Below, piece by piece: positions 1 to 64,000 of a stretch of DNA of 64,000 nucleotides. Under the pieces are notes generated by a model. That model had not been told where the DNA came from and did not search any database. It saw only the letters and a list, made by a program, of their open reading frames with translations. The stretch's first letter is position 1. Each line of letters starts with the position of its first letter. This DNA is from Kiritimatiellia bacterium (GTDB taxonomy: Bacteria > Verrucomicrobiota > Kiritimatiellia > RFP12 > UBA1067). The DNA lies in the NCBI GenBank assembly GCA_017525225.1, contig JAFXTB010000037.1:1-64000 (forward strand). Reading direction: 5' to 3'. Both the position numbers and the translations under genes were made by a program.

Positions 1-5
1 CACAT

Positions 6-80
6 CCACGCAGGACAATGGAATCGCAGGCCGCTTCCGCCTCGGCGGAAGCGGCCGCGATTCCCATTGTCTTGTCGTGA
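6..80. repeat. Long imperfect palindrome upstream of the HipA-like gene
   Basis: Two arms of about 35 nt face each other around position 42. The core arms GGCCGCTTCCGCC and GGCGGAAGCGGCC match almost perfectly, and the flanking parts GACAATGG and CCCATTGTC continue the pairing outward. There is no run of T after it, so it is not a standard intrinsic terminator. It could be a palindromic repeat, the end of an element that starts left of the window, or a structured leader or operator for the kinase gene that starts 66 nt later. Confidence 0.6.
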
Positions 81-145
81 ACCATCAAAGTTATCCTCAT
101 TTACATTCCCGGGCACAGCGCGGGCGGCGGGCTAGCGACTAAATT

Positions 146-1519
146 ATGATACTGAAGCACAGAGACAGGGAACTGTTGCGGTTCGAATGGATTGAACCGC
201 AAGGCGTTCGCGTCCTCTCTGTCAATGAGAGTGAACGTAAGTTCCTTCCGCTTGATATGAAGGGCAAGGCTACGGACGAAGCACTATGGACTTGGCTCGT
301 GCGGCGCACGGTGCCGCGCAACAGGCGGCACATTGAAGAACTGATGGCGCGGATGGGGCTTGATTCTCGCAACACAAGGGGGATAATTGAGCAGTGTCGC
401 GGATTGTCACTCAACGATGTATATTGGGTTGTCCCCAACGGATTCAATGGATCGTGGTCTGACTGCAATCTGTATGACAATCCTTTTTCGGAAGCGGTGT
501 CTCTTGTCGCTTTTTCCGGGGAAGGTCCGGACATGGGGACCGGATGGACATCATCGCCGGAGTTCACCACCAACGGAATGTTGGCCAAATGCTGGCGTCG
601 CAGGAAAGACGGCATTATGCTTTACAAGGCCGGAACTGAGGGAGCATCAAACACGGGATTTGAGCCGTATTCCGAATATTACGCATCGCAAATCGCCGGG
701 GTTCTGGGTTTGAATCATGTTGAATACGGCCTATCGCGATTCAAAGGACGGATATGTTCAACATGCAGATTGTTTACCAGCGACAGATTGGGTTTCATTC
801 CCGTCGGACGGCTTGTTTCCCGTGACGAGGCATTGCGAGATCCGCGTTTCGCCGACATCTTTTTCTTCGATGCGCTGATATTCAACACTGATAGACACAT
901 GGGGAATTTTGGCTATCTTATCGACAACGACACGAATGAGATTATCGGAGCTGCTCCTATTTTCGATAATGGGTATGGCTTGTTCTCTCTTGCGCTTGAC
1001 CGGCCGGGAGATAAGTTTGATGAATTTGGCGACTTGAAGCGATTTGTCGGTCGTGTAAGACCTGCGTTGTATCAGAAGTGGCTTGGATTTCCGGGTGGTA
1101 TTACGAGAGGTATGAAAGAACGACTGTCTGCGTTGAGGGGGTTTAGAATCAAGCGACATCCTAAATATAATCTTGCGTTGCGACGTATCGAAGCCATTGA
1201 AGATTTTCTACAAAAGAGGATTTCGCAAATCTTGGATTTTGGGATGAAAGCAGATGGCTTATTGTTGATACATGAAGAATCGTGCACCGTAAATTCCGCA
1301 TGTCGCGATTTACGGTGCAATCTAACTTCGGATTCGTTATGCGAACAGATAAAACAGAATATGTTGGCCGATCCGTTCATCACGAAGATGGAACTTTCCG
1401 AGTTGCTTCAGGTTTCGCCAAGATGGATTGCCCGCAAGATGAAGGAACTTCAGGCATCCGGGCAGGTCGTTAGACACGGCGCAGCCAAGAACGGCTATTG
1501 GGAGGTGGTTAGTCGTTAG
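146..1519 (+). CDS. HipA/CtkA-like protein kinase with C-terminal winged helix
   Basis: A 457-residue protein with the signature of the HipA/CtkA kinase fold: a Lys in LYKAG (K161) suited to ATP binding, a catalytic loop NTDRHMGNFG (D249, N254), and a metal-binding FDNG (D274). Residues about 410-455 look like a winged helix-turn-helix. Proteins of this fold phosphorylate other proteins or themselves; HipA acts as a persistence toxin. The substrate here is unknown. There is no HipB-like antitoxin gene next to it, and the fused DNA-binding domain may serve for self-control instead. Base composition is AT-richer than the core genes, which fits an acquired gene. No clear Shine-Dalgarno is seen before the ATG. 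The stop codon lies inside a heptamer repeat. Confidence 0.72.
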   Translation: MILKHRDRELLRFEWIEPQGVRVLSVNESERKFLPLDMKGKATDEALWTWLVRRTVPRNRRHIEELMARMGLDSRNTRGIIEQCRGLSLNDVYWVVPNGFNGSWSDCNLYDNPFSEAVSLVAFSGEGPDMGTGWTSSPEFTTNGMLAKCWRRRKDGIMLYKAGTEGASNTGFEPYSEYYASQIAGVLGLNHVEYGLSRFKGRICSTCRLFTSDRLGFIPVGRLVSRDEALRDPRFADIFFFDALIFNTDRHMGNFGYLIDNDTNEIIGAAPIFDNGYGLFSLALDRPGDKFDEFGDLKRFVGRVRPALYQKWLGFPGGITRGMKERLSALRGFRIKRHPKYNLALRRIEAIEDFLQKRISQILDFGMKADGLLLIHEESCTVNSACRDLRCNLTSDSLCEQIKQNMLADPFITKMELSELLQVSPRWIARKMKELQASGQVVRHGAAKNGYWEVVSR

Positions 1520-1541
1520 TTGGTTTCGAGTTTCGGGTGAT
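1507..1541 (+). repeat. Heptamer repeat over the stop codon of the kinase gene
   Basis: Five units of exactly 7 nt: GGTTAGT, CGTTAGT, TGGTTTC, GAGTTTC, GGGTGAT. The TAG at 1517-1519 that ends the kinase reading frame is part of the second unit, so the array supplies the stop. The units resemble those at 6361-6409. Confidence 0.6.
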
Positions 1542-1555
1542 TCGCGGGGTGAAAA

Positions 1556-1659
1556 GGACGGTAGGACTGAAGACAGAGGACTGAGGACTGGGGATTATCC
1601 TTAGTCCTGAGTCTTTTGTCCTTTGTCTTGGGGAAGGAAGGTAGGACAGAAGACAGAAG
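1556..1659. repeat. Palindromic heptamer array before the S23-suffix gene
   Basis: About fifteen units of 7 nt. The left half has GGACGGT, AGGACTG, AAGACAG, AGGACTG, AGGACTG, GGGATTA; the right half turns to the complementary type: TCCTTAG, TCCTGAG, TCTTTTG, TCCTTTG. The middle part can therefore fold as a hairpin centred near 1597. The last units (two of CAGAAGA) run straight into the ATG at 1660. It has the same units and palindromic plan as the array at 2461-2530, on the other side of the gene. Confidence 0.75.
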
Positions 1660-2460
1660 ATGACAGACCGAATGACATTGGAGAATGGTACGCGCGAAGC
1701 GGCAGATCGTTCCCGGATCATCGGGCATTACGGTGGCTATCGAAAGATGTACTCTTTCGGGTTCACATGTCTCGTATATCATGCGACTACTCTTTTCTGT
1801 AAACGTAACTTCAATTACAAAAACGACGCACTCGGTAAGACCGTTGGGCAGATGGTTGGTGCGGCGCGTAGCGCGCGGCAGAACATCGTTGAGGCGTCAT
1901 CGCGGGCGGCGACATCCAAGGAACAGGAACTACGGCAACTTGATGTCGCGAAGGGCTCGCTTGACGAACTGGCTGGCGACTATGAGGTTTTCATTATAGA
2001 TGCTGGCGAGGCTCCATGGTCGCAATCCGATGAACGGTATCGTGCTGTCAGGGATTTGCAGCTTGATGCGTTTAACAAGTCGGAGGATGTTGACCATGAA
2101 TTCGGCAAATACATTTTAGCAATGCGCAAGCGCTGCGCCCGCTGGCTTGAAAATGAAGATCCTATTGTCGCCGCGAATTCAATTCTGATAACTATTCGGC
2201 GTGCGGTTGGACTTCTTAAGGGGCAGATGGACAGAACCGCTGATGCTTTCGTCGAAGAAGGTGGTTTTACGGAACGTATGAGTCGTGCACGGATCAAGGC
2301 GCGAGATGAAAAGGCGAAGAAAGTACAGGAGAAGATGCCAAAGTGTCCAAGGTGCGGTCGGCCACTGCGCAAGATGGTGGCGCGGAAGGGGCGTAACGCA
2401 GGGAATGAGTTTTGGGGCTGCTCTGGTTATCCTGATTGTGACTTTACAAGGAATTTGTAG
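1660..2460 (+). CDS. Four-helix-bundle (S23) protein with suffix domain and zinc ribbon
   Basis: A 266-residue protein. Residues about 25-180 form an S23/four-helix-bundle region (MVGAARSARQNIVEAS followed by SKEQELRQLDVAKGSLDEL). The C-terminus has four Cys in a zinc ribbon of the topoisomerase C4 type (CPRCGRPL then WGCSGYPDC). This matches the family known as 'four helix bundle suffix domain' proteins. S23 proteins were first noted in intervening sequences of 23S rRNA, and the DGR accessory protein Avd has the same fold; both are thought to bind nucleic acid. The activity here is unknown. The gene is bracketed by two palindromic heptamer arrays that touch its start and its stop. The start is uncertain: the first 20 residues look non-conserved, so a later start is possible. 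Confidence 0.8.
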   Translation: MTDRMTLENGTREAADRSRIIGHYGGYRKMYSFGFTCLVYHATTLFCKRNFNYKNDALGKTVGQMVGAARSARQNIVEASSRAATSKEQELRQLDVAKGSLDELAGDYEVFIIDAGEAPWSQSDERYRAVRDLQLDAFNKSEDVDHEFGKYILAMRKRCARWLENEDPIVAANSILITIRRAVGLLKGQMDRTADAFVEEGGFTERMSRARIKARDEKAKKVQEKMPKCPRCGRPLRKMVARKGRNAGNEFWGCSGYPDCDFTRNL

Positions 2461-2530
2461 GATAGAGGACGGAGGACGGAGGACAGAGGACGGAGGATTG
2501 TCCTTAGTCCTTCGTCCTTCGTCCTCTGTC
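2461..2530. repeat. Palindromic heptamer array directly after the S23-suffix gene
   Basis: Ten units of exactly 7 nt start at the base after the stop codon: GATAGAG, GACGGAG twice, GACAGAG, GACGGAG, GATTGTC, CTTAGTC, CTTCGTC twice, CTCTGTC. The first half pairs with the second to give a hairpin with arms of about 31 nt around 2498. It shares units with the array at 1556-1659. A partial copy (GTCCTCTGTCC) recurs at 4729, on the far side of the IS. Confidence 0.78.
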
Positions 2531-2590
2531 CCACGGCGTTTTCAGATAGGCAGATGAGAGTCAATCAGTGATTTGATTTCTGCCCCCCGC

Positions 2591-2619
2591 TTGACAAATC
2601 GGAGTTTTTTTGAGACAAT
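2591..2619 (+). promoter_or_regulatory. Transposase promoter TTGACA-N17-GACAAT
   Basis: A perfect -35 box at 2591-2596, a 17-nt spacer and a -10 box with four of six matches at 2614-2619. Transcription would begin near 2626, just past the 5' arm of the hairpin at 2618-2659. Confidence 0.55.
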
Positions 2620-2659
2620 ATACTCGCCGCGCCATATGGCGGGCAAGGAGCGAGTATAT
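2618..2659 (+). promoter_or_regulatory. Hairpin that pairs the transposase start codon
   Basis: ATATACTCG (2618-2626) is the exact complement of CGAGTATAT (2651-2659), and CGCC/GGCG around an ATAT loop forms an inner stem. The Shine-Dalgarno AAGGAG (2645-2650) and the first bases of the ATG fall inside. A transcript from the internal promoter would lack the 5' arm, while read-through transcripts from outside would carry it and mask the start. IS10 and IS50 are known to limit read-through expression in this way; for this element it is inference. Confidence 0.6.
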
Positions 2660-4001
2660 GCTTAGAGTCAGGCAGTGCATGATAGGCGAGACCGCGTGGT
2701 TCCGCAGGCTGGAGGGCGAATACCACTACATGGGCGAGTCCCATGGTGCGGGGGACGTTGTGCGCCTCGTGTTCGAGGAGGACGGCGTGCCGGTGGCGCT
2801 GATGACGTGGGCGGCGGCGTGCTACTGCCTCAAGGCGCGCGACGAGCGGATCGGGTGGAACCCGGCGATGCGCGCGGCGAGGCTGAAGCTGGTGGTCAAC
2901 AACCGCAGGTACACGGAGCTCGTGCCGAAGGGCGCGCGGCCGAACCTCGCCTCGCGGGTGCTGGGGATGGCCGTCCGTGAGCTTCCCGCGATATGGGAGC
3001 GGCAGTGGGGGTACAGGCCGCTGCTGGCGGAGACGTTCTGCGACATCGAGCGGACGGCGGGCACGTGCTACCGCGCGGCGGGGTGGGAGGAGGTCGGCAG
3101 GACCAAGGGGTTCTCGCGCGTGAACCACGCGAGGGACTTCTACATCCCCAACGGCAGGCCGAAGGTCCTGTTCATGAAGCCGTTCAGGAGGGACGCGTGG
3201 GAGCTGATAACGAGGAACGCCCTGCCGGACGAGTACGACGTGGCGGCGCACTCGAAGGCGGACGGCGTGCTGCCGTTCCCGCCAAAGGCCGTCGAGAGCC
3301 TGCACTGGGAGCTGTGCCAGGTCAAGGATCCCCGCAGCCGGAACAAGTCGATCGGCATCGGCGCGATCCTCGCGGTCTTCACGATGGCGGTCGCGGCGGG
3401 CGCGAAGGACCTGAAGGAGGCGCATGCGTTCGCGAAGAGGCTCACGAACGCGCAGCTGAAGGAGCTGGGATGCCCGAAGAGGAAGGATGTGCTAGGCAAC
3501 GTCGTCGAGGGCGAGTGCGCCTGCCCCAGCTACAACGCGCTCTACCATCTGCTCAGGCACAGGGACAGGGCGGGGCGGTACGACTTCGACGTGGCGGACT
3601 ACGCCGCGCACCTCTCGAAGTGGACGACGGCGCAGGCCGGGAGGCTGCCGCGCCATCTCGCGGCGGACGGCAAGTTCGTGGACGAGGTCGTCGGGCTCGT
3701 GTCGGTCGTGGACGCGGAGAGCGGCGAGGTGGTCGCGGTCGCGCCCGCCTCGAAGAAGGAGGGGCTGAAGGGGCGCTGCGAGTACCCCGTCCTGCGCGAC
3801 ACGCTCGCGGGCATGGACCTCTCCGGCGCGGTCGTCAGCACGGACGCGCTGAGCTGCCAGGACGACACCGCGCACACGGTGCTCGCCAACGGCGGCGACT
3901 ACGTCCTCCAGGTGAAGGCCAACCAGAAGGGGCTGCTGGAACAGTGCGGGGAGCTGACCCGCATCCGTCCCCTCGTCGGCTCCCTTAAAAAAAAGAGCTG
4001 A
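2658..4001 (+). CDS. Transposase part A: DruA-like DUF4338 domain plus ISAs1 N-terminal half
   Basis: The start is the ATG at 2658 because AAGGAG lies 7 nt before it. Residues about 5-165 match DUF4338, the domain of the Druantia protein DruA (IGWNPAMRAARL, NLASRVLG, TFCDIERTAGTCYRAAGWEEVG). From about 205 the sequence changes to the ISAs1-type helper domain (VKDPRSRNKSIGIGAILAVF) and the first part of a DDE catalytic domain (ADGKFVDEVVGLVSVVDA, STDALSCQDDTAHTVL, GGDYVLQVKANQ). The frame ends after 447 residues at a TGA just past eight A bases, leaving out the catalytic Glu. Part B lies in the -1 frame. I infer that a frameshift product of about 609 residues is the active transposase. The unshifted product would hold the DUF4338 domain and might act as an inhibitor. 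Confidence 0.78.
   Translation: MLRVRQCMIGETAWFRRLEGEYHYMGESHGAGDVVRLVFEEDGVPVALMTWAAACYCLKARDERIGWNPAMRAARLKLVVNNRRYTELVPKGARPNLASRVLGMAVRELPAIWERQWGYRPLLAETFCDIERTAGTCYRAAGWEEVGRTKGFSRVNHARDFYIPNGRPKVLFMKPFRRDAWELITRNALPDEYDVAAHSKADGVLPFPPKAVESLHWELCQVKDPRSRNKSIGIGAILAVFTMAVAAGAKDLKEAHAFAKRLTNAQLKELGCPKRKDVLGNVVEGECACPSYNALYHLLRHRDRAGRYDFDVADYAAHLSKWTTAQAGRLPRHLAADGKFVDEVVGLVSVVDAESGEVVAVAPASKKEGLKGRCEYPVLRDTLAGMDLSGAVVSTDALSCQDDTAHTVLANGGDYVLQVKANQKGLLEQCGELTRIRPLVGSLKKKS
3989..3995 (+). promoter_or_regulatory. Slippery heptamer A-AAA-AAG for -1 frameshifting
   Basis: Codons of part A run AAA AAA AAG AGC TGA, so the heptamer lies in the correct phase. After a -1 slip the next codon is GAG and the frame continues into part B. 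The same heptamer serves dnaX and many IS3-type elements. A GC-rich stretch that can fold weakly follows within about 15 nt. A sequencing or assembly indel in the A run is the alternative. Confidence 0.65.
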
Positions 4002-4486
4002 ACCGGGGGCGGCTTGAGATCCGCGAGACGAAGGTGTTCCGCGTCCAGGACGCGGTTGAGGCCGGCTTCCCCGGCACCCGGACGATCATCCGAACGTACC
4101 GCGAGGTCTGGCAGACGCGGAAGACGGGGAAGAAGGACAGGTGCGGGCGCGACATTCGCAAGCCCTTCGGCAGGCCGACGAAAGAGGTCGCCTGGCACGT
4201 TTCGTCGCTCGACCCCGACTCGCGGAGCGCGGAGCAGTTCGCGGAGATCGTGAGGACGCACTGGTACGTCGAGGCGTACCACGGCAAGCGCGACAACGGC
4301 TACCACGAGGACGACTTCTCGCGGCGGTGCGACCGGAACGTGATGTCGGCGATGATGGTGGCGCGATCGTTCGGGATGTGGATATGCGCACGGCATCCCG
4401 AAAGGACTACGGCGCAGGTGAAGGACGACCTGAACCGCCATCCGGCGAAGCTTGTGCGAATCATGATGAAAGGCGGACTGCAATGA
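3995..4486 (+). CDS. Transposase part B: C-terminal catalytic segment of ISAs1-type DDE transposase
   Basis: Read in the -1 frame from the slippery site; 163 residues follow the shift. The segment gives the ISAs1-type end of the catalytic domain: WHVSSLDPDSRSAEQFAEIV, then RTHWYVEAYHGKRDNGYHED, which supplies the HW and Glu motif near the third acidic residue, and a helical tail. An ATG at 4034 could start a separate protein, but it has no good ribosome site and would cut into the domain, so fusion through frameshifting is preferred. The gene is otherwise intact, which suggests recent activity. Confidence 0.7.
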   Translation, partial: ELNRGRLEIRETKVFRVQDAVEAGFPGTRTIIRTYREVWQTRKTGKKDRCGRDIRKPFGRPTKEVAWHVSSLDPDSRSAEQFAEIVRTHWYVEAYHGKRDNGYHEDDFSRRCDRNVMSAMMVARSFGMWICARHPERTTAQVKDDLNRHPAKLVRIMMKGGLQ

Positions 4487-4507
4487 CGTAGCGCGGAGCA
4501 GCTTTTG

Positions 4508-4586
4508 GCGGCCAGCGGCTTCGGCATGCCCCGAGGCCCGGGCTGCCATGCTCGCGGAGTGTCCCGACGGGTCTCCGCGCCATGGC
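4508..4586. other. Pair of strong stem-loops behind the transposase
   Basis: The 396 bases between 4487 and 4882 hold no gene. They begin with two hairpins: one built on GGC-TCGG and CCGA-GCC (about 4516-4540), and a second from 4545 to 4586 with GCCATG/CATGGC outside, GCGGAG/CTCCGC inside and CCCG/CGGG at the tip. A further GCCCT/AGGGC pair sits at about 4632-4663. There is no T run. They may be subterminal IS structure. The rest of the gap has the direct repeat at 4729 and the next promoter. Confidence 0.5.
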
Positions 4587-4748
4587 TGGCGGGCGTCGAG
4601 GGCGCTGACGGGACGGGATTGCGGGCAAGGTGCCCTTTCACGGACCCTCGGGCTGGCAGGGCAATGGTTTTTCAGCAAAACTCTAGGCTGGAGACAGAAA
4701 GAAGCTATCAGCCAAATGAGAACACCATGTCCTCTGTCCTACGAATTA

Positions 4749-4777
4749 TTGTCATCGGTTGGGGAATGTGGTAAAAT
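4749..4777 (+). promoter_or_regulatory. Promoter TTGTCA-N17-TAAAAT
   Basis: The -35 box is at 4749-4754, the spacer is exactly 17 nt and the -10 box is at 4772-4777. It drives the membrane protein gene at 4883 with a leader of about 100 nt. Confidence 0.65.
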
Positions 4778-4882
4778 AACGGGCGAAATGAAAAGCGACA
4801 ATAGATTCATTTTGCAAAGACAATAGAGGTTCCCCTTTCGGATGGCCGTACCCTCTTAACAACGGCTTAGTTAGGTTAAAGC

Positions 4883-6376
4883 ATGTTCAAAAACAAATTC
4901 CATAAGGATGTATTTAAGGCGCTGGTTGTCATCTGCGCCATTCTTGGGCTTTGCCGTTTGACAATGGGTGGTGTGGCGGTGCTGATAGCGCTTCTGGGGG
5001 CAGGTTTCGCCCTTACAAGAAAGCCAGGCTACCTTGCCTGCTGCTACATAATGTTCCCGTTCTTTACCATCTTCAACCGTGTGGTGGTGGGGCTTAGCCC
5101 AGTATTCCTGATGACTGCGCGCCTCGGCAACCTATTTATGATTGCGGCCATGATACTTACGGGGGCAGGGTTTGCGGGGCGGGCACGGGAGAAACTTCCC
5201 ATTGGCTGGCTTTTCGCCTATTGCGTGGTAGCCTGCATCTCTTCTATCGATGGGTGGATGCCGCTTATCAGCTACTTGAAGATCGCTCAGTTTATACTAT
5301 TCCTTATGGGTTTAATCTTTGTGACGCGACTTCTGCAACAGTCTGCCGAAGGTCCCTACCAGTTACGGTGTGTTTTCATGGCCTTATCCATCATTGTCCT
5401 TTGGGGGTCGATTCTCTCACGATTCATACCTTCAGTTGGATATTCGATGACGATAAGCAGCCTTGCTGCCTACGGCATTGAAATGACGGGTGCGGAAGTC
5501 GCTGCAAGCGAGGGGATGCGGCTTTTCAACGGAGTTACATGCCATAGCCAGATGCTTGCACCGACGGTTGCTCTTATGTCGGCCTGGTTGCTCTGCGACA
5601 TGCTGCTCGTTGAACGCAGATTCACCATTCTGCATGTGTCCATACTCGCAGCTGCACCGGTTCTTCTCTATATCTCGCGCTCACGAGGAGGGCTTCTGGA
5701 AATTGTTGCGGTGATGTTGACGACCATTTTCGTATGCGTGCCGAGGGCAAGGTTGGCTTTGGCCGTCAAAAGCCGGTTGATGCAACTATTGATATTGTCT
5801 GCAATCTTGCTTCTTGCGATTGCCGTAATCGGGCAGATCAGGAACCAGACGATTTCCAAGTGGTTGCGCAAGACAGATGATGTTAGAGGAGATACTCGGA
5901 CGCTCAAGGAGGCATTCACAGGTAGTCGCCAGGGTCTAGTTGAATACAACTTGAGCGACTTCAAATTGAATCCGCTCTTTGGGAAGGGGTTCCAGGTGAT
6001 GCGCGGGATGGAGCAGGCGTACAGGGCGAAATTGATTACATGGTATTCCGCCTCGGTTGAGAAAGGTGTAACGCCATACGTGATTCTGGGCGAGACGGGG
6101 TTGGTGGGGGCTAGTGTGTTCCTAATCTTCCTGTGTTCGTTCTATGGCACCTGCCTTAAACGTCGATACCTTGCGACGCTTACCATCTTCACTTGCGTAA
6201 TGGTAGCAAATCTTGCCGACTCGTCTTTGTTTTCACCTGGCGGTGGCGGTGGGTTTGGCTGGATCATTTCTTGTATCGGTGGCTTTGGAATTGATATAAT
6301 GGCGCTTAGGCAAGTGCAGGGCGCGGGCGCTCAGCGCTTCGCGCGATTTGATGATTTGAGAGTTTCTAGTTTCTAG
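4883..6376 (+). CDS. O-antigen ligase / Wzy-like polytopic membrane protein
   Basis: A 497-residue protein with about eleven hydrophobic segments over residues 10-470 and a long hydrophilic loop at roughly 315-385 (QGLVEYNLSDFKLNPLFGKG). This is the plan of the O-antigen ligase/polymerase superfamily (WaaL, Wzy): the periplasmic loop of such proteins usually carries the sugar-transfer site, and 'NPLFGKGF' resembles its typical GxGxG-like motif. It probably joins or polymerises surface glycan, but no other glycan-assembly genes are nearby. GC content is lower than in the metabolic genes downstream. The last residues (RVSSF) and the TAG are encoded by a heptamer array, so the natural C-terminus may have been replaced. 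Confidence 0.7.
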   Translation: MFKNKFHKDVFKALVVICAILGLCRLTMGGVAVLIALLGAGFALTRKPGYLACCYIMFPFFTIFNRVVVGLSPVFLMTARLGNLFMIAAMILTGAGFAGRAREKLPIGWLFAYCVVACISSIDGWMPLISYLKIAQFILFLMGLIFVTRLLQQSAEGPYQLRCVFMALSIIVLWGSILSRFIPSVGYSMTISSLAAYGIEMTGAEVAASEGMRLFNGVTCHSQMLAPTVALMSAWLLCDMLLVERRFTILHVSILAAAPVLLYISRSRGGLLEIVAVMLTTIFVCVPRARLALAVKSRLMQLLILSAILLLAIAVIGQIRNQTISKWLRKTDDVRGDTRTLKEAFTGSRQGLVEYNLSDFKLNPLFGKGFQVMRGMEQAYRAKLITWYSASVEKGVTPYVILGETGLVGASVFLIFLCSFYGTCLKRRYLATLTIFTCVMVANLADSSLFSPGGGGGFGWIISCIGGFGIDIMALRQVQGAGAQRFARFDDLRVSSF

Positions 6377-6409
6377 TTTCTGGTTTCTGGTTGGTAGTTG
6401 GTTTCTGGA
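6361..6409 (+). repeat. Heptamer array at the end of the O-antigen ligase-like gene
   Basis: Seven units of 7 nt: AGTTTCT three times, GGTTTCT, GGTTGGT, AGTTGGT, TTCTGGA. A 26-nt stretch (6362-6387) is the exact reverse complement of 29976-30001, more than 23 kb away. Just upstream, 6316-6345 also has an imperfect GC-rich hairpin inside the coding sequence. Confidence 0.72.
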
Positions 6410-6416
6410 TAGCTGA

Positions 6417-6445
6417 TTTACGCCACATCCGTTTTGTGCTATAAT
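6417..6445 (+). promoter_or_regulatory. nagA promoter with TATAAT -10 box
   Basis: TATAAT at 6440-6445 with a 17-nt spacer from a weak -35 box TTTACG (6417-6422). The leader of about 18 nt holds a strong AAGGAGG (6456-6462) 7 nt before the ATG at 6470. Confidence 0.6.
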
Positions 6446-6469
6446 GTCCGCAACCAAGGAGGCAACGAA

Positions 6470-7621
6470 ATGAAAACGCTTATCGTCAACGCTCATGTAA
6501 TCAGCCCTGATGTAGACATCAAGGGCGCGTCCATCGAAATCGTCGGTGGGAAGATCAAATCCGTGTCCAAGGGCAAGGTGGATCGCAAGGGATTCGACAC
6601 CGTGGTGGACGTGAAGGGCAAGTACGTGGTGCCCGGATTCATCGACGTGCATCTGCATGGCGCGTGCGGTTTCGATGTGTGCGACGCCACGCCCGAGGCC
6701 ATCGCGAAGATCGCCGAGGCCAAGCTTGCCGAAGGCTGCACCTCCTTCCTGCCCACCACGCTCACCGTGGCGAACTCCACGCTGAAGAAGGCGGCGAGGG
6801 CCGTGGCGGCGTATCGCAAGGACGAACGGTTCGCCAAGGTGATCGGCATCCATCTCGAAGGCCCGTTCATCAACGTGAAGTGCTGCGGCGCGCAGAATCC
6901 CAAGTTCGTCCGCAAGCCCAATCTCAAGGAAGTGCTCGGCATCGACGCCATCTCGCCCGTCAAGCTCATATCCTACGCGCCCGAGACGAAGGGCGGCGCT
7001 GAGTTCGCCGCGGCCTGCATCGCCAAGGGGATCGTCCCCAGTTGCGGCCACACGGGCGCCACGTTCGCGGAGCTGATGGCCGCGTACGGCAAGGGCCTCA
7101 GGCACCTGACGCACTTCTGCAACCAGATGACGAAGCTGCACCATCGCGAGATCGGCGTTGTGGGCGCGGGCTTCCTCGTGGACGATCTCAAGACCGAGGT
7201 CATCTGCGACCGCATCCACCTCTGCGACGACATGCTGAGGCTCGTGTTCACGAAGCGTCCGCTCTCCAGCATCCAGATGATCACGGATTCCCTGCGCTGC
7301 TCCCATTGCGAGGACGGCTATGCCTTCGAGATGGGCGGCCTCAAGGTGCAGCTCAAGAACGGCGAGGCGCGCCTCGTGGAAGGCGGCAACCTCGCCGGCT
7401 CCACTCTTTGGATGAGCCAGGGGCTCAAGAACATCCGCGACGTGACGGGGCTGCCGCTCAAGGACCTGATCCGCGTGACGTCCTGGAACCAGGCGATCGA
7501 GCTTGGCCTCGGCAAGAAGCTCGGCAAGGTGGAGAAGGGCTATGTGGCCGATCTCGCCGTTCTCGACCCCAAGACGTTCAAGGCCTGCGCCGTGTTCGTG
7601 GACGGCGTGCAGAAGATCTGA
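6470..7621 (+). CDS. nagA: N-acetylglucosamine-6-phosphate deacetylase
   Basis: A 383-residue amidohydrolase that removes the acetyl group of GlcNAc-6-phosphate, the step before NagB. Visible family motifs are the metal-site HLHG (in PGFIDVHLHGACGFD), HLEGPF with the metal-binding Glu, CGHTGAT, the HLTHFCNQMTKLHHRE stretch that stands for the usual NAM-x-x-x-HHR, and ITDSL, where the catalytic Asp of the usual TDAM sits. The start is set by AAGGAGG. The partner nagB is about 20 kb further on, in its own operon, so the two genes are not co-transcribed. The downstream lyase-like gene begins 26 nt after the stop and may share the transcript. Confidence 0.93.
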   Translation: MKTLIVNAHVISPDVDIKGASIEIVGGKIKSVSKGKVDRKGFDTVVDVKGKYVVPGFIDVHLHGACGFDVCDATPEAIAKIAEAKLAEGCTSFLPTTLTVANSTLKKAARAVAAYRKDERFAKVIGIHLEGPFINVKCCGAQNPKFVRKPNLKEVLGIDAISPVKLISYAPETKGGAEFAAACIAKGIVPSCGHTGATFAELMAAYGKGLRHLTHFCNQMTKLHHREIGVVGAGFLVDDLKTEVICDRIHLCDDMLRLVFTKRPLSSIQMITDSLRCSHCEDGYAFEMGGLKVQLKNGEARLVEGGNLAGSTLWMSQGLKNIRDVTGLPLKDLIRVTSWNQAIELGLGKKLGKVEKGYVADLAVLDPKTFKACAVFVDGVQKI

Positions 7622-7647
7622 CGACCCTTCATTGAAAGAGGTGCTTC

Positions 7648-10600
7648 ATGAGATTGGCGGCAATTGCGGTTTTCGGCGCAGGGCTGTGTGCCTGCGCGCC
7701 AGCGGGCGCCGATGCGCCCAGCGATGCGTCGTGGGCGCGTCCGGACCTTGTGGCGAAGGTCGAGTCGGGCGAGCTGCGCGAGGCGAACGTGTCGTGGTGG
7801 GGATGGGACCGCGAGGATTCCACTCGCTTCATCTCCGCCGCGCTCGCATCGAAGGCGGCGAAGGTGACGCTTGACCGTCAGGAGGGGCCGTGGACGACCC
7901 TGCCGCTCGCGGGGCGCTCCAGCCTGGAGCTTGTAATCCCTGAAGGCGTTACGCTGCTTGCGAAGCGTGGTGCCTTCCACGGCAAGAGCGACAACCTTCT
8001 CAGGTTCATGTGCGCCACCAACGTGGCGATCAACGGCGGCGGCACGCTGAGGATGTGGCTGGAGGACTATACCAACAGGAATCTCTACGCCTGGAGCGAG
8101 TGGCGGCATGCGATATCGCTGCTGGGCTGCAGCAACGTGCGCATTGAGAACCTGACGGTGGAGAATTCCGGCGGCGACGGGCTCTATCTCGGCCGCCGCA
8201 CGCCCGATTCGAACGTCGGCGTGACGGTCCGCGACGTCAGGTTCATCCGCAACAACCGCCAGGGCGTGAGCGTGATCACGGCCGACGGTCTGCTCATGGA
8301 GCGCTGCACGATGGCCGATACATGCGGTACTCCGCCGATGGCGGGCATCGACTTCGAGCCCAATGGCCCGGCGGACATGCTGCGCGGCATCGTCCTGCGC
8401 GACTGCGTGGTGCGCGGCAACCGCGGCGCCGGCTTTGACTTCTCCATCGGCAACCTGCGGGTGTCGTCGCCGGATATCTCGATAACCCTGGAGAACTGCC
8501 GCAGCGAGGGCAATGTGAAGCCTGTCCACTTCCATAGGTGCTTCGATCTCCTTGAAAGGTACGCCGGGCAGATCGAGATGCGCGGCTGCACGTTCAACGA
8601 CATCGGCGACAGCCGTGCGGCCCTCCTTGGAAAGTGCGAGGAGGATACGTGCGGGCTTACGCTTACCGGATGCAGCGCGGCCGACCCATCGCAGGGTGGC
8701 GCGATCCTGCCGCTCGGTGAAGGATTCGGCTGGAAGCGCGTGATGCGTCCGAAATGGCCCGACAATTCGCCGATACGCCCCGTGCCGTGGCGGGCGGAGG
8801 AACTTGAACGCTCCAAGGTGTTCGATTCGGCGCCGGGCCGTCCTGTGAAGTTGCCGAAGGCGTACTTCCGCGGAGATACGGACTTCCTCGTGTACGCCGC
8901 CGACCAGGGCGCCGTCAACCTCAAGGCGAGGCTTGCCCACGTGGGTAGCCGGAAATTCGCCTCCTGCCAGATCTGCGTGTTCGCTCCCGATGGTTCGAAG
9001 ATGGCGGAGATCCCGGGGCCGGACGCGTTCGGCAAGGTGTTTCCCGTCTCCTTCCAGGCCGCCAAGCGCGGGTTCCATCGCCTGTCCATCAAGGTAGGCA
9101 ACGACCATGCGATCTCGTTCTGCGAGACCGATGCTCCGATCGCGGCCGTGCCGACGCCCGATGAACGCATGCCCGGGCTGGATCGCGGTCCGGCCGAGGT
9201 GTACCTGCGCATTCCGGACAACCAGTGGCGCTTCGCCGTGCTGGCCACGGGTGGCGGCCCGGGCGAGCTGCTGCATGTCCGGCTGACCGATCCTTCCGGC
9301 GCATGCGTGTGGGACCAGGACAACGTCGGCCCTACGCGGGCCTGGTTCTCGAAGCGCCCGCCGGCCGCCGGGGTCTGGCGGCTTGAGTCTCTCGTGGCGA
9401 CGAAGGCCGGCATGGACGACTATTCGTTCTGCGTGTCAGACCTGCCTCCATTCTTCTTCCTCTCGCCGGAGAAGACCTGGACGCTGGGCGTGGCCACGGC
9501 CGTCCCGCCGCCGCGAGCAAAGCCGCTTGCTGCGGATGCCGCGTACAAGACCCCCGAGACATCCAGCCTCTTCGTGCGGCACCAGGATCCAAAGAGCGGA
9601 GTAGTATCGTATCTGCTTAAGCCGGGGCTGGTGGCCGAGACGCAGCAGGGCTGGTATTTCACCAACCGGTCCATGACCGACGACGGCCGGTTCCTCCTCT
9701 TCTGGACGGCGCGCAACGAATTCACGCATCCTGGGCAGGAGCGCAACCGCGGTCCCGCCGGCGCCAACTGCGGTAGTGGGCTGGTGGATTTCAAGACGGA
9801 CACCGCCATCGACCTCAAGCTGCCGCGCAGCTGCCAGTATCTCGACTACAAGACGGGCCAGATGTGGTACATCCGCTTCGGCTCGCCCGACGACCACGAG
9901 ACCGACGCGGTCGTTCGGCGCGACCTCTTCGTGGATCCGATGAAGGAGATAGTGGAATGCCCCATACCACGCGAGCTTGTGCACGGCATCAAGCAGTTCA
10001 AGTGCTATTCCACCCACATGACACTCACGAAGAACCGGCGCAAGGCGTTCGTGACGTGCCAGCTCGCCAACCGCTACGAGCAGGGATACATCAACTTCGA
10101 CACGGGCCGCTGGGAAAGCTGGGGCGTGACGCCGTTCTACGCCAACCACGACCAGATATGCCCGGCGGACGACAATCTTGCCATGGTGGCATGGGAGCAT
10201 TGCTGGTACACGCCTGACGCCCTCGAATACCAGCGCAAGAACCACTGGTATCCGCGCATGTGGCTGGTCCGTCCGGATGGCTGGCGCGAGTTGCAGCCCT
10301 CGCGCCTGGGCAATGGCGCCACGCACGAGCGCTGGGCCGACGACGGATCGGGCTTCTACTGGTGCATCTGCCGCGAGAGGTACGGGGTCGCGTACCAGGA
10401 TCTCGCCACGGGTCGACAGGAGATCGTGTGTCCGCAGAAGGCATCGCATGCGTCGATGTCGTCCGACAAGCGCTATGTCTGCTACGACTATTGCTTCCCG
10501 GTGCCAGGGAACAAAACTGGATCTGGCAATGCGTTCATGGTGGGCTTCTGGAATCGCGACACCGAGCGTTTCGCCACGATCCACTCCTTTATGCCGCTGA

Positions 10601-10761
10601 TAGGTCGTCCGGGCGTGAAGTCCGTGCTGCACCCGCATTGTCATCCGTCGTTCGTCTGTGGCGACAAGTACGTCCTTTGCACATACAGCAACGATGACGG
10701 CCATATGGATCTGTCGCTTACGCCGGTGGCGCAGTTGCTTGAAAAGACGAAGAAGGATTGA
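7648..10761 (+). CDS. Secreted beta-helix protein with C-terminal propeller (lyase candidate)
   Basis: A 1037-residue exported protein. Residues 1-23 form a signal peptide ending in ADA or in a poor lipobox (GLCAC). Residues about 60-330 have the repeats of a right-handed parallel beta-helix (NVAINGGG, NVRIENLTVENSGGDGLYLG, NRQGVSVITADGLLMERC), as in pectate lyases and GH28-type enzymes. About 350-620 are beta-rich with no clear family. The last 400 residues contain propeller-like strands and His-rich stretches (STHMTLTKNRRKAFVTC, YANHDQICPADD, HPHCHPSF) that recall oligogalacturonate lyase (PL22). Pectin-type polysaccharide cleavage is plausible but not shown. It follows nagA at 26 nt. A short palindromic element begins 4 nt after its stop. 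Confidence 0.6.
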   Translation: MRLAAIAVFGAGLCACAPAGADAPSDASWARPDLVAKVESGELREANVSWWGWDREDSTRFISAALASKAAKVTLDRQEGPWTTLPLAGRSSLELVIPEGVTLLAKRGAFHGKSDNLLRFMCATNVAINGGGTLRMWLEDYTNRNLYAWSEWRHAISLLGCSNVRIENLTVENSGGDGLYLGRRTPDSNVGVTVRDVRFIRNNRQGVSVITADGLLMERCTMADTCGTPPMAGIDFEPNGPADMLRGIVLRDCVVRGNRGAGFDFSIGNLRVSSPDISITLENCRSEGNVKPVHFHRCFDLLERYAGQIEMRGCTFNDIGDSRAALLGKCEEDTCGLTLTGCSAADPSQGGAILPLGEGFGWKRVMRPKWPDNSPIRPVPWRAEELERSKVFDSAPGRPVKLPKAYFRGDTDFLVYAADQGAVNLKARLAHVGSRKFASCQICVFAPDGSKMAEIPGPDAFGKVFPVSFQAAKRGFHRLSIKVGNDHAISFCETDAPIAAVPTPDERMPGLDRGPAEVYLRIPDNQWRFAVLATGGGPGELLHVRLTDPSGACVWDQDNVGPTRAWFSKRPPAAGVWRLESLVATKAGMDDYSFCVSDLPPFFFLSPEKTWTLGVATAVPPPRAKPLAADAAYKTPETSSLFVRHQDPKSGVVSYLLKPGLVAETQQGWYFTNRSMTDDGRFLLFWTARNEFTHPGQERNRGPAGANCGSGLVDFKTDTAIDLKLPRSCQYLDYKTGQMWYIRFGSPDDHETDAVVRRDLFVDPMKEIVECPIPRELVHGIKQFKCYSTHMTLTKNRRKAFVTCQLANRYEQGYINFDTGRWESWGVTPFYANHDQICPADDNLAMVAWEHCWYTPDALEYQRKNHWYPRMWLVRPDGWRELQPSRLGNGATHERWADDGSGFYWCICRERYGVAYQDLATGRQEIVCPQKASHASMSSDKRYVCYDYCFPVPGNKTGSGNAFMVGFWNRDTERFATIHSFMPLIGRPGVKSVLHPHCHPSFVCGDKYVLCTYSNDDGHMDLSLTPVAQLLEKTKKD

Positions 10762-10764
10762 TCG

Positions 10765-10788
10765 TAGGGCCGACGCGATGCGTCGGCA
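10765..10788 (-). repeat. Short palindromic element, CCTAC-tailed type
   Basis: Read on the minus strand: an 8-bp stem GCCGACGC/GCGTCGGC, a 3-nt loop and the tail CCCTAC. It has the same layout as the coding elements at 36000, 38230 and 38668. Here it lies between genes, just after a stop codon and just before a heptamer array. Confidence 0.6.
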
Positions 10789-10793
10789 ATGTC

Positions 10794-10884
10794 CAACAGC
10801 CAGCAATCAACAACCAACAGCCAACAATTAGCAATCAGCAATCAACAGCTAGCAATCAACAACCAACAGCCTACAGCCAGCAAC
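10794..10884 (+). repeat. Thirteen-unit heptamer array before the second S23 gene
   Basis: Thirteen units in perfect 7-nt register, nearly all of the form (C/T)A(A/G)CA(A/G)(C/T): CAACAGC, CAGCAAT, CAACAAC, CAACAGC, CAACAAT, TAGCAAT, CAGCAAT and so on. It ends 13 nt before the ATG of the S23 gene. Its units are the reverse complement of those at 11350-11511 on the other side of the gene. Confidence 0.82.
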
Positions 10885-10897
10885 GAACCGCTAATTC

Positions 10898-11278
10898 ATG
10901 AAAGTGCAAGACAGGATGCAAGAAGGTGGAAGGCCAAGCGACCTCGGCGCAAGGACGGTTGACTATGGCCTTGCGGTGATGAAGCTCTGCGGGATGTTTC
11001 CGCCGGGGTTCGCGGCAAAGCATATCGCAGGCCAACTCGTCCGTTCCGCGACGAGTGTCGCCGCAAACTATGCGGAGGCGACGGACGCCGAGAGCCGCGA
11101 GGACTTCATCCACAAGATGAAGGTCGCGCTAAAGGAGTTGAAGGAGTCACGCGTCTGGCTCATGTTCGCTTCGCGGCTGCCTGGCAGCCCTGACACGGCC
11201 TGGCTGTTGTCCGAATCCCGCGAGCTGACGTTGATTTTCGGTAAAAGCGTGAATACCGCATCTCAGGGACGCGAATAG
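10898..11278 (+). CDS. Four-helix-bundle (S23) protein
   Basis: A 126-residue protein with the S23 family pattern: LGARTVDYGLAVMKLC, then the hallmark QLVRSATSVAANYAEATDAES followed by FIHKMKVALKELKESRVWL. The family size is about 115-130 residues, so it is complete. S23 proteins are known from intervening sequences of 23S rRNA and from many bacterial chromosomes; they form pentameric barrels, and the related Avd binds nucleic acid in DGRs. There is no reverse transcriptase or rRNA here. The gene lies between two heptamer arrays in opposite orientation, which suggests a repeat-gene unit. No strong ribosome-binding site is seen before the ATG. Confidence 0.85.
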   Translation: MKVQDRMQEGGRPSDLGARTVDYGLAVMKLCGMFPPGFAAKHIAGQLVRSATSVAANYAEATDAESREDFIHKMKVALKELKESRVWLMFASRLPGSPDTAWLLSESRELTLIFGKSVNTASQGRE

Positions 11279-11349
11279 CCTGCGCGGAGCGACGCCGCGG
11301 CAAATGGAAGGAATCGGGCGCGGTATCAACCGCGCCACGACCATGCGGT

Positions 11350-11511
11350 GTTGACTGCTGGTTGCTGGCTGTTGGTTGTTGGACATTTTCTATTGAGGCG
11401 GTGTTGGTTGCTGGCTGTTGGCTGCTGGTTGTTGGACATTTTCTATTGAGGCGGCGTTGGTTGTTGGTTGTTGGCTGTTGGTTGTTGGCTGTTGTTTGTT
11501 GGTTGTTGTTT
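11350..11511 (+). repeat. Three-block heptamer array after the second S23 gene
   Basis: Blocks of 7-nt units (GTTGGTT, GCTGGCT, GCTGGTT, GTTGGCT) are split by two identical 16-nt inserts, ATTTTCTATTGAGGCG, at 11385-11400 and 11438-11453; these make a 53-bp tandem period. The third block has eight units without an insert. The units complement the array at 10794-10884. The rest of the 348-base gap between 11279 and 11626 contains only the next promoter. Confidence 0.82.
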
Positions 11512-11521
11512 CGATTGATTA

Positions 11522-11550
11522 TTGCGTTTTGGGGGAAGGTGGCGTATAAT
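11522..11550 (+). promoter_or_regulatory. Aldolase promoter TTGCGT-N17-TATAAT
   Basis: The -35 box is at 11522-11527 and the perfect -10 box at 11545-11550, with a spacer of 17 nt. The leader of about 70 nt ends with AAAAGG six nt before the ATG at 11627. Confidence 0.7.
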
Positions 11551-11626
11551 ATACGCCCGTTTCCAAACAAGAACCCCGGATGCCGATGGCCGGCCACGGC
11601 CAAAGGCGTCCAACAAAAGGAAAAAC

Positions 11627-12634
11627 ATGAAGAAAGTCAGCTACAAGGCGCTCGGACTCGTCAACACGAAGAAGATGTTCGCGAAGGCGATCAAGGGCGG
11701 ATATGCGGTTCCCGCGTTCAACTTCAACACGATGGAGCAGATGCAGGCCATCGTCCAGGCGGCGGTCGAGACGAAGAGCCCCGTGATCATGCAGGTCTCG
11801 AAGGGTGCGCGCAAGTATGCGAACCCCACGATCCTCCGCTACATGGCCCAGGGCGCCGTGGAATACGCCAAGGAGCTCGGCTGCAAGAAGCCCGAGATCG
11901 TGCTGCATCTCGACCATGGCGACAGCTTCGAGACGTGCAAGAGCTGCATCGACAGCGGCTTCTCCTCTGTGATGATCGACGGCTCCTCGCTGCCGTTCAA
12001 GGACAACATCAAGCTCACGAAGAAGGTTGTAGCCTACGCGCACAAGTATGATGTGACGGTCGAGGCCGAGCTGGGCGTGCTTGCCGGCGTGGAGGACGAG
12101 GTGGCCGCCGAAGAGAGCCATTACACCAAGCCCGAGGAGGTCATCGAGTTCGCCACCAAGACCGGCTGCGACTCGCTCGCCATCTCGATCGGCACCTCGC
12201 ACGGCGCCTACAAGTTCAAGCCCGAGCAGTGCACGCGCGATCCCAAGACGGGCAAGCTCGTGCCGCCGCCCCTGGCGTTCGACGTGCTCAGGGCCATCGA
12301 GAAGAAGCTGCCCGGCTTCCCGATCGTGCTGCACGGCTCGTCCAGCGTCCCGCAGGACGAGGTGGATACCATCAACAAGTACGGCGGCAAGCTGCCCGAC
12401 GCGGTGGGCATCCCCGAGGAGCAGCTGCGCAAGGCGGCCAAGAGCGCGGTGTGCAAGATCAACATCGATTCCGATTCGCGCCTCGCGATGACGGCCGCCA
12501 TCCGCAAGCACCTCGCGGAGAACCCCGGCCACTTCGATCCGCGCCAGTATCTAACGCCGGCGCGCGAAAACATGAAGAAGCTCTACATCCACAAGATCGT
12601 GAAGGTGCTGGGCTCCAACGGCAAGCTGGGCTGA
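11627..12634 (+). CDS. fba: Class II fructose-bisphosphate aldolase
   Basis: A 335-residue zinc aldolase that splits fructose-1,6-bisphosphate into two triose phosphates in glycolysis, or joins them in gluconeogenesis. Signature regions are VPAFNFNTMEQMQAIVQA, VLHLDHGDSFETCKSC (zinc His and catalytic Asp), VEAELGVLAGVED, GTSHGAYKF, the phosphate site VLHGSSSVP, and KINIDSDSRLAMT. The start is the ATG after AAAAGG. It has its own promoter and stands alone, as expected for a housekeeping gene; the next gene starts 30 nt downstream and may be read through. Confidence 0.95.
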   Translation: MKKVSYKALGLVNTKKMFAKAIKGGYAVPAFNFNTMEQMQAIVQAAVETKSPVIMQVSKGARKYANPTILRYMAQGAVEYAKELGCKKPEIVLHLDHGDSFETCKSCIDSGFSSVMIDGSSLPFKDNIKLTKKVVAYAHKYDVTVEAELGVLAGVEDEVAAEESHYTKPEEVIEFATKTGCDSLAISIGTSHGAYKFKPEQCTRDPKTGKLVPPPLAFDVLRAIEKKLPGFPIVLHGSSSVPQDEVDTINKYGGKLPDAVGIPEEQLRKAAKSAVCKINIDSDSRLAMTAAIRKHLAENPGHFDPRQYLTPARENMKKLYIHKIVKVLGSNGKLG

Positions 12635-12664
12635 GCGCGCCGCATACAGGAAAGGCAGGGGCGT

Positions 12665-14587
12665 ATGAGGAAGGCAGTCATGCTTGCTGCGGTGCTAGCC
12701 GCGGCAAGCGCATGGGCGGTAATGCCCGCAATGGTGAAGATCGACGGAGACTACTCCCTCGAAAAGTTCAAGCGCAGGACCTTCGTGTACACCGACCGCG
12801 GCTACCGTCTCGAGGAGCCGCCGAAGATGTTCCTTGAGCGTCCGTTCATGCGCACGAAGATCGACGGCTTCACCTGCACGGTGGCCGCGCCCGGAGAGTT
12901 GATCTTCCTCACGCCCGCCGCTGGTGGGCCCTCGCCCTGCTCGCAGGACGAGGCCCTGAAGAAGTACGGCTTCGAGCTGATGACCGATCCCGGCGAGTTC
13001 CAGCTGTTCGGCACGGAACCGTACAACCGTGTGCGCGCCTGGCGGAAGATGGCGAAGAAGGGCGAAACGTTCAAGTTCGGCAAGTTCGCCTGCGTGCTTG
13101 CCACGGAGTACCGTCCGGTCCCTGACGAGCCTGTCAACATCGACGTTGGCCGGCAGCTCTTCCTCGACGACAGCCTCCTTTGCGAGATGACGATGAAGCG
13201 CCAGTGGATCGAGCCGACGATCGATCCGCGCTCGCCCGTCCTCAAGCCCGAGACGGAGCTCGAGAGGACCAACAACACGAAGGATCCCAACTGGAATGCC
13301 ATGTCGGCGCCGTTCTCCGGCGGTGTGTGGTACGACGGCAAGGACAAGCTCTACAAGTGCTGGTATCTCGCCGGCTGGGCGAACGGCATCGCGTACGCCA
13401 CATCGAAGGATGGCATCAAGTGGGATCGTCCCGATCTCGATGGCAAGGGCAACAACCTCACCTTCCGCACGCGCGGGCTGTGCGACTCCAACGCGATCCT
13501 TCTGGATCCCGACTGCACCGACGGTTACCGCTGGAAGGGGTTCGCGTTCGACCTCGGGCGCGGACCGACGCCCGACCGCCGCCTGATGGGCGCGAGCGTC
13601 GCAGTGTCGAAGGACGGCATCCACTGGACGACGCCCGAACCCGCCTCCCAGACGGGAGACTGCTCGACCGCGTTCTACAATCCGTTCATCCGCAAATGGG
13701 TGTATTCCATACGCTCCGGCATGATGGAGGGCGGCCTTTCGTTCGGCCGCTGGCGCGACTATGCGGAAGGCGACGACTTCATCAAGGACGCCAAGAACAT
13801 GAAGCGCCGCAGGTGGCGCCTCAGAGGTTCCGCGGGCGGCAGGCAGATCAACGGCCAGGAGCTCTACAACTTCGACGCCGTAGCGTACGAATCGGTGATG
13901 ATCGGCCTCGCGCTCGTCTACAATTCGCCGCAGAACACGTATTGGGACAAGCGCGGGCTTCCCAAGATCGCCGATCTCAAGTTCGGTTTCAACACGATGC
14001 CTTCCGAATACGACAACTGGCAGTTCCCGTGGGTGAATCCGCACGACGGCTTCTTCCTCTCCGGCACGCGCAAGTACGGCGACTGGAACATGGGCTACCT
14101 AAGATCCAACTCGGCCATCTGCATCGTGCACGGCGACGAGCTATGGATATACTTCTCGGCCTTCGCCGGCCAGCCCGACAAGCCGAAGGAGTTCAACCAC
14201 GTGAACCAGAAAAGCGGAACGTACGCGAACGCCACGATGGGCATAGCGAAGCTGCGCCGCGACGGCTTCTGCTCGCTGTCGGACGGCATGGTGAAGACCA
14301 AGAGGCTCTTCTTCAAGAAGAAGGGCGACCGCCTCTGGATCAACGCCGACGTCAGCGCCGGCGAACTCAAGGTGGAATCCTCCACGGGGCTTTCCAGGAC
14401 GTTCAAGGGCGTCGACTCGACCCGCATGGAGGTGGGGGCTCTTGCGGCCAACCAGGAGTTCACGCTCACTTTCACGGCTAGCGGCGGCGCGAAGCTCTAT
14501 TCGTTCTGGGCTTCCGACGCGAAGGGCCGCTCCGGCGGATATCTCGCGGGCGGCAGCCCGGAAAGCGATACATTGCGCGACCTCTGA
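12665..14587 (+). CDS. Secreted GH32/GH43-like five-bladed propeller protein
   Basis: A 640-residue protein with a clean signal peptide (RKAVMLAAVLAAASAWA). Residues about 155-520 show propeller blades with the motifs common to GH32/GH43/GH68-like folds in PVC bacteria: IDVGRQLFLDDSLL, YDGKDKLYKCWYL, AYATSKDGIKWDRP, SVAVSKDGIHWT and a late NATMGIAKLRRDGFCSL. The C-terminal 90 residues look like a beta-sandwich (ELKVESSTG). Such proteins are usually called 'glycosyl hydrolase family 32 N-terminal domain' proteins, but the substrate is unknown and I do not identify the catalytic acids with certainty. Its 3' end meets rpsU through a shared terminator. Confidence 0.65.
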   Translation: MRKAVMLAAVLAAASAWAVMPAMVKIDGDYSLEKFKRRTFVYTDRGYRLEEPPKMFLERPFMRTKIDGFTCTVAAPGELIFLTPAAGGPSPCSQDEALKKYGFELMTDPGEFQLFGTEPYNRVRAWRKMAKKGETFKFGKFACVLATEYRPVPDEPVNIDVGRQLFLDDSLLCEMTMKRQWIEPTIDPRSPVLKPETELERTNNTKDPNWNAMSAPFSGGVWYDGKDKLYKCWYLAGWANGIAYATSKDGIKWDRPDLDGKGNNLTFRTRGLCDSNAILLDPDCTDGYRWKGFAFDLGRGPTPDRRLMGASVAVSKDGIHWTTPEPASQTGDCSTAFYNPFIRKWVYSIRSGMMEGGLSFGRWRDYAEGDDFIKDAKNMKRRRWRLRGSAGGRQINGQELYNFDAVAYESVMIGLALVYNSPQNTYWDKRGLPKIADLKFGFNTMPSEYDNWQFPWVNPHDGFFLSGTRKYGDWNMGYLRSNSAICIVHGDELWIYFSAFAGQPDKPKEFNHVNQKSGTYANATMGIAKLRRDGFCSLSDGMVKTKRLFFKKKGDRLWINADVSAGELKVESSTGLSRTFKGVDSTRMEVGALAANQEFTLTFTASGGAKLYSFWASDAKGRSGGYLAGGSPESDTLRDL

Positions 14588-14613
14588 TTCCGGCGGCATG
14601 CTGAGAAAAAGCG

Positions 14614-14643
14614 AAGGCGCGGCCCATCAAGGGCCGCGCCTTT
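14614..14643. terminator. Bidirectional terminator between the propeller gene and rpsU
   Basis: A perfect 12-bp stem AAGGCGCGGCCC/GGGCCGCGCCTT with a 5-nt loop. It is followed on the plus strand by TTCAGTTT and on the minus strand by CGCTTTTTC, so it can end transcription from both convergent genes. Confidence 0.85.
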
Positions 14644-14670
14644 CAGTTTCGCCTGTTGCGGCGAGGCACG

Positions 14671-14871
14671 TCACATTTCCTGGGAACGACGCCGCGAGCG
14701 TGCACGGATGCGGGCGCGCGCGGATTTCTTGCGCGCCTTCACGCACGGCTTCTCGAAGTAGCGCTGGTCACGCAACGTCTTCAGTAGACCCTCCTTGTCG
14801 AGGATCTTCTTCAGGCGCTTGAGACCGCGTTCAACGGTTTCGCCCTTTTTCAGCTTAAGCTGGATCGACAT
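14671..14871 (-). CDS. rpsU: 30S ribosomal protein S21
   Basis: A small basic protein of 66 residues starting MSIQLKLKKGETVERGLKRL and ending in an Arg-rich tail, typical of bS21. It has the family's RDQRYFEKP-type motif. The start at 14871 is chosen because AAGGAGG lies 8 nt before it; an ATG three codons upstream would be only 3 nt from that site. It is single, has its own promoter, and converges on the shared terminator. S21 helps mRNA pairing with the 16S rRNA tail during initiation, which is of interest given the apparent leaderless genes nearby. Confidence 0.94.
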   Translation of the reverse strand: MSIQLKLKKGETVERGLKRLKKILDKEGLLKTLRDQRYFEKPCVKARKKSARARIRARSRRRSQEM

Positions 14872-14925
14872 GCCATTCACCTCCTTGCCACTTCCGACCC
14901 TTCCAAGGCGTCGAAAAGTCCGCGT

Positions 14926-14954
14926 ATTATCTCAAAAAAACGGCAGGAAGTCAA
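14926..14954 (-). promoter_or_regulatory. rpsU promoter TTGACT-N17-GATAAT
   Basis: On the minus strand the -35 box TTGACT is at 14954-14949 and the -10 box GATAAT at 14931-14926, spacer 17 nt. It is a strong vegetative promoter, back to back with the plus-strand -10 box at 14976. Confidence 0.75.
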
Positions 14955-14973
14955 CACTGGGTCCGATGATTGT

Positions 14974-14981
14974 GGTATAAT
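14974..14981 (+). promoter_or_regulatory. Extended -10 promoter for the PD40/SUMF1 gene
   Basis: TATAAT (14976-14981) preceded by the sequence TGG, an extended -10 form that recurs before several genes of the window (20519, 26955, 38001, 40725, 55523). No good -35 box lies at the right distance. The leader is about 55 nt. Confidence 0.55.
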
Positions 14982-15040
14982 TCTGTCCAAGACAATCCAG
15001 ACGGCATGGAGACACTGCCACCAAGAGAAAGAGTTTTCGG

Positions 15041-18000
15041 ATGAAGATGAGGTCCTTGCAACTTACGCTGTGCGCCCTGCTGCCTTTTGCATGCCACGCC
15101 TATTCTACGCCCTCCGCGCCGCCCGAGACGCGCCACGAGCGCACCGTACGGAGGCTTACCGCCCTTGACCCGGACAAGGTCGCCGCCGCGTGGCAGGACA
15201 TGGCCCGACGCTGGCCGGACCGTTTCGAGCCTTCCCCTGCCTGGCTTCGTACCCTCGCCGACCGCCGCGATCGCCAGATGTCCGTACTGTGCGCGGATTG
15301 GGGTAGCGAGGTCAGCTCCGATGGTGCCTGCGGTGGAGCCGAGGAGCTTCTGGCGGAGGTGCGCCGGCACCTTCTGGAGAACCCGCTCCTTGATTTCGAC
15401 CGCATCATCGCCGTGCGCCGCCCCGATGTCGGCAATCAGGGCCTTCATGAGAACCACGGGCAGCCGCGCGAGGTGTACAAGGGATGCCGCAACGAGCTTG
15501 GCGTGCTGTCTGCAATCCGGTCGGATACGCCGCGATTCGATGTCCTCGACCGTACCCCTGACAACGGTTACATAGGCGAGCTCTGTCTCAAGTGGGATGC
15601 ACGGAAGCTCATGTACACGCGCCGCACGGGTCGCACCTGCCATCCGCCGGAGATCGCATATACTATGCACAACGGCCGCAGGGTCAGCAATCGTTCCGTG
15701 GAGAATATCGACCGCGTGGTCGAGCTGGATCTGGAAGCGCCTGCCGCTGGTCCTACCGAGATTCCACTCATTCCCGACGACGACTGCAACTGCTACGCCG
15801 GGTGCTATCTTCCGGATGGAGCCGTCCTGTTTCTCTCCGACGCGACGATGGTAGGCGTTCCATGCGTCGTCGGTTCGTCCTGGGTGGCCAGCATATACCG
15901 GCGCGATCCGTCAGGCGCGATCCGCCGGCTGACCTTCGACCAGGACAACTCCTGGCATCCCGTGCTGATGGCCGACGGCCGCGTGATGTTCCAGCACTGG
16001 GAGTATGCCGACATCGTCCATTTCGCGTCGCGCAGGCTCTATACGATGAACCCCGACGGTACCCGCCAGCGCGCATACTATGGAACCGGGTCCTTCTGGC
16101 CGAACTCACTCTTCCATGCCCGGCCCTGCCCCGACGCCCCGCACTGCTTCACCGCCACGGTGAGTGGACACCACGGCCAGCGCATGACGGGCGAACTCAT
16201 CCTCTTCGATACACTCAAGGGCGATGGCTCGACCAACGGCGTTGTGCGCCGGTTCGTGCAGGAGGGAACCGTCCGCCCGGTCATCCGTGACAGGCTCACG
16301 GACTTCTCCTGGCCGAAGTTCGCCTTCCCATATCCGCTTTCCAGGGACTATGTACTCGTCGCCTCGCGTCCGAACCTCTTCGATGGCTGGGGACTCTATC
16401 TTGCGGACGCATTCGGAAACCTCACCCCGATCATCGAGGAGAAGGGGCATGTGTTCTTCGAGGCGACCCCGTTGCAGGCGCGGCCGCGACCACCCATCCT
16501 TGCCGACGACACCCGTCCTGGCGAGCCTGCGCACGTGAGCATTTCCGACATCTACATCGGCTCCGGCCTTGAAGGCGTGCCGCGCGGCACGGTAAAGTCG
16601 CTGCGCGTGTTCACCTATTCGTTCTCCTACCGCGGGATCGGGGCCGAGCGCGACCACCACGGGCTGGATGGCCCCTGGGACATCAAGCGCATCATCGGCA
16701 CCGTGCCGGTGTATCCCGACGGCAGCGCCTATTTCGAGGCCCCCGCCAACACGCCGCTGGCGCTCCAGCCGCTCGATGCCGATGGCTGCGCCCTGCAGAC
16801 GTTCCGGAGCTGGTTCAACGCCATGCCGGGCGAACATGTCTCGTGTGTCGGCTGTCATGAGCGCAAGACCGACTCCATGCCGGCATCCCTCACCATGACG
16901 GCGCTCAAACGGCCGCCAAGCCGCATCAAGCCGTGGTACGGTCCCGAACGCGGGCTCGACTTCCGCCGCGAGGTGCAGCCCGTGCTTACGCGCAACTGCA
17001 CGCGCTGCCACAAGCCCGGCGGCGCTTCGCCCGATCTTACCGACAGGCCCGATGTCAACGTGCTCACCAAGGAGACATACTACATGAACGACGGGAACTT
17101 CCCGCCGTCCTACATCGCACTCTGCTCGTACGTGCGGAGTCTTACGCAGGAAGGGGACAACGGCGTGCTGGTTCCATGCGAGGCGGCGGCCTCCACCACG
17201 AAGCTAATGCAGATGCTCGATGATGGCCACCATGGCGTCCGGCTGGGGCCGGAATCCCACGATCGGCTTGTCACCTGGATAGATCTCAACCGCATGGGCC
17301 ACGGGGCGTGGTCGTTCTTCGTGGCAACCAACCGCGTGACGCACTATGCCGCCCGCCGCCGCGAGCTCCAGAAACGATATGCGGGCGTAGATGAGGACCA
17401 TGAGCGCGACTATGGAATGGCGCGTCTCGGGGAATCCACCCCTGCGCCTGGGCCCGATGTCCCCGTTCCGGACGGCACGGGATGTATCGTCGAGGTCGGT
17501 GGCGGCGCCGGAGAGCGGCGGCAGCTGGATCTCGGCGACGGGCTTCGCCTCGAATTGGTACGCATACCTTCTGGAGTCTACACCAACGCCGCAGGTCGCG
17601 CGGCCACGATCCCGCGTCCGTTCTGGCTGGGGGCCAAGGAGATTACGAACCGCCAGTTCCGCAGGTTCATGCCGCGCCATGACAGCGGCATCGAGGTGAA
17701 CGACTTCATGAAGTTCTCGCAGGTGGAGCTGGGCTATCCGCTCACAGGCGAAGACCAGCCTGCCGTGCGGCTGTCCGCCGACCAGGCGGAGGCGTTCTGT
17801 CGCGCGCTTTCCTCCCAGACCGGTGCCAGATGCCGCCTACCTACCGGCGATGAATGGGAATGGGCAGCGCGCGCGGGAAGTCCTTCTGCCATGCCATACG
17901 GTTCGCTGGACGACGACTTCGCGCCTTTCGCGAACCTTGCGGACCGCACCTTCCGTCGGCAGGATCGTTTCAGCGGCAATGTGCCGCTGATGGGCGTGCC

Positions 18001-18274
18001 GCCCTGGCGGCTTGCGGACGAACGTTTCGACGATGGATGCCGGGTGACGGCACCGGTCGGTTCCTTCAAGGCGAACGCATGGGGGCTGCACGACATGGCC
18101 GGCAACGTGTGGGAATGGACGGCAGACCGCACGGACGACGGACGCGCCAAGGCACGCGGCGGATCGTTCTGGAGCAGACCGAAGGACGCCACATTCGCGA
18201 GGACGGTCAGGTATCGCACATGGCAGCGCGTACACGATGTGGGATTCAGGGTGCTTCTTGAAGACGTTCCCTGA
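15041..18274 (+). CDS. Exported PD40-type protein with two CXXCH motifs and a SUMF1-like domain
   Basis: A 1077-residue protein with a signal peptide (QLTLCALLPFACHAYS). The first 580 residues resemble the PD40/WD40-like propeller proteins of Planctomycetes related to the alpha subunit of hydrazine synthase (VMFQHWEYADIVHFASRRLY, LFDGWGLYLAD). Two c-type haem motifs follow, C602-VG-CH and C653-TR-CHKPGG. Residues from about 825 form a SUMF1/FGE-like domain (FWLGAKEITNRQFRRF, LPTGDEWEWAARAGSP, LHDMAGNVWEWTAD, RGGSFW). The FGE catalytic Cys pair near the end is missing (the region reads SRPKDATFARTVRYRTW), so it is probably not a formylglycine generator. Periplasmic redox or binding role; substrate unknown. 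It needs a cytochrome c maturation system that is not in this window. Confidence 0.7.
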   Translation: MKMRSLQLTLCALLPFACHAYSTPSAPPETRHERTVRRLTALDPDKVAAAWQDMARRWPDRFEPSPAWLRTLADRRDRQMSVLCADWGSEVSSDGACGGAEELLAEVRRHLLENPLLDFDRIIAVRRPDVGNQGLHENHGQPREVYKGCRNELGVLSAIRSDTPRFDVLDRTPDNGYIGELCLKWDARKLMYTRRTGRTCHPPEIAYTMHNGRRVSNRSVENIDRVVELDLEAPAAGPTEIPLIPDDDCNCYAGCYLPDGAVLFLSDATMVGVPCVVGSSWVASIYRRDPSGAIRRLTFDQDNSWHPVLMADGRVMFQHWEYADIVHFASRRLYTMNPDGTRQRAYYGTGSFWPNSLFHARPCPDAPHCFTATVSGHHGQRMTGELILFDTLKGDGSTNGVVRRFVQEGTVRPVIRDRLTDFSWPKFAFPYPLSRDYVLVASRPNLFDGWGLYLADAFGNLTPIIEEKGHVFFEATPLQARPRPPILADDTRPGEPAHVSISDIYIGSGLEGVPRGTVKSLRVFTYSFSYRGIGAERDHHGLDGPWDIKRIIGTVPVYPDGSAYFEAPANTPLALQPLDADGCALQTFRSWFNAMPGEHVSCVGCHERKTDSMPASLTMTALKRPPSRIKPWYGPERGLDFRREVQPVLTRNCTRCHKPGGASPDLTDRPDVNVLTKETYYMNDGNFPPSYIALCSYVRSLTQEGDNGVLVPCEAAASTTKLMQMLDDGHHGVRLGPESHDRLVTWIDLNRMGHGAWSFFVATNRVTHYAARRRELQKRYAGVDEDHERDYGMARLGESTPAPGPDVPVPDGTGCIVEVGGGAGERRQLDLGDGLRLELVRIPSGVYTNAAGRAATIPRPFWLGAKEITNRQFRRFMPRHDSGIEVNDFMKFSQVELGYPLTGEDQPAVRLSADQAEAFCRALSSQTGARCRLPTGDEWEWAARAGSPSAMPYGSLDDDFAPFANLADRTFRRQDRFSGNVPLMGVPPWRLADERFDDGCRVTAPVGSFKANAWGLHDMAGNVWEWTADRTDDGRAKARGGSFWSRPKDATFARTVRYRTWQRVHDVGFRVLLEDVP

Positions 18275-18294
18275 CGGAGACCCTACGTCTTCAA
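18258..18294. other. Inverted repeat over two convergent stop codons
   Basis: TTGAAGACGT (18258-18267) and ACGTCTTCAA (18285-18294) are perfect complements with 17 nt between. The two convergent genes end 8 nt apart inside it. It may act as a weak terminator for both, but there is no T tract. Confidence 0.4.
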
Positions 18295-19719
18295 CCCCAT
18301 CCACGGCGCCAGCTTCACGGCGCGGGCCTCCCGCGACTGGACGGTGTGGCCGGGCAGGCTGCTTTCCAGCGCCGAAAGACGGGAGAGCAGCGCCTGCTGG
18401 GCGGCCAGATGCTGCTGGCGCGCATTCTCCGCGTTCTGCCGTTCGTCCATCAGCTCCTTCTCGCGCTGCTGCAGCCGTAGGCGCAGGTTCTGTATCTGCT
18501 GGTTCAGCGCAGCCACGTCTTCCACCTGCTTGCGCAGGCGTTCCGCCTCTGCAGTCTTCTCGCGCAGCTTCTGCATCAGATCCTGCAGGCGCACCTCCGT
18601 TTCCCGCGCGGTCTTTTCATTTAGCACGCGCAACGCGTCCAGCTCCCTGCGCAGATTGGCCGTGCGCGGATCCTCGGGATGCTCCATCAGCGCTCGGCGC
18701 TTCATGTCGTCGGCATTCGCGCCAATGCGCTTGAGCAGCTCCTGCCGTCGCGCCAGCAGCCGCTCCGAACGAGCGCGCCAGCGTTTCTGGGATTCCTCCG
18801 CCTCGCGCTTTTCCGTCTCCAGCGTCTGGGCGAGCGCCGCCGCCTCTTCCTGCAGCAGCGCATAGACCGCGGCCTCCATGTCCGCCGCGGCCTGGGCGTT
18901 CGGCGGCAGCCGCTTGATCTCGTCGGAGAGCGCCAATGTCTCCGCCTCGGCGTCGCGCGCCTGCCGCTGTGCGGCGGCAACCTCGTCGCGCGCGGCCGCT
19001 ATCTTTGCCTCGGCATCGTTGCGGGTGGCCGCCATCTGCGCCTCTACGGCGTTCACCCGCGTCTCCGCAGCAGCCAGCCCCGTCTTAAGCTGCTCCGCGC
19101 GGGCCGTGACCTCGTCCAGCTTTGCCAGCAGTTCCGGATCCTGTACCTCAATGCGCTTCTCGACTATCTTTTCTACCGGCACCTCTACGATCTTCTCCAC
19201 CGGCACTTCCACGCGCTTTTCGACAATCTTTTCTACCGGCACCTCCACGCGCTTTTCGACAATCTTCTCCACCGGCACTTCCACACGCTTCTCGACAATC
19301 TTCTCTACCGGTACCTCCACGCGCTTCTCGACAATCTTCTCCACGATGCGCGGCTTGGGTGTGGACGGGGGTGGTTGCGGCGCGGCCTCTACAGGCGTGG
19401 CAGGCGGCTTGGTGGCGGGTTCATGTCCGAACGGCGGACGCACCTCGACGAGCTTCGAGCTGCGCGGCAGGCGGCCGGAATTCAGCAGAGCCTGGGCGGC
19501 GGCCTTGTTGAAGGGTCCACGCGGCAGGCCGTCGCCTATGTCGATCGACCAGCGCATGTCGAGGAAGTCGATCTCGGTGGCGGGACGCCACTCCTTGCCG
19601 TCGGGCGATATCTCCTGTCCCGGCTGGATGCGGCCCATCTGCGCCCATTCGATCAGGCGGCTCTTTGTCTCCGGACCGAAAGTCTCGTCTTGCGTTCTCA
19701 AATACCATGTGTCTGCCAT
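18283..19719 (-). CDS. GYF-like domain protein with long coiled coil
   Basis: A 478-residue protein. The N-terminus ([21 protein letters not shown]) is a GYF_2-like module; a second half-module may lie at 55-90 ([17 protein letters not shown]). Residues 125-192 consist of repeats of the type [12 protein letters not shown], and 195-450 are predicted to be continuous coiled coil rich in Ala, Glu and Arg. There is no signal peptide or membrane segment, so it is probably cytoplasmic and structural. The ATG follows AAGGAG by 6 nt and lies 19 nt after the sister gene, so the two form an operon. Function is unknown; a scaffold or cytoskeletal role is only a guess. Confidence 0.6.
19144..19341 (-). 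repeat. Tandem 36-nt repeats coding [12 protein letters not shown]
   Basis: Four full units and two partial ones of 12 residues each (residues 127-192 of the coiled-coil protein). The copies differ mostly by synonymous changes, which suggests selection on the protein repeat rather than very recent duplication. Confidence 0.8.
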
Positions 19720-19738
19720 AGCGATCTCCTTGTGGTCG

Positions 19739-20494
19739 TCATTTCTTCTTGCCGAAGGTGAAGAACTTCTTTGCGCCGGATGCGCCCATGCGGGCCAACT
19801 CCGCCTGGGCCTGCCGCTCGATTGCCGCGAGCGTGGCCTGGTTTGCGCCGCCGAACGCGTTGCGTGCCACCTGTGGCGGCGGTTCGTCGCTCACCACCAC
19901 TTCCGGGACGAGAGGTTCCTCCGTGCGCCATTCGGGCACATGCACTTCGCTCTGCCGGCGTAGTTGTTCCTTAAGTTCCGCTATCTCATGGTCCTTTGCC
20001 GCCAGAGCCTCTTCGGCGCGGGCCGTCTCGTCGATGAGCTTGCTCTCCGTCTTCGCCAGCCTGTCGCGGATGGCGGCGACCTCGTCCTGGCACTTCTGCA
20101 TACCGGCGGCGAGGTCGGCCACCTTCCCTTCGAGAGCCTTCTTGTCCGCGGCCAGCGCGGCGTTGTCGTCCTTGATCGGCTTCATCTTCGCCTCGACACA
20201 TGCGGACGACTGGTAGAACCGTGCCTCCGGCGCGAGCGATCCCGTCTTGAGGAAGTCGTCCACCACGGCCCTGTGGGTGGGACCGTAGAACTGGCCTGGA
20301 TTGTTCTCAATTATCCAGTCCATCTCCAGCTCGGGATTGAGCGATGCGAGCATCCAGGTGGAAAGGTTCTGCGATATGCTGGCCAGCGGTTCGATACGGC
20401 CATCCTTCACCCATTCCTTGAGCGTTTCGAAGGGTATGGGACCGAACACTTTGCCCGCCACATTGCGAACGTACCAAATTTTGCTAGATTTCAT
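19739..20494 (-). CDS. GYF-like domain protein with coiled coil, first gene of pair
   Basis: A 251-residue protein starting with a GYF_2-like module ([23 protein letters not shown]), a second related module at about 58-95 ([21 protein letters not shown]), a coiled coil at 105-180, and a short Gly/Lys tail ([15 protein letters not shown]). No signal peptide is present. It heads an operon with the larger GYF protein. The -10 box TATAAT ends 7 nt before the ATG, and there is no ribosome-binding site, so the mRNA is probably leaderless. Function unknown. Confidence 0.6.
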
Positions 20495-20501
20495 GCGACA
20501 G

Positions 20502-20507
20502 ATTATA
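20502..20507 (-). promoter_or_regulatory. -10 box TATAAT seven nt before the GYF gene start
   Basis: On the minus strand TATAAT occupies 20507-20502 and the ATG begins at 20494. Transcription would start at or within one base of the start codon. The box faces away from the proC -10 box, so this is a compact divergent promoter. Confidence 0.65.
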
Positions 20508-20515
20508 TCATATTA

Positions 20516-20524
20516 TGGTATAAT
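20516..20524 (+). promoter_or_regulatory. Extended -10 box TGG-TATAAT seven nt before proC
   Basis: TATAAT at 20519-20524 with TGG in front; the ATG is at 20532. No Shine-Dalgarno fits in the 7-nt gap. A leaderless transcript is predicted. Confidence 0.68.
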
Positions 20525-20531
20525 CCTGCCC

Positions 20532-21338
20532 ATGAAAACAACACTAGGTTTTTGGGGCGCCGGGAAGATGGCCGAGGGCATTCTTGCCGCCGCATCGCTT
20601 GTGAAGGGCTTCACGCCGCAGTCTGTGCTCATGGCGGAGAAGCTTCCGGAGCGCGCGAAGGAGATGGCGCGCCGCTACAAGGTGCGCACCACCGACGACG
20701 TGCGCGCCGTCGCAAAGAGCGCGAGCATGATCTTCCTGGCGGTGAAGCCGCAGGACGTCGCGGCGCTGGCGGCGGAGGTGCGGCCGCTTCTGACGGCGAA
20801 GACGCTCGTGGTGTCGATCGCCGCAGGCAAGTCCATAGCCACCCTGCGCCGGCTTTTCGGCCGGGAGGTCCGCCTCGTGCGCGTGATGCCGAACCTCGCC
20901 CTGCGCGCCAAGGAGGGCATGTGCGCGATATGTCCGGCGGCGAACGCGACGGCGGCGGACGTGAGGCGTGTGGCGGCGATCCTCGATGGCGCCGGGCGCA
21001 CTGTTGTGCTCAAGGAGCGCCATTTCGACGCGGTGACGGCGCTCTCCGGCAGCGGTCCCGCGTTCTTCGCATACATGGAGCAGGCGATGGCGGAGGGTGG
21101 GCGAAAGCTCGGCCTGCCTGCCGCCGCCGCGCGGTTGCTGGCGGAGCAGACCATGCTTGGCACGGCCGCGTTCCTGCGCCAGTCGCAGATGGACCTTACC
21201 ACGTTCATCGCGGGCGTCGCCACGCCCGGCGGCACAACGGCCGCGGGAATGGACGTGATGCGCGCAAGCGATTTCGGGCAGGTCGTCGCGAAGACGCTCA
21301 AGGCCGCCGCGGCGCGGAGCGCGGAACTCGGGAAGTAG
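20532..21338 (+). CDS. proC: Pyrroline-5-carboxylate reductase
   Basis: A 268-residue enzyme that makes proline from pyrroline-5-carboxylate with NAD(P)H. The Rossmann motif GFWGAGKMAEGI opens the protein; MIFLAVKPQDVAAL, LVRVMPNLALRAKEG, TALSGSGPAFFAYMEQA and the C-terminal signature TFIAGVATPGGTTAAGMDVM are all present. Length fits the family. The start follows directly on the -10 box, and nothing upstream codes for part of the fold, so leaderless translation is likely. The fumarase-like gene follows 16 nt later. Confidence 0.94.
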   Translation: MKTTLGFWGAGKMAEGILAAASLVKGFTPQSVLMAEKLPERAKEMARRYKVRTTDDVRAVAKSASMIFLAVKPQDVAALAAEVRPLLTAKTLVVSIAAGKSIATLRRLFGREVRLVRVMPNLALRAKEGMCAICPAANATAADVRRVAAILDGAGRTVVLKERHFDAVTALSGSGPAFFAYMEQAMAEGGRKLGLPAAAARLLAEQTMLGTAAFLRQSQMDLTTFIAGVATPGGTTAAGMDVMRASDFGQVVAKTLKAAAARSAELGK

Positions 21339-21354
21339 GACCGTTGAAACCCCT

Positions 21355-21942
21355 ATGATTGAATTGCGCCATCCGTTTTCCGAAGAGGCCGTGCGCGCTT
21401 TGCATGCGGGCGATTCCGTCAGCGTGAGCGGCCGCGTGTGGACCGGGCGCGACCGCTTCCACAAGCATTTCGCGGATGGAGGCGATCTGCCGGTGGATTT
21501 CCGGGATGGTGCGCTTTTCCACTGCGGTCCCGTAGTTGTGCGCGAAGGTGGCACCTGGCGGGTCGTAGCGGCAGGCCCCACCACCAGCGTGCGCGAAAAT
21601 CCGTACGAGCCTGATTTCATCGCCGCCACCGGCGTGCGCCTTGTCATCGGCAAGGGGGGCATGGACGAGCGCACGCTGGAGGCCTGCCATGGCAATGGAG
21701 CAGTCTATCTGCAGGCGGTAGGGGGCGCTGCCGCTCTCATCGCCGCAACCGTGCGCCGGGTCGCAGGTGTCCATTTTCTGGAGGAGTTCGGCGCCACTGA
21801 GGCATGCTGGGAGTTCGAGGTCGAAAAGCTGCCGTGCATCGTTGCCATGGACAGCCACGGCGTTTCGCTCTTCGACCGCGTGCGCGACGCATCCGCCGCC
21901 CGCCTTGCGGAGCTTTGCCCGGGTATCCGTTGCAGCAGATGA
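21355..21942 (+). CDS. Fumarate hydratase class I C-terminal (beta) domain protein
   Basis: A 195-residue protein with the Fumerase_C pattern: AGDSVSVSGRVWTGRDRFHKHF, then LPVDFRDGALFHCGP, AAGPTTSVRENPYEPDFI, IGKGG, and LEEFGATEACWEFEVEKLPCIVAMDSHG. In two-subunit class I fumarases or tartrate dehydratases this part works with an alpha subunit that holds the 4Fe-4S cluster. No alpha gene is next to it, so the partner is elsewhere or the protein acts in another role. It lies 16 nt after proC, probably in the same transcript. No clear ribosome-binding site. Confidence 0.82.
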   Translation: MIELRHPFSEEAVRALHAGDSVSVSGRVWTGRDRFHKHFADGGDLPVDFRDGALFHCGPVVVREGGTWRVVAAGPTTSVRENPYEPDFIAATGVRLVIGKGGMDERTLEACHGNGAVYLQAVGGAAALIAATVRRVAGVHFLEEFGATEACWEFEVEKLPCIVAMDSHGVSLFDRVRDASAARLAELCPGIRCSR

Positions 21943-21964
21943 TGGAGAGTATCTACCGGCAGAC

Positions 21965-22573
21965 ATGGCGATGAAGAAGATACTCTATCTGCATGGATTC
22001 GGTTCGTCGGGTGCGAGCGGTACCGTGGAACTGCTTCGCAAGGAGTTTTGGTGCCCGGATGTGGCGCACCGTGCCACGGTGGTGGCGCCGGACATACCCG
22101 TCGATCCGGCGGTGGCGATGCCGATGCTCGAGGAGCTGGCCTACGATGAAATGCCCGACCTCGTGATCGGCACCTCCATGGGCGGCATGTACGCCCAGCA
22201 GCTGCGCGGCTTTACGCGCATCTGCGTCAACCCGTCGTTTACCATCTCCAAGAAGTACAACGTGCTGTACGTGGGCAAGCACAAGTGGCTCAACCGCCGC
22301 AAGGACGGTGAGACGGAGTTCCACGTGACGAAAGAGACGATCGCCCACTTCCAGGAGATGGAGGCGCACCAGTTCGACGGCATTACGGACGACGACCGCA
22401 TGCTCTGCCATGGTCTTTTCGGCGACGAGGACGATATGATGCCCGAGGTGCGGCCTATCTTCGAGCAGCACTACCCCGGCATGGCGCACGTGTTTTCCGG
22501 TGGACACCGCATGAACGCCCAGGTCGTCACTGGGACCCTCCTGCCCTATATCCGTTCGCTGAACATATTCTGA
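21965..22573 (+). CDS. YqiA-like alpha/beta-fold esterase
   Basis: A protein of about 202 residues. It starts MAMKKILYLHGFGSSGASGT, with the HGF oxyanion turn, and has the nucleophile elbow GTSMGG (Ser in VIGTSMGGMYAQQL). A late FSGGHRMN gives a possible catalytic His, and HGLFGDEDDM a possible acid. This matches the YqiA/YcfP group of small hydrolases, whose natural substrates are mostly unknown. Either the ATG at 21965 or the one at 21971 could be the start; no good ribosome site decides. It is the last gene of the proC group. Confidence 0.75.
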   Translation: MAMKKILYLHGFGSSGASGTVELLRKEFWCPDVAHRATVVAPDIPVDPAVAMPMLEELAYDEMPDLVIGTSMGGMYAQQLRGFTRICVNPSFTISKKYNVLYVGKHKWLNRRKDGETEFHVTKETIAHFQEMEAHQFDGITDDDRMLCHGLFGDEDDMMPEVRPIFEQHYPGMAHVFSGGHRMNAQVVTGTLLPYIRSLNIF

Positions 22574-22646
22574 ACCGCGGCCCCGTCTTCTCATCATCTC
22601 TCAAATTTTATCGCAAGTTTTTCACGCGCGCGCCATATATTTATAG

Positions 22647-22652
22647 TATAAT
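22647..22652 (+). promoter_or_regulatory. -10 box TATAAT seven nt before the MFS gene
   Basis: TATAAT at 22647-22652, then AGACGCC, then the ATG at 22660. The spacing equals that at proC. No convincing -35 box and no Shine-Dalgarno are present. Confidence 0.6.
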
Positions 22653-22659
22653 AGACGCC

Positions 22660-23934
22660 ATGCGCAAAAATGAACATGGCGAGCGTGGTTTCTGCTCGGA
22701 TTCGACCTACAAGTGGCTGATGCTGGCGATGCTGGCGGTCACCTATTTCCTCATGCACGGGGCGCGGCAGGTGTTCAACGCCTCGCTGCCGCAGATAAAG
22801 GTGGATCTCGCCTCGCATGGCGCCACGGATGCGCAGCTTGGCCTTTCGCGTACGATCTTCCTTTTCGCGTACGGGCTGATGGTGCCTTTCGCGGGCATCG
22901 CGGCGGACTTCTTCAGGCGGAAATGGGTGATAGTCGTTGGAACGCTCTTCTTCTCCACGAGCGTGTTCTTCACGGGCTTCTCCGATTCGATGCTGATGCT
23001 TTTCATCATGTACGGGTTCATGAACGGCATAGGGCAGTGCATGATACCGGGCGCGGCCAGTTCGCTGGTGGCGCAGTACCACACCGAGACGCGCTCCACC
23101 GCGCTGTCGATATACCAGTCCGCCCTGTATGTCGGGGTGCTGGTGTCATCGGTGGTGGCGGGCACGCTTGGCGGATCGTCGCAGTCCGGCTGGCGCATAT
23201 CGTTCTGGGTGTTCGGCGGCGTGGCCATGGTGTGGATGGTCGTCCTTACGGTGTTCCTGCGCGATACGCCCGCCTTGAAGGTGCAGGGCGAGGATGTAAA
23301 GCCCCGGTTCAAGGATGCGCTCGCGGCGTTCTGCTCCAAGCCTTCCGCCTGGCTGCTCACCTTCGCGTTCGGCATGCTGGTGTTTGGCTCCAACTGCTTC
23401 CGCACATGGATGCCCGCGTTCCTGCAGGGCCAGAAGGGGTGGGGCCTTACGCCCGGCTCGGCGGCGTTCCATGCCGTGTTCTGGTTCTACCTGGGAAGCT
23501 TTCTCGGTATAGCGCTCGGCGCGAGGACGTCGGACAAGCTCTCGGCGAAGCGCCGCGGCATCCGTCTGACGATCATGGCGGTAGGGCTGGCCATCTCGGC
23601 TCCGACGATGGCGGGGATGGTGCTCGTGCCGTCGCTCTGGCTCAGCTGCGTGATGATGTTCTTCTTCGGCCTGGGCGGCGGATTCTTCGACTGCAACCTC
23701 TACGCGGGCCTCTTCGACGTCGTGGCCCCGCGCTACCGTTCGGCGGCGATGGGATTCTACCTGAGCGGCGCGTTCTTCATAGGGTGCCCCGCAACGGCCG
23801 TCCTGGGCTGGGTGGGCCACAACTATTCGCTCCAGACCGGCATGGCCATCTTCGGCGGCACGTACGCGCTGGGCGCATTGGCGATATTCCTCGCGCGGGC
23901 GTTCTTCTTCAAGCGAGATCACGTGGAGGGTTGA
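22660..23934 (+). CDS. Major facilitator superfamily transporter
   Basis: A 424-residue inner-membrane protein with twelve hydrophobic segments. The loop between helices 2 and 3 carries GIAADFFRRKWVI, the MFS signature, and a related GARTSDKLSAKRRGIR lies in the second half. It resembles the GlpT/UhpT-like and sugar-phosphate or hexuronate branches (PGAASSLVAQYHTETRSTALSIYQSALYVG). The substrate cannot be read from sequence; the GH2 gene that follows after 18 nt suggests a sugar released by it. The gene seems to be leaderless. Confidence 0.85.
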   Translation: MRKNEHGERGFCSDSTYKWLMLAMLAVTYFLMHGARQVFNASLPQIKVDLASHGATDAQLGLSRTIFLFAYGLMVPFAGIAADFFRRKWVIVVGTLFFSTSVFFTGFSDSMLMLFIMYGFMNGIGQCMIPGAASSLVAQYHTETRSTALSIYQSALYVGVLVSSVVAGTLGGSSQSGWRISFWVFGGVAMVWMVVLTVFLRDTPALKVQGEDVKPRFKDALAAFCSKPSAWLLTFAFGMLVFGSNCFRTWMPAFLQGQKGWGLTPGSAAFHAVFWFYLGSFLGIALGARTSDKLSAKRRGIRLTIMAVGLAISAPTMAGMVLVPSLWLSCVMMFFFGLGGGFFDCNLYAGLFDVVAPRYRSAAMGFYLSGAFFIGCPATAVLGWVGHNYSLQTGMAIFGGTYALGALAIFLARAFFFKRDHVEG

Positions 23935-23952
23935 TCTACGGTACGGACGACC

Positions 23953-26877
23953 TTGACGCTTGCCGCCGTTGCGCTGGCATTCCTCGTCCATGCGGAGACG
24001 GCGGTCTCTCTGTCCGGGACATGGCATGTCAAAGGCGATGGGTTCACCGGCGAGGCGACGCTGCCCGGCACGCTCGCGGCGGCGCATCTTGGCAAGCGCT
24101 GGACGGAACATGATTTCCAGACGACCATGGACCTGCCGCAGTCGGAGGCGCTGGTGCAGGAATGGCAATACGTCGGCCGGGCCGAATGGACGCGCACGGT
24201 GGAACTCACGGCGGCGGACTGCGCCCATCCGCTTGAACTGTTCCTTGAGCGCGTGATGTGGGCGAGCGAGGCGTTCTGGGACGGAACAAGCCTCGGTGTA
24301 TGCGATTCGCTCGCCACGCCCCATGTGCATGCCGTGCCGCAGAAGCTGCTCGCGCCTGGCCGGTACGAGGTGAGGATCGTCGTGGACAATTCATGCCGAT
24401 ACAACTTCTCGCGCCAGTCGCATGCCTACGGACCCAACATGCAGGCGGTATGGAACGGCGTCTTGGGGCGTATCGAGCTGCGCCGTGCGCATCCGTTGCG
24501 CAATGCGCGCGTATTTGCTTCCGCGCCATCGGAAGGGCGTCTCGTTGTCGAAGCGCCATGCGAGGTGGCGTCCGTGGAAGTGGAAGGACTGAAGACCTCT
24601 GGCTGGAAGACCGAGGCCGGGCGCATTGTGGTGTCGCTTGCCGCAGAGCCGACATGGTGGAACGAGTTCCACCCGGCGCTCTATACCGTGCGTCTGACAG
24701 CGAAAGACGGATTTTCGCACAGCATCCGCTTCGGATTCCGGACTGTTGGTACGGAAGGGCGTCTTCTGACGCTCAACGGCAAGAAGATATTCACGCGCGG
24801 CAACGTGGAGAACGCCAACTTCGCAAAGGACGGTATCCCGTGGATGGTGAAGGAGGAATGGCTGCGTGTGTTCAGGATGCTGAAGGATGAAGATGGCGTC
24901 AACTCCGTCCGCTTCCACACGTGGTGTCCGCCTGCGGCGGCGTTCGAGGCTGCGGATGAGCTGGGGATCATTCTCCATCCGGAAGCCGGCATCTGGACGG
25001 ACAGATGGATGTCCGACGGGGACGAGGTTGGCAACGGCAAGCCGGTGGACGGCTTCGTGCTGCGCGAGCTGAAGTCCATTGCCGACGCCTACGGTAATTC
25101 GCCGTCCTTCTTTTCGCTTTCCATAGGCAACGAGCTGGGGAACTCCAACTTCGAGACGATGGGCAGATGGGTGGCGCAGCACAAGAAGTACGATCCGCGC
25201 GCCCTCTGCTACGCCTCGTCGGCGCGAAAGCTCACGCCGGCGGACGACTTCTCCCTCTCGCATGTCGTACCCGGCAAGGGTCAGGCCCGCGAAAAGCTCA
25301 TGCCGCATACCGATTGGGACTACGAGGATGTCTATTCTGCCGCGAAGATCCCGACAATCGCGCATGAAATCGGGCAGTGGCCGGTGTATCCGATCTGGGA
25401 CGAGCTGCTTGCGCCGTTCACGGGCACGATGCGTCCGTGGAACCTCACGCGCCATCGCGACACTGCAGCAAGGAAGGGGACGACGCGGTTTCAGCATGAG
25501 TACCATGTCGCTTCTGCCAGGCTCAACCGCCTCATCTACAAGGAGGAGGTAGAAAGCTTCCTGCGCACGCCATCCTGCGCCGGACTGCAGCTTCTCGAAG
25601 TGCAGGACTACACGGGACAGGCCGAGGCGCTCGTGGGATGGCGCGATCCGTTCTATACGCTGAAGACGGGCTTCAAGGGGCTGCCTCCTTTCTCGACGGC
25701 ATGGGGACCGGTCTGCGCGCTGGCGCGCTTCCCGCGCTTCACGTATGTCGTGGGCGAGACATACAGCGCCAGGCTGCAGATCAGGAATCTGACGGAAAAG
25801 ACGCTTGCCGCCGGCACGGAGTTCCCTTACGAGCTGGGCGGAAGGCAAGGCAAGATTGCGCTTCCTGCGGCAATTGCGCCCGGCGATGTCGGCGATGTCG
25901 GGAATGTCGAATGTCTGTTGTCCGGCGACATGGTGAAATGCCGGCAATCCTTGCGCTTCTGCGGAAACGAATGGAGCTTCTGGGTATATCCGCGCGAAGG
26001 ACGTTGCGCGACGCCTGAAGGCGTGGTCGAGACCTCGGACGTGGCGGAGATGAAGTCTGCGCTGGGAGAGGGGAAGACGGTGCTGTATTTGGGGCCGAGT
26101 TTCAAGTCGGCGAAAGGGCAGTTCAAGTCCGTGTACTGGAGCGCACGCTGGTTCCCGGTCGCCAACACGACCGCTGCGGCGCTTGGAACGTGGTTTGACG
26201 TGAAGCATCCGGCGCTTGCCGGATTCGTTACGGACGACTTCACTGACTGGCAATGGTATTCCCTTGCGCAGGGCGCGACGATTCATGCGCTCACTGGAAT
26301 GCCCGAAGGGTATCGTCCAATCGCGCTTTCCGTGAACGACTTCCATTTCTCGGACTTCACCGCCACGATGTTCGAGGTGCTTGCCGGGAATGGACGGCTG
26401 TTTGTCTGCGGGTATGACATCTCCAAGGATACTCCCGAGGCGAAACGGCTCAGGGCCAGCATCTGCGACTACCTGTCAAAACCGCCCGTCCCTGGCACGG
26501 CACGGATGCCGGAAGGCTGGCTTGCACAGGAGTTCGATGCCGTGAAGCAGCCGGATCTTTCCGGTGCCGTCTACGACGTCTCGACCAACTGGACGGGTCG
26601 CGTATTCAAGATGTCGATATGCGCAGTGCCACCAACGACGGGCGATGTGCGCATCGACTTCCATCAGCCCAGGTCCGGCCTCACTTCGGGTCGTGGACTT
26701 CTGGAGGGACGCGTGTTCGAGGTGCCGTTCACCAGTAAGATTGGCGCCAAGGCACATGTGATCCTGCCGGTCATACGCGAAGATTTCCTTGATGGACGCC
26801 TCGACCTTGAGGTGAACATCATGACCGGTTCCGAACTGGCCATAGATCGCATCCGCATAATACCCAAGAAGTTGTGA
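23953..26877 (+). CDS. Secreted GH2-family glycoside hydrolase
   Basis: A protein of about 974 residues with an N-terminal signal segment (LAAVALAFLVHA). Residues about 20-170 fit the GH2 sugar-binding domain, then an immunoglobulin-like domain and a TIM barrel: LTLNGKKIFTRGNVENANF, DGVNSVRFHTWCPPAAAFEAADELGIILHPE, and the acid/base motif SIGNELGNSN. The C-terminal 300 residues are beta-rich and unassigned. No ATG is available: the frame is open from the stop of the MFS gene (same frame), and the first usable codon is TTG at 23953, which leaves a signal peptide without a positive start. The true start might be a rarer codon a few positions upstream. It is probably co-transcribed with the transporter. 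Confidence 0.78.
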   Translation: MTLAAVALAFLVHAETAVSLSGTWHVKGDGFTGEATLPGTLAAAHLGKRWTEHDFQTTMDLPQSEALVQEWQYVGRAEWTRTVELTAADCAHPLELFLERVMWASEAFWDGTSLGVCDSLATPHVHAVPQKLLAPGRYEVRIVVDNSCRYNFSRQSHAYGPNMQAVWNGVLGRIELRRAHPLRNARVFASAPSEGRLVVEAPCEVASVEVEGLKTSGWKTEAGRIVVSLAAEPTWWNEFHPALYTVRLTAKDGFSHSIRFGFRTVGTEGRLLTLNGKKIFTRGNVENANFAKDGIPWMVKEEWLRVFRMLKDEDGVNSVRFHTWCPPAAAFEAADELGIILHPEAGIWTDRWMSDGDEVGNGKPVDGFVLRELKSIADAYGNSPSFFSLSIGNELGNSNFETMGRWVAQHKKYDPRALCYASSARKLTPADDFSLSHVVPGKGQAREKLMPHTDWDYEDVYSAAKIPTIAHEIGQWPVYPIWDELLAPFTGTMRPWNLTRHRDTAARKGTTRFQHEYHVASARLNRLIYKEEVESFLRTPSCAGLQLLEVQDYTGQAEALVGWRDPFYTLKTGFKGLPPFSTAWGPVCALARFPRFTYVVGETYSARLQIRNLTEKTLAAGTEFPYELGGRQGKIALPAAIAPGDVGDVGNVECLLSGDMVKCRQSLRFCGNEWSFWVYPREGRCATPEGVVETSDVAEMKSALGEGKTVLYLGPSFKSAKGQFKSVYWSARWFPVANTTAAALGTWFDVKHPALAGFVTDDFTDWQWYSLAQGATIHALTGMPEGYRPIALSVNDFHFSDFTATMFEVLAGNGRLFVCGYDISKDTPEAKRLRASICDYLSKPPVPGTARMPEGWLAQEFDAVKQPDLSGAVYDVSTNWTGRVFKMSICAVPPTTGDVRIDFHQPRSGLTSGRGLLEGRVFEVPFTSKIGAKAHVILPVIREDFLDGRLDLEVNIMTGSELAIDRIRIIPKKL

Positions 26878-26921
26878 CGCTCCACTTCAAGCCCTTTCTG
26901 ACGGGGGACCGTCAAATTTCA

Positions 26922-26980
26922 CCGATTGAATGTTCCAATCGGCCATGGGTATGGTATAATACGCTGCAGACAGCCGATTG
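26922..26980 (+). promoter_or_regulatory. nagB promoter with CCGATTG inverted repeat
   Basis: CCGATTG (26922-26928) and CAATCGG (26936-26942) form a perfect 7-bp inverted repeat across the -35 region. A third CCGATTG (26974-26980) lies after the extended -10 box TGG-TATAAT (26955-26960). This layout fits a repressor or activator that binds twofold sites. The regulator is unknown; the AraC-type gene at the operon end is one candidate. Confidence 0.55.
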
Positions 26981-27003
26981 GCGGGTAAAGAAGGAACAAG
27001 CAA

Positions 27004-27789
27004 ATGACAATTGAACCGGTAAGGGACTACGCGACGATGAGTTCCGTTGGCGCATCGATCATATTTGACGGCGTCATGCGCGGGATCTCGTCCGGCAGGC
27101 GATACAACCTCGGCCTTGCGACGGGCAACACCATGATTTCGCTCTACGACGAGCTGGCGGAGAAGTTGAACCGCGTCAAGGCGGATCTTTCCCTGCTATC
27201 CACATGGAACCTCGACGAGTATTCGCTGGACGGAAAAAGCGCAGTACCGCACGACCATCCGCTCTCCTACTGGAAGTACATGCACGAGATGCTGTTCTCG
27301 AAGTTCGACCCGGCGCTCGGGTTCCGCGAGGAGAACGCGCATTTCCCCGACCCCGCCGATCCGGATGCATACGATCCCGCCATCGCCGCCGCGGGCGGGC
27401 TCGACCTCCAGCTGCTCGGCATCGGCTTCAACGGCCACATAGCGTTCAACGAGCCCATGCGGGAGGATGAGATCTCCGTAGAGGCGTTTGGCGCCCTGCC
27501 TACGCGCGTCCTTCCCCTTTCGAACGAGACGATCGTGCAGAACACCGCCGTCACGGCGGGCGGCGACTCGTCGTTGGTGCCGCGCTTCGCCGCCACGATG
27601 GGCATGGCGCCGATCCTCGCCGCGAAGAAGTGCCTGCTCCTGGCCTGTTTCGAGGAGCAGACCGCACCCCTGAAGGCGATCATCGCCAAGGGCCGTCCCA
27701 CGCCGTTCCTGCCGGCTTCGTATCTGTGGGGGCATCCTGATTTCAGGCTTGTCTATACGGTGGACAAGATTGAGTTAAATGTAAAATGA
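27004..27789 (+). CDS. nagB: Glucosamine-6-phosphate deaminase
   Basis: A 261-residue enzyme that turns GlcN-6-phosphate into fructose-6-phosphate and ammonia. Family motifs: LGLATGNTMISLYDELAE (phosphate loop), STWNLDEYSLDG (the catalytic Asp region), LQLLGIGFNGHIAFNEP (the GIGxxGHIAFNEP signature with its His), and TMGMAPILAAKKCLLLA. Length is that of the family. AAGGA lies 8 nt before the ATG. It heads a five-gene operon whose other members act on keto-sugars or uronate-like compounds, while nagA is far away. This suggests the operon handles an amino-sugar-containing glycan. Confidence 0.93.
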   Translation: MTIEPVRDYATMSSVGASIIFDGVMRGISSGRRYNLGLATGNTMISLYDELAEKLNRVKADLSLLSTWNLDEYSLDGKSAVPHDHPLSYWKYMHEMLFSKFDPALGFREENAHFPDPADPDAYDPAIAAAGGLDLQLLGIGFNGHIAFNEPMREDEISVEAFGALPTRVLPLSNETIVQNTAVTAGGDSSLVPRFAATMGMAPILAAKKCLLLACFEEQTAPLKAIIAKGRPTPFLPASYLWGHPDFRLVYTVDKIELNVK

Positions 27790-27803
27790 AGGGAGAAAGT
27801 AAA

Positions 27804-28505
27804 ATGCGAAAAGAAATGATGTTTGCGGCGGGAGCCGCGTTGCTGATGGCAGGATGCGCGACTGCCCCGAAGGCGCCTACGGAACCGCATCCGGATACGC
27901 CCGCGTATGCATGGAAGCCGCTGTTTGCAAAGGATCTTTCCGACGCGGAGTTCAAGACAGGGTCCTGGGCGTGGGAAGGCGACGTGCTGCACAGCGTGAA
28001 GGCCGATCCCATCTGGACCAAGGCCGACTACGAGAACTACGTGCTTGACTTCGAGTACATGATGGAGAAGGACGGCAACAGCGGCGTGTTCATCTACATC
28101 TCGCACCTTGACCAGTTCCCGAAGTACAAGATAGAGGTACAGCTTCTCGACGACTATAGTCCGAAGTTCATGGGCAAGGAACTGCCCTACCAGCAGTCGG
28201 GGTCGCTCTACGGACGCGCCCCCGCGCTTGAGATTGCGTCCAAGCCGGCAGAACAGTGGAACAGGATGACGGTGTTTTGCCAGGGCAAGAACGTCCATGT
28301 GGTGCTGAACGGCAAGGCCGTGGTAGATGCGAACATCGACAACTGGAAGGATCCGCTCGTCAATCCGGACGGCACGTCTGTGCCGCCGTGGCATCGTGGA
28401 TTCCCTGCGCTTTCGACGATCCCGACATGCGGACGCGTCGGCTTCCAGGGCGTGCATGGCAAGGCAGGCGTCAGGATCCGCAACCTGCGCATCGCCAACC
28501 TGTAG
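27804..28505 (+). CDS. DUF1080 lipoprotein, 3-keto-glycoside hydrolase candidate
   Basis: A protein of about 233 residues. The start at 27804 is preferred because GGGAGAAAG precedes it; an ATG that overlaps the nagB stop is 18 nt earlier. The signal peptide ends in a lipobox (LLMAGC), so it is membrane anchored. The mature part is a DUF1080 concanavalin-like beta-sandwich (LFAKDLSDAEF, YVLDFEYMMEKDGNSGVFIY, QSGSLYG, GRVGFQGVHGKAGVRIRNLRI). DUF1080 proteins have been shown in other gut bacteria to cleave 3-keto-glycosides made by Gfo/Idh oxidases. The next gene is such an oxidoreductase, so a two-step pathway is a good inference. Confidence 0.85.
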   Translation: MRKEMMFAAGAALLMAGCATAPKAPTEPHPDTPAYAWKPLFAKDLSDAEFKTGSWAWEGDVLHSVKADPIWTKADYENYVLDFEYMMEKDGNSGVFIYISHLDQFPKYKIEVQLLDDYSPKFMGKELPYQQSGSLYGRAPALEIASKPAEQWNRMTVFCQGKNVHVVLNGKAVVDANIDNWKDPLVNPDGTSVPPWHRGFPALSTIPTCGRVGFQGVHGKAGVRIRNLRIANL

Positions 28506-28555
28506 AGATGGACACCACCTTCACAACCATAGACAAGGAATCACAAGGAGACACA

Positions 28556-29953
28556 ATGGAAATCAATCGTCGCAACTTCTTCACATGCGCCGGATCGGCC
28601 GGCCTCTTCGCCGCGGGCGGATGCGTCAGCGCCCCTGCGATCACGTCCACGCGCAGCCCCAATTCGCTTGTAAGGCATCTTTCCATCGGATGCGGCAACC
28701 GCGCGTGGGGCGACATCAACGAGATATGCACGCATCCGTCGGTTGAGATGGCGGCGTTTTGCGACGTCGATTCGAAATTTCTCGCCCAGGCGAAGGCCAA
28801 GTTCCCCAAGGCGCGGTTCTACCGCGACTGGCGCGAGATGTACGAGAAGGAGTTCGACTCCTGCGATTCCGTATGCGTGGGCGCGCCCGACCACCACCAT
28901 GTGGCAATGGCCACTGCCGCGCTGAAGGCCGGCAAGCACGTCTACCTCGAAAAGCCCATGGCCAAGACGATGGTCGAGGCGAAGTTCCTGCGCGACACCG
29001 CGGCAAAGGCCGGCGTCGTGACGCAGATGGGCACGCAGTTCAACGCATACGCGTCGGACCGGCAGGTCGTGGAGATGCTGCGCAAAAAGATTCTCGGCCC
29101 CGTCGAGCGCGTATACCTCCACTCCACGCGCAAGGGCATTTCCCGCCGCCGCCGGCTCATGCCGAAGCTCGTGCCCGTTCCGGAGAATCTGGACTGGGAT
29201 CTCTGGCTCGGCAGCGCGGCGGAGCGTCCATACGCCGAGGGTGTGTACCATCCTCTCATCTGGCGCATCTGGCGCGACCTGGGAAGCGGCTGGATCGGCG
29301 ACATCGGCTGCCATCTGATCGCGGCGGTGTGGCGTGGCATGGACATGGGTTCAACGCCCGTGAAGTCCGTCCTTGCGGAGACGCTCACGGACGCCGAGGA
29401 TGGTGTCAAGGACAAGGTGTGGCCGACCGCGGCGCACATCGTGTTCGAGTTCGACGGGGTGCCGGCGTCGGACGGCAAACCATTCACGTTCGAGTGGTTC
29501 GACGGTTGCAGCGAGCCTGACAACCTCGCGCCGGCGAAGTACCGTCCACCCGTGGAGATCGACGCCCTCTACGAAAAGACTCCCTGGGGGAAGCGTCCTC
29601 ACGAGGGTAAGGCCGTGAAATGCCGCGACGGATGGATACTCCAGCCGCACGGCAGGGATTTCGCGATGGCGATTCGCAATGACGGGCGTTTCATCATGCC
29701 GCCGACGGTCGGCCCTGCGCCGACCCACTACCACGAGTTCCTGAATCGCGTGATCGGGGGCGGCAAGGCGGCGACGGACTTCTCGTGGTCCACCTACATG
29801 CGCGAGTGCGTCATCGCCGGAGAGATCGCCGAGCGCGTGCAGGGAACTAAGATCACGTGGGACGCGAAGGCCCGCCGCTTTGACAGCGCCGCCGCCAACG
29901 CCTTCCTCACGCGCCCCTACCGCAAGGGCTGGGAGATCCCCGGCCTTTCATGA
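28556..29953 (+). CDS. Tat-exported Gfo/Idh/MocA oxidoreductase
   Basis: A 465-residue protein. It begins MEINRRNFFTCAG, a twin-Arg signal followed by a hydrophobic stretch and a Cys (AAGGC) that may be lipidated. The Rossmann part follows (SIGCGNRAWGDI, MAAFCDVDSK), with CVGAPDHHHVAMATAALKAGKHVYLEKPMAKT carrying the EKP motif with the catalytic Lys, and the C-terminal domain has the GDIGCHLI motif. AAGGAG lies 5 nt before the ATG. Such exported oxidoreductases keep a tightly bound NAD and oxidise sugar hydroxyls. Next to a DUF1080 lipoprotein, a role in making 3-keto-glycosides is likely but unproven. Confidence 0.88.
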   Translation: MEINRRNFFTCAGSAGLFAAGGCVSAPAITSTRSPNSLVRHLSIGCGNRAWGDINEICTHPSVEMAAFCDVDSKFLAQAKAKFPKARFYRDWREMYEKEFDSCDSVCVGAPDHHHVAMATAALKAGKHVYLEKPMAKTMVEAKFLRDTAAKAGVVTQMGTQFNAYASDRQVVEMLRKKILGPVERVYLHSTRKGISRRRRLMPKLVPVPENLDWDLWLGSAAERPYAEGVYHPLIWRIWRDLGSGWIGDIGCHLIAAVWRGMDMGSTPVKSVLAETLTDAEDGVKDKVWPTAAHIVFEFDGVPASDGKPFTFEWFDGCSEPDNLAPAKYRPPVEIDALYEKTPWGKRPHEGKAVKCRDGWILQPHGRDFAMAIRNDGRFIMPPTVGPAPTHYHEFLNRVIGGGKAATDFSWSTYMRECVIAGEIAERVQGTKITWDAKARRFDSAAANAFLTRPYRKGWEIPGLS

Positions 29954-29975
29954 CAGGCCAGTCAATTCCAACCCC

Positions 29976-30010
29976 GAAACCAGAAACTAGAAACTAGAAA
30001 CCAGAAACCC
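29976..30010 (+). repeat. Heptamer array inside the nagB operon
   Basis: Five units: GAAACCA, GAAACTA, GAAACTA, GAAACCA, GAAACCC. It begins 23 nt after the Gfo/Idh stop and ends 17 nt before the next start. The 26 nt at 29976-30001 equal the reverse complement of 6362-6387. It would be transcribed as part of the operon and lies where a ribosome-binding site is expected. Confidence 0.72.
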
Positions 30011-30027
30011 AACCTGGAACTACAACC

Positions 30028-31404
30028 ATGAAAGACACATTCAAGATCGGATACCTGCCGCTGAGCAAGGTCAACTGGACAAACGACACGCTGGAGGCGG
30101 CGCGCGAGAACGCGATCGCATTCCTCAAGACGCTTCCGGGCGTGGAGGTGATGGCGCCAGAGCGCATGCTTACCCTCGAAAGCGAGGCGGTCGAGCTACT
30201 GGAGCAGTGGGAGAAGGATCGTCCTGACGTGCTCATCACGCATTTCATGACGTTCTCGCTCGGCGTGGTGCCGCCGATGTTTGCGCAGCGCCTCGGCAAC
30301 ATCCCGGTGGTCCTGTGGTCGATGAAGGAACCGGACCCGAACGGCGGGCGCCTCCAGAACAACTCGTTCTGCGCGGCGAACATGAACGCGCACCACATGT
30401 ACCGCCTGCACATACCGTACTTCCACGTGCATGCGGAGCCTGGCACGCCGGACGCCGCCGACCAGCTCACAAGGGCGATAAACGTGGCGCGCACGATGAA
30501 GACCTTGAAGCGCATGCGTGTAGGCCTCATCGGCGGACGCGTTCCGGGCTTCTACACGAGTTGTTGCAGCGAGATGTTGCTCCGCCGCCTCATCGGTCCC
30601 GAGGTGAAGATCATCACCGAGCATGAGGTATTCACGACGGCGCAGAATCTCACCGCCGAGGAGTACGAGCAGGCGAAGAAGGAGATCCTCGAGGACGCGC
30701 CATGCCATGCGAGCGACGGCCCCAAGGGCGACCAGTTCGACAAGGCCGTGCGCCTCTATGGCTCAATCGTCAAGACGAAGAAGAAGTTCATGGTCGATAC
30801 GCTCGCCATGCGCTGCTGGCCGGAGGTGATCCTCAACGAGTTCTATGGAATCGCCGTGTGCTCCACGATGGGCCATCTCACGAACCACGGCCACCTGTGC
30901 GCGTGCGAGGGCGACGTCTATGGCGCGGTGATGATGCGCATCGGGCAGGAGCTTTCGGGCGACAAGCCGTTCTTCTGCGACCTCATCATCTGCGAGGGCG
31001 ACTACGGCGTGACCTGGCACTGCGGCGCAGCGCCATGCGCCATCTGCAAGCCCGGTTTCAAGCCGGAGCTCCGCTGCTCGGCGACGATCGAGGGCGGCGG
31101 CGTGAAGGGCGTCACCGATGAGTTTCCGCTCAAGGGCGGCCGCGTGACGCTCGCCCGCCTCGGCGAGAAGCGCGACGGCGATGGCTACCGGATGCTCGTC
31201 TGCACGGGCACGGGCCTCGATACCGATCTCTTCGTGCGCGGCAACCCGCTCAAGATCAAGTTCGACGCCGGCTGCGAGGCCATCCGCAAGGAGGTCATTG
31301 AGAACGGCTGGGAGCATCACTACGCGCTCATGTACGGCGACCATGCGGACGCGCTGGCGGCGCTTTGCCGCAACATGGACATCGAGCTGCACCTGGTGAA
31401 GTAA
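30028..31404 (+). CDS. L-fucose/L-arabinose isomerase-family protein
   Basis: A 458-residue protein of the FucI/AraA-like superfamily: an N-terminal sugar-binding region (KIGYLPLSKVNWTNDTLEAA), a Rossmann-like middle (RVGLIGGRVPGFYTSC), and the metal-site half with LAMRCWPEVILNEFYGIAVCSTMGHL and ENGWEHHYALMYGDHADAL. The family interconverts aldoses and ketoses, but many members of this divergent group are uncharacterised. In the operon it may isomerise the sugar released after keto-glycoside cleavage. A heptamer array fills the gap to the gene before it; only a weak TGGAA precedes the ATG, so translation may be low or coupled differently. Confidence 0.8.
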   Translation: MKDTFKIGYLPLSKVNWTNDTLEAARENAIAFLKTLPGVEVMAPERMLTLESEAVELLEQWEKDRPDVLITHFMTFSLGVVPPMFAQRLGNIPVVLWSMKEPDPNGGRLQNNSFCAANMNAHHMYRLHIPYFHVHAEPGTPDAADQLTRAINVARTMKTLKRMRVGLIGGRVPGFYTSCCSEMLLRRLIGPEVKIITEHEVFTTAQNLTAEEYEQAKKEILEDAPCHASDGPKGDQFDKAVRLYGSIVKTKKKFMVDTLAMRCWPEVILNEFYGIAVCSTMGHLTNHGHLCACEGDVYGAVMMRIGQELSGDKPFFCDLIICEGDYGVTWHCGAAPCAICKPGFKPELRCSATIEGGGVKGVTDEFPLKGGRVTLARLGEKRDGDGYRMLVCTGTGLDTDLFVRGNPLKIKFDAGCEAIRKEVIENGWEHHYALMYGDHADALAALCRNMDIELHLVK

Positions 31405-31422
31405 TCAAGAAAGGATGAAACA

Positions 31423-32217
31423 ATGAATCTGAGAATCCCTCTCAAGCCGGTCCAAGGCTACAACAAGGTCTTTGATGTCGGCGAATACGGCATGAAGCTC
31501 ACGAAGTTCGGCCTCATCAAGCTCGCGAAGGGAACCACATACGAAGGCGATACGGGCGAGACGGAGCTCGCGCTGGTTCTCATCGGCGGCAATTTCGCCG
31601 CGAAGGGCGACGGCTGGGCTTTCGAGGTGGCGAATGGCCGTAGCAGCCCGTTCACCGGCAAGCCGCACTGCCTCTACCTGCCGCGCCGCACGAAGTACGT
31701 GATCACCGCGCTTTCCGACGTGGAGCTCGCATACAACGGCTCCCCCGCCACGCGCGATACGGCGAAGCCCACGCTCATCAAGCCCGAGGATACGCGGCAC
31801 ATCGCGCTTGGCAAGGACAACTGGACGCGCACTTCGGAGATCATCCTCGACGAGAAGTTCGACAGCGAGCATTTCTACATCGGCGAGGGCATGATCCCGA
31901 GCGGCAACTGGTCGGGCTATCCCAGCCACCGCCACGACGTCAACAATCCGCCGGCCGAGCTGGACATGGAGGAGACGTACTTCTATCTCTTCGATCCTCC
32001 GCAGGGCTTCGGGTTCCAGAGCGTGTACAAGCCCGATGGTTCGCTCAACGAGGCGTACCGCGTGCAGGGCTACGACACGGTCGCCATCGCCGAAGGCTAC
32101 CATCCGCTTGTTGGCGCGCCCGGCTACCAGATGTACTATCTCTGGACGATGGCCGGCTCGCAGGGCCGCGGACTGATCAGCTCCATGGATCCCGCCCATG
32201 CGTGGGTGAAGGGCTAG
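31423..32217 (+). CDS. IolB/KduI-like 5-deoxy-glucuronate isomerase
   Basis: A 264-residue double cupin. Visible marks are the first cupin (ELALVLIGGNFAAKGDGW), the metal motif GYPSHRHDVNN, MEETYFYLFDPPQGFGFQSVY, and AEGYHPLVGAPGYQMYYLWTMAG near the end, all typical of IolB. IolB acts in inositol breakdown on 5-deoxy-glucuronate; no other iol gene is seen here, so the true substrate may be a related keto or deoxy sugar. AAGGA lies 7 nt before the ATG. The stop codon shares the bases CTAG with the stop of the convergent regulator gene. Confidence 0.87.
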   Translation: MNLRIPLKPVQGYNKVFDVGEYGMKLTKFGLIKLAKGTTYEGDTGETELALVLIGGNFAAKGDGWAFEVANGRSSPFTGKPHCLYLPRRTKYVITALSDVELAYNGSPATRDTAKPTLIKPEDTRHIALGKDNWTRTSEIILDEKFDSEHFYIGEGMIPSGNWSGYPSHRHDVNNPPAELDMEETYFYLFDPPQGFGFQSVYKPDGSLNEAYRVQGYDTVAIAEGYHPLVGAPGYQMYYLWTMAGSQGRGLISSMDPAHAWVKG

Positions 32218-33356
32218 AAAGATGAAGGCTGCCAGTGGCGGGCGCGCCAGGTGCGGGGGACGCAACCGGCGAGACGGCGGAAGGCCTTGCTGAAATAGGA
32301 CGCGTTGCAGAAGCCGGTGGCGGCGGCGATGGCGGAAAGCTTGAGGTCCGTCTCAAGCATCATGCGCTTCGCCTCCTCGATACGCAGGCGCATGATCTCG
32401 TCAAGCACGGAATGTCCAAGCTCGTCCTTGGATTTCGCGTTAAGTTTCCTGAGCGATACGCCCAGCGCCGCCGCTATCTGCGACGGGCCGAAATGCGCGG
32501 AGATGTCCCGCGAGATGAACGAGGCCGCCTTGCGCAGGGTCTCGTCCGCAACGGCCGTCACATCTGTCGATCGGCGCGTGATCACGCCTTTGGGCCTGAT
32601 GCTGATTACCGTGTTGCGGTCGGCCTTGCCGGTCATCATGCGGTCGAGAAGCTCCACGGCCGTGCGGTATTTGCGTTCTTCGTCGCGGTCGATTCCGGAT
32701 ATCTGCATGGACTTGCGGCATGTGTGGATGGGACGGTCGTTCGCGCTTAGTATCGCAACGTTGTGCGGAACGGCGATGCCGTTGTCCAGGCATGTACGGG
32801 CGACGAATGCGGCGTTGTAGGAATTGTACGTGTAGATGGCCAGCGGCTTGGGCACTGCGCGGAGCTTGCGCAGCGTCCAGTCCACGAGCGCCTTGCGTCC
32901 CGGCCGGAATCCCGGATCCTTGGGCCATATCCACTTGGCCGGCACTTCCCCTCGCCAGGCGGCGGCGAAGGAGGCGTAGCGTTCGTCGTGCTGGCGCGTC
33001 CATTCGAAAGCGTAGAAGGCGGCGTGGCGGAAGCCGCGCGCCATGAAATGGTCGGCGGCGAGGCGCCCGAGCGCTTCGTTGTCGTGTATGACCGCACCCA
33101 TGCCCCTGCGCATCTTTATGCCGAAGAGATCCACTATCGGTATGCGGCGCCTCACGAGCGAGTCGAGGAAGGTGTTCATGACCGGTTCGTCGAGGAACAT
33201 GGAAAGGACGCCGTCGCCGTTCCAGTCGCGCGGCGGATTGAACCGTTCCGCGATCTCCACCTGCCAGTTGCGCCTGTCGGCGTATTCGGCGACGATCGGG
33301 TAGAGGCTCTCCAGGTACGAGCCCGTGAGCAGAAGAACGTTTCGTGTCCTGTCCAT
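32214..33356 (-). CDS. XylR-type AraC-family regulator with LacI-like sensor domain
   Basis: A 380-residue regulator. The N-terminal two thirds look like a periplasmic-binding/LacI-type sensor (VLLLTGSYLESLYPIVAEYADRR, GAVIHDNEALGRLAADHFMARGFRHAAFY, GIAVPHNVAILSANDRPI). The last 95 residues hold two AraC helix-turn-helix motifs (SQIAAALGVSLRKLNAK and LSAIAAATGFCNASYFSKAFRR). This is the layout of XylR-like regulators. The start at 33356 is chosen because a near-consensus promoter ends 6 nt before it; the transcript is then leaderless. It lies convergent to the nagB operon and divergent from the LamG gene, and may control either. The ligand is unknown. Confidence 0.88.
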   Translation of the reverse strand: MDRTRNVLLLTGSYLESLYPIVAEYADRRNWQVEIAERFNPPRDWNGDGVLSMFLDEPVMNTFLDSLVRRRIPIVDLFGIKMRRGMGAVIHDNEALGRLAADHFMARGFRHAAFYAFEWTRQHDERYASFAAAWRGEVPAKWIWPKDPGFRPGRKALVDWTLRKLRAVPKPLAIYTYNSYNAAFVARTCLDNGIAVPHNVAILSANDRPIHTCRKSMQISGIDRDEERKYRTAVELLDRMMTGKADRNTVISIRPKGVITRRSTDVTAVADETLRKAASFISRDISAHFGPSQIAAALGVSLRKLNAKSKDELGHSVLDEIMRLRIEEAKRMMLETDLKLSAIAAATGFCNASYFSKAFRRLAGCVPRTWRARHWQPSSF

Positions 33357-33362
33357 GGGCGC

Positions 33363-33391
33363 ATTATAGCACATCGGCATGATTTTGTCAG
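33363..33391 (-). promoter_or_regulatory. Regulator promoter CTGACA-N17-TATAAT, leaderless
   Basis: On the minus strand CTGACA (33391-33386), a spacer of 17 nt, and TATAAT (33368-33363); the ATG begins at 33356 after six bases. It is the clearest full promoter of the leaderless type in the window. Confidence 0.75.
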
Positions 33392-33503
33392 TAGGACTGC
33401 ACATAAATAACATCTTTTGCATTTCGCCCCAAGGAAGGATTTATGTTATCATTCACATATCGATAACCACCTACAACGCATTTGGCCCTTGGAGGATTTA
33501 CGT

Positions 33504-35906
33504 ATGAAGAAAACGATCACGCAGATGGCACTGTTGGTTGCGGCGGCAATGCTGGCCGGCGGCGCATGCGCAACGACGCTCGCATGGTTCCATTTTGACG
33601 AGCAGGCGCCGGGAACGACCATAACCTCGTCAAGCGAGGGTCTTGTCACGAACGAAGTCAACGAGGTGACCCCCGTTCGGGCGTATGTCGCTGTCGGGGC
33701 GAATCTTTCCGACAATCCGCAAGAATACATGCCTCGCTACGACACTGCGCATCGAGGCGTTTTGGTTTACGATCCTTCTTCCGGACGCAAGTCGAGGAAT
33801 CGCGCTTCCATGCGTTTTACGACGGGCACGGAGTCGGGCAAGAAAGCATGCTATTACGGTTCTAGCATATGCATTCCGGGAGCAGACGATTCCATACAGC
33901 CTACAGACGCATTTACGATCGAATGTTTCGTTTGCACGACGGGCGGGACGTTCAATACGTTCTCGCCGCTTTTCGGAAAAAACAAGAACAACCTTGCGGG
34001 AGAATCATGGGCGCTCTACATGACGTCCAACGGCAAGACAGAGGTTCGCCTATCGCTTGGCGGCAGCACGTATGTTTCCGGGACCACGGGGAGGGGAAAG
34101 GCCATAAACGACGGCAGTTGGCATCATGTTGCCATGACCTACAGTAAAGCCGACGGTTATTGCCGTGTGTATGTCGATTATGAGGAGTCGTTCCGGACGA
34201 ATTTCACGGGGACGACAGGGAAGACGGTGACCTACTATACGCCATCAAGCGCAACCGCCGCGGAATACTCCAAGCGCGCTTTGTACATTGGCGGCTATCC
34301 AAACTATGTCGACAGTTCCGGCGGGCGCAAATTCAACGGCTGCCTTGACGAGGTACGGTTTTCCGATGTAGCTCTTTCGTCAAGCCAGTTTCTTCGTGCC
34401 CAGCCGGAAGACGAAGACGAACTTGTACGTCTCCGACTTGAACCGCACAACCTGAACGAAACGGCCGTGAGCACGGACGGAAACTACAACGACAGGCTAT
34501 ATCTTCCGGCGAAATTCACGGCGATGGGCGGCACGGTGGCGCTGGACGCAAGCGAGAAATTCGCCGCAACGCTCCGCGACGGCATCTTTGCCGAAGCCAC
34601 GTCGGACAACGGTTCGTACAGCGCGGCGACAAACGGCACGGGACAATCCGGCTACTTCAAGGTCAGTGCGCTTACCACAAGCATGTCGGGCGGAAACGTC
34701 GAAACCAACATGGACTACACGATAGAGGCGTTCTTCAAGACGCGCACGACGGGCAAGGCCTATGGACCGCGCACGCTCTTCGCGCTTGGCACTTGGCCGG
34801 TTGCAGGGGTCGTGCTCAACAACAAGGCCAACAGCGGCCAGTTGTGCTTCACCTATAACGACGGAAAGTCGTGGAGAGGCATATATTCCGCGGAAACCAC
34901 CGCGAACGACGGCAACTGGCATCATGTGGCAATCGTGCATGATGTTTTGCGCCGGCAGATGCGCTTCTATTTTGACGGAAGGCTTTCGGCTTCCACCAAC
35001 AACATAAACAACGTGCTTCAGACGGGCAGCTCGCTGTTTGTCGGCTCGAACACCAGCGGCGGCAATGGCTTCGACGGATGGATCGACGACGTGCGCGTGA
35101 TGAACCGTGCCCTTTCGCCGGATGAATTTCTCACTACACATGATGTCGGGAACGTCGATGCATCCAATCCTACGGTGGCGCTCGTGGACTTCGAAGGCGG
35201 CTATGCCGTTTCCCCGTACCCAGGTCTCGTCGGGGCGGGCGAAGGGGCCAAACACAGTTCAGAGGGTACCGCGCCAGAATTCGTAGGACATACCCGCAAG
35301 TTCGTCCTTGACAGTATGGATGGAACGGACAAGATCAGCGGCACGCGCTGCATGAGGTTGGCCGACAGCCATGCCGTGTGGCCGTATTCGCCGCTCTTCG
35401 AGCAGGAATCGTTCACGGTGGAGTTCTTCGCGAAAATCACCGATCTCGTCAGTGGGGGGAGTCCTGTTCGGTATATCGGCGGAACAGATGACATGTCGGC
35501 AAGCCCGATATGGGCGCTTTACCGCGATCCGAGCAAAGACGACCTCTGTCTCAGGATACAGCTCGTGAAGGACGGCGTATCGTCTGGCAACTACAGCGCC
35601 CACTGGCTGTCTGACGCGGAGATCAAGGACGGCCACTGGCATCACTACGCGTTTACGCTTACCCCGAAGGACGGAACGAATACCGTAGTGGAGCTTTTCC
35701 GCTACTACGTATCCGCAGGTGCGCATGAACTGCCAGGGCGCCTTGACTATTCGTTTGGCAACGGCGGACGGCTTTCGCTTGGCACTGGCGCTTCAGGCAA
35801 CAAGGTTTACGGCAGCTACGACATACTTCGCTTCTCGAAACGCGTGCTCGCCCCTGAAGAGTTCATACGCATGGAAGCACTCGGCACGACCCTGATTCTG
35901 AGGTGA
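33504..35906 (+). CDS. Secreted protein with three LamG/concanavalin-like domains
   Basis: An 800-residue protein with a signal peptide (KKTITQMALLVAAAMLAGGACA). Three jelly-roll modules can be seen by the repeated motifs 'WHHVAMTYSKADGYCRVYVD' and 'GCLDEVRFSDVALSSSQFL' (first, to about 295), 'WHHVAIVHDVLRRQMRFYFDG' and 'GWIDDVRVMNRALSPDEFL' (second, about 380-545), and 'HWHHYAFTLTPKDG' and 'YDILRFSKRVLAPEEFI' (third, about 590-795). LamG modules bind glycans or proteins at the cell surface. GGAGG lies 8 nt before the ATG. It sits 3 nt before a Tat-exported deacetylase-like gene and may recruit it to a substrate, which is inference. Confidence 0.82.
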   Translation: MKKTITQMALLVAAAMLAGGACATTLAWFHFDEQAPGTTITSSSEGLVTNEVNEVTPVRAYVAVGANLSDNPQEYMPRYDTAHRGVLVYDPSSGRKSRNRASMRFTTGTESGKKACYYGSSICIPGADDSIQPTDAFTIECFVCTTGGTFNTFSPLFGKNKNNLAGESWALYMTSNGKTEVRLSLGGSTYVSGTTGRGKAINDGSWHHVAMTYSKADGYCRVYVDYEESFRTNFTGTTGKTVTYYTPSSATAAEYSKRALYIGGYPNYVDSSGGRKFNGCLDEVRFSDVALSSSQFLRAQPEDEDELVRLRLEPHNLNETAVSTDGNYNDRLYLPAKFTAMGGTVALDASEKFAATLRDGIFAEATSDNGSYSAATNGTGQSGYFKVSALTTSMSGGNVETNMDYTIEAFFKTRTTGKAYGPRTLFALGTWPVAGVVLNNKANSGQLCFTYNDGKSWRGIYSAETTANDGNWHHVAIVHDVLRRQMRFYFDGRLSASTNNINNVLQTGSSLFVGSNTSGGNGFDGWIDDVRVMNRALSPDEFLTTHDVGNVDASNPTVALVDFEGGYAVSPYPGLVGAGEGAKHSSEGTAPEFVGHTRKFVLDSMDGTDKISGTRCMRLADSHAVWPYSPLFEQESFTVEFFAKITDLVSGGSPVRYIGGTDDMSASPIWALYRDPSKDDLCLRIQLVKDGVSSGNYSAHWLSDAEIKDGHWHHYAFTLTPKDGTNTVVELFRYYVSAGAHELPGRLDYSFGNGGRLSLGTGASGNKVYGSYDILRFSKRVLAPEEFIRMEALGTTLILR

Positions 35907-35909
35907 CAA

Positions 35910-37022
35910 ATGAACAGGCGTGATTTTCTGAAGGGCGTGGCGCTTACGGGCGCGGCGACCGCGATCGGCGGCGGGATGGGGGCGGGATTGCCGAAAAACG
36001 GCACGCTCGGCGAGCGCGCCCTACCAGATGCCGGCTCATCATCGAAACTTGGTCCCACGATAACAAATTGGGAACTCCGCCCAGCGAAGCATCTTGTCGG
36101 CAAGAAGGCGGCGATGTACATCGACGACGTGATATGGATATTCCGCGACCTTGCGCGGCAGCGGCCAAAGTCGATGTTCGACAATCCTCTCCTGTCCGTC
36201 CTCAAGGAGGCGCACGAACGCTACGGGCTCAAGCTGCAACTCAACTGCTTCTACCGTACCGACATGTTCTACGGCATGGACGAATTCTCTCTTGCCGACA
36301 TGACGGATGCGTACAGGGCCGAATGGCAGGCGGCGAAAGGATGGCTCAAGCTCGGATTCCACGCCTACCAGGAATTCCCGGACTATCCGTTCGTGAACTC
36401 CAGCTACGACGATATCGCCACTGCGTTTGGCCGCTTGTGCGGTGAGGTGGAACGGTTCGCGGGGGATGGCGTTTTCACATACGCGCTTCTCGGACATTGG
36501 CTGCCGTTCAGCAAGGATGGTTGCCGGGCGCTCAAGGATCGCGGCGTGAAGCTGATCGCCTGCACGGACGGTGACCGCTACGCCTATACCGGCGACCGCG
36601 GTTCCCTGCCATACGGACATGCCTTCAGGGTCGAAAGTGGCCGCAAGCCCGAGACCGCGCTCTTCCACCGTACGGCATACGACGTCGCGCTGCTGTCGTC
36701 CGTATGCGGCTACAACCATCTCGTACCGGATCAGGCGGAGAAGACGTGGGGCACGTTCGCGCACGTCTTCGATAGGGATCTTGGCGTCGGCTTCAAGCGC
36801 TATCGCAGCGGGCCGATGCTGAATCTCTGCACGCCCGAAAAGGTCCGCGAGGAGATGGATGCTTCGCAAAAATACGATCTTCTGGCGTTCGCCGACCATG
36901 AGCAGTATTTCTACAGGGACTACTACGCCTACCAGCCGGACTATGCGGAGAAGATTCTTCTTGCCGCGCGTCTTGCGAACACCTCCGGGCGGGAATTCAT
37001 TTTCATTGAGGACACCGTGTAG
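35910..37022 (+). CDS. Tat-exported polysaccharide deacetylase-like protein
   Basis: A 370-residue protein beginning MNRRDFLKGVALTGAATAIGGG, a standard twin-Arg signal. The mature part has a beta/alpha-barrel pattern near the NodB deacetylase superfamily: AMYIDDVIWIFRDLA with acidic metal ligands, LKLQLNCFYRTDM, WLKLGFHAYQEFPDYPF with a His, and a C-terminal YDLLAFADHEQYFYRDYY. I cannot assign it to a known enzyme. Residues 31-41 (GTLGERALPDA) are encoded by a short palindromic element that also occurs twice in the nearby GH2 gene. This places it right after the signal peptide, where extra residues are tolerated. It forms an operon with the LamG gene. Confidence 0.65.
   Translation: MNRRDFLKGVALTGAATAIGGGMGAGLPKNGTLGERALPDAGSSSKLGPTITNWELRPAKHLVGKKAAMYIDDVIWIFRDLARQRPKSMFDNPLLSVLKEAHERYGLKLQLNCFYRTDMFYGMDEFSLADMTDAYRAEWQAAKGWLKLGFHAYQEFPDYPFVNSSYDDIATAFGRLCGEVERFAGDGVFTYALLGHWLPFSKDGCRALKDRGVKLIACTDGDRYAYTGDRGSLPYGHAFRVESGRKPETALFHRTAYDVALLSSVCGYNHLVPDQAEKTWGTFAHVFDRDLGVGFKRYRSGPMLNLCTPEKVREEMDASQKYDLLAFADHEQYFYRDYYAYQPDYAEKILLAARLANTSGREFIFIEDTV
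36000..36028 (+). repeat. In-frame palindromic element, copy 1
   Basis: GGCACGCTC, loop GGC, GAGCGCGCC, then CTACCAGA. The stem has one mismatch. It is read in the frame giving G-T-L-G-E-R-A-L-P-D-A, the same frame as in the other two coding copies. Confidence 0.65.
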
Positions 37023-37065
37023 TAATATCGCGTTACGCCTATTTGATAGATAATTCTTGTGACGA

Positions 37066-37094
37066 TTGCGAGTAAGCAGCTGTTGTGATATAAT
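37066..37094 (+). promoter_or_regulatory. Promoter TTGCGA-N17-TATAAT before the ATPase remnant
   Basis: TTGCGA at 37066-37071, 17-nt spacer, TATAAT at 37089-37094 with TGA before it. The promoter is well kept although the gene behind it is broken. Confidence 0.65.
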
Positions 37095-37150
37095 AGCATC
37101 GCTTTGCGAAATGGCGATTTGAAACCAAAGTGTAAAACGAGTGTTAAAAA

Positions 37151-37917
37151 ATGGTGATAAAACGTGATTTTTACATAGATAAGCTCACGTCCGTCAGGCA
37201 CAACGGGCTTGTGAAGGTCATCACCGGTGTTCGCCGCTGTGGAAAAAGCTACTTGCTTTTTAATCTTTATCGCGATGCGTTGAAGGCAGAAGGCGTTGGG
37301 GATGATCATTTTGTCTGTGTCCAACTTGACGATGACGATTCAGAAGGCTTGCGTATTCAATGCGAACGGAGATGATGGTCGGCATAAGCGAACCGACGGT
37401 CGCGGCCTATCTTGACCACATAACCGTTTCGTTTCTTTTCAATAAAATAGACCGATGGGACGTAAAAGGGAGGCGATACCTGTCGTCGCCGTCCAAATAC
37501 TATGCCGTCGATACGGGGCTACGCAACGCACGGATCAACTTCCGTCAGACGGAAATGTCCCACCTCATGGAAAACGCAATATGCAACGAGCTGCTCCGCC
37601 GAGGCTACAATGTGGATGTGGGAGTCGTGGAGTCCACGGAACGCAACAGCGAGGGGGTGGTCGAGAAGAAGCGCCGCGAGATTGACTTCATAGTAAACAA
37701 GGGGATGAAGAAGCTGTATATACAGTCAGCCCTGACAATCACACCCGACGGCAAGTTGGATCAAGAAACGGCGTCTTTGCGCAGGACGGGTGATTTCTTC
37801 AGGAAAATTGTCGTGGTCGGAGGTAGCCAGCAACCGCGTCTTGACGACGATGGGCTACTCTATGTCGGCATTGTGCCGTTCCTCATGGACTCATCCATTC
37901 TTGATTCAATAATATGA
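37151..37917 (+). pseudogene. Broken AAA_14/DUF4143 ATPase
   Basis: The first piece (37151-37375) has the N-terminus and Walker A of an AAA_14 ATPase (VKVITGVRRCGKSYLLFNLY) and stops soon after LDDDDSEGLR. The second piece (37360-37917, another frame) has the DUF4143 part: ISEPTVAAYLDHITVSFLF, KYYAVDTGLRNARI, LMENAICNELLRRGYNVDVG and the nuclease-like REIDFIVNKG. Family members have about 400-430 residues; about 150 residues between the pieces, including Walker B, are missing. An internal deletion with frameshift explains this. Codon and base use is AT-richer than in the neighbours, so the gene was likely acquired and then lost. Confidence 0.8.
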
Positions 37918-37997
37918 TGGTGCATAAAAGGGGCGAAATCTTTTTCAATTGGTCTCGCATGTTTTCATATTTCTCTTCTCACATGTCATGTATGGTT

Positions 37998-38006
37998 TGG
38001 TATAAT
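37998..38006 (+). promoter_or_regulatory. Extended -10 promoter for the second GH2 gene
   Basis: TGG followed by TATAAT (38001-38006), 46 nt before the ATG at 38053. No good -35 box is found. The leader contains AAAAGGAAC, usable as a ribosome-binding site. Confidence 0.55.
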
Positions 38007-38052
38007 TTTCACACGGGTTGAAGCGACTCGAACAGAAAAGGAACAAGTCTAA

Positions 38053-40683
38053 ATGAGAAACGCGATTATTCTTGCCGCCATGGTCTTGTGCGCGGCTTTC
38101 GCGCAGGGCGCGACGGTGAAGGTACCGTTGAAGGACGGATGGCGGTTCGTCAAGGCGGACGATCCGGCGGCCTGTACGAACCTGACGATTCAGGTAATGA
38201 GTGGAATCCTCGATCGGGCTGAGAAATGTGGCGGCACGGGACGCGTCGCCCTACCGGATGGCTGCGGTCAGGGTCTGACCGCCCTGCCGGATTTTGCGTG
38301 GGCGAAGCCGGAGTTCGACGATTCCGCGTGGCGGGAGGTCCGCGTGCCGCACGATTGGGGTGTGGACAAGCCGTTCGATTCAGAAAGGCCGTACGGCGAT
38401 GCGTTCCTGGATGTGACCGGTGTCGGCTGGTACAGAATCAAATTGAAAATTGAAAATGGGAAATTGAAAGTCGGCAATGCGGCAGTCGGTGGTCGGCAGT
38501 CGAATGTCGCAGATGCCGGTGTTGCGATGCCCAAGAACGGCAGGGTATACTTCGAATGCGATGGTGCGATGAGCTATGCGATGCTGTATTGCGATGGCAA
38601 GCTCCTCGGCGGCTGGCCTTATGGATATACGCGCTGGAGGGTCGACCTGACAAGGGGGTTTGAGAGCGGCGGCGCGGGACGCGCCGCCCTACCGGACGGG
38701 GAACATGTGATCGCGATTCGCTGCCACAACATCCCGCATTCGTCGCGCTGGTACACGGGCGGCGGTCTGTTCAGGCAATGCCGCCTGCTGGTGTGTCCGG
38801 AGGACCATGTAGTGCCGGGGTCCGTATTCATCACCACGCCTGAAATCACCGCGAAGCGCGCACTGGTGCGCGTCAGGTACGAAATGTCGAAGAGTGGCAG
38901 GAGAGACCGTTCGTTCACGATTGAGAATCCGCGTCTTTGGGACATCGACGATCCGCATCTCTACACTGTCGATGTCGAGGGCGATGCCTACCGCTACGGC
39001 ATACGCACCATCGCGTTCCATTCCGATGAGAGGCGCTTCCAGCTGAACGGACGCACGGTGCCGCTGCAGGGCGTGTGCATGCACCATGACTTCGGCGTCC
39101 TCGGCGCCGCGTGGAACCATGCGGCCCAACGCCGTCGCCTGCTGCTGTTCAAGGAGGCTGGCGTGAACGCGATCCGGTCCTCGCACAACCCGCCCGACGA
39201 GGGGCTTCTCGAACTATGCGACGAGCTGGGGATCCTGGTCAAGGACGAGGTGTTCGACGAGTGGCGCAAGATCGGCAGCGCGGGCAAGCGGAAGAACGGC
39301 TATTCCAACATATTTGACACATGGCACGAGCGCGATGTTCGCGGCTGGATCCGCACGGACCGCAACCATCCGAGCGTCATCATGTATTCGATCGGCAACG
39401 AAATCTGCGACCTGCAGACAAAGCCGAACGAAGATGGTTCTGGTACACGTTTGGCGCGCTCGCTGGCGCGCCTGGTGGCCGAGGAGGATCCTACGCGTCC
39501 CTCCGTCAGCGCCAACAACAATGCGGCGAACTTCACGAACGACTATCCCGTCACGCTTGCGCTGATGGGTTGCAACTACTATCCGTGGATGTACCCCGCG
39601 CTCGTGGACAGGTATCCGGATGTGCCGTTCTTCGGTACCGAGACGGTATGCATGAGCTCCACCCGCGGCGAATACCGGTTCCCCGTGTCGCAGACATGGA
39701 GCAGGCGCACGGCGTCGTTCCCCGACTTCTACAATTCATCCTACTGCTGGGAGGCGGTGGGATGGACCCGGCTGGATGGCAACTGGGCCTGCACGCCGGA
39801 CGCGCAGTGGTACTGGATGGACAAGGTCGGCACGTGCATGGGCGAGTTCGTATGGACGGGCATAGACTACCTCGGTGGACCGTTCTGGTGCGACCAGTGG
39901 CGCAAGGTGCCGAAATTCACGGACCCGGAGGCGCAACGCCAGGCGCTTGCCGAGGTGAAGGAGCGCGGCAAGACCCGTGCCGCCATCCATACGTGCAACG
40001 CCGGATTCCTCGATCAGGCCGGGTTCAAGAAGGATTCGTTCTGGCTCTTCCAGTCGCGCTGGCGGCCAGACTTCCCCATGGCGCACATCCTCCCGCACTG
40101 GAACTGGAAGGGGCGCGAGGGCCAGGTCACGCCCGTCTATGTCTTCACGAGCGGCGACGAGGCGGAGCTGTTCCTAAACGGGAAGTCGCTCGGGCGGCAG
40201 CGCAAGCAGCCCGGTGTATGGGACCGCGCATACCGCCTGCGCTGGGACGACGTTCGCTACGAGCCCGGCACGCTCGATGTCGTCGCGTACCGTGACGGAA
40301 GGGAGTGGGTGCGCCAGACGGTGAAGACTACAGGTCCCGCCGCGCGTCTTTCCATCTCCGCCGAGACGGACGTCCTTGTGGCGGACGGCGAGGATGTCTG
40401 CTATGTGAACGCATCCGTGCACGATTCGGAAGGTCTGGTGGTGCCGAATGCGAAGGTTCCGGTCAAGTTTGAAGTGGAAGGCCCCGGCGAGATCGTGGCG
40501 ACGGACAATGGCGACGAGACGGACTTCGACGATTTCAGGAAACCCGAGCGTCGCACATTCAATGGATGGGCGCAGGCGATCGTGCGGGCGCATCCAGGCG
40601 CCGTCGGCACGATAACGGTAAGGGTGGTTTCCAAGGACCTGGGACATGGCGTCGTTACGATTGCGACGCGGATGGAACGGTGA
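38053..40683 (+). CDS. Secreted GH2 beta-galactosidase-like enzyme with repeat-derived inserts
   Basis: An 876-residue exported enzyme (signal peptide ILAAMVLCAAFAQGA). Domains in order: GH2 sugar-binding domain (AWREVRVPHDWGVDKPF, VGWYRIKLKI, GYTRWRVDL), immunoglobulin-like domain, TIM barrel (PLQGVCMHHDFGVLGAAWN, AIRSSHNPPDEGLLELCDELGILVKDE), acid/base Glu in YSIGNEICD (E450), nucleophile in FFGTETVC (E530), then C-terminal beta domains. Activity on beta-galactosides or beta-glucuronides is usual for this type. Three stretches in the first domain are repeat DNA translated in frame: residues 60-70, 130-155 and 206-216. They fall where loops are expected, and the reading frame stays intact, so the enzyme may still work. 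Confidence 0.88.
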   Translation: MRNAIILAAMVLCAAFAQGATVKVPLKDGWRFVKADDPAACTNLTIQVMSGILDRAEKCGGTGRVALPDGCGQGLTALPDFAWAKPEFDDSAWREVRVPHDWGVDKPFDSERPYGDAFLDVTGVGWYRIKLKIENGKLKVGNAAVGGRQSNVADAGVAMPKNGRVYFECDGAMSYAMLYCDGKLLGGWPYGYTRWRVDLTRGFESGGAGRAALPDGEHVIAIRCHNIPHSSRWYTGGGLFRQCRLLVCPEDHVVPGSVFITTPEITAKRALVRVRYEMSKSGRRDRSFTIENPRLWDIDDPHLYTVDVEGDAYRYGIRTIAFHSDERRFQLNGRTVPLQGVCMHHDFGVLGAAWNHAAQRRRLLLFKEAGVNAIRSSHNPPDEGLLELCDELGILVKDEVFDEWRKIGSAGKRKNGYSNIFDTWHERDVRGWIRTDRNHPSVIMYSIGNEICDLQTKPNEDGSGTRLARSLARLVAEEDPTRPSVSANNNAANFTNDYPVTLALMGCNYYPWMYPALVDRYPDVPFFGTETVCMSSTRGEYRFPVSQTWSRRTASFPDFYNSSYCWEAVGWTRLDGNWACTPDAQWYWMDKVGTCMGEFVWTGIDYLGGPFWCDQWRKVPKFTDPEAQRQALAEVKERGKTRAAIHTCNAGFLDQAGFKKDSFWLFQSRWRPDFPMAHILPHWNWKGREGQVTPVYVFTSGDEAELFLNGKSLGRQRKQPGVWDRAYRLRWDDVRYEPGTLDVVAYRDGREWVRQTVKTTGPAARLSISAETDVLVADGEDVCYVNASVHDSEGLVVPNAKVPVKFEVEGPGEIVATDNGDETDFDDFRKPERRTFNGWAQAIVRAHPGAVGTITVRVVSKDLGHGVVTIATRMER
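38230..38260 (+). repeat. In-frame palindromic element, copy 2
   Basis: GGCGGCACG, loop GGA, CGCGTCGCC, then CTACCGGATG. The stem has one wobble and one mismatch. It is translated as G-G-T-G-R-V-A-L-P-D-G at residues 60-70 of the GH2 enzyme. Confidence 0.7.
38440..38516 (+). repeat. Eleven-unit heptamer array inside the GH2 gene
   Basis: Eleven units in 7-nt register: AAATTGA twice, AAATGGG, AAATTGA, AAGTCGG, CAATGCG, GCAGTCG, GTGGTCG, GCAGTCG, AATGTCG, CAGATGC. Translated as residues 130-155, between strands of the sugar-binding domain, where related enzymes have only a short loop. The unit type differs from the intergenic arrays but the period is the same. Confidence 0.65.
38668..38698 (+). 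repeat. In-frame palindromic element, copy 3
   Basis: GGCGGCGCG, loop GGA, CGCGCCGCC, then CTACCGGACG: a perfect 9-bp stem. Translated as G-G-A-G-R-A-A-L-P-D-G at residues 206-216, in the same frame as copies 1 and 2. Confidence 0.75.
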
Positions 40684-40721
40684 TCCAGTTCGTCAGATGA
40701 TTGGCAGGCGGCGCGATTTTT

Positions 40722-40730
40722 TGGTAGAAT
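40722..40730 (+). promoter_or_regulatory. era promoter, extended -10 TGG-TAGAAT
   Basis: TAGAAT at 40725-40730 with TGG in front. The ATG of era is 11 nt later, so the leader would be about 4-5 nt. No ribosome-binding site fits. Confidence 0.5.
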
Positions 40731-40741
40731 ATGCGCTGCGG

Positions 40742-41722
40742 ATGAATAGCGGAGAAAAAGATTCGGGAGTTCCGGAGGCTGCACCCAGGGCGGCGATTGT
40801 CGGAGTGGTGGGGCGTACCAACGCCGGGAAGTCCACCATCGTCAACAGGCTCGTGGGCGAGAAGGTGTCCATAGTCAGTCCTGTGGAACAGACCACGCGC
40901 AACACGATACGCGGCATCGTTTCCGATGCGCGCGGACAGCTTGTGCTGCTGGACACCCCCGGCCTGCACAAGGCGGTCGGCCCTCTCGGTAGGCTGCTCA
41001 ACGGCATGGCGCGTGCCTCCAGCGCGGGTACTGACATCCTCTGCGCCGTGTTCGACGCCTCGCATGCGCCGCAGCTCGAGGATGAAGGCTGGATGGCGCG
41101 CATCGCGAAGGAGCGTCCCGAGAAGTGCGTGTTCGCGCTGAACAAGTGCGACCGTTCGCCGTTCTACGAGACGATGTTCCGCGACCTCTGGCGCGAAAGC
41201 GTCCGTCGCGCCAGGGAAATCGCCGGTTCGCGCGCCGAGGACGATCCTGCCGACAGGGAGCCGGTATGGGTGCTGAGCTGTGGCACGAAGCCCGGTGGAT
41301 GCGACGATCTTCTGGATGCGCTCTTCGCCCTCGCACCCGAAGGCGCGCCGCTGTTCCCGGACGATATCGTCACGGACTATCCGCGCAAGCTGGCCATCGC
41401 GGACGTGGTGCGCGAGAAACTGCTTCAGCGCGTGTACGACGAGGTACCGCATGAGCTGGGCGTGGTGGTCTCGGGCATCCGGGAGGACCGTCGCGGATGG
41501 GATGTGTCGGTGACGGTGTATGTGAACCGCCAGTCGCAGAAGGGCATAGTGATAGGTCCCGCGGGACGCATCATGAAGGCGGTGCGCCAGTCGGCGGAGC
41601 CGGAGCTTTCGGAGATGTTCGGGGTGAAGGTGCGGCTGGAGCTATGGGTGAAGGTGGAGCCAGGCTGGATGAAGAACTCCCGTCTTCTGTCGGAGATGGG
41701 GTACATGGGAGGTGTCAGGTGA
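40742..41722 (+). CDS. era: GTPase Era
   Basis: A 326-residue GTPase that helps 16S rRNA maturation and 30S assembly. G1 is GVVGRTNAGKSTIVNRL, G2 lies in VEQTTRNTIRG, G3 is LLDTPGLHK and G4 is FALNKCDRS. The C-terminal KH domain has VYVNRQSQKGIVIGPAGRIMK and ends with the typical VKVEPGWMKN. The start is the ATG after the -10 box, because the sequence upstream is non-coding in type. It heads a six-gene run with overlapping stops and starts, so its level is tied to the envelope genes and pyrE behind it. Confidence 0.93.
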   Translation: MNSGEKDSGVPEAAPRAAIVGVVGRTNAGKSTIVNRLVGEKVSIVSPVEQTTRNTIRGIVSDARGQLVLLDTPGLHKAVGPLGRLLNGMARASSAGTDILCAVFDASHAPQLEDEGWMARIAKERPEKCVFALNKCDRSPFYETMFRDLWRESVRRAREIAGSRAEDDPADREPVWVLSCGTKPGGCDDLLDALFALAPEGAPLFPDDIVTDYPRKLAIADVVREKLLQRVYDEVPHELGVVVSGIREDRRGWDVSVTVYVNRQSQKGIVIGPAGRIMKAVRQSAEPELSEMFGVKVRLELWVKVEPGWMKNSRLLSEMGYMGGVR

Positions 41723-44196
41723 TGGGCCGCCGGTCCAGCTTCTGCCTGCTCATGGCCTTCGCGGCGATGTCGGTCGTGGCGGCGCCGGCCGAGTCCGAAC
41801 CGGAACGGCAGTTGGACGTGGCGCGGCAGGCCATTCGCGACGAGCTGTGGTCCATAGCCGCGCGCAGGGCGGACGCCGCGGCCAAGGACAAGGATCTATC
41901 CACGCAGGCGCATCTGGCCAAGCTTGAGGCCCTTGCCGGCCAGGGGCGCTTTGCGGACATGCTTTCCCAGCTTGACGCCTGGAACGAGACCGGCGAGACG
42001 TTCCGCTACTGGCGCGCCTGGACGCAGGCCAGGCTCGGGCGAATGGACGAGGCTCGCCGATCGCTGGGCGGCGAGTTCGCCGACCCAAGCATCGCGGCGC
42101 TGGTCCACAGGCTTCGCGCGCGGATCGACGCCGCGGCCGGCGATCGCAAGTCCGCCGAGGACAGCTTCCGGCTGGCGGCGGTGGCTGTGGCGTCCAATGC
42201 CACGCAGTGCGCGGAGAACGCCGTGGAATGGGCGCAGATGCTTTCGGACGCGGGCGACGCCGTAGCGGCGCTTGCCGTGCTGAAGAACGAGAGAGCGCTG
42301 GATGCGGTCGGCATGGCGGGCGATTTCGCGAGGGCGCAGGCGGCGGATCTGCTCTTGCGGACGGGGCGTACGGCCGAGGCCGAGGCGATGCTCCAGCGGT
42401 TGCTGGACGCAGGGACGAACACCGAGGAACGCATCTACGTGCAGACGGCCTGCACGCTGGCCCGTAGGCAGAAGGACCCTGTACGCAGGCTCGAGCTTGC
42501 CGGAAAGGCCGTGGCGAGGGCGAGGCGTCCCGAGCTGCGCAGGGCGGCCGGCTATCTGCTGGGCGGCTTCGAGCTGGAGCGCGCGGATAAGCGTGCCGAC
42601 GGCGTGGCGCGGATCAAGCGGCTCGTGAAGGAGTTCCCGGAGACACCCGATTCGCGGGCCGCCTCGCTGGCGTTGGCGGATTCGCTCCTTGCCGCCGGCG
42701 ATGCCGCGGCGGCGGCGACTGGATACCGGCTGTTCCTCGAGATGTATCCCGAGGTGGCGGTCTCCGGCGACGCCCGCGGGCTGGAGGGACGAGGCTGGGC
42801 GCAGTTGTCGCTGGGCCGCCGCACCGAGGCAATCGGCACCTTCGCGCGCGCGGCGCAGGTGGCGACGAACGAGATCGTGAAGGCGCGATGCCTCTTCAAG
42901 CAGGGCGATGCGCTCGTGCAGGACGGTCGGTTCGACGAGGCCGTGCCGCTTTTCGCCAAGGTCGCCGGGATGGGCGGCGGCCTGGCCGCGCGTGCGCGTT
43001 TCAGCCGCGCCGACGCGCTTGAGCGGGCTGGACACGTCGAAGAGGCGGAGGCGGCTTTCAGCGACATCGAGAAGGGCAGTGACGAGCAGGCTGACGAGGC
43101 GAGATTGAGGCTGGCAAACCGGCAGGCGGTGTCCGGAAGATTCGTGCAGGCGGTCGAGACGTACGAAAGGCTGCTCAAGGGCAAGGACATTACCCCGAAG
43201 CTCAAGGAACGCGCGTACATAGGCCGCGGCCGCGCATGCTACAGGACGTACCGCTTCAAGGATGCCGCCGCGGACTTCGCCCGCGCGGCGGAGATCGCGC
43301 CTGCCCGCCGCGACGAGATGCGCTTTCTTTCCGCGCTCTGCAAGTATGGCGATGGACACGAGGCCGAGGCCAAGGACATGGTGGCTACGCTTCTCGTGGA
43401 GGCCAAGGACGAACGTCTGCGCAACGATCTGGGGCTGTGGCTTGCACGCTACGACGCGAACCACGGCAACTGGGTAGCCGCGGAGACTGGGTTCGAGGCG
43501 TATGCGCGGTCCTGCACGAACCGTCCGCTGCAGGCGGCGGACGCGCTGGTACGCGCGGCGCGGGTGGCCGGGGCGAGGTCCGACTACGCCAAGGCCGTGG
43601 AGCTGGTCTCGCAGGCTGTCAAGACCGCGCCCGACGCCCCGTTCCTCGCGGATGCGCTCATAGTGCAGGGCGAGGCGCTGATGGTGCTGGCCCGCTACGA
43701 CGACGCCGTGCTCGTGCTCGACCGGGCGCTGCTGGCGTCGCCGGCCGAGTCCGCCGCGCGCCGCGCCGCCATGCTCAAGGCCGATGCGCTCTTCGCCATG
43801 GGCGCCGACGACGGAGCGCGCTATCTGGAGGCGCTTGCCGCCTATCGCGCACTCTCCTCGGATGCGGGGCTCTCGCCTTCCGCGCGCCTCGAGGTGGCGT
43901 TCAAGATCGGCCGCACGCTCGAGAAGATGCGCCGCTTCGATGATGCCGCCGAACAGTACTATGCCGAGGTGGTGATTGCCTTCGAGAATAAAATGAAAGC
44001 TGGCGAATGGTTCGACGATTCCGCCCGTGCGTTCTTCGCAAGGGCGGCGTTCACGCTTGCGGACCACTACGAGTCGAAGGGAGACTACGTACAGGTCAAA
44101 AGCGTTCTGAAGAGAGTAGTGGATTCAAAGGTGCCGGCTGCGGACGAGGCGCGCAAGCGCATCGCGCGGCTTGAGGCGAAAGGCAGGGTGCTATGA
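41722..44196 (+). CDS. Exported TPR-repeat protein
   Basis: An 824-residue protein with a signal peptide (FCLLMAFAAMSVVAAPA) followed by about fifteen or more tetratricopeptide-like helix pairs rich in Ala, Arg and Glu (for example AFLADALIVQGEALMVLARYDDAVLVLDRALL and FKIGRTLEKMRRFDDAAEQYY patterns). It lies in the periplasm and probably acts as a scaffold. Its ATG overlaps the era stop (TGATG), with GGGAGG upstream, and its own end overlaps the ExbB start by ATGA. TPR proteins in such positions often work with Tol/Exb energy systems, as CpoB does with Tol; that role here is inference. Confidence 0.82.
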   Translation: MGRRSSFCLLMAFAAMSVVAAPAESEPERQLDVARQAIRDELWSIAARRADAAAKDKDLSTQAHLAKLEALAGQGRFADMLSQLDAWNETGETFRYWRAWTQARLGRMDEARRSLGGEFADPSIAALVHRLRARIDAAAGDRKSAEDSFRLAAVAVASNATQCAENAVEWAQMLSDAGDAVAALAVLKNERALDAVGMAGDFARAQAADLLLRTGRTAEAEAMLQRLLDAGTNTEERIYVQTACTLARRQKDPVRRLELAGKAVARARRPELRRAAGYLLGGFELERADKRADGVARIKRLVKEFPETPDSRAASLALADSLLAAGDAAAAATGYRLFLEMYPEVAVSGDARGLEGRGWAQLSLGRRTEAIGTFARAAQVATNEIVKARCLFKQGDALVQDGRFDEAVPLFAKVAGMGGGLAARARFSRADALERAGHVEEAEAAFSDIEKGSDEQADEARLRLANRQAVSGRFVQAVETYERLLKGKDITPKLKERAYIGRGRACYRTYRFKDAAADFARAAEIAPARRDEMRFLSALCKYGDGHEAEAKDMVATLLVEAKDERLRNDLGLWLARYDANHGNWVAAETGFEAYARSCTNRPLQAADALVRAARVAGARSDYAKAVELVSQAVKTAPDAPFLADALIVQGEALMVLARYDDAVLVLDRALLASPAESAARRAAMLKADALFAMGADDGARYLEALAAYRALSSDAGLSPSARLEVAFKIGRTLEKMRRFDDAAEQYYAEVVIAFENKMKAGEWFDDSARAFFARAAFTLADHYESKGDYVQVKSVLKRVVDSKVPAADEARKRIARLEAKGRVL

Positions 44197-44810
44197 ACGT
44201 ATGGACATTCGCGGGTGGTCCCGTGTTCTGGCTGCTGGCGGCCATGCTTGTGGCGGCGGTGGCGATATTCCTCGTGCGGCTGCTCGAGCTCAGGCGTGCA
44301 CACATAGACTACGTGGACTTCATCCATGGCGTGGGCAACCTGCTCTCGGGCGGACGGGTGGACGAGGCCCTTGCCCTATGCGACGACACGGCCGTGCCGG
44401 TGACGCGCGTCGTGGCGGCGGCGATACGGCGCCGCGCCGACTCCGCGCGTGCGCTGCGCGAGGCGATCGACACGTCCGGTAGAGTGGAGGTGGGGCGCAT
44501 CGCCCGCCGCTTCGCCGCGCTGGCGATCATCGCGCAGACGGCGCCGCTCATCGGCCTCATGGGGACCTTCTTCGGCGGCATCCACGCGGTGAACGCCCTC
44601 AATGCCGCCGCGCTCGTATCGCGGGGCGACCTGCTGGCGGGTCTCATGGAGGCGCTTGTCTCGGCCGCCGCCGGCCTGCTTGTGGGCATCCCGGCGCAGG
44701 TGATGTATGGAGTGCTGCGCGTACGCTTCGAGCGGCTCGTCATCGAGCTGGAGGCGGCGGCAAGCGAGGTGCTGATGCTGCTCACGACGCATCGGACGGG
44801 GGTGTCATGA
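44193..44810 (+). CDS. MotA/TolQ/ExbB-family proton channel
   Basis: A 205-residue inner-membrane protein with three hydrophobic segments (about 8-30, 108-130 and 147-170). The second and third carry the family signature: FAALAIIAQTAPLIGLMGTFFGGIHAVNAL and LLAGLMEALVSAAAGLLVGIPAQVMYG. With the next protein it should form the channel that couples the proton gradient to an outer-membrane process. It begins inside the TPR stop and ends inside the start of the ExbD-like gene. ExbB and TolQ cannot be told apart from sequence alone. Confidence 0.88.
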   Translation: MNVWTFAGGPVFWLLAAMLVAAVAIFLVRLLELRRAHIDYVDFIHGVGNLLSGGRVDEALALCDDTAVPVTRVVAAAIRRRADSARALREAIDTSGRVEVGRIARRFAALAIIAQTAPLIGLMGTFFGGIHAVNALNAAALVSRGDLLAGLMEALVSAAAGLLVGIPAQVMYGVLRVRFERLVIELEAAASEVLMLLTTHRTGVS

Positions 44811-45295
44811 ACGGACGTTCCGAATGGGGATGGCTGCCGCCCTCCGACGAGGGCATCTGGCGCTATGGCGCGGTATGGATGCGGCCGTTCGTTGCATCGG
44901 CCCCCTGGCTGACGCTTGCGGTGCTGATGGCGCTTGTGGCGCTGGCCGAGAACCGCTTCACCGTGGCGCCGGGCCTGGTGCTGGATCTGCCCGCCACCAC
45001 CTTGCGCGAGTCGGACGTGGCCGGTCTCGTGGCGCTGGTGCTGCCGATGGCGCGTGAAAGCGGCAGCGGCGAGGAGACGTTCGTGTTCTTCGACGATGTG
45101 CGCTTCGCCGTCTCCGATCCGTCCGCCGCGGCGTCGCTCAGGCGGAATCTTGAGGAACGTCTCGCCACGGACCGTTCGGGCACGCTGCTGCTGCTGGCCG
45201 ACAGGCGGGTGCCGTCGGGCGATCTCGTGGGGCTTGCTGAGCTGGCGCGCAAGGCTGGCGCACGGCGTGTTCAGATAGCGGAGAAGCGCGACTGA
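44807..45295 (+). CDS. ExbD/TolR-like biopolymer transport protein
   Basis: A 162-residue protein with one membrane segment (residues about 28-47, SAPWLTLAVLMALVALAENRF) and a periplasmic domain with the ExbD pattern (VLDLPATTLRE, FVFFDDVRFAVSD, LLLLADRRVPSGDLVGLAELARKAGARRVQIAE). The canonical membrane Asp of ExbD/TolR is not obvious in the segment, which is unusual for a proton-coupled stator. It overlaps ExbB by 4 nt and the next gene by 1 nt. Confidence 0.78.
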   Translation: MNGRSEWGWLPPSDEGIWRYGAVWMRPFVASAPWLTLAVLMALVALAENRFTVAPGLVLDLPATTLRESDVAGLVALVLPMARESGSGEETFVFFDDVRFAVSDPSAAASLRRNLEERLATDRSGTLLLLADRRVPSGDLVGLAELARKAGARRVQIAEKRD

Positions 45296-45792
45296 TGCGG
45301 TGGTTCCTCCAGCTTGCGGTGTTTGCGCTCCTGCTGCTGCTCTTCGCGCTGCAGTTCCCGCGGTCCGCGCTGTTCTTCAGGCCGGTGCGCGTGCCGCCGA
45401 TCGTACCTAGCGTTTCGCTTGTGACGTTGGATGCCGCCGCGTACGCCCGTATCATGCGCATGGCGCATTCCGACCTCGACAACCCGTTCCAAGCATGGCA
45501 GGATGGCGCGATGGATAGCGGCGCCGGGATGTTCGCCATTCACGAGACCCTGCCGCCACCTGCGGCTCTGCCGCTGCCGGTGGACTTCGCGCGCTCGTCC
45601 CTGCCGCCCGCCATGCCACCTGCGCGGCTGGTCATGCCGCTCAAGCCGCCGACGCTCGCCGCCCCGCCCTCCGCTCCGCCCCCCGCCCAGCCCCCAGCGG
45701 CGAAACCGCCCACGGAGCCGGTCCGCCCGGCCGCGGATCTTCTTAATCTCGACGATTTCGACACCCTAAGGGAAAGGAATGAATACCAATGA
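45295..45792 (+). CDS. Pro-rich single-pass membrane protein, TonB-like position
   Basis: A 165-residue protein with an N-terminal membrane anchor (residues about 4-22, FLQLAVFALLLLLFALQFP) and a region of Pro and Ala at 85-150 (for example PPSAPPPAQPPAAKPPTEPV). Position and shape are those of TonB or TolA, which span the periplasm with a Pro-rich arm, but there is no C-terminal TonB domain; the end (LLNLDDFDTLRERNEYQ) is short. It may pass force to another protein. It overlaps its two neighbours, so it belongs to the Exb operon. No firm function. Confidence 0.65.
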   Translation: MRWFLQLAVFALLLLLFALQFPRSALFFRPVRVPPIVPSVSLVTLDAAAYARIMRMAHSDLDNPFQAWQDGAMDSGAGMFAIHETLPPPAALPLPVDFARSSLPPAMPPARLVMPLKPPTLAAPPSAPPPAQPPAAKPPTEPVRPAADLLNLDDFDTLRERNEYQ

Positions 45793-46403
45793 CGGATAGA
45801 CAGATTCTGAAGTTCTTCGCCGACACCGGCGCACTTCTTGAAGGCCATTTCGAGCTGCGCTCGGGCCTCCACTCCGACCGCTACTTCCAGTGCGCGAACG
45901 TGCTACGCTATCCGCGCATAGCCGAGAAGCTCTGCCGCGAGGTGACGATGCGCGCGGTGAAGAGCGGCAAGCTGGGCAAGCGCATCGACGGTGTGATCTC
46001 GCCCGCCGTGGGCGGCATCCTCGTGGGGCACGAGGTGGCGCGCGCACTCGGCGTGAAGTGCGTCTTTGCCGAGAAGGTGCCCGATGGCGACAGGAAGGAC
46101 GCCACCGGCAAGCCTGTCACGAAGCTCGCAATGCGCCGCTTCGCCATCAGGAAGGGCGAACGCTATGTCGTCGCCGAGGATGTTGTGACCAAGGGCGGAC
46201 GCGTGCAGGAGACGATCGATCTCGTGAAGGCGGCGGGTGCAAAGGTCGCCGGCGTGGTGCTGCTCGTGGACCGCAGCGCCGGCAAGGTGAAGTTCGGCCG
46301 CATCCCCATGTTCTCTCTCATGCAGATGACGCCCACGACCTGGGAGCCCGGTGCCTGCCCGCTCTGCGCGAAGGGGTCCAGGCCCGTCCATCCCGGCAGC
46401 TGA
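45789..46403 (+). CDS. pyrE: Orotate phosphoribosyltransferase
   Basis: A 204-residue enzyme of pyrimidine synthesis that joins orotate and PRPP. Motifs: LEGHFELRSGLHSDRYFQCANV, DGVISPAVGGILVGHEVARALGVKCVFAEK, and the PRPP loop region VVAEDVVTKGGRVQETIDLVKAAGAKV. The C-terminal CPLCAKG suggests a small extra metal site, seen in some relatives of this type. The ATG overlaps the stop of the previous gene. Its place at the end of an envelope operon is odd for a nucleotide gene. Confidence 0.93.
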   Translation: MTDRQILKFFADTGALLEGHFELRSGLHSDRYFQCANVLRYPRIAEKLCREVTMRAVKSGKLGKRIDGVISPAVGGILVGHEVARALGVKCVFAEKVPDGDRKDATGKPVTKLAMRRFAIRKGERYVVAEDVVTKGGRVQETIDLVKAAGAKVAGVVLLVDRSAGKVKFGRIPMFSLMQMTPTTWEPGACPLCAKGSRPVHPGS

Positions 46404-46443
46404 GCGACCAGGCATCCGATCATCCAGCCACAGGACCACGATA

Positions 46444-48369
46444 ATGACCTGCATCATGAAAAAGACAAGCCATGCCGCGTTCGCGGCCTTTGCCGCGGCG
46501 CTTTCGCTCGCGGCTGCACCGGTCAAGGACGCCATGCGGGGCCCGGCGCTCAAGGACGTTCGCCTTGAGGGGTGGCTTGGCGCGAAGATGGATTCCTTCA
46601 TCTCGCACCGGCTCGTTGATCCCTTCATGCGTGAACAGGTGTTCGACGAGGCGCGGCAGGCGTTCGAGTGCCGCGACGACGACGACTTGAAGGTCGGCGG
46701 CAGGTGGCGTGGAGAGTTCTGGGGCAAGGAGATGCTATCCTCCGCGCGCGTCGCGGACTATCTGCAGAACGAGGAGTTCCTGTCCTTCGTCCGCGGGGAG
46801 TGCCACCGGCTCATGAAGTACCAGGATGCCGACGGCTATCTCGGCAGCTATGCCGACAAGGACTTCATCTACATCCGCGACCGCGAGGCGTGCATGAAGA
46901 GGTTCGGGTGGCTGTCGAACTGGAATCTCTGGAACCGCAAGTACTGCATCTGGGCAATGTTCATGGTCTACAAGGCCACCGGCGACAAGGCGATCCTGGC
47001 GTCCGTGGAGGCGCAGCTGAACCAGTGGATCGATTCGGTGCGCCGTGCCGGGGTGCCGATCTGCGACATGGGCGCGGCGGTGATGAACGGCATGCCGCCG
47101 ATGTCCATCTTGAAGCCGCTGCTGATGGTGTACGAGGAGACCGGCAACAGGAAGTACCTGGACTTCGCCACGGAGATGCTGCCGCTGTGGGACCGCGACG
47201 ACGGGCGCTGCCCTAACTTCTTCCGCAACGCGTCGTCGGGCAGGCCGTTGCACACATGGTACCCCGGTCCGCACAACTGGGCCAAGAGCTACGAGATGAT
47301 GAGCTGCCTCGACGGGCTGCTTGAATACTACCGCGTCACTGGCGAGCGGCGCTGCCTCGATGCCGTGGCGAAGATCCGCGATCTGCTCGAGAGGTACGAG
47401 TCCAACCCGCTGGGCGGCGTGGGTTTCTGCGACAAGTTCATAGGAGCGGCGTCCCGTCCGAACGGGATATCCGAGATCTGCGACGCGATCCATTGGATGC
47501 GGCTCAACATCGACCTCTTCCTGATCACGGGCGAGGACAGGTACATGGATTCTGTCGAGAAGTGCTGGTACAACAACTTCTTCGCGGGCGTCGACCGTGA
47601 TGGCCTCTTTGGCTCGTTCGCGGTCCGCGCGCTGGCGCGCCACGAGCATGAGATGCAGTGCGGCTACGCCTACAACCAGTGCTGCGTCAACAACGTGCCG
47701 CGCTCGTTCATGGATTTCGCCTCGTCGGCCGTCACCGTGGATGCGGACGGCGTCTTCCACGTGAACCAGTACCAGGATGCGACGGTGACTCTGGACGGCG
47801 TGAAGTTCACCATACGCGGCGGATATCCGGTGGAGGGGAAGGTGACCGTGGATGTGAAGGGCTGCGCGAAGAAGGTCGTGTTCCGCAAGCCGGCGTGGTG
47901 TCCGCGCATGGACGTGGCGGAGAATGGCGGCACATATACGCTCTCCTTTGACATGAATCCGCGGTTCGTGGCGTCCGCCCAGGTGGCGAACATGCAGGAC
48001 CCGTCGACGATGGCGGACACGGACAAGTGGGCGGAGCATCGCCATGCGGTCGCATGGAACATGGGCATGGATGTCCGCCGCCAGTACCGCGCGACGCCGG
48101 CGCTCGCGCTCTGGAACGGACCGCTGCTGCTGGCGAAGTCGCGCCGCGTGGGCATGGCCACCGAACAGCTCGAGAACGCCCAGTCGGTTGCCGGCAAGGG
48201 CTATCGGCCCGTGCTCAGGCGCATCCCGTCCGACCGGGTCATGGCCGCCTGGGAGGTGCGACTCGTCAAGGATGGCGAGCCGGACGTGACGGCCAAGGTC
48301 TGCGACTACCAGTCCGCGGCGGACGCCCGGCTCGGCCCTGGCTTCACGTGGTTCACGATCTGGTTCTGA
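46444..48369 (+). CDS. GH127-like beta-L-arabinofuranosidase (DUF1680), exported
   Basis: A protein of about 641 residues with a signal peptide (KKTSHAAFAAFAAALSLAAA). The start at 46444 has AGGA 8 nt upstream; a Met four codons later is also possible. The (alpha/alpha)6 barrel pattern of DUF1680 is clear: VGGRWRGEFWGKEMLSSARV, YQDADGYLGSY, LPLWDRDDGRCPNF, SEICDAIHWMRLN, and the Cys pair in YNQCCVNNVPR (C413, C414), which corresponds to the zinc-binding catalytic Cys site of GH127. The enzyme would take L-arabinose from plant glycans. It opens a four-gene glycan operon 40 nt after pyrE. Confidence 0.85.
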   Translation: MTCIMKKTSHAAFAAFAAALSLAAAPVKDAMRGPALKDVRLEGWLGAKMDSFISHRLVDPFMREQVFDEARQAFECRDDDDLKVGGRWRGEFWGKEMLSSARVADYLQNEEFLSFVRGECHRLMKYQDADGYLGSYADKDFIYIRDREACMKRFGWLSNWNLWNRKYCIWAMFMVYKATGDKAILASVEAQLNQWIDSVRRAGVPICDMGAAVMNGMPPMSILKPLLMVYEETGNRKYLDFATEMLPLWDRDDGRCPNFFRNASSGRPLHTWYPGPHNWAKSYEMMSCLDGLLEYYRVTGERRCLDAVAKIRDLLERYESNPLGGVGFCDKFIGAASRPNGISEICDAIHWMRLNIDLFLITGEDRYMDSVEKCWYNNFFAGVDRDGLFGSFAVRALARHEHEMQCGYAYNQCCVNNVPRSFMDFASSAVTVDADGVFHVNQYQDATVTLDGVKFTIRGGYPVEGKVTVDVKGCAKKVVFRKPAWCPRMDVAENGGTYTLSFDMNPRFVASAQVANMQDPSTMADTDKWAEHRHAVAWNMGMDVRRQYRATPALALWNGPLLLAKSRRVGMATEQLENAQSVAGKGYRPVLRRIPSDRVMAAWEVRLVKDGEPDVTAKVCDYQSAADARLGPGFTWFTIWF

Positions 48370-48399
48370 CGTTCACATTACATGCAAAGGAGAATAAGG

Positions 48400-50328
48400 A
48401 TGAAAAGAAGGTTGATGTTCGGCATCATGGCGGCATGCGCCGTCTCGGCCAGCGTGGCCGGATACAAGTACCCGCAGCGGATGGCGTACCGCTCGTTCCT
48501 GCCGGAGCTGGAGGAGACCGCCCGCTTCGCGGACATGGGCATACCGCTCAGGACGGTGTTCATCGCGAACACGGTCTGCAGCGACGGGCGTCCGTACTGT
48601 CAGTATCCGCCCGTCTGGAAGGGTTGCGGCAAGTACGACTTCGCGCCGGTGGACGCGCAGCTCGGCGACATCATCAAGGCCAGCCCCAAGGCCGAGTTCC
48701 AGATCTTCCTCGACCTGAACACGCCCATCTGGCTTACGCGCAAGGTCCACCACGACAGCTACAACGAGATCACGCACGCGCTGTGCTCGCCCATATACAT
48801 GAAGGAGGCGTCGGACTATCTCGAGAAGCTCGTGCGCTACATCGAGACGAACTACGGCGATCGCGTGAAGAGCTACACGATGCTGTGCGGCTATACCTCG
48901 GAATGGTTCGAGCGCAATCTCCGCCAGAGCCATGTGAAGAACCTCGCCTGGCGCAAGTGGTGCGCGGAGCGCGGCCTCAAGTACGACCTTTCCGCACCGA
49001 CGGAGTCGTATCTCGCGACCGGAGCGTTCGAGGGGACGGTGTACGACCCGGCGACCGAGCAGGAGAAGATCGACTTCTGGAAGTTCCACAACTGGATCAT
49101 CTCGGAAGGGGTGCTGCACTTCGCGCACATCGTCAAGCGCGCGGGCGGCGGCAAGCCGGTTGGCGCGGACTACGGCTACTACATGATCATCGACAAGGAT
49201 CCCTGCGGCGTGGGCAACCTCGACTACGAGCGCGTGATCGCCTCGCCGGACTTCGACTACATCACCTCGCCCGGCACGTACACCGGTCGCTCGATCGGCG
49301 GCGGTACGGGCTCGATGCTCGTCGCCGGGACATGCCGCCGCTACGGCAAGCGCTTCTTCTTCTCCATCGACCAGTGGCCGCACTCGTTGAAGAACCCGTA
49401 CGGCAGAGCATACTTCCACACGCTGGGCGACACTCTCGCCGGAAACACCCGGAACGCCGCATTCGTGCTGGTGTACCACGCAGACTTCCACTGGTTCGAC
49501 ATGTGGGGCGGATTCTACAAGGATCCAGAAATGAGGGAGCGCATCGTTAAGCTGGCCAAGATCCAGAAACGCTTCGCCAACGACGATTCCCCGCCATATG
49601 CGGACGTGCTGATCGTGGCCGACCCCGACAGCGCCTATGGACGCATCGACCCGCGCATGGCGGCGAACGACGAGCTGGGCAGGAACAAGGGTGCGCACTG
49701 CCCCGAGGGCTTCGTGCCCGCCTACGGCTGCGGCGAGGAGTTCCGCAACCGCATCAACCACATCGGCGTGGGCTACGACGTAGTCTCCTTCAACGACCTG
49801 CCGCACATCGACCTCAAGCCGTTCAAGGCCATCATCCTTTCCGACGTGTGGACCATCTCGCCCGAGAAGGCGAAGGTGCTGCGCGAGCACGTGCTGAAGG
49901 ATGGCCGCACGGCGATCTGGGCGTATGCGCCCGGCGTGTCGGACGGCAAGTCCGTCGATGCGAAGCGCATCCGCACCTGGGCGGGAGTAGACTTCAAGAC
50001 CCCCGGCGTCACCACCACGGCGATGGACGGCTGGAAGGCCGTGTACGCCTACGACTACCGCCTGCTCACGCCTGGGAAGTTCAAGGAGGTCCTGAAGGCG
50101 GCGGGCTGCCATTTCTGGACGGACGAGCCGGTGCCTGTGATGGTGAACGGGCGGCTCCTCGCCATCCACGTGAAGGATGGCGGCAGGAAGGCCGTGCATT
50201 TGCCGCGCAGGTGCACCAAGGTGATGGACCTTATCGCGGACCGCGTTGTGGCGACGGACTGCACGGACTTTGAGGACGATTTCGCCACGCCCGACACTAA
50301 GATCTACGAGACCGTCTATGAAAAGTAA
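48400..50328 (+). CDS. GH42-like beta-galactosidase-type protein, exported
   Basis: A 642-residue protein with a signal peptide (RRLMFGIMAACAVSASVAG). Residues 30-390 look like a GH42-type TIM barrel (AEFQIFLDLNTPIWL, EKLVRYIETNYGDRVKSYTMLCGYTSEWF, where a GH42 acid/base Glu may lie, and later FFFSIDQWPHS). Residues 400-560 resemble the trimerisation (glutamine-amidotransferase-like) domain of GH42: YADVLIVADPDSAYGRI, FKAIILSDVWTISPEKAKVLREHVLKDGRTAIWAYAPG. The ATG follows AAAGGAG by 7 nt. Its catalytic residues are not certain, and the substrate is open; the neighbours suggest a plant-type or host glycan. Confidence 0.72.
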   Translation: MKRRLMFGIMAACAVSASVAGYKYPQRMAYRSFLPELEETARFADMGIPLRTVFIANTVCSDGRPYCQYPPVWKGCGKYDFAPVDAQLGDIIKASPKAEFQIFLDLNTPIWLTRKVHHDSYNEITHALCSPIYMKEASDYLEKLVRYIETNYGDRVKSYTMLCGYTSEWFERNLRQSHVKNLAWRKWCAERGLKYDLSAPTESYLATGAFEGTVYDPATEQEKIDFWKFHNWIISEGVLHFAHIVKRAGGGKPVGADYGYYMIIDKDPCGVGNLDYERVIASPDFDYITSPGTYTGRSIGGGTGSMLVAGTCRRYGKRFFFSIDQWPHSLKNPYGRAYFHTLGDTLAGNTRNAAFVLVYHADFHWFDMWGGFYKDPEMRERIVKLAKIQKRFANDDSPPYADVLIVADPDSAYGRIDPRMAANDELGRNKGAHCPEGFVPAYGCGEEFRNRINHIGVGYDVVSFNDLPHIDLKPFKAIILSDVWTISPEKAKVLREHVLKDGRTAIWAYAPGVSDGKSVDAKRIRTWAGVDFKTPGVTTTAMDGWKAVYAYDYRLLTPGKFKEVLKAAGCHFWTDEPVPVMVNGRLLAIHVKDGGRKAVHLPRRCTKVMDLIADRVVATDCTDFEDDFATPDTKIYETVYEK

Positions 50329-52621
50329 TGCCATCTACATCGCCGCGTTGTGCCTGCTTTCGCTGCAGGCGACGGAGACCGCGTTCGCGGCGATGTCGGC
50401 GGAGGTGTCGCTGCCGGGCGATCCTGCGACCAAGCCCGCGATCTCGCCGGCGCCGTTTCCAGACCGCATGAGCGCCTATGTCTGGCGGAACTGGTTCCTC
50501 GTGCCGCATGCGAGGCTCGCGGCGGTGGTGGGCGCGAAGGAGGCCGACCTCGCCGGGATCGCCGCCGAGATGGGTCTGCCGGCGTCGCCGGAGATCCTGC
50601 CGGAATGGCGGCGCAAGGGCTACATCACGGTGCTGCGCCGCAACTGGCACCTCCTGGACTATCCCCAGCTGCTCACGCTGCTCGACATGACCCGCGAGGA
50701 GCTGCGGTTCTCGCTCAACGAGGACGACTTCCTCTTCTCCAAGCTGGGGTACCTCAAGCCGAAGTGCGGCGCGCTCTCGTGGGACGCGGCGGCCATGGCC
50801 GCCACCAGGCCCGCGCGCCTCGAGATCGCGCGCATCCTGAAGGAGGAGGGCGTGGACGACTTCTCGGAGGAGCCACGCTTCAAGTTCGTGAAGGACATCG
50901 CCCGCGTGGATCCAGCCTCCGGCAACGCGACCCAGGCGACAGGCTCGCCGTTCGACATCCGGCTCATATTCAGCTATTTCGCCGACTACGGCGATCCGCT
51001 CGGCGACCCCGAGATATCGTCGTATCCAGAAGGCCTCCTGCAGAAGCTCGCCGCCCATGGAGTGAACGCCGTGTGGCTGCATACCGTTCTGCGGACGCTC
51101 GCGAAGGATCCGCGCTATCCCGAGTTCGGCGATGGCTGCGAGCGGCGCATGGAGAATCTGCGCAGGCTCGTCGCCCGGTGCGCGAAGTACGGGATAAAGG
51201 TGTATCTCTACATGAACGAGCCCCGCGGCATGCCTGACGAGTTCTTCCGCAAGGACCCGGCGCGCGAGGCGCTGCGCGGAACGTACGCGAGGTCGTGGGA
51301 CCTGTGGGCCATGTGCACGAGCGTCCCAGAGGTGCGGCGCTGGGTGCGCGATTCGCTCGAGAAGGTGTTCCGCGGCGCCCCGGGCCTTGGCGGCATATTC
51401 ACGATTACGATGAGCGAGAACCTCACGAACTGTGCCAGCAGGGGCGGCAAGAAGGATTGTCCACGCTGCAGGGACCGCGATTCGTCCGACATCGTCGCGG
51501 AGATAAACTCCGCCATGATCGAGGGCATGGCCGCAGGAAACCCCGATGCGACCGCACTCGTGTGGGACTGGGCGTGGGACCGTACGGACGGCGGCCCGGC
51601 GAAGATTGTCTCGCGCCTTCCACGGAAGAACATCCGCCTGATGGCGGTCAGCGAGAGCCGCATGCCCTTCGTGCGCGGCGGCGTGAAGGGCGTGGAGGGC
51701 GACTACTCCATCTCCATAGTGGGGCCGGGCGAGAAGGCGAAGGCGCTGTGGAGCCTTGCGCGCGAGAACGGGCTGCCCTCGACCGCCAAGGTGCAGGCGA
51801 ACTGCTCCTGGGAGATGAGCTCCTTCCCGTACCTGCCTGTCTGCGAGCTTGTCGCCGAACACGCCGTCAATCTCGTGCGCGAAGGCGTGGACGGCGTGAT
51901 GCTCTCCTGGTCGCTCGGGTGCTGCCCGGCGCCGAACCTCTCGATCTTCCGGGACGTCCGCAGGACGGATGCCGACAAGGGCGTCGTCCTCGACCGGCTC
52001 GCCGCGGATCTCTACGGAACCGCCGCCGCGCCCGCGGTCCGCAAGGCATGGCATTCTTTCGCGGAAGGCTTCCGCGAGTACCCGTTCTCGGTCGGAGTGG
52101 CCTACAGAGGACCGCAGCACTGGGGCCCCGCCAATCCGCTCTACCTTGAACCGACGGGATATAGGGCCACGATGGTCGGCATGCCCTACGACGACATCGC
52201 ATCCTGGTGCAGCCACTATCCGAAGGAAGTGTGGATCGCCCAGATGGCGAAGGTCCGCGACGGGTTTGCGAAGGGATGCGGCGAGTTCGCCGCCGCCATC
52301 GACCTGATGCCGCCGGAGAAGCGCGCGTTCGCAAGGCGGGAGCTGGCGATGTTCCGCGCCGAGACCCTGCACTTCAGGTCGTGCGTGGACCAGACCCGCT
52401 TCGTGCAGGCACGCGACAAGGGCGAGCGCGGGGCCATGGCCGAGCTGGCGCGCCGCGAGCTGGCCGCCGCAAAGGAGCTGCTGCTGCTCGCCCGGGCCGA
52501 CAGCCGTTTCGGGTTCGAGTCGTCGAACCACTATTTCTACGTTCCGCAGGACATCCGCGAGAAGATACTCACCTGCCGAGCCGTACTGACCAGGGATGTC
52601 AGCTCCAAGGATATCAAATGA
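50318..52621 (+). CDS. Exported TIM-barrel protein, possible GH20-like hydrolase
   Basis: A 767-residue protein with a signal peptide (NAIYIAALCLLSLQATETAFA). From about 215 on it has a barrel pattern: LLQKLAAHGVNAVWLHTVL, RCAKYGIKVYLYMNEPRGMPDEFF, RDSLEKVFRGAPGLGGIFTITMSENLTNC, and CSWEMSSFPYLPVCELVAEHAVNL. The order recalls catalytic domains of the GH20 superfamily found in Lentisphaerae and Planctomycetes, but the Asp-Glu pair of GH20 is not clear (ITMSENL is the best place). A motif CPRCRDRD could bind metal. It overlaps the gene before it by 11 nt and the next by 4 nt. No firm function. Confidence 0.6.
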   Translation: MKSNAIYIAALCLLSLQATETAFAAMSAEVSLPGDPATKPAISPAPFPDRMSAYVWRNWFLVPHARLAAVVGAKEADLAGIAAEMGLPASPEILPEWRRKGYITVLRRNWHLLDYPQLLTLLDMTREELRFSLNEDDFLFSKLGYLKPKCGALSWDAAAMAATRPARLEIARILKEEGVDDFSEEPRFKFVKDIARVDPASGNATQATGSPFDIRLIFSYFADYGDPLGDPEISSYPEGLLQKLAAHGVNAVWLHTVLRTLAKDPRYPEFGDGCERRMENLRRLVARCAKYGIKVYLYMNEPRGMPDEFFRKDPAREALRGTYARSWDLWAMCTSVPEVRRWVRDSLEKVFRGAPGLGGIFTITMSENLTNCASRGGKKDCPRCRDRDSSDIVAEINSAMIEGMAAGNPDATALVWDWAWDRTDGGPAKIVSRLPRKNIRLMAVSESRMPFVRGGVKGVEGDYSISIVGPGEKAKALWSLARENGLPSTAKVQANCSWEMSSFPYLPVCELVAEHAVNLVREGVDGVMLSWSLGCCPAPNLSIFRDVRRTDADKGVVLDRLAADLYGTAAAPAVRKAWHSFAEGFREYPFSVGVAYRGPQHWGPANPLYLEPTGYRATMVGMPYDDIASWCSHYPKEVWIAQMAKVRDGFAKGCGEFAAAIDLMPPEKRAFARRELAMFRAETLHFRSCVDQTRFVQARDKGERGAMAELARRELAAAKELLLLARADSRFGFESSNHYFYVPQDIREKILTCRAVLTRDVSSKDIK

Positions 52622-55485
52622 ACATGAAGATGAAGAGCCTTTGCGTGTCGCTGGCCGTTGCGTTGGCTGCAACCCGGGCCGCGGCCTGCACCGGCATGTA
52701 CGCTGGACGCAAGGTGTCTGCCGATGGCACGGTGCTCATCGGCCGCACCGTGGATACGGCTCCCTGGACCAGCTGCCACAGGATAGTGGTGACGCCGCGC
52801 GTCGAGAACGTCCCAGGACGCGTATTCTGCGGCACCAAGACCGGGGTCACATGGGATCTCCCGGCGACGACGTGGAAGTTCATCTCCACGCCCAGGATGA
52901 CCTCCCTCGGCCGCGGCGTGATGGATTCGGCCTGCGTCAACGAGAAGGGGCTTGTCGTGTCGGGCACGGTGACCGCCGCGACGGACGCCAAGATAGTGGC
53001 GGTGGATCCGTTCGTCAAGACCGGCTTCGGGGAGGATTCGCTGCCCGGGCTGCTCATCCAGTGCTGCGCCACGGCGCGGGAGGCCGTGGAGCTGCTGGGC
53101 AGGGCCATAGCGGCCAAAGGCCACGACAACGCAGAGACGTACATGGTCGCCGACAAGGACGAAGGCTGGTACGTGGAGGTGTATTCTGGCCACCAGTGGG
53201 CCGCGGTGCGCATGCCCGACGACAAGGTGGCCGTCTACGGCAACCAGTTCATGCTCCGTTCGTTCGATCCGTCTTCGCCAGATTCGCTCTCGTCGCCGGA
53301 CATCGTGGCGGTGCCAGAGAAGGCGGGGCGCCTCAGACGCGATCCGGACGGCAAGATGGACCTGCTACGCTCGTATGCGCCGCCGCTACGGGACTACAGC
53401 AACTACCGTACATGGTTTGGACATCGTACGTTCGCACCCAAGACGGCCGGCAAATATGACGTAGGCCGGCCCATGCCGATGTTCTTCGAGCCGGAGAGGA
53501 AGGTGTCCATACAGGACATGTTCGAGCTTATGCGCGCCCGATACGAGGGGACGGGGCGATGCCCGGAGGAGACGGGCGACCAGGATGTCCGCGTAATAGG
53601 TACTACGAAGCAGGCGACGTGCCACGTCCTTTCCGTCGATCCACGACTGCCGGAGGCGACCCGCGCGACGATGTGGGCCTGCCTTGCGAACGCGGAACAC
53701 TCGGTGTTCCTGCCGGTGAACGCGGCCGTAGGCGCAAGTGCGTGGGGGTTCGATTTCGACCACAAGGACGCGATGTTCCGCACGGACGGCGTGTTTCCCG
53801 CTATGGCGTTCCGCAGGCTCTGCGCCCTTGCGGAGCAGAAGCGCTACTGGTACGGCAGGGGCGTTCGCGCCTTCTGGCGCGGCGAGGAGAGGCGCTTCCT
53901 CCGCGAATATCCCGCGATAGTGGCCGGTGGAGACAGGGCGAAGATAACGGCATACACCGTGGCGGCGGAAAGGAAGGCGCTTGCCGATGCGAAGCGCATC
54001 CTCGATGAACTGCTTGCGTATGCGGCCGAGAACAACCGCATAAAGGGCGATGGCAGCGGCGCCACCTACCAGCCGTACACCCCGTTCGTGCCGAAGGGGT
54101 CGGCGCACAGGACGAAGGTGCTGTTCTTCTTCGATACCGAGGATTTCACGTGCGACGAGTCGAACGACGCCATCCGCGACATCGCGAACATCCTGCATGG
54201 CGAAGGCGTGCGCGGGCAGTTCGCGATGGTCGGCCAGCTCGGGCCGTTCCTCACGGAGAAGAAGCGCCAGGATGTCGTAGATGCGCTCAAGCACCATCTC
54301 GTTGGCTCGCAGACGCTGTACCATTCGCGTCATCCCAACATAGTCGAGTATGGCGACATCGAGGACTACGACGCCGCGTACCGGCGTACGTGGGAAGAGG
54401 AGAAGCGCGGTTTCGACATGCTTGAAAAGGCGCTGGGACAGCGTTCTACGTGGTGCAGCGTGTTCCCGGGGAACGCGAACAGCTACGTGGGCCTATACGT
54501 TCATTCGAAGCTTGGCAGCCGTTTCTTCGGCGGTGGAAACGGGAGCTTCACGCCCGGCGAACGCGATGCGGCCTGGTTCGTTAACCAGTTCCATCTGCCC
54601 TACTTCAAGGCGTTGCATCTGGAATCGTTCATACCGCCTCGTCCAGCGGTGGACCTGCCAAGAAGGCTCGATGAACTTGCCGCGCGGGAGGTGGTGACGC
54701 TGTACATGCATCCGCACATGGCGCTTTCCAGCCAGCACTGGGACGGTCCCAACTTCAACCCTCGCGATCCGGTGGAATGGGGGAAGTGGCGGCCCACGCC
54801 CAAGCGCGACAAGACCGATGTGGCAATATACTATGACAGGCTCCGCACGCTGGTGAGGACGCTCGTGAACGATCCGCGCTTCGAAGTTACGGACTGCGAA
54901 CGGCTCGAGAGGGCCTTCGCGAAGCGCGTGCCCATAGCGCGCCAGGAAATATCCGACATCAGGAAATCCCTGGCGGTACGCCTGGGACCGATAAGTTCGC
55001 GCTGGTGCGTGGCGGACGCGTTCCAGGCCGTCGTGAAGATCCTGCGTGGGGAGAAGTCGCACATGCCGGGTTATGTCTATGGCTTTCTGCATCCGCCGAA
55101 GGGTGTGGAGAGGGAGGTGTCCGTACGGACGGCCGACCTGAAGGCCGCAGCCGCGAAGCTGGATCTCGGCACATTCATCCCGCCGCAGATCGACGTGGGC
55201 GGTACGAAGATAGGCCCTGCCGACTTCCTTTATGCCGCGCTCGAGGCCATCGATACCGGCGCGGAAAGCGTATGCGTGAAGCCGCGCGACCAGCTGGGAC
55301 CGATACACAAGCTAATGCCGTCGCTTGCGACGTATAACATGAAGGGCGGATGGTCGCTCTACCTGGATTCGTTCGAGGACAGATACCTGACGCGGCGTCT
55401 TCGCCTGCAGCTCTGGACGCTGCGCTATGAGCCGTCCATCGAGACGCGCTACACCCAGGCGACCTGGCGCGACTGCGAGGAGTGA
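52618..55485 (+). CDS. Fusion of C69-type dipeptidase and polysaccharide deacetylase-like domain
   Basis: A 955-residue exported protein. The signal peptide ends in RAAA, and the mature protein would begin with C24 (CTGMYAGRKVSADGTVLIGRT), the N-terminal nucleophile of the C69/Ntn dipeptidase family. That domain reaches about 470. From about 498 a NodB-like deacetylase pattern starts (VLFFFDTEDFTCDESNDAIRDI, HHLVGSQTLYHSRHP, YMHPHMALSS). Residues 790-890 (MPGYVYGFLHPP, FIPPQIDVGGTKIGPADFLYAALEAI) resemble a cell-wall binding module of the pseudomurein-binding type, which is tentative. A protein with both peptide and sugar-modifying parts suggests action on peptidoglycan or a glycoprotein. It ends a tight four-gene operon. 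Confidence 0.72.
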   Translation: MNMKMKSLCVSLAVALAATRAAACTGMYAGRKVSADGTVLIGRTVDTAPWTSCHRIVVTPRVENVPGRVFCGTKTGVTWDLPATTWKFISTPRMTSLGRGVMDSACVNEKGLVVSGTVTAATDAKIVAVDPFVKTGFGEDSLPGLLIQCCATAREAVELLGRAIAAKGHDNAETYMVADKDEGWYVEVYSGHQWAAVRMPDDKVAVYGNQFMLRSFDPSSPDSLSSPDIVAVPEKAGRLRRDPDGKMDLLRSYAPPLRDYSNYRTWFGHRTFAPKTAGKYDVGRPMPMFFEPERKVSIQDMFELMRARYEGTGRCPEETGDQDVRVIGTTKQATCHVLSVDPRLPEATRATMWACLANAEHSVFLPVNAAVGASAWGFDFDHKDAMFRTDGVFPAMAFRRLCALAEQKRYWYGRGVRAFWRGEERRFLREYPAIVAGGDRAKITAYTVAAERKALADAKRILDELLAYAAENNRIKGDGSGATYQPYTPFVPKGSAHRTKVLFFFDTEDFTCDESNDAIRDIANILHGEGVRGQFAMVGQLGPFLTEKKRQDVVDALKHHLVGSQTLYHSRHPNIVEYGDIEDYDAAYRRTWEEEKRGFDMLEKALGQRSTWCSVFPGNANSYVGLYVHSKLGSRFFGGGNGSFTPGERDAAWFVNQFHLPYFKALHLESFIPPRPAVDLPRRLDELAAREVVTLYMHPHMALSSQHWDGPNFNPRDPVEWGKWRPTPKRDKTDVAIYYDRLRTLVRTLVNDPRFEVTDCERLERAFAKRVPIARQEISDIRKSLAVRLGPISSRWCVADAFQAVVKILRGEKSHMPGYVYGFLHPPKGVEREVSVRTADLKAAAAKLDLGTFIPPQIDVGGTKIGPADFLYAALEAIDTGAESVCVKPRDQLGPIHKLMPSLATYNMKGGWSLYLDSFEDRYLTRRLRLQLWTLRYEPSIETRYTQATWRDCEE

Positions 55486-55519
55486 GGATGCCCTTTGACT
55501 GGCGGATGGCGGCGGATTA

Positions 55520-55528
55520 TGGTAGAAT
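55520..55528 (+). promoter_or_regulatory. Extended -10 promoter TGG-TAGAAT
   Basis: TAGAAT at 55523-55528 with TGG in front. A TTGACT at 55495-55500 is 22 nt away, too far for a normal -35 box. The leader is about 60 nt and ends with an ACGGAGA ribosome site before the ATG at 55592. Confidence 0.5.
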
Positions 55529-55591
55529 ATGCGCCAGTTCCGATATGGGAAAGACCTTTTCAGAATGCCTTTCTAGGAAACGGAGAACAAA

Positions 55592-56890
55592 ATGAAAGAC
55601 CTAAAGGAAGCCTACAAGACGATTGAAACCGACCACTTCGCCCCGAAGATGGAAATATCCTTCATCGACGGCGACAAGCGCGAGACGCTCAGCTATGAGA
55701 AAGTCACCTGGAACATCGGCGGCGAGGAGAAGGGGCTCAGGTATGGCGAGAACCCCGGCCAGGAGGCCGCGCTCTACAAGCTGGTGAACGGGAATATCGT
55801 CCTGGGAGAGGTGGAGACGATCCAGCCGGGCCGCTATCTCGCATCCATTCCGGAACTGCTCCAGAGTGGCAAGCATCCCGGCAAGACGAACGTCACCGAC
55901 ACCGACAACGCGCTCAACATCCTGCGCTACCTGATGGACAAGCCCTGCGCCGTCATCGTGAAGCACAACAACCCGTGCGGCGTGGCGACGGGCGCGACGT
56001 TGGCCGAGGCCTATTTCCGTGCCAACAAGGCCGATCGCCTCGCGGCGTTCGGCGGCGCAATCGCCCTCAACCGCGAGTGCGACATGGAGACGGCCAAGCT
56101 CATCGTCGAGAATTACGCCGAAGTGGTGGTGGCCCCCGAGTTCGCGCCCGGAGTGATGGACCTCTTCGCCACCAAGAAGAACCTGCGCGTCTTTCGCATC
56201 CGAAACATTGCGCGTCTCACGGACTTCGTGGCGCAGACGGTTGTGGACTTCAAGTCGCTGATCGATGGCGGAATAGTGGCCCAGACGAGCTTCGTATGCA
56301 AGGCCCGCAGACCCGCGGACTTCATGCCTGCCTACTGCAACCGCAAGATCGTGGACAAGGCGACTGGCGAAGCCACCTTCGAGGAGCACCGTATAAAGAG
56401 GCTGCCAACTGCGAAGGAATACGAGGATCTCGTGTTCGGCTGGCTGGTGGAGGCAGGTGTCACGTCGAACTCGGTGCTGTACGTGAAGGACGGTGCGACC
56501 GTTGGAATCGGCACGGGCGAACAGGATCGCGTGGGCGTGGCGGAAATCGCGCGCGACAAGGCGTACACGAAGCATGCGGACTGGATCAGCTGGGAGAAGT
56601 ATGCGCTTCCCTACAACGATCTGCGGCTCAAGTTTGGCGAGGACGATGGCGCTAAGAAGCAGGCCGAGATCATGGAGCAGACGCGCGCTGAGAAGGGTGG
56701 GCTTCCCGGGTGCGCCATGGTGAGCGACGCCTTCTTCCCGTTCCGCGACGGCGCAGAGGTCGGTATCCGCGAAGGAGTCACCTCCATCGTACAGCCAGGC
56801 GGTGCAATCCGCGACTGGGACGTCATCGATTGCTGCAACGATGCCGGCGTTGCGATGGTGTTCACCGGACAGCGCTCCTTCCGCCACTGA
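55592..56890 (+). CDS. Stand-alone AICAR transformylase
   Basis: A 432-residue enzyme of the AICARFT half of PurH: LRYGENPGQEAALYKL, LNILRYLMDKPCAVIVKHNNPCGVATG (with the KHNNPCG catalytic motif), DRLAAFGGAIALN, and the C-terminal AMVSDAFFPFRDGAEVGIREGVTSIVQPGGAIRDWDVIDCCNDAGVAMVFTGQRSFRH. The IMP cyclohydrolase half found in normal PurH (about 200 residues at the N-terminus) is absent, and no such gene lies nearby. The last purine steps must then be shared with a separate cyclohydrolase (PurO- or PurH-N-like) elsewhere. Own promoter, single gene. Confidence 0.9.
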   Translation: MKDLKEAYKTIETDHFAPKMEISFIDGDKRETLSYEKVTWNIGGEEKGLRYGENPGQEAALYKLVNGNIVLGEVETIQPGRYLASIPELLQSGKHPGKTNVTDTDNALNILRYLMDKPCAVIVKHNNPCGVATGATLAEAYFRANKADRLAAFGGAIALNRECDMETAKLIVENYAEVVVAPEFAPGVMDLFATKKNLRVFRIRNIARLTDFVAQTVVDFKSLIDGGIVAQTSFVCKARRPADFMPAYCNRKIVDKATGEATFEEHRIKRLPTAKEYEDLVFGWLVEAGVTSNSVLYVKDGATVGIGTGEQDRVGVAEIARDKAYTKHADWISWEKYALPYNDLRLKFGEDDGAKKQAEIMEQTRAEKGGLPGCAMVSDAFFPFRDGAEVGIREGVTSIVQPGGAIRDWDVIDCCNDAGVAMVFTGQRSFRH

Positions 56891-56935
56891 GGCCGTACAA
56901 GCCACCTGCCGCTCCCAACTTTTTGACATTTCCAC

Positions 56936-56965
56936 TTTACATACCTACCTGAAGGTATGTATAAT
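56936..56965 (+). promoter_or_regulatory. TetR promoter with AcrR-type operator
   Basis: TTTACA (56936-56941), an 18-nt spacer, and TATAAT (56960-56965). A perfect inverted repeat, ACATACCT (56939-56946) and AGGTATGT (56953-56960), overlaps both boxes. It resembles the operator of AcrR and TtgR, so the repressor behind it probably controls itself and the efflux genes. The leader is only about 4 nt. Confidence 0.75.
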
Positions 56966-56975
56966 ACCCATTGCC

Positions 56976-57596
56976 ATGCCCAGAAAAGCGAAAGAAGAAG
57001 CGGAAAAGACGCGTGCGCGGATTCTTGCCAGCGCATTGGATCTTTTTGCCAAGAAAGGGTATGAACATACTACTTTCACCGACATCGCCGCGCGTCTGAA
57101 GATGACAAAGGGTGCGGTATACTGGCATTTCGACACGAAGGAGGCGCTTCTGCTCGCGTTGGTGGATGAGATGCTCGAGAAGTTCACCAGGCAGATCGGC
57201 GAACTGATGCCGAAGGACGAGCTTACGTTTACAGCCGTCTCCGACATGATGGTGGAGAATGCTCGGCAGATAGTGGGCGACCCCAAGGGTACGGCATTCT
57301 TTCTGCTCATACACGAGCAGATACGCTGGTCGTCGGACAGCATGGCAAACATTCGCGAACAGCTTCTGAGGGATGTCCGCTTCGGCCCGTGGCAGGCGTT
57401 CACGAAAGCGGTCGCAAACGACAAGGCCGCCGGTCGGGTCAAGGACGAAGTCGTGCCGGAGCGCGTCGCGCACACTTGTCTGGCGATCTGGGACGGGCTT
57501 GTGCACGTGCACATCGCGAAATTCATGAAGTGCGGCTTGTTCGAGACGCTGGCGCTTGCCTTCCAGGGTGTCTGGCAGGCCATAAGAAAAGTTTGA
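56976..57596 (+). CDS. TetR/AcrR-family repressor of RND efflux
   Basis: A 206-residue regulator. The helix-turn-helix region reads ARILASALDLFAKKGYEHTTFTDIAARLKMTKGAVYWHF, and the C-terminal domain is the TtgR/AcrR type (LMPKDELTFTAVSDMMVENARQIVGD). Such repressors release the DNA when they bind a toxic compound. The operator at 56939-56960 and the adaptor gene 16 nt behind strongly suggest control of the RND system. The start is the first Met after the -10 box (MPRKAKEEAEKTRAR). Confidence 0.92.
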   Translation: MPRKAKEEAEKTRARILASALDLFAKKGYEHTTFTDIAARLKMTKGAVYWHFDTKEALLLALVDEMLEKFTRQIGELMPKDELTFTAVSDMMVENARQIVGDPKGTAFFLLIHEQIRWSSDSMANIREQLLRDVRFGPWQAFTKAVANDKAAGRVKDEVVPERVAHTCLAIWDGLVHVHIAKFMKCGLFETLALAFQGVWQAIRKV

Positions 57597-57612
57597 AACC
57601 AAGAGGTGAAAC

Positions 57613-58833
57613 ATGGAAGAGAAAAACGTTGAGAAGGAACAGAAAAAGGGTGGTGCCGTCGGTGCCGCTATAGGCACGATCGTGCTGGCCGCCGCATGTG
57701 GCGTAGGCGGATGGATCGCCAACGACCTGTGGCCGAAGAGGCCGCCGGTGATGCCGCAGATGCCGCAAATGACGGCGACGGTGGCCGTCAAGGAGGTCGA
57801 GGAGCGCACGTACAACCTGCCCGAGAAGTTCGTGGCGCACGCCGAAGCCATGCAGGAGGTCGATCTCCTGCCGCAGGTGGACGGCTACATCAAGGAGATC
57901 AAGTTCAAGGAGGGCGACATCGTCAAGGCGGGCGCAGTGCTGTACGTGCTGGACGACGAGCGCTATCGTGCCGTCGCGAACCAGCGCAAGGCCGATCTGG
58001 AGGCGGCCGAAGCGGAGGCGCGCCGGGCGGAACGCTACTGGGAGCGCATGCAGAAGGCGGATGCGCGTGGCATCACGCAGAAGGAACGCGACGACGCCGA
58101 GGCGGGCGCGGACAAGGCCAAGGCCGCCGTGCTGCAGGCGAAGGCCAACCTGGTGGTGGCGGAGTACGACCTCAAAAAGACTGTCGTGATCGCGCCGATC
58201 AGCGGGCAGATCGGTAAGACGAGCGCGCACGTGGGCGACTACGTGGCGCCGAGCAAGGGCGCGCTCGCGCGCATCGTGCAGATCGACCCCATCCGCGTCA
58301 CGTTCCCGCTCACCGACCGCGCCTACGTCGGCTGGCGCGCGGCCCTGAAGAAGGGCAAGGCGCCGGAATACCGCATGCGCCTCATGCTGCCCGACGGTAG
58401 CGCGTACGGCGAGGAGGGAAAGTGGGACTTCGACGACAACGAGATGAGCAAGGACACCGCCACCATCATCATGCGCCTTTCCTTCCCCAATCCGGATCGT
58501 CTCCTGATTCCAAACAGCTACGTCACGCTCCTCACCGACCGCAAGACGCCGCCGAAGATGCCCAGCATTCCGCAGCAGGCGGTTTTCGACCTTACGGGCG
58601 GCAGCCAGGGCGTGTGGGTCTTGAAGGATGACGAGACGGTCGAGCAGCGCGTGGTCGATGTGCGCGAAATGAGCGAAGGGTGGTGTCCGGTCGTCAGCGG
58701 CCTGAAGCTGGGCGAAAAGGTGGTCATTTCTGGACGCGGCAAGCTCGGTCCCGGCATGAAGGTGAAGGTCGTGGAGCCCACGATGAACGACGACCTCGAC
58801 CCCAACTACAAGCCGCCAGTGAGGGAGAATTGA
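57613..58833 (+). CDS. RND efflux periplasmic adaptor (AcrA/HlyD family)
   Basis: A 406-residue protein with an N-terminal membrane segment or lipid-type signal (IGTIVLAAACGVGGW), a lipoyl half motif (LLPQVDGYIKEIKFKEGDIVKAGAVLYVLDD), an alpha-hairpin (ADLEAAEAEARRAERYW), the second lipoyl half (VVIAPISGQIGKTSAHVGDYVAP) and the beta-barrel and proximal domains (IPQQAVFDLTGGSQGVWVLKDDETVEQRVVDV). It links the inner-membrane pump to an outer-membrane channel. Its pump partner is most likely the RND gene at 61880, but four other genes lie between them. It sits 16 nt behind the TetR gene. Confidence 0.92.
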   Translation: MEEKNVEKEQKKGGAVGAAIGTIVLAAACGVGGWIANDLWPKRPPVMPQMPQMTATVAVKEVEERTYNLPEKFVAHAEAMQEVDLLPQVDGYIKEIKFKEGDIVKAGAVLYVLDDERYRAVANQRKADLEAAEAEARRAERYWERMQKADARGITQKERDDAEAGADKAKAAVLQAKANLVVAEYDLKKTVVIAPISGQIGKTSAHVGDYVAPSKGALARIVQIDPIRVTFPLTDRAYVGWRAALKKGKAPEYRMRLMLPDGSAYGEEGKWDFDDNEMSKDTATIIMRLSFPNPDRLLIPNSYVTLLTDRKTPPKMPSIPQQAVFDLTGGSQGVWVLKDDETVEQRVVDVREMSEGWCPVVSGLKLGEKVVISGRGKLGPGMKVKVVEPTMNDDLDPNYKPPVREN

Positions 58834-58838
58834 TTGCC

Positions 58839-58868
58839 TTGCGGCGATCTGATGTTGTGCACTACATT
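58839..58868 (+). promoter_or_regulatory. Possible leaderless promoter for the SOD gene
   Basis: TTGCGG (58839-58844), an 18-nt spacer and TACATT (58863-58868), seven nt before the ATG at 58876. It has the same spacing to the start codon as proC and the MFS gene, but the boxes are weaker. Confidence 0.42.
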
Positions 58869-58875
58869 TTAAGCC

Positions 58876-59577
58876 ATGAATACGACAGCAAACAGCATGA
58901 CAAGGCGCGGGTTCATCGGCGTGGCGACGGGAGCCGCCGCGTCGGGGATGGCGCTTGTTGCAAAAGGAGAAATGAAAATGAAGGAAATCAAGCTTGAGGC
59001 GTTACCGTATGCAGAGGATGCGCTGGCGCCGGCCATTTCAGCGAAGACGATATCGTTCCACTACGGGAAGCACCATGCCGGATACGTGAAGACGCTGAAC
59101 GGTCTCGTTGCGGGAACGTCGTACGCGGAACTTTCCCTGGAGGAGATCGTCCGCACCGCCGCTGCGCGCGGCGACGCGGCGATCTTCAACAACGCGGCGC
59201 AGACGTGGAACCACACGTTCTACTGGAATTCGCTCGCGCCGGCCGGGAAGGGCGGTGCGCCGTCCGCCGCGCTGCTTGCGGCCATCGAGGCGGCGTTCGG
59301 TTCGTTTGACGCCTGCAAGGCGGCGCTCGCGGATGCGGCTGTCAAGCGCTTCGGCAGCGGCTGGGCGTGGCTCGTCGCGGAGAACGGCAAGGTGAAGGTG
59401 GAAAGCACGCCCAACGCCGAAACGCCGATTACGCGCTCTGGCGTGAAGCCCTTGCTGGTGGTCGATGTGTGGGAACACGCCTATTACCTCGACTGGCAGA
59501 ATCTCCGCGCGGACTATGCGAAGACGGTCATCGGAACCCTCCTCGACTGGAACGCCGCCTCCCGCCGCTTCGGATGA
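58876..59577 (+). CDS. Tat-exported iron superoxide dismutase
   Basis: A 233-residue protein: a twin-Arg signal (MTRRGFIGVATGAAASGMAL) in front of a full Fe/Mn-SOD of about 195 residues. Metal ligands can be placed at H62 (ISFHYGKHH), H113 (WNHTFYW), D197 and H201 (VVDVWEHAYYLDWQN). The Gln of AAQTWNH (Q109) points to the iron type. It removes superoxide, probably in the periplasm, which is uncommon for Fe-SOD. A second ATG (MKMKEIKLEALPY) just at the start of the mature enzyme could give a cytoplasmic form. No ribosome-binding site precedes the first ATG. It overlaps the next gene. Confidence 0.9.
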   Translation: MNTTANSMTRRGFIGVATGAAASGMALVAKGEMKMKEIKLEALPYAEDALAPAISAKTISFHYGKHHAGYVKTLNGLVAGTSYAELSLEEIVRTAAARGDAAIFNNAAQTWNHTFYWNSLAPAGKGGAPSAALLAAIEAAFGSFDACKAALADAAVKRFGSGWAWLVAENGKVKVESTPNAETPITRSGVKPLLVVDVWEHAYYLDWQNLRADYAKTVIGTLLDWNAASRRFG

Positions 59578-60548
59578 TGAAGTTTCTCCAGGCTGTTTCG
59601 GCGTGGCTCGCGAAGTGGACGCCGCTCTTCATCGCGGGCGTGGCGGTGGCTACGTACTTCATGCCGGGTGCCTTCGCATGGGTGCGCGGCTATACGCAGA
59701 CGGCCGTCCTCGGCGTGATCATGCTCACGATGGGCATGACGCTCAAGGACGAGGACTTCCGCATCCTTGCGTCGCGTCCGCTGGACATGGTCGTCGGCGC
59801 GCTCGCGCAGTTCACGTTCATGCCGCTCATCGCGTGGACGCTTGTCCGCGTGCTGGGGCTGCCGCGCGAGGTCGGCGTGGGGTTGATGCTCGTGGGGTGC
59901 TGCCCGGGCGGCGTATCCTCCAACATCATGAGCTTCCTCTGCAAGGGCGACGTGGCGTTCTCCGTGGGGATGACGACGGTCTCGACCCTTGCCGCGCCGC
60001 TGATGACGCCGTTTCTCATGCTGTGGCTTGCTGGCGAAACCGTGGACGTGGACGCGATCGGGATGTTCAAGTCCATCCTGATCGTCACGATCGCGCCGAT
60101 CGCGTTGGGGTACGTGCTCAACGCGATGTTCGAGAAAAGGAGCGGCTATCGCGAGGCGTTGAAGGTGATGCCGGGCGTGGCGGTCTTGGGGCTGGCGTGC
60201 ATCGTGGGCGGGGTCGTCTCGGCGCACGGCGAGAGCATCGTGAAGTCGGGCGCGCTCATCTTCGCGGGCGTGTTCCTGCACAATTCGCTCGGATACGTGC
60301 TGGGCTATCTTTCCGGCGTCGCGGCGCGGTTCACGCAGCCGAAGCGGCGTACGATCTCCATCGAAGTGGGGATGCAGAACGCGGGGCTTGCGACGGTGCT
60401 TGCGGGCAAGCACTTCCCGGCGATGCCCGAGGCCGCCGTCGCGTCGGCCGTGTCGTGCGTGTGGCACTCCGTATCGGGCGCGCTGCTCGCAGGTGTCTTC
60501 AACGCCGCCGACGCACTGGTGGAATTCAGGAAGAGTGTAAAGAAATGA
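59574..60548 (+). CDS. Bile acid:sodium symporter (BASS) family transporter
   Basis: A protein of about 324 residues with nine to ten hydrophobic segments. The BASS signatures are seen in LGVIMLTMGMTLKDEDFRIL, VGLMLVGCCPGGVSSNIMSFLCKGDVAFSV and ISIEVGMQNAGLATVLAGKHF (the GMQNxGLA motif). The family moves organic acids or sterols with sodium; pyruvate, pantoate and bile acids are known substrates in different members. The substrate here is open. It begins within the SOD stop codon (either ATG of an ATGATG pair), so the two genes are translationally coupled. Confidence 0.9.
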   Translation: MMKFLQAVSAWLAKWTPLFIAGVAVATYFMPGAFAWVRGYTQTAVLGVIMLTMGMTLKDEDFRILASRPLDMVVGALAQFTFMPLIAWTLVRVLGLPREVGVGLMLVGCCPGGVSSNIMSFLCKGDVAFSVGMTTVSTLAAPLMTPFLMLWLAGETVDVDAIGMFKSILIVTIAPIALGYVLNAMFEKRSGYREALKVMPGVAVLGLACIVGGVVSAHGESIVKSGALIFAGVFLHNSLGYVLGYLSGVAARFTQPKRRTISIEVGMQNAGLATVLAGKHFPAMPEAAVASAVSCVWHSVSGALLAGVFNAADALVEFRKSVKK

Positions 60549-61360
60549 TGTCCGCATTCACATCGCTGTTGCAGGCCTGCCTTGCAGTTGTTGTCGCGAC
60601 GTTAATAGTTGTCTGGGCCTGCGATTGCGGCTTTGTCCCATTGCGTAAGTTTGCCGCATTCGTCCGGCGTCCGATGGTGGAAATAGTTCTTGTCGCGGCA
60701 ATTGCCTTGGGTTTCATACGCCATGGCTCAACAAAAGGTACCAACGGCCTGGATCGCTCGGGTACTGGCCTTGACTCATGCAGGTACTCAGAGGTGCAGA
60801 GTGGCGAGTTGAGTGAGGCCGGGGTACTTCGTAGCGGGGCGTCTGCCGCCGGACATAGGTTTACGGGCATAGCCTGCAGATCCAATTCAGTCGCGCTTGA
60901 TGTGGCGTTGGAAGGTTTTGAGGTCCCTCCGTTTCTGGAGTTCTTTGCGCGGACAAACCTTGTTGAAGGCCAATGGACGCCAATAGGTTGGGTAGAGACG
61001 GAGATTGGCGAGACCAACCTTTCCGTCGAGGTCGAGGCGGACCGTCTGCCTGGAGGCGTGATGCCACAGGCCGCCTTCTTCGCTGCGATGGCGTATGACG
61101 GACTGGGAGGGGACGATGACGACGATGACAATGATGGAATCTCAAACGCCGACGAACGTGCAATCGCCTCCGCATTTGTTGGCAACATTAAAAGCGGCAA
61201 CGATATAATTACGGCGTGGCGTGATGCAAATGATACGGCCAAAGGCCGAAATGCGTGCGTAATCGATTGTTCAAGAACTCCACATCAATTTTGGTTCTGG
61301 GATGAATCATCTGGAAGCCCCATTTGGACAAAAAAAGAGAAAGGAGTAGCATCATGGTAA
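60545..61360 (+). CDS. Membrane-anchored protein with calcium-binding Asp repeat
   Basis: A 271-residue protein that I do not recognise. Two hydrophobic segments lie at the N-terminus (about 10-30 and 45-62). The middle part (VALEGFEVPPFLEFFARTN, TPIGWVETEIGETNLSVEVEA) looks like a small beta-domain seen in PVC surface proteins. Near residue 195 it has an acidic loop (GGDDDDDDNDGISNADE) of the thrombospondin type 3 or dockerin-like calcium class. GC content falls through the gene. It overlaps the BASS stop and the next gene. It could be a captured gene in the efflux cluster. Confidence 0.55.
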   Translation: MMSAFTSLLQACLAVVVATLIVVWACDCGFVPLRKFAAFVRRPMVEIVLVAAIALGFIRHGSTKGTNGLDRSGTGLDSCRYSEVQSGELSEAGVLRSGASAAGHRFTGIACRSNSVALDVALEGFEVPPFLEFFARTNLVEGQWTPIGWVETEIGETNLSVEVEADRLPGGVMPQAAFFAAMAYDGLGGDDDDDDNDGISNADERAIASAFVGNIKSGNDIITAWRDANDTAKGRNACVIDCSRTPHQFWFWDESSGSPIWTKKEKGVASW

Positions 61361-61851
61361 AACCATCCTTAATTCGTGCGATTGCAGTAAGTACCACATT
61401 GGTTTGTGGTGTTTATAGCGAAGGTATCACAAACATCATCCAGTGTATTAATACAAACTTAACAGCGGATGTCCTGATGCAGTTTCCTACAAACGCGACA
61501 GCCACAGCGCAGAATTGCGTGTTGGCCTTCGTCAAAGGTAGCGTGAGTGGGGATTTGAAAATGTTTGCCTCGCCATTTTCAAATCAAATACTCTCTTCGG
61601 AATTTGGCGTTTCCAGCTTAGATAGTATCCCAGCGTCCGTGAGCAATGAATTCTCGGTATTGATGTTGTCTATCTCGAACTGCACCAACAAGGTTATTTC
61701 TTATAACGAAACAACAAACAATGGGGTGATTAAAGCCAATATAACGCTCCATAGACAAGGAGAGAACTACAATCGTGCTGAGGTGTCTCATCTTGACATA
61801 ACACAAACAAATAATGTCTGGCGCATTATCAATTGGGATGTTGACGAATAA
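61354..61851 (+). CDS. Small secreted protein of unknown function
   Basis: A 165-residue protein with a signal peptide (IRAIAVSTTLVCGVYS) and a mature part rich in Asn, Ser and Thr (NTNLTADVLMQFPTNATATAQN, SNCTNKVISYNETTNNG). I find no known domain; the plan (a small alpha/beta domain with a C-terminal NNVWRIINWDVDE) resembles NTF2-like or DUF-type lipoprotein domains, but this is not firm. AAGGAG lies 7 nt before the ATG. It is clearly AT-richer than all core genes of the window, which points to recent gain. Confidence 0.6.
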   Translation: MVKPSLIRAIAVSTTLVCGVYSEGITNIIQCINTNLTADVLMQFPTNATATAQNCVLAFVKGSVSGDLKMFASPFSNQILSSEFGVSSLDSIPASVSNEFSVLMLSISNCTNKVISYNETTNNGVIKANITLHRQGENYNRAEVSHLDITQTNNVWRIINWDVDE

Positions 61852-61879
61852 TGGATTTAAGCAAGAAGGAATCAAGCAG

Positions 61880-64000
61880 ATGAAACTAGGAATAAGACAG
61901 TCGATCGACCAGATCAAGACGTTCTCGCGGACGTTCGTGGAAAGGCCGCGTTTCGCGATGGTGATCGCCATCGTGCTGACGATGGCCGGCGTGATGGCCA
62001 TCAAGTGGCTGCCCGTCTCGCAATATCCGCGCCTCACGCCTCCGTCCATTTCGGTGACGTACAACTATCCGGGCGCGAACGCCAAGGAAATATTGAACAC
62101 CGTGGCCATGCCGATCGAGGACGAGGTCAACGGCGTGGACGACATGCTCTACATGGTAGGTTCCTGTTCCGATACCGGCAACTACCAGCTGCAGGTGTCG
62201 TTCGAGGTCGAGTCCGACCGCGACATGGACATGGTCAAGGTGCAGAACCGCGTGGCGCAGGCCGAGGCAAAGCTGCCTTCTGAGGTCAAGCAGCTCGGCG
62301 GACGCATCCGCGCCCAGGCCGAGGACATGCTGGGCGTCATCTGCCTGCGTTCGCCGAAGGGAACCATGTCGCGCCTGCAGATTTCCGACTACATCTACGG
62401 CAACATCCAGCCGGTGCTGCTGCGCATCCCCGGCGTGGGCGAAGCGACGGTGTACGGGCCCAAGCTGTCCATGCGCGTGTGGATGGATCCCGACCGCATG
62501 GCGGCGCAGGGGCTCAACTCCGAGGAAGTGATTGCCGCCGTCACGAAGCAGAACATCCAGGCGAGCGTCGGCTCCGTCGGCTCGTCCCCCATCCCCTCGC
62601 ATGGCGCGAAGGTCTATACGATCACGGCCAAGGGCCGCCTGATGACGCCTAAGGAGTTCAACGAGATCGTGGTCCGCCGCGATGCGAACGGCGGACTTGT
62701 CAAGCTCAAGGACATCGCCCGCACCGAGATCGGCGAAGAGAACTACATGTTCACCGGCCAGTTCAACGCCGGGAACGCCGTCTCCATCGCGCTCCAGCAG
62801 AAGCCCGGCGCGAACGCCATCGCCACGATGGACCAGATCTACAAGGAAATGGACCGCCTGGCGCAGTCCTTCCCCGACGATCTCGAATGGATCACGCCGT
62901 ACGACGCCACCGACTACGTGCGCATGTGCGTCAAGGAAATCGTCCTCACGCTGCTCATCACGTTCTCGCTGGTGGTGCTCGTGTGCTACATCTTCCTTCA
63001 GGACTGGCGCGCGACGCTCATTCCCTGCCTCACGATTCCGGTCTCGCTCTGCTCCACCTTCATCCTGATGGCGGTGCTCGGCTACTCGATCAACATCCTC
63101 ACCCTGTTCGGACTGGTGCTCGCCATCGGCGTGGTGGTGGACGACTGCATCGTCGTCGTGGAGCGCGTGCAGTTCCTCATCGAGACGCGCGGGCTCAATG
63201 CGAAGGAGGCGACCATCCAGGCGATGAGCGACGTCACCTCGGCCGTCATCGCCACGACGCTCGTGCTTCTGGGCATCTTCGTGCCGGTCGGCTTCATGAG
63301 CGGCATCACGGGCCGCATCTACCAGCAGTTCTCCGTGACGCTTTCGGCGGCGGTGTGCTTCTCGACGGTGTGTGCGCTCACGCTCGCGCCCGCTCTCTGC
63401 TCGCTCATCCTGCGCGAGGCGCGTCCGTTCAAGCACGGCCCGCTCGCCTGGTTCAACTGGTGCGTCGAGCATTTCAAGGGTCTGTTCGTCATGGCGGCGA
63501 AATGGCTTGCTAGCCGCATCTTCCTCGCGGGTGTATTGCTGGTCCTCACGGTCCTGCTTACCGTCTCACTCTTCACGAAGACGCAGACGGCCTTCCTGCC
63601 TGACGAGGACCAGCGCGTCATCTTCGCCTCGATGGAGATGCCCGAGGGCACGGCGCGCGACCGCAGCCGCGACACGGCCCTGCGCGCCGTGGAGATGCTG
63701 CGCACCCTGCCGGAGGTCGAGAGCGTCCTTTCCATCACGGGCTGGGGCATGATCGGCGGGCGCGGCGAGAACCAGACGACGCTCATCATCGACCTCAAGG
63801 GCTGGGACAAGCGTCCGCTGCCCGAACAGCACGCCGCCATGCTCGTAGGCCGGATACAGGCCATGCTGGCGGCCGTGCCGGAGCCGAAGTGGCAGGTGTT
63901 CATGCCGCCGGCCATTCCCGGCCTCGGCATGTCGAACGGCATATCCGTCCACATCCAGGACAAGGCGGAGGCTGATCCGATGAAGATGGACGAGGTCAAG
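61880..64000 (+). CDS. RND efflux pump, inner-membrane transporter (cut by window end)
   Basis: At least 707 residues; the gene runs off the window. It starts MKLGIRQSIDQIKTFSRTFVERPRFAMV, with AAGGA 9 nt upstream, and continues with the AcrB/MexB pattern: WLPVSQYPRLTPPSISVTYNYPGA, the docking and porter domains, then the proton-relay helix 4 motif VVVDDCIVVVERVQ with D421 and D422. Only the first half of the usual 1030 or so residues is complete. It should pair with the adaptor at 57613 under the TetR regulator. An SOD, a BASS transporter and two orphan genes now lie between adaptor and pump. Confidence 0.93.
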   Translation, partial: MKLGIRQSIDQIKTFSRTFVERPRFAMVIAIVLTMAGVMAIKWLPVSQYPRLTPPSISVTYNYPGANAKEILNTVAMPIEDEVNGVDDMLYMVGSCSDTGNYQLQVSFEVESDRDMDMVKVQNRVAQAEAKLPSEVKQLGGRIRAQAEDMLGVICLRSPKGTMSRLQISDYIYGNIQPVLLRIPGVGEATVYGPKLSMRVWMDPDRMAAQGLNSEEVIAAVTKQNIQASVGSVGSSPIPSHGAKVYTITAKGRLMTPKEFNEIVVRRDANGGLVKLKDIARTEIGEENYMFTGQFNAGNAVSIALQQKPGANAIATMDQIYKEMDRLAQSFPDDLEWITPYDATDYVRMCVKEIVLTLLITFSLVVLVCYIFLQDWRATLIPCLTIPVSLCSTFILMAVLGYSINILTLFGLVLAIGVVVDDCIVVVERVQFLIETRGLNAKEATIQAMSDVTSAVIATTLVLLGIFVPVGFMSGITGRIYQQFSVTLSAAVCFSTVCALTLAPALCSLILREARPFKHGPLAWFNWCVEHFKGLFVMAAKWLASRIFLAGVLLVLTVLLTVSLFTKTQTAFLPDEDQRVIFASMEMPEGTARDRSRDTALRAVEMLRTLPEVESVLSITGWGMIGGRGENQTTLIIDLKGWDKRPLPEQHAAMLVGRIQAMLAAVPEPKWQVFMPPAIPGLGMSNGISVHIQDKAEADPMKMDEVK

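Follow-up and report, generated by a model that had tools for sequence, protein, structure and literature searches.

S23-family genes of bacteria and some archaea lie between inverted arrays of 7- to 9-nt repeats, suggesting an overlooked small mobile element

Introduction

S23 has long been known just as an odd insert in ribosomal RNA, and its family (PF05635), which is widespread and obscure in its role, took its name from that habitat. An analogy to the elements described below is offered by REPIN/RAYT, in which short palindromic repeats are spread with the help of a linked gene; RAYT is a tyrosine transposase, whereas S23 has no known catalytic domain. In Coxiella, the intervening sequence (IVS) of the 23S rRNA has terminal inverted repeats and an S23 ORF and is excised by RNase III, and three tandem heptamers (GACAGAT), variable among strains, lie right before the S23 start codon (PMC4990558). 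The same paper recalls an older idea in which the IVS is mobile and its ORF serves mobility, and describes the S23 of Xanthomonas as a homopentamer (PMC4990558).

Cyanobacterial STRRs are 7-nt tandem arrays that form hairpins and whose function is unexplained (PMC2670836), TAACTGA heptamers have been described in Beggiatoaceae with S23 unmentioned (PMC4679880), and Rickettsia palindromic elements (RPE) are palindromic inserts found in frame inside protein genes (PMC10969869). No statement of a general association between S23 genes and arrays was found in the open-access literature.

The window analysed here, a 64,000-nt stretch of a Kiritimatiellia genome assembly (4.2 Mb in total), contains two S23 genes. 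The original prediction held that both are framed by 7-nt arrays of different unit families, and that S23, through a fold shared with the DGR protein Avd, may recognise, copy or spread its own array as part of an undescribed system. The elements share with the 23S rRNA IVS of Leptospira and Coxiella the PF05635 family and a small ORF placed in the loop of complementary terminal arms. They differ from it in lying between genes or within protein genes, in having repeat arrays as both arms, in using units specific to each element, and in occurring also as S23-less copies.

Two S23 genes framed by repeat arrays

The S23-suffix gene (1660–2460, forward strand, like the plain S23 gene and the arrays described below; 266 aa) encodes an S23 four-helix-bundle core with a weak PF05635 match (25.0, under the cut-off of 33.8), a TIGR04258 suffix (49.7, cut-off 40) and a C-terminal topoisomerase-type zinc ribbon (Zn_ribbon_Top1), and also exceeded the TIGR02436 cut-off (25.3 against 24). 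Its 5' array (about 1560–1632) is a palindrome of G-rich heptamers of the AGGACTG type, a loop and their C-rich complement, with an RNA fold z of -4.6. Its 3' array (about 2462–2531), made of GAGGACG heptamers, a loop and the GTCCTTC complement, begins 2 nt past the stop codon and forms a near-perfect hairpin of ~31 bp (z -9.6).

The plain S23 gene (10898–11278, 126 aa) scored above both cut-offs, with 51.2 bits for PF05635 (cut-off 33.8) and 72.4 for TIGR02436 (cut-off 24). It is preceded by 13 heptamers of the CAACARY family (10794–10887) and followed by an array of the GTTGGYT family (11347–11508). This 3' array mirrors the 5' one in reverse complement and includes a 53-nt higher-order repeat present 2.7 times. 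The RNA of positions 10785–11520 was predicted to fold into a single long stem with the S23 ORF in its loop (z -10.4, equalled by 0 of 20 shuffles). The predicted framing of both genes was thus borne out, as palindromes at 1560 and 2462 and as an inverted pair at 10794 and 11347, and so was the difference in unit family (AGGACTG/GAGGACG versus CAACARY/GTTGGYT).

Period-7 scores of the window arrays ranged from 21 to 25 out of 28, against a best score of 21 and a mean of 18 over 100 local shuffles of the whole window, and the array at 1560 taken alone would be borderline. Positions 1–13000 gave no Rfam match, so neither S23 element lies in an rRNA gene. Both S23 proteins matched only S23-type, TIGR04258 and zinc-ribbon models, no Y1 tyrosine transposase match being found among them, and neither had a match in PADLOC.

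Five PF05635 matches were found in the genome to which the window belongs, and short tandem arrays bordered all five. Units measured 7 nt at the two window genes, 8 nt at L002, and 9 nt at L001 and L004; therefore "element-specific 7- to 9-nt unit" is the right description rather than "heptamer" alone, and the exact 7-nt register claimed at the outset applies to the two window genes and not to the other three. Heptamer arrays also occur apart from S23 genes, and counts of arrays in this genome cover the window. Two of them are single-arm orphans, one of the AGTTTCT family at the 3' end of ORF 4883–6376 (6347–6411) and one of its complement type, GAAACCA (29963–30020); they belong to one family, lie 23 kb apart, and neither has a stable fold of its own. 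A third, of the AAATTGA family (38437–38510), runs in frame within an 877-codon ORF (38053–40683) that by eye resembles a glycoside hydrolase family 2 enzyme.

The surroundings of the S23-suffix element include, directly upstream, a HipA-C-like protein with PADLOC PDC-M03A candidate-defence matches (146–1519). An ISAs1-type transposase with an N-terminal DruA domain lies at 2610–4486, broken at a run of eight A (about 3985–3993) with its remainder (4034–4486) in another frame, which could be a frameshift or programmed slippage.

Enrichment of arrays beside S23 genes across phyla

Arrays were strongly concentrated beside S23 genes. In a survey of 157 S23 genes from many phyla, with an array called at a period-7 score of at least 20/28, arrays were present in 114 of 310 adjacent 150-nt flanks (37%), versus 93 of 3145 bins (3%) in the distal parts of the same loci. 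None of 46 ParE gene flanks reached this threshold. In 400 kb of the related genome G083, only 1 of 2660 bins scored at least 20/28, though the S23 genes of this genome lie in arrays; heptamers as a general feature of the genome were thereby ruled out for G083.

In the phylum of the window, PF05635 was present in 100 of 145 genomes. Among 78 distinct S23 genes, period 7 was the best of periods 5 to 12 at the 5' side of 51 genes and at the 3' side of 39, compared with 7 and 13, respectively, of 79 control ORFs (Fisher 4e-14 and 9e-6), and most of the S23 flanks with another best period had period 8 or 9. This comparison in relatives had been set as a test of the original prediction and did not refute it. 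The 5' and 3' flanks of 36% of S23 genes had a complementarity score of at least 20, as against 4% for controls and 0.5% when flanks of different S23 genes were paired.

Beyond this phylum, named genomes were scanned and gave 80 S23 loci from about 20 phyla, archaea included. Period 7 was best in 58 of 76 5' flanks and 47 of 76 3' flanks, and arm complementarity of at least 15 was found in 64%, versus 2% for mismatched pairs. The signal was very local: of the 100-nt bins closest to the gene, 53% and 41% carried it, and past 200 nt about 2% did. No rRNA match was found in 80 S23 loci. A protein-array unit exists, is near-universal for PF05635 and stands well over control genes.

Phages hardly carried S23 (1 of 50,697 records), while it was found in 42 plasmid records, cyanobacterial for the most part. 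The cyanobacterial plasmid genes bear arrays like STRRs (GGGAGTA/TCCCTAC, GGGAACA/TGTTCCC), and the flanks of L376, L377, L378, L380 and L381 reached period-7 scores of 21–28/28 on at least one side; the difference is that STRRs were described without an associated gene, whereas the arrays here are tied to a protein family. In a type I-D CRISPR operon on the Anabaena sp. 90 plasmid pANA02 (L377), the S23 element separates cas6 from cas4, and on the Nostoc plasmid pNe_5 (L376) it lies antisense between two ribonucleotide reductase subunit genes.

The proposed link to Avd held for the fold and not for the arrays. S23 and Avd belong to the same four-helix-bundle superfamily, and the Avd model NF033474 scored weakly on many S23 genes; however, the three true DGR Avd genes above its threshold, a small sample, had arrays in none of their six flanks, and no match over the cut-off was found in the window's genome. 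Inverted short repeats also frame genes of GxxExxY (PF13366, PDDEXK_3; loci L326–L355, with L348 in the window's genome), with complementarity of at least 15 in 62% of 26. This protein is unrelated, its CACAGAG/CACGGAG-like repeats are common to different elements, and their period is not sharply 7. GxxExxY is possibly a second family of gene-in-array elements, which suggests a wider class in which inverted arms of short repeats enclose a small gene, S23 being one branch of it.

Mirrored arms and their possible role in RNA

The 3' array repeated the 5' array in reverse complement, with units that changed from gene to gene. The 5' unit of an element agreed with its own reverse-complemented 3' unit at 5.7 of 7 bases, compared with 3.6 of 7 when elements were crossed (p 2e-17), and in 20 of 44 elements the order of units was mirrored more closely than in shuffled orders (p<=0.05). 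Arms were also polar, 92 elements having a G-rich 5' and a C-rich 3' array and 7 the reverse; the plain S23 element of the window, with its C-rich 5' array, breaks this rule. Unit similarity followed S23 protein similarity weakly (rho 0.12), so that the suggested match between array unit and S23 clade amounted to a weak correlation, and unit-clade specificity was set aside. Phyla were scattered over the S23 tree (34 label changes, minimum 18), which is poorly resolved.

Elements occupy intergenic gaps, often right against the next start codon. The downstream gene was co-directional with S23 somewhat above background (76% versus 68%, p=0.02) and the upstream gene was at background level; strict operon co-orientation, initially suspected, had no support against this background.

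These features bear on a regulatory reading without mobility, in which the transcript folds and S23, encoded in the loop, binds its own stem and thereby controls its own expression or the stability or processing of a neighbouring mRNA. The strong predicted folds in the window (z -10.4 for the plain element, -4.6 and -9.6 for the two hairpins), the excision of the Coxiella IVS by RNase III at such a stem (PMC4990558) and the downstream co-direction would all fit it. A conserved RNA stem should, contrary to what was obtained, favour G-U pairs over A-C mismatches: the arms contained 84 and 101 of these, respectively (p=0.24), and 905 and 1012 under a loose alignment. Selection for an RNA stem left no signal in G-U tolerance, and therefore conservation of the arms as RNA stem was without support. 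The background-level upstream orientation also speaks against regulation of this kind, which moreover leaves the site turnover and mini-elements described below unexplained, and it is considered unlikely.

Elements embedded in coding sequences

Eleven elements, a small number, lie within host ORFs that run on across the full element without a stop; the host frame was +2 relative to S23 in every case. Of 81 S23 genes in the phylum set, 7 had frame +2 open, versus 0.6 expected from synonymous shuffling; six of these are in-gene elements with a continuous host, and the seventh is L035, in which the host halves are in different frames. The hosts were PglX, DrmMI, Type IIG and Type III methyltransferases and one mfd, so that DNA methyltransferases, mostly of phage-defence systems, host 10 of the 11, a choice that looks non-random.

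Alignment of pglX genes displayed uninterrupted copies in G119 (1175 codons) and G101 (1194 codons), one S23 element in G083 (1328 codons) and two in G055 (1522 codons), with S23-less in-frame arrays at further sites. One insertion site was common to G055 and G083, which belong to two Verrucomicrobiota genera, and an element in a Clostridia bin occupied seemingly the same site, as judged by eye from flanking residues. At L120 (G048:C33), two pglX half-matches lie about 6.6 kb apart on the contig, which suggests that this pglX carries a further large insertion besides its S23 element.

For in-gene copies, dN/dS was 0.11–0.15 in the S23 frame, where computable, and 1.2–2.2 in the host frame. A host frame that is open and unconserved speaks for the element being translated along with its host and against its splicing out, as far as codon patterns can tell. 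A spliced intron or split gene was rejected as the general reading of in-gene elements, the host ORF being continuous and stop-free, L035 excepted. The palindromic insert read in frame within pglX and the other hosts is a feature shared with RPEs; these are ~150 bp long and have neither S23 gene nor heptamer arrays, while some of the in-frame inserts here hold a complete second gene in another frame.

Type III toxin-antitoxin systems have a small gene with tandem repeats immediately before it, a layout similar to that of the arrays here, and the tandem-repeat RNA could by the same token neutralise the adjacent small protein. This is highly improbable for S23: arrays stand on both sides and are inverted, the unit has merely 7–9 nt, elements survive inside host ORFs, and PADLOC had matched neither S23 protein.

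Presence and absence at orthologous sites

Orthologous intergenic sites were compared within one genus (g32, family f23). At site 2, six loci (L281–L286) were empty and without array, while L276, L278 and L295 carried one S23 element with TTAACAG-type arms (with an in-frame stop in L295), L277 a decayed copy, L293 and L294 a different S23 element with different arms, and L280 an S23-less heptamer mini-element. At site 1, L287 carried an S23 element and L288 a remnant lacking S23, with a suffix-S23-family mini-element of 9-nt unit nested inside it; L289, L291 and L292 were decayed. Comparison of sites yielded no target rule and no clear target-site duplication between empty and filled orthologous sites, for an element without transposase.

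This turnover also bears on whether the arrays came first, arising by slippage or otherwise, with S23 landing or persisting in them. S23-less arrays do occur in the window and in relatives, and repeat copy number varies among Coxiella strains (PMC4990558). The empty state of site 2 nevertheless has no array, the arms are mirrored in unit order, polar and element-specific, unlike random arrays, and arrays are almost absent from 400 kb of G083, yet the S23 genes of G083 lie in them. An origin of the arrays before S23 is already disfavoured and appears quite unlikely.

The 9-nt unit of the suffix-type S23 of genus g32, GTCCATNNN, had 6–30 matches in the seven counted genomes with that S23, 3 in the sister genome G024, which has no S23 match, and mostly 0–4 elsewhere; the co-occurrence of mini-elements and S23 concerns one clade and one S23-free sister genome, uncorrected for kinship. 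In G005, 9 matches were on one strand. Many matches formed intergenic hairpins, with a run on the minus strand followed by one on the plus strand within about 100 nt, and non-autonomous copies would be expected to look like this. A search with five flank pairs for clean empty sites of the mini-elements met variable gaps and no clear case. The claim that S23 spreads its own array gained circumstantial backing, mini-elements with the local suffix-S23 unit being dispersed in genomes with that S23 and at background numbers in the S23-free sister.

S23 was under purifying selection in all comparisons except one (dN/dS 0.03–0.15), the exception being a near-identical pair and uninformative. Such selection would also fit a host function. 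As a domesticated protein, S23 could be a regulator that binds the nucleoid or repeats, with the arrays as operators scattered over the genome; the presence of unit-matched arrays at other places in the genome and the DNA-binding zinc-ribbon tail of the suffix form point the same way. Against it, S23 copy number is very variable, the gene is pseudogenised or absent in sister genomes, and each S23 has its own unit, with no single genome-wide operator. Domestication is accordingly regarded as very unlikely.

A candidate mobile element

The reading that we favour, with a probability of roughly 0.6, is that the S23 gene and its two arms of 7- to 9-nt repeats form one small mobile element (~450–550 nt) of the IVS kind. 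S23 probably recognises its own repeats: the protein would bind, as a pentamer, the units in its own arms, and five chains set opposite a row of units make an attractive picture of such binding. The solved homologues 2GSC and 2RLD have five chains each. Movement or copying of the element would depend on S23, and S23-less mini-elements may be moved in trans. No nuclease or transposase domain can be recognised in S23, and therefore a host enzyme likely does the chemistry and takes part in movement. The element would be tolerated where an extra loop of RNA or protein does little harm, and the 23S rRNA IVS would be the same element sited in an rRNA helix. Heptamers also precede the S23 start codon in the Coxiella IVS, so that the rRNA IVS seems to be a special case of the S23-array class.

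A broader version is tentative and, in our judgement, less likely than not. In it, S23 proteins would drive a widespread class of mobile elements, so far undescribed, whose members recognise, copy and spread their own element-specific 7- to 9-nt arrays. Much of the heptamer content of bacterial genomes that lacks an explanation, STRRs included, would derive from them, and they would be able to enter protein genes as stop-free inserts carrying a gene in a second frame.

The observation behind the original prediction is real and general, and its interpretation is partly supported. As to novelty, no description of the general class was found, whereas heptamers before the S23 of the Coxiella IVS were known (PMC4990558); the finding seems to extend the rRNA IVS to a class without prior description.

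Implications for the S23 family

The packaging of S23 genes between mirror-image arrays of 7–9 letters across bacteria and some archaea suggests an overlooked small mobile element, and with it an origin for repeats that had lacked an explanation for decades. The in-gene elements offer a natural example of double coding, S23 being conserved while the same bases leave the host frame open, and phage-defence methyltransferases may hold such inserts unnoticed. The finding yields direct predictions on binding, expression and insertion. If gene and arrays are one element, the role of S23, the existence of the rRNA IVS and the origin of heptamers such as STRRs would become one testable question.
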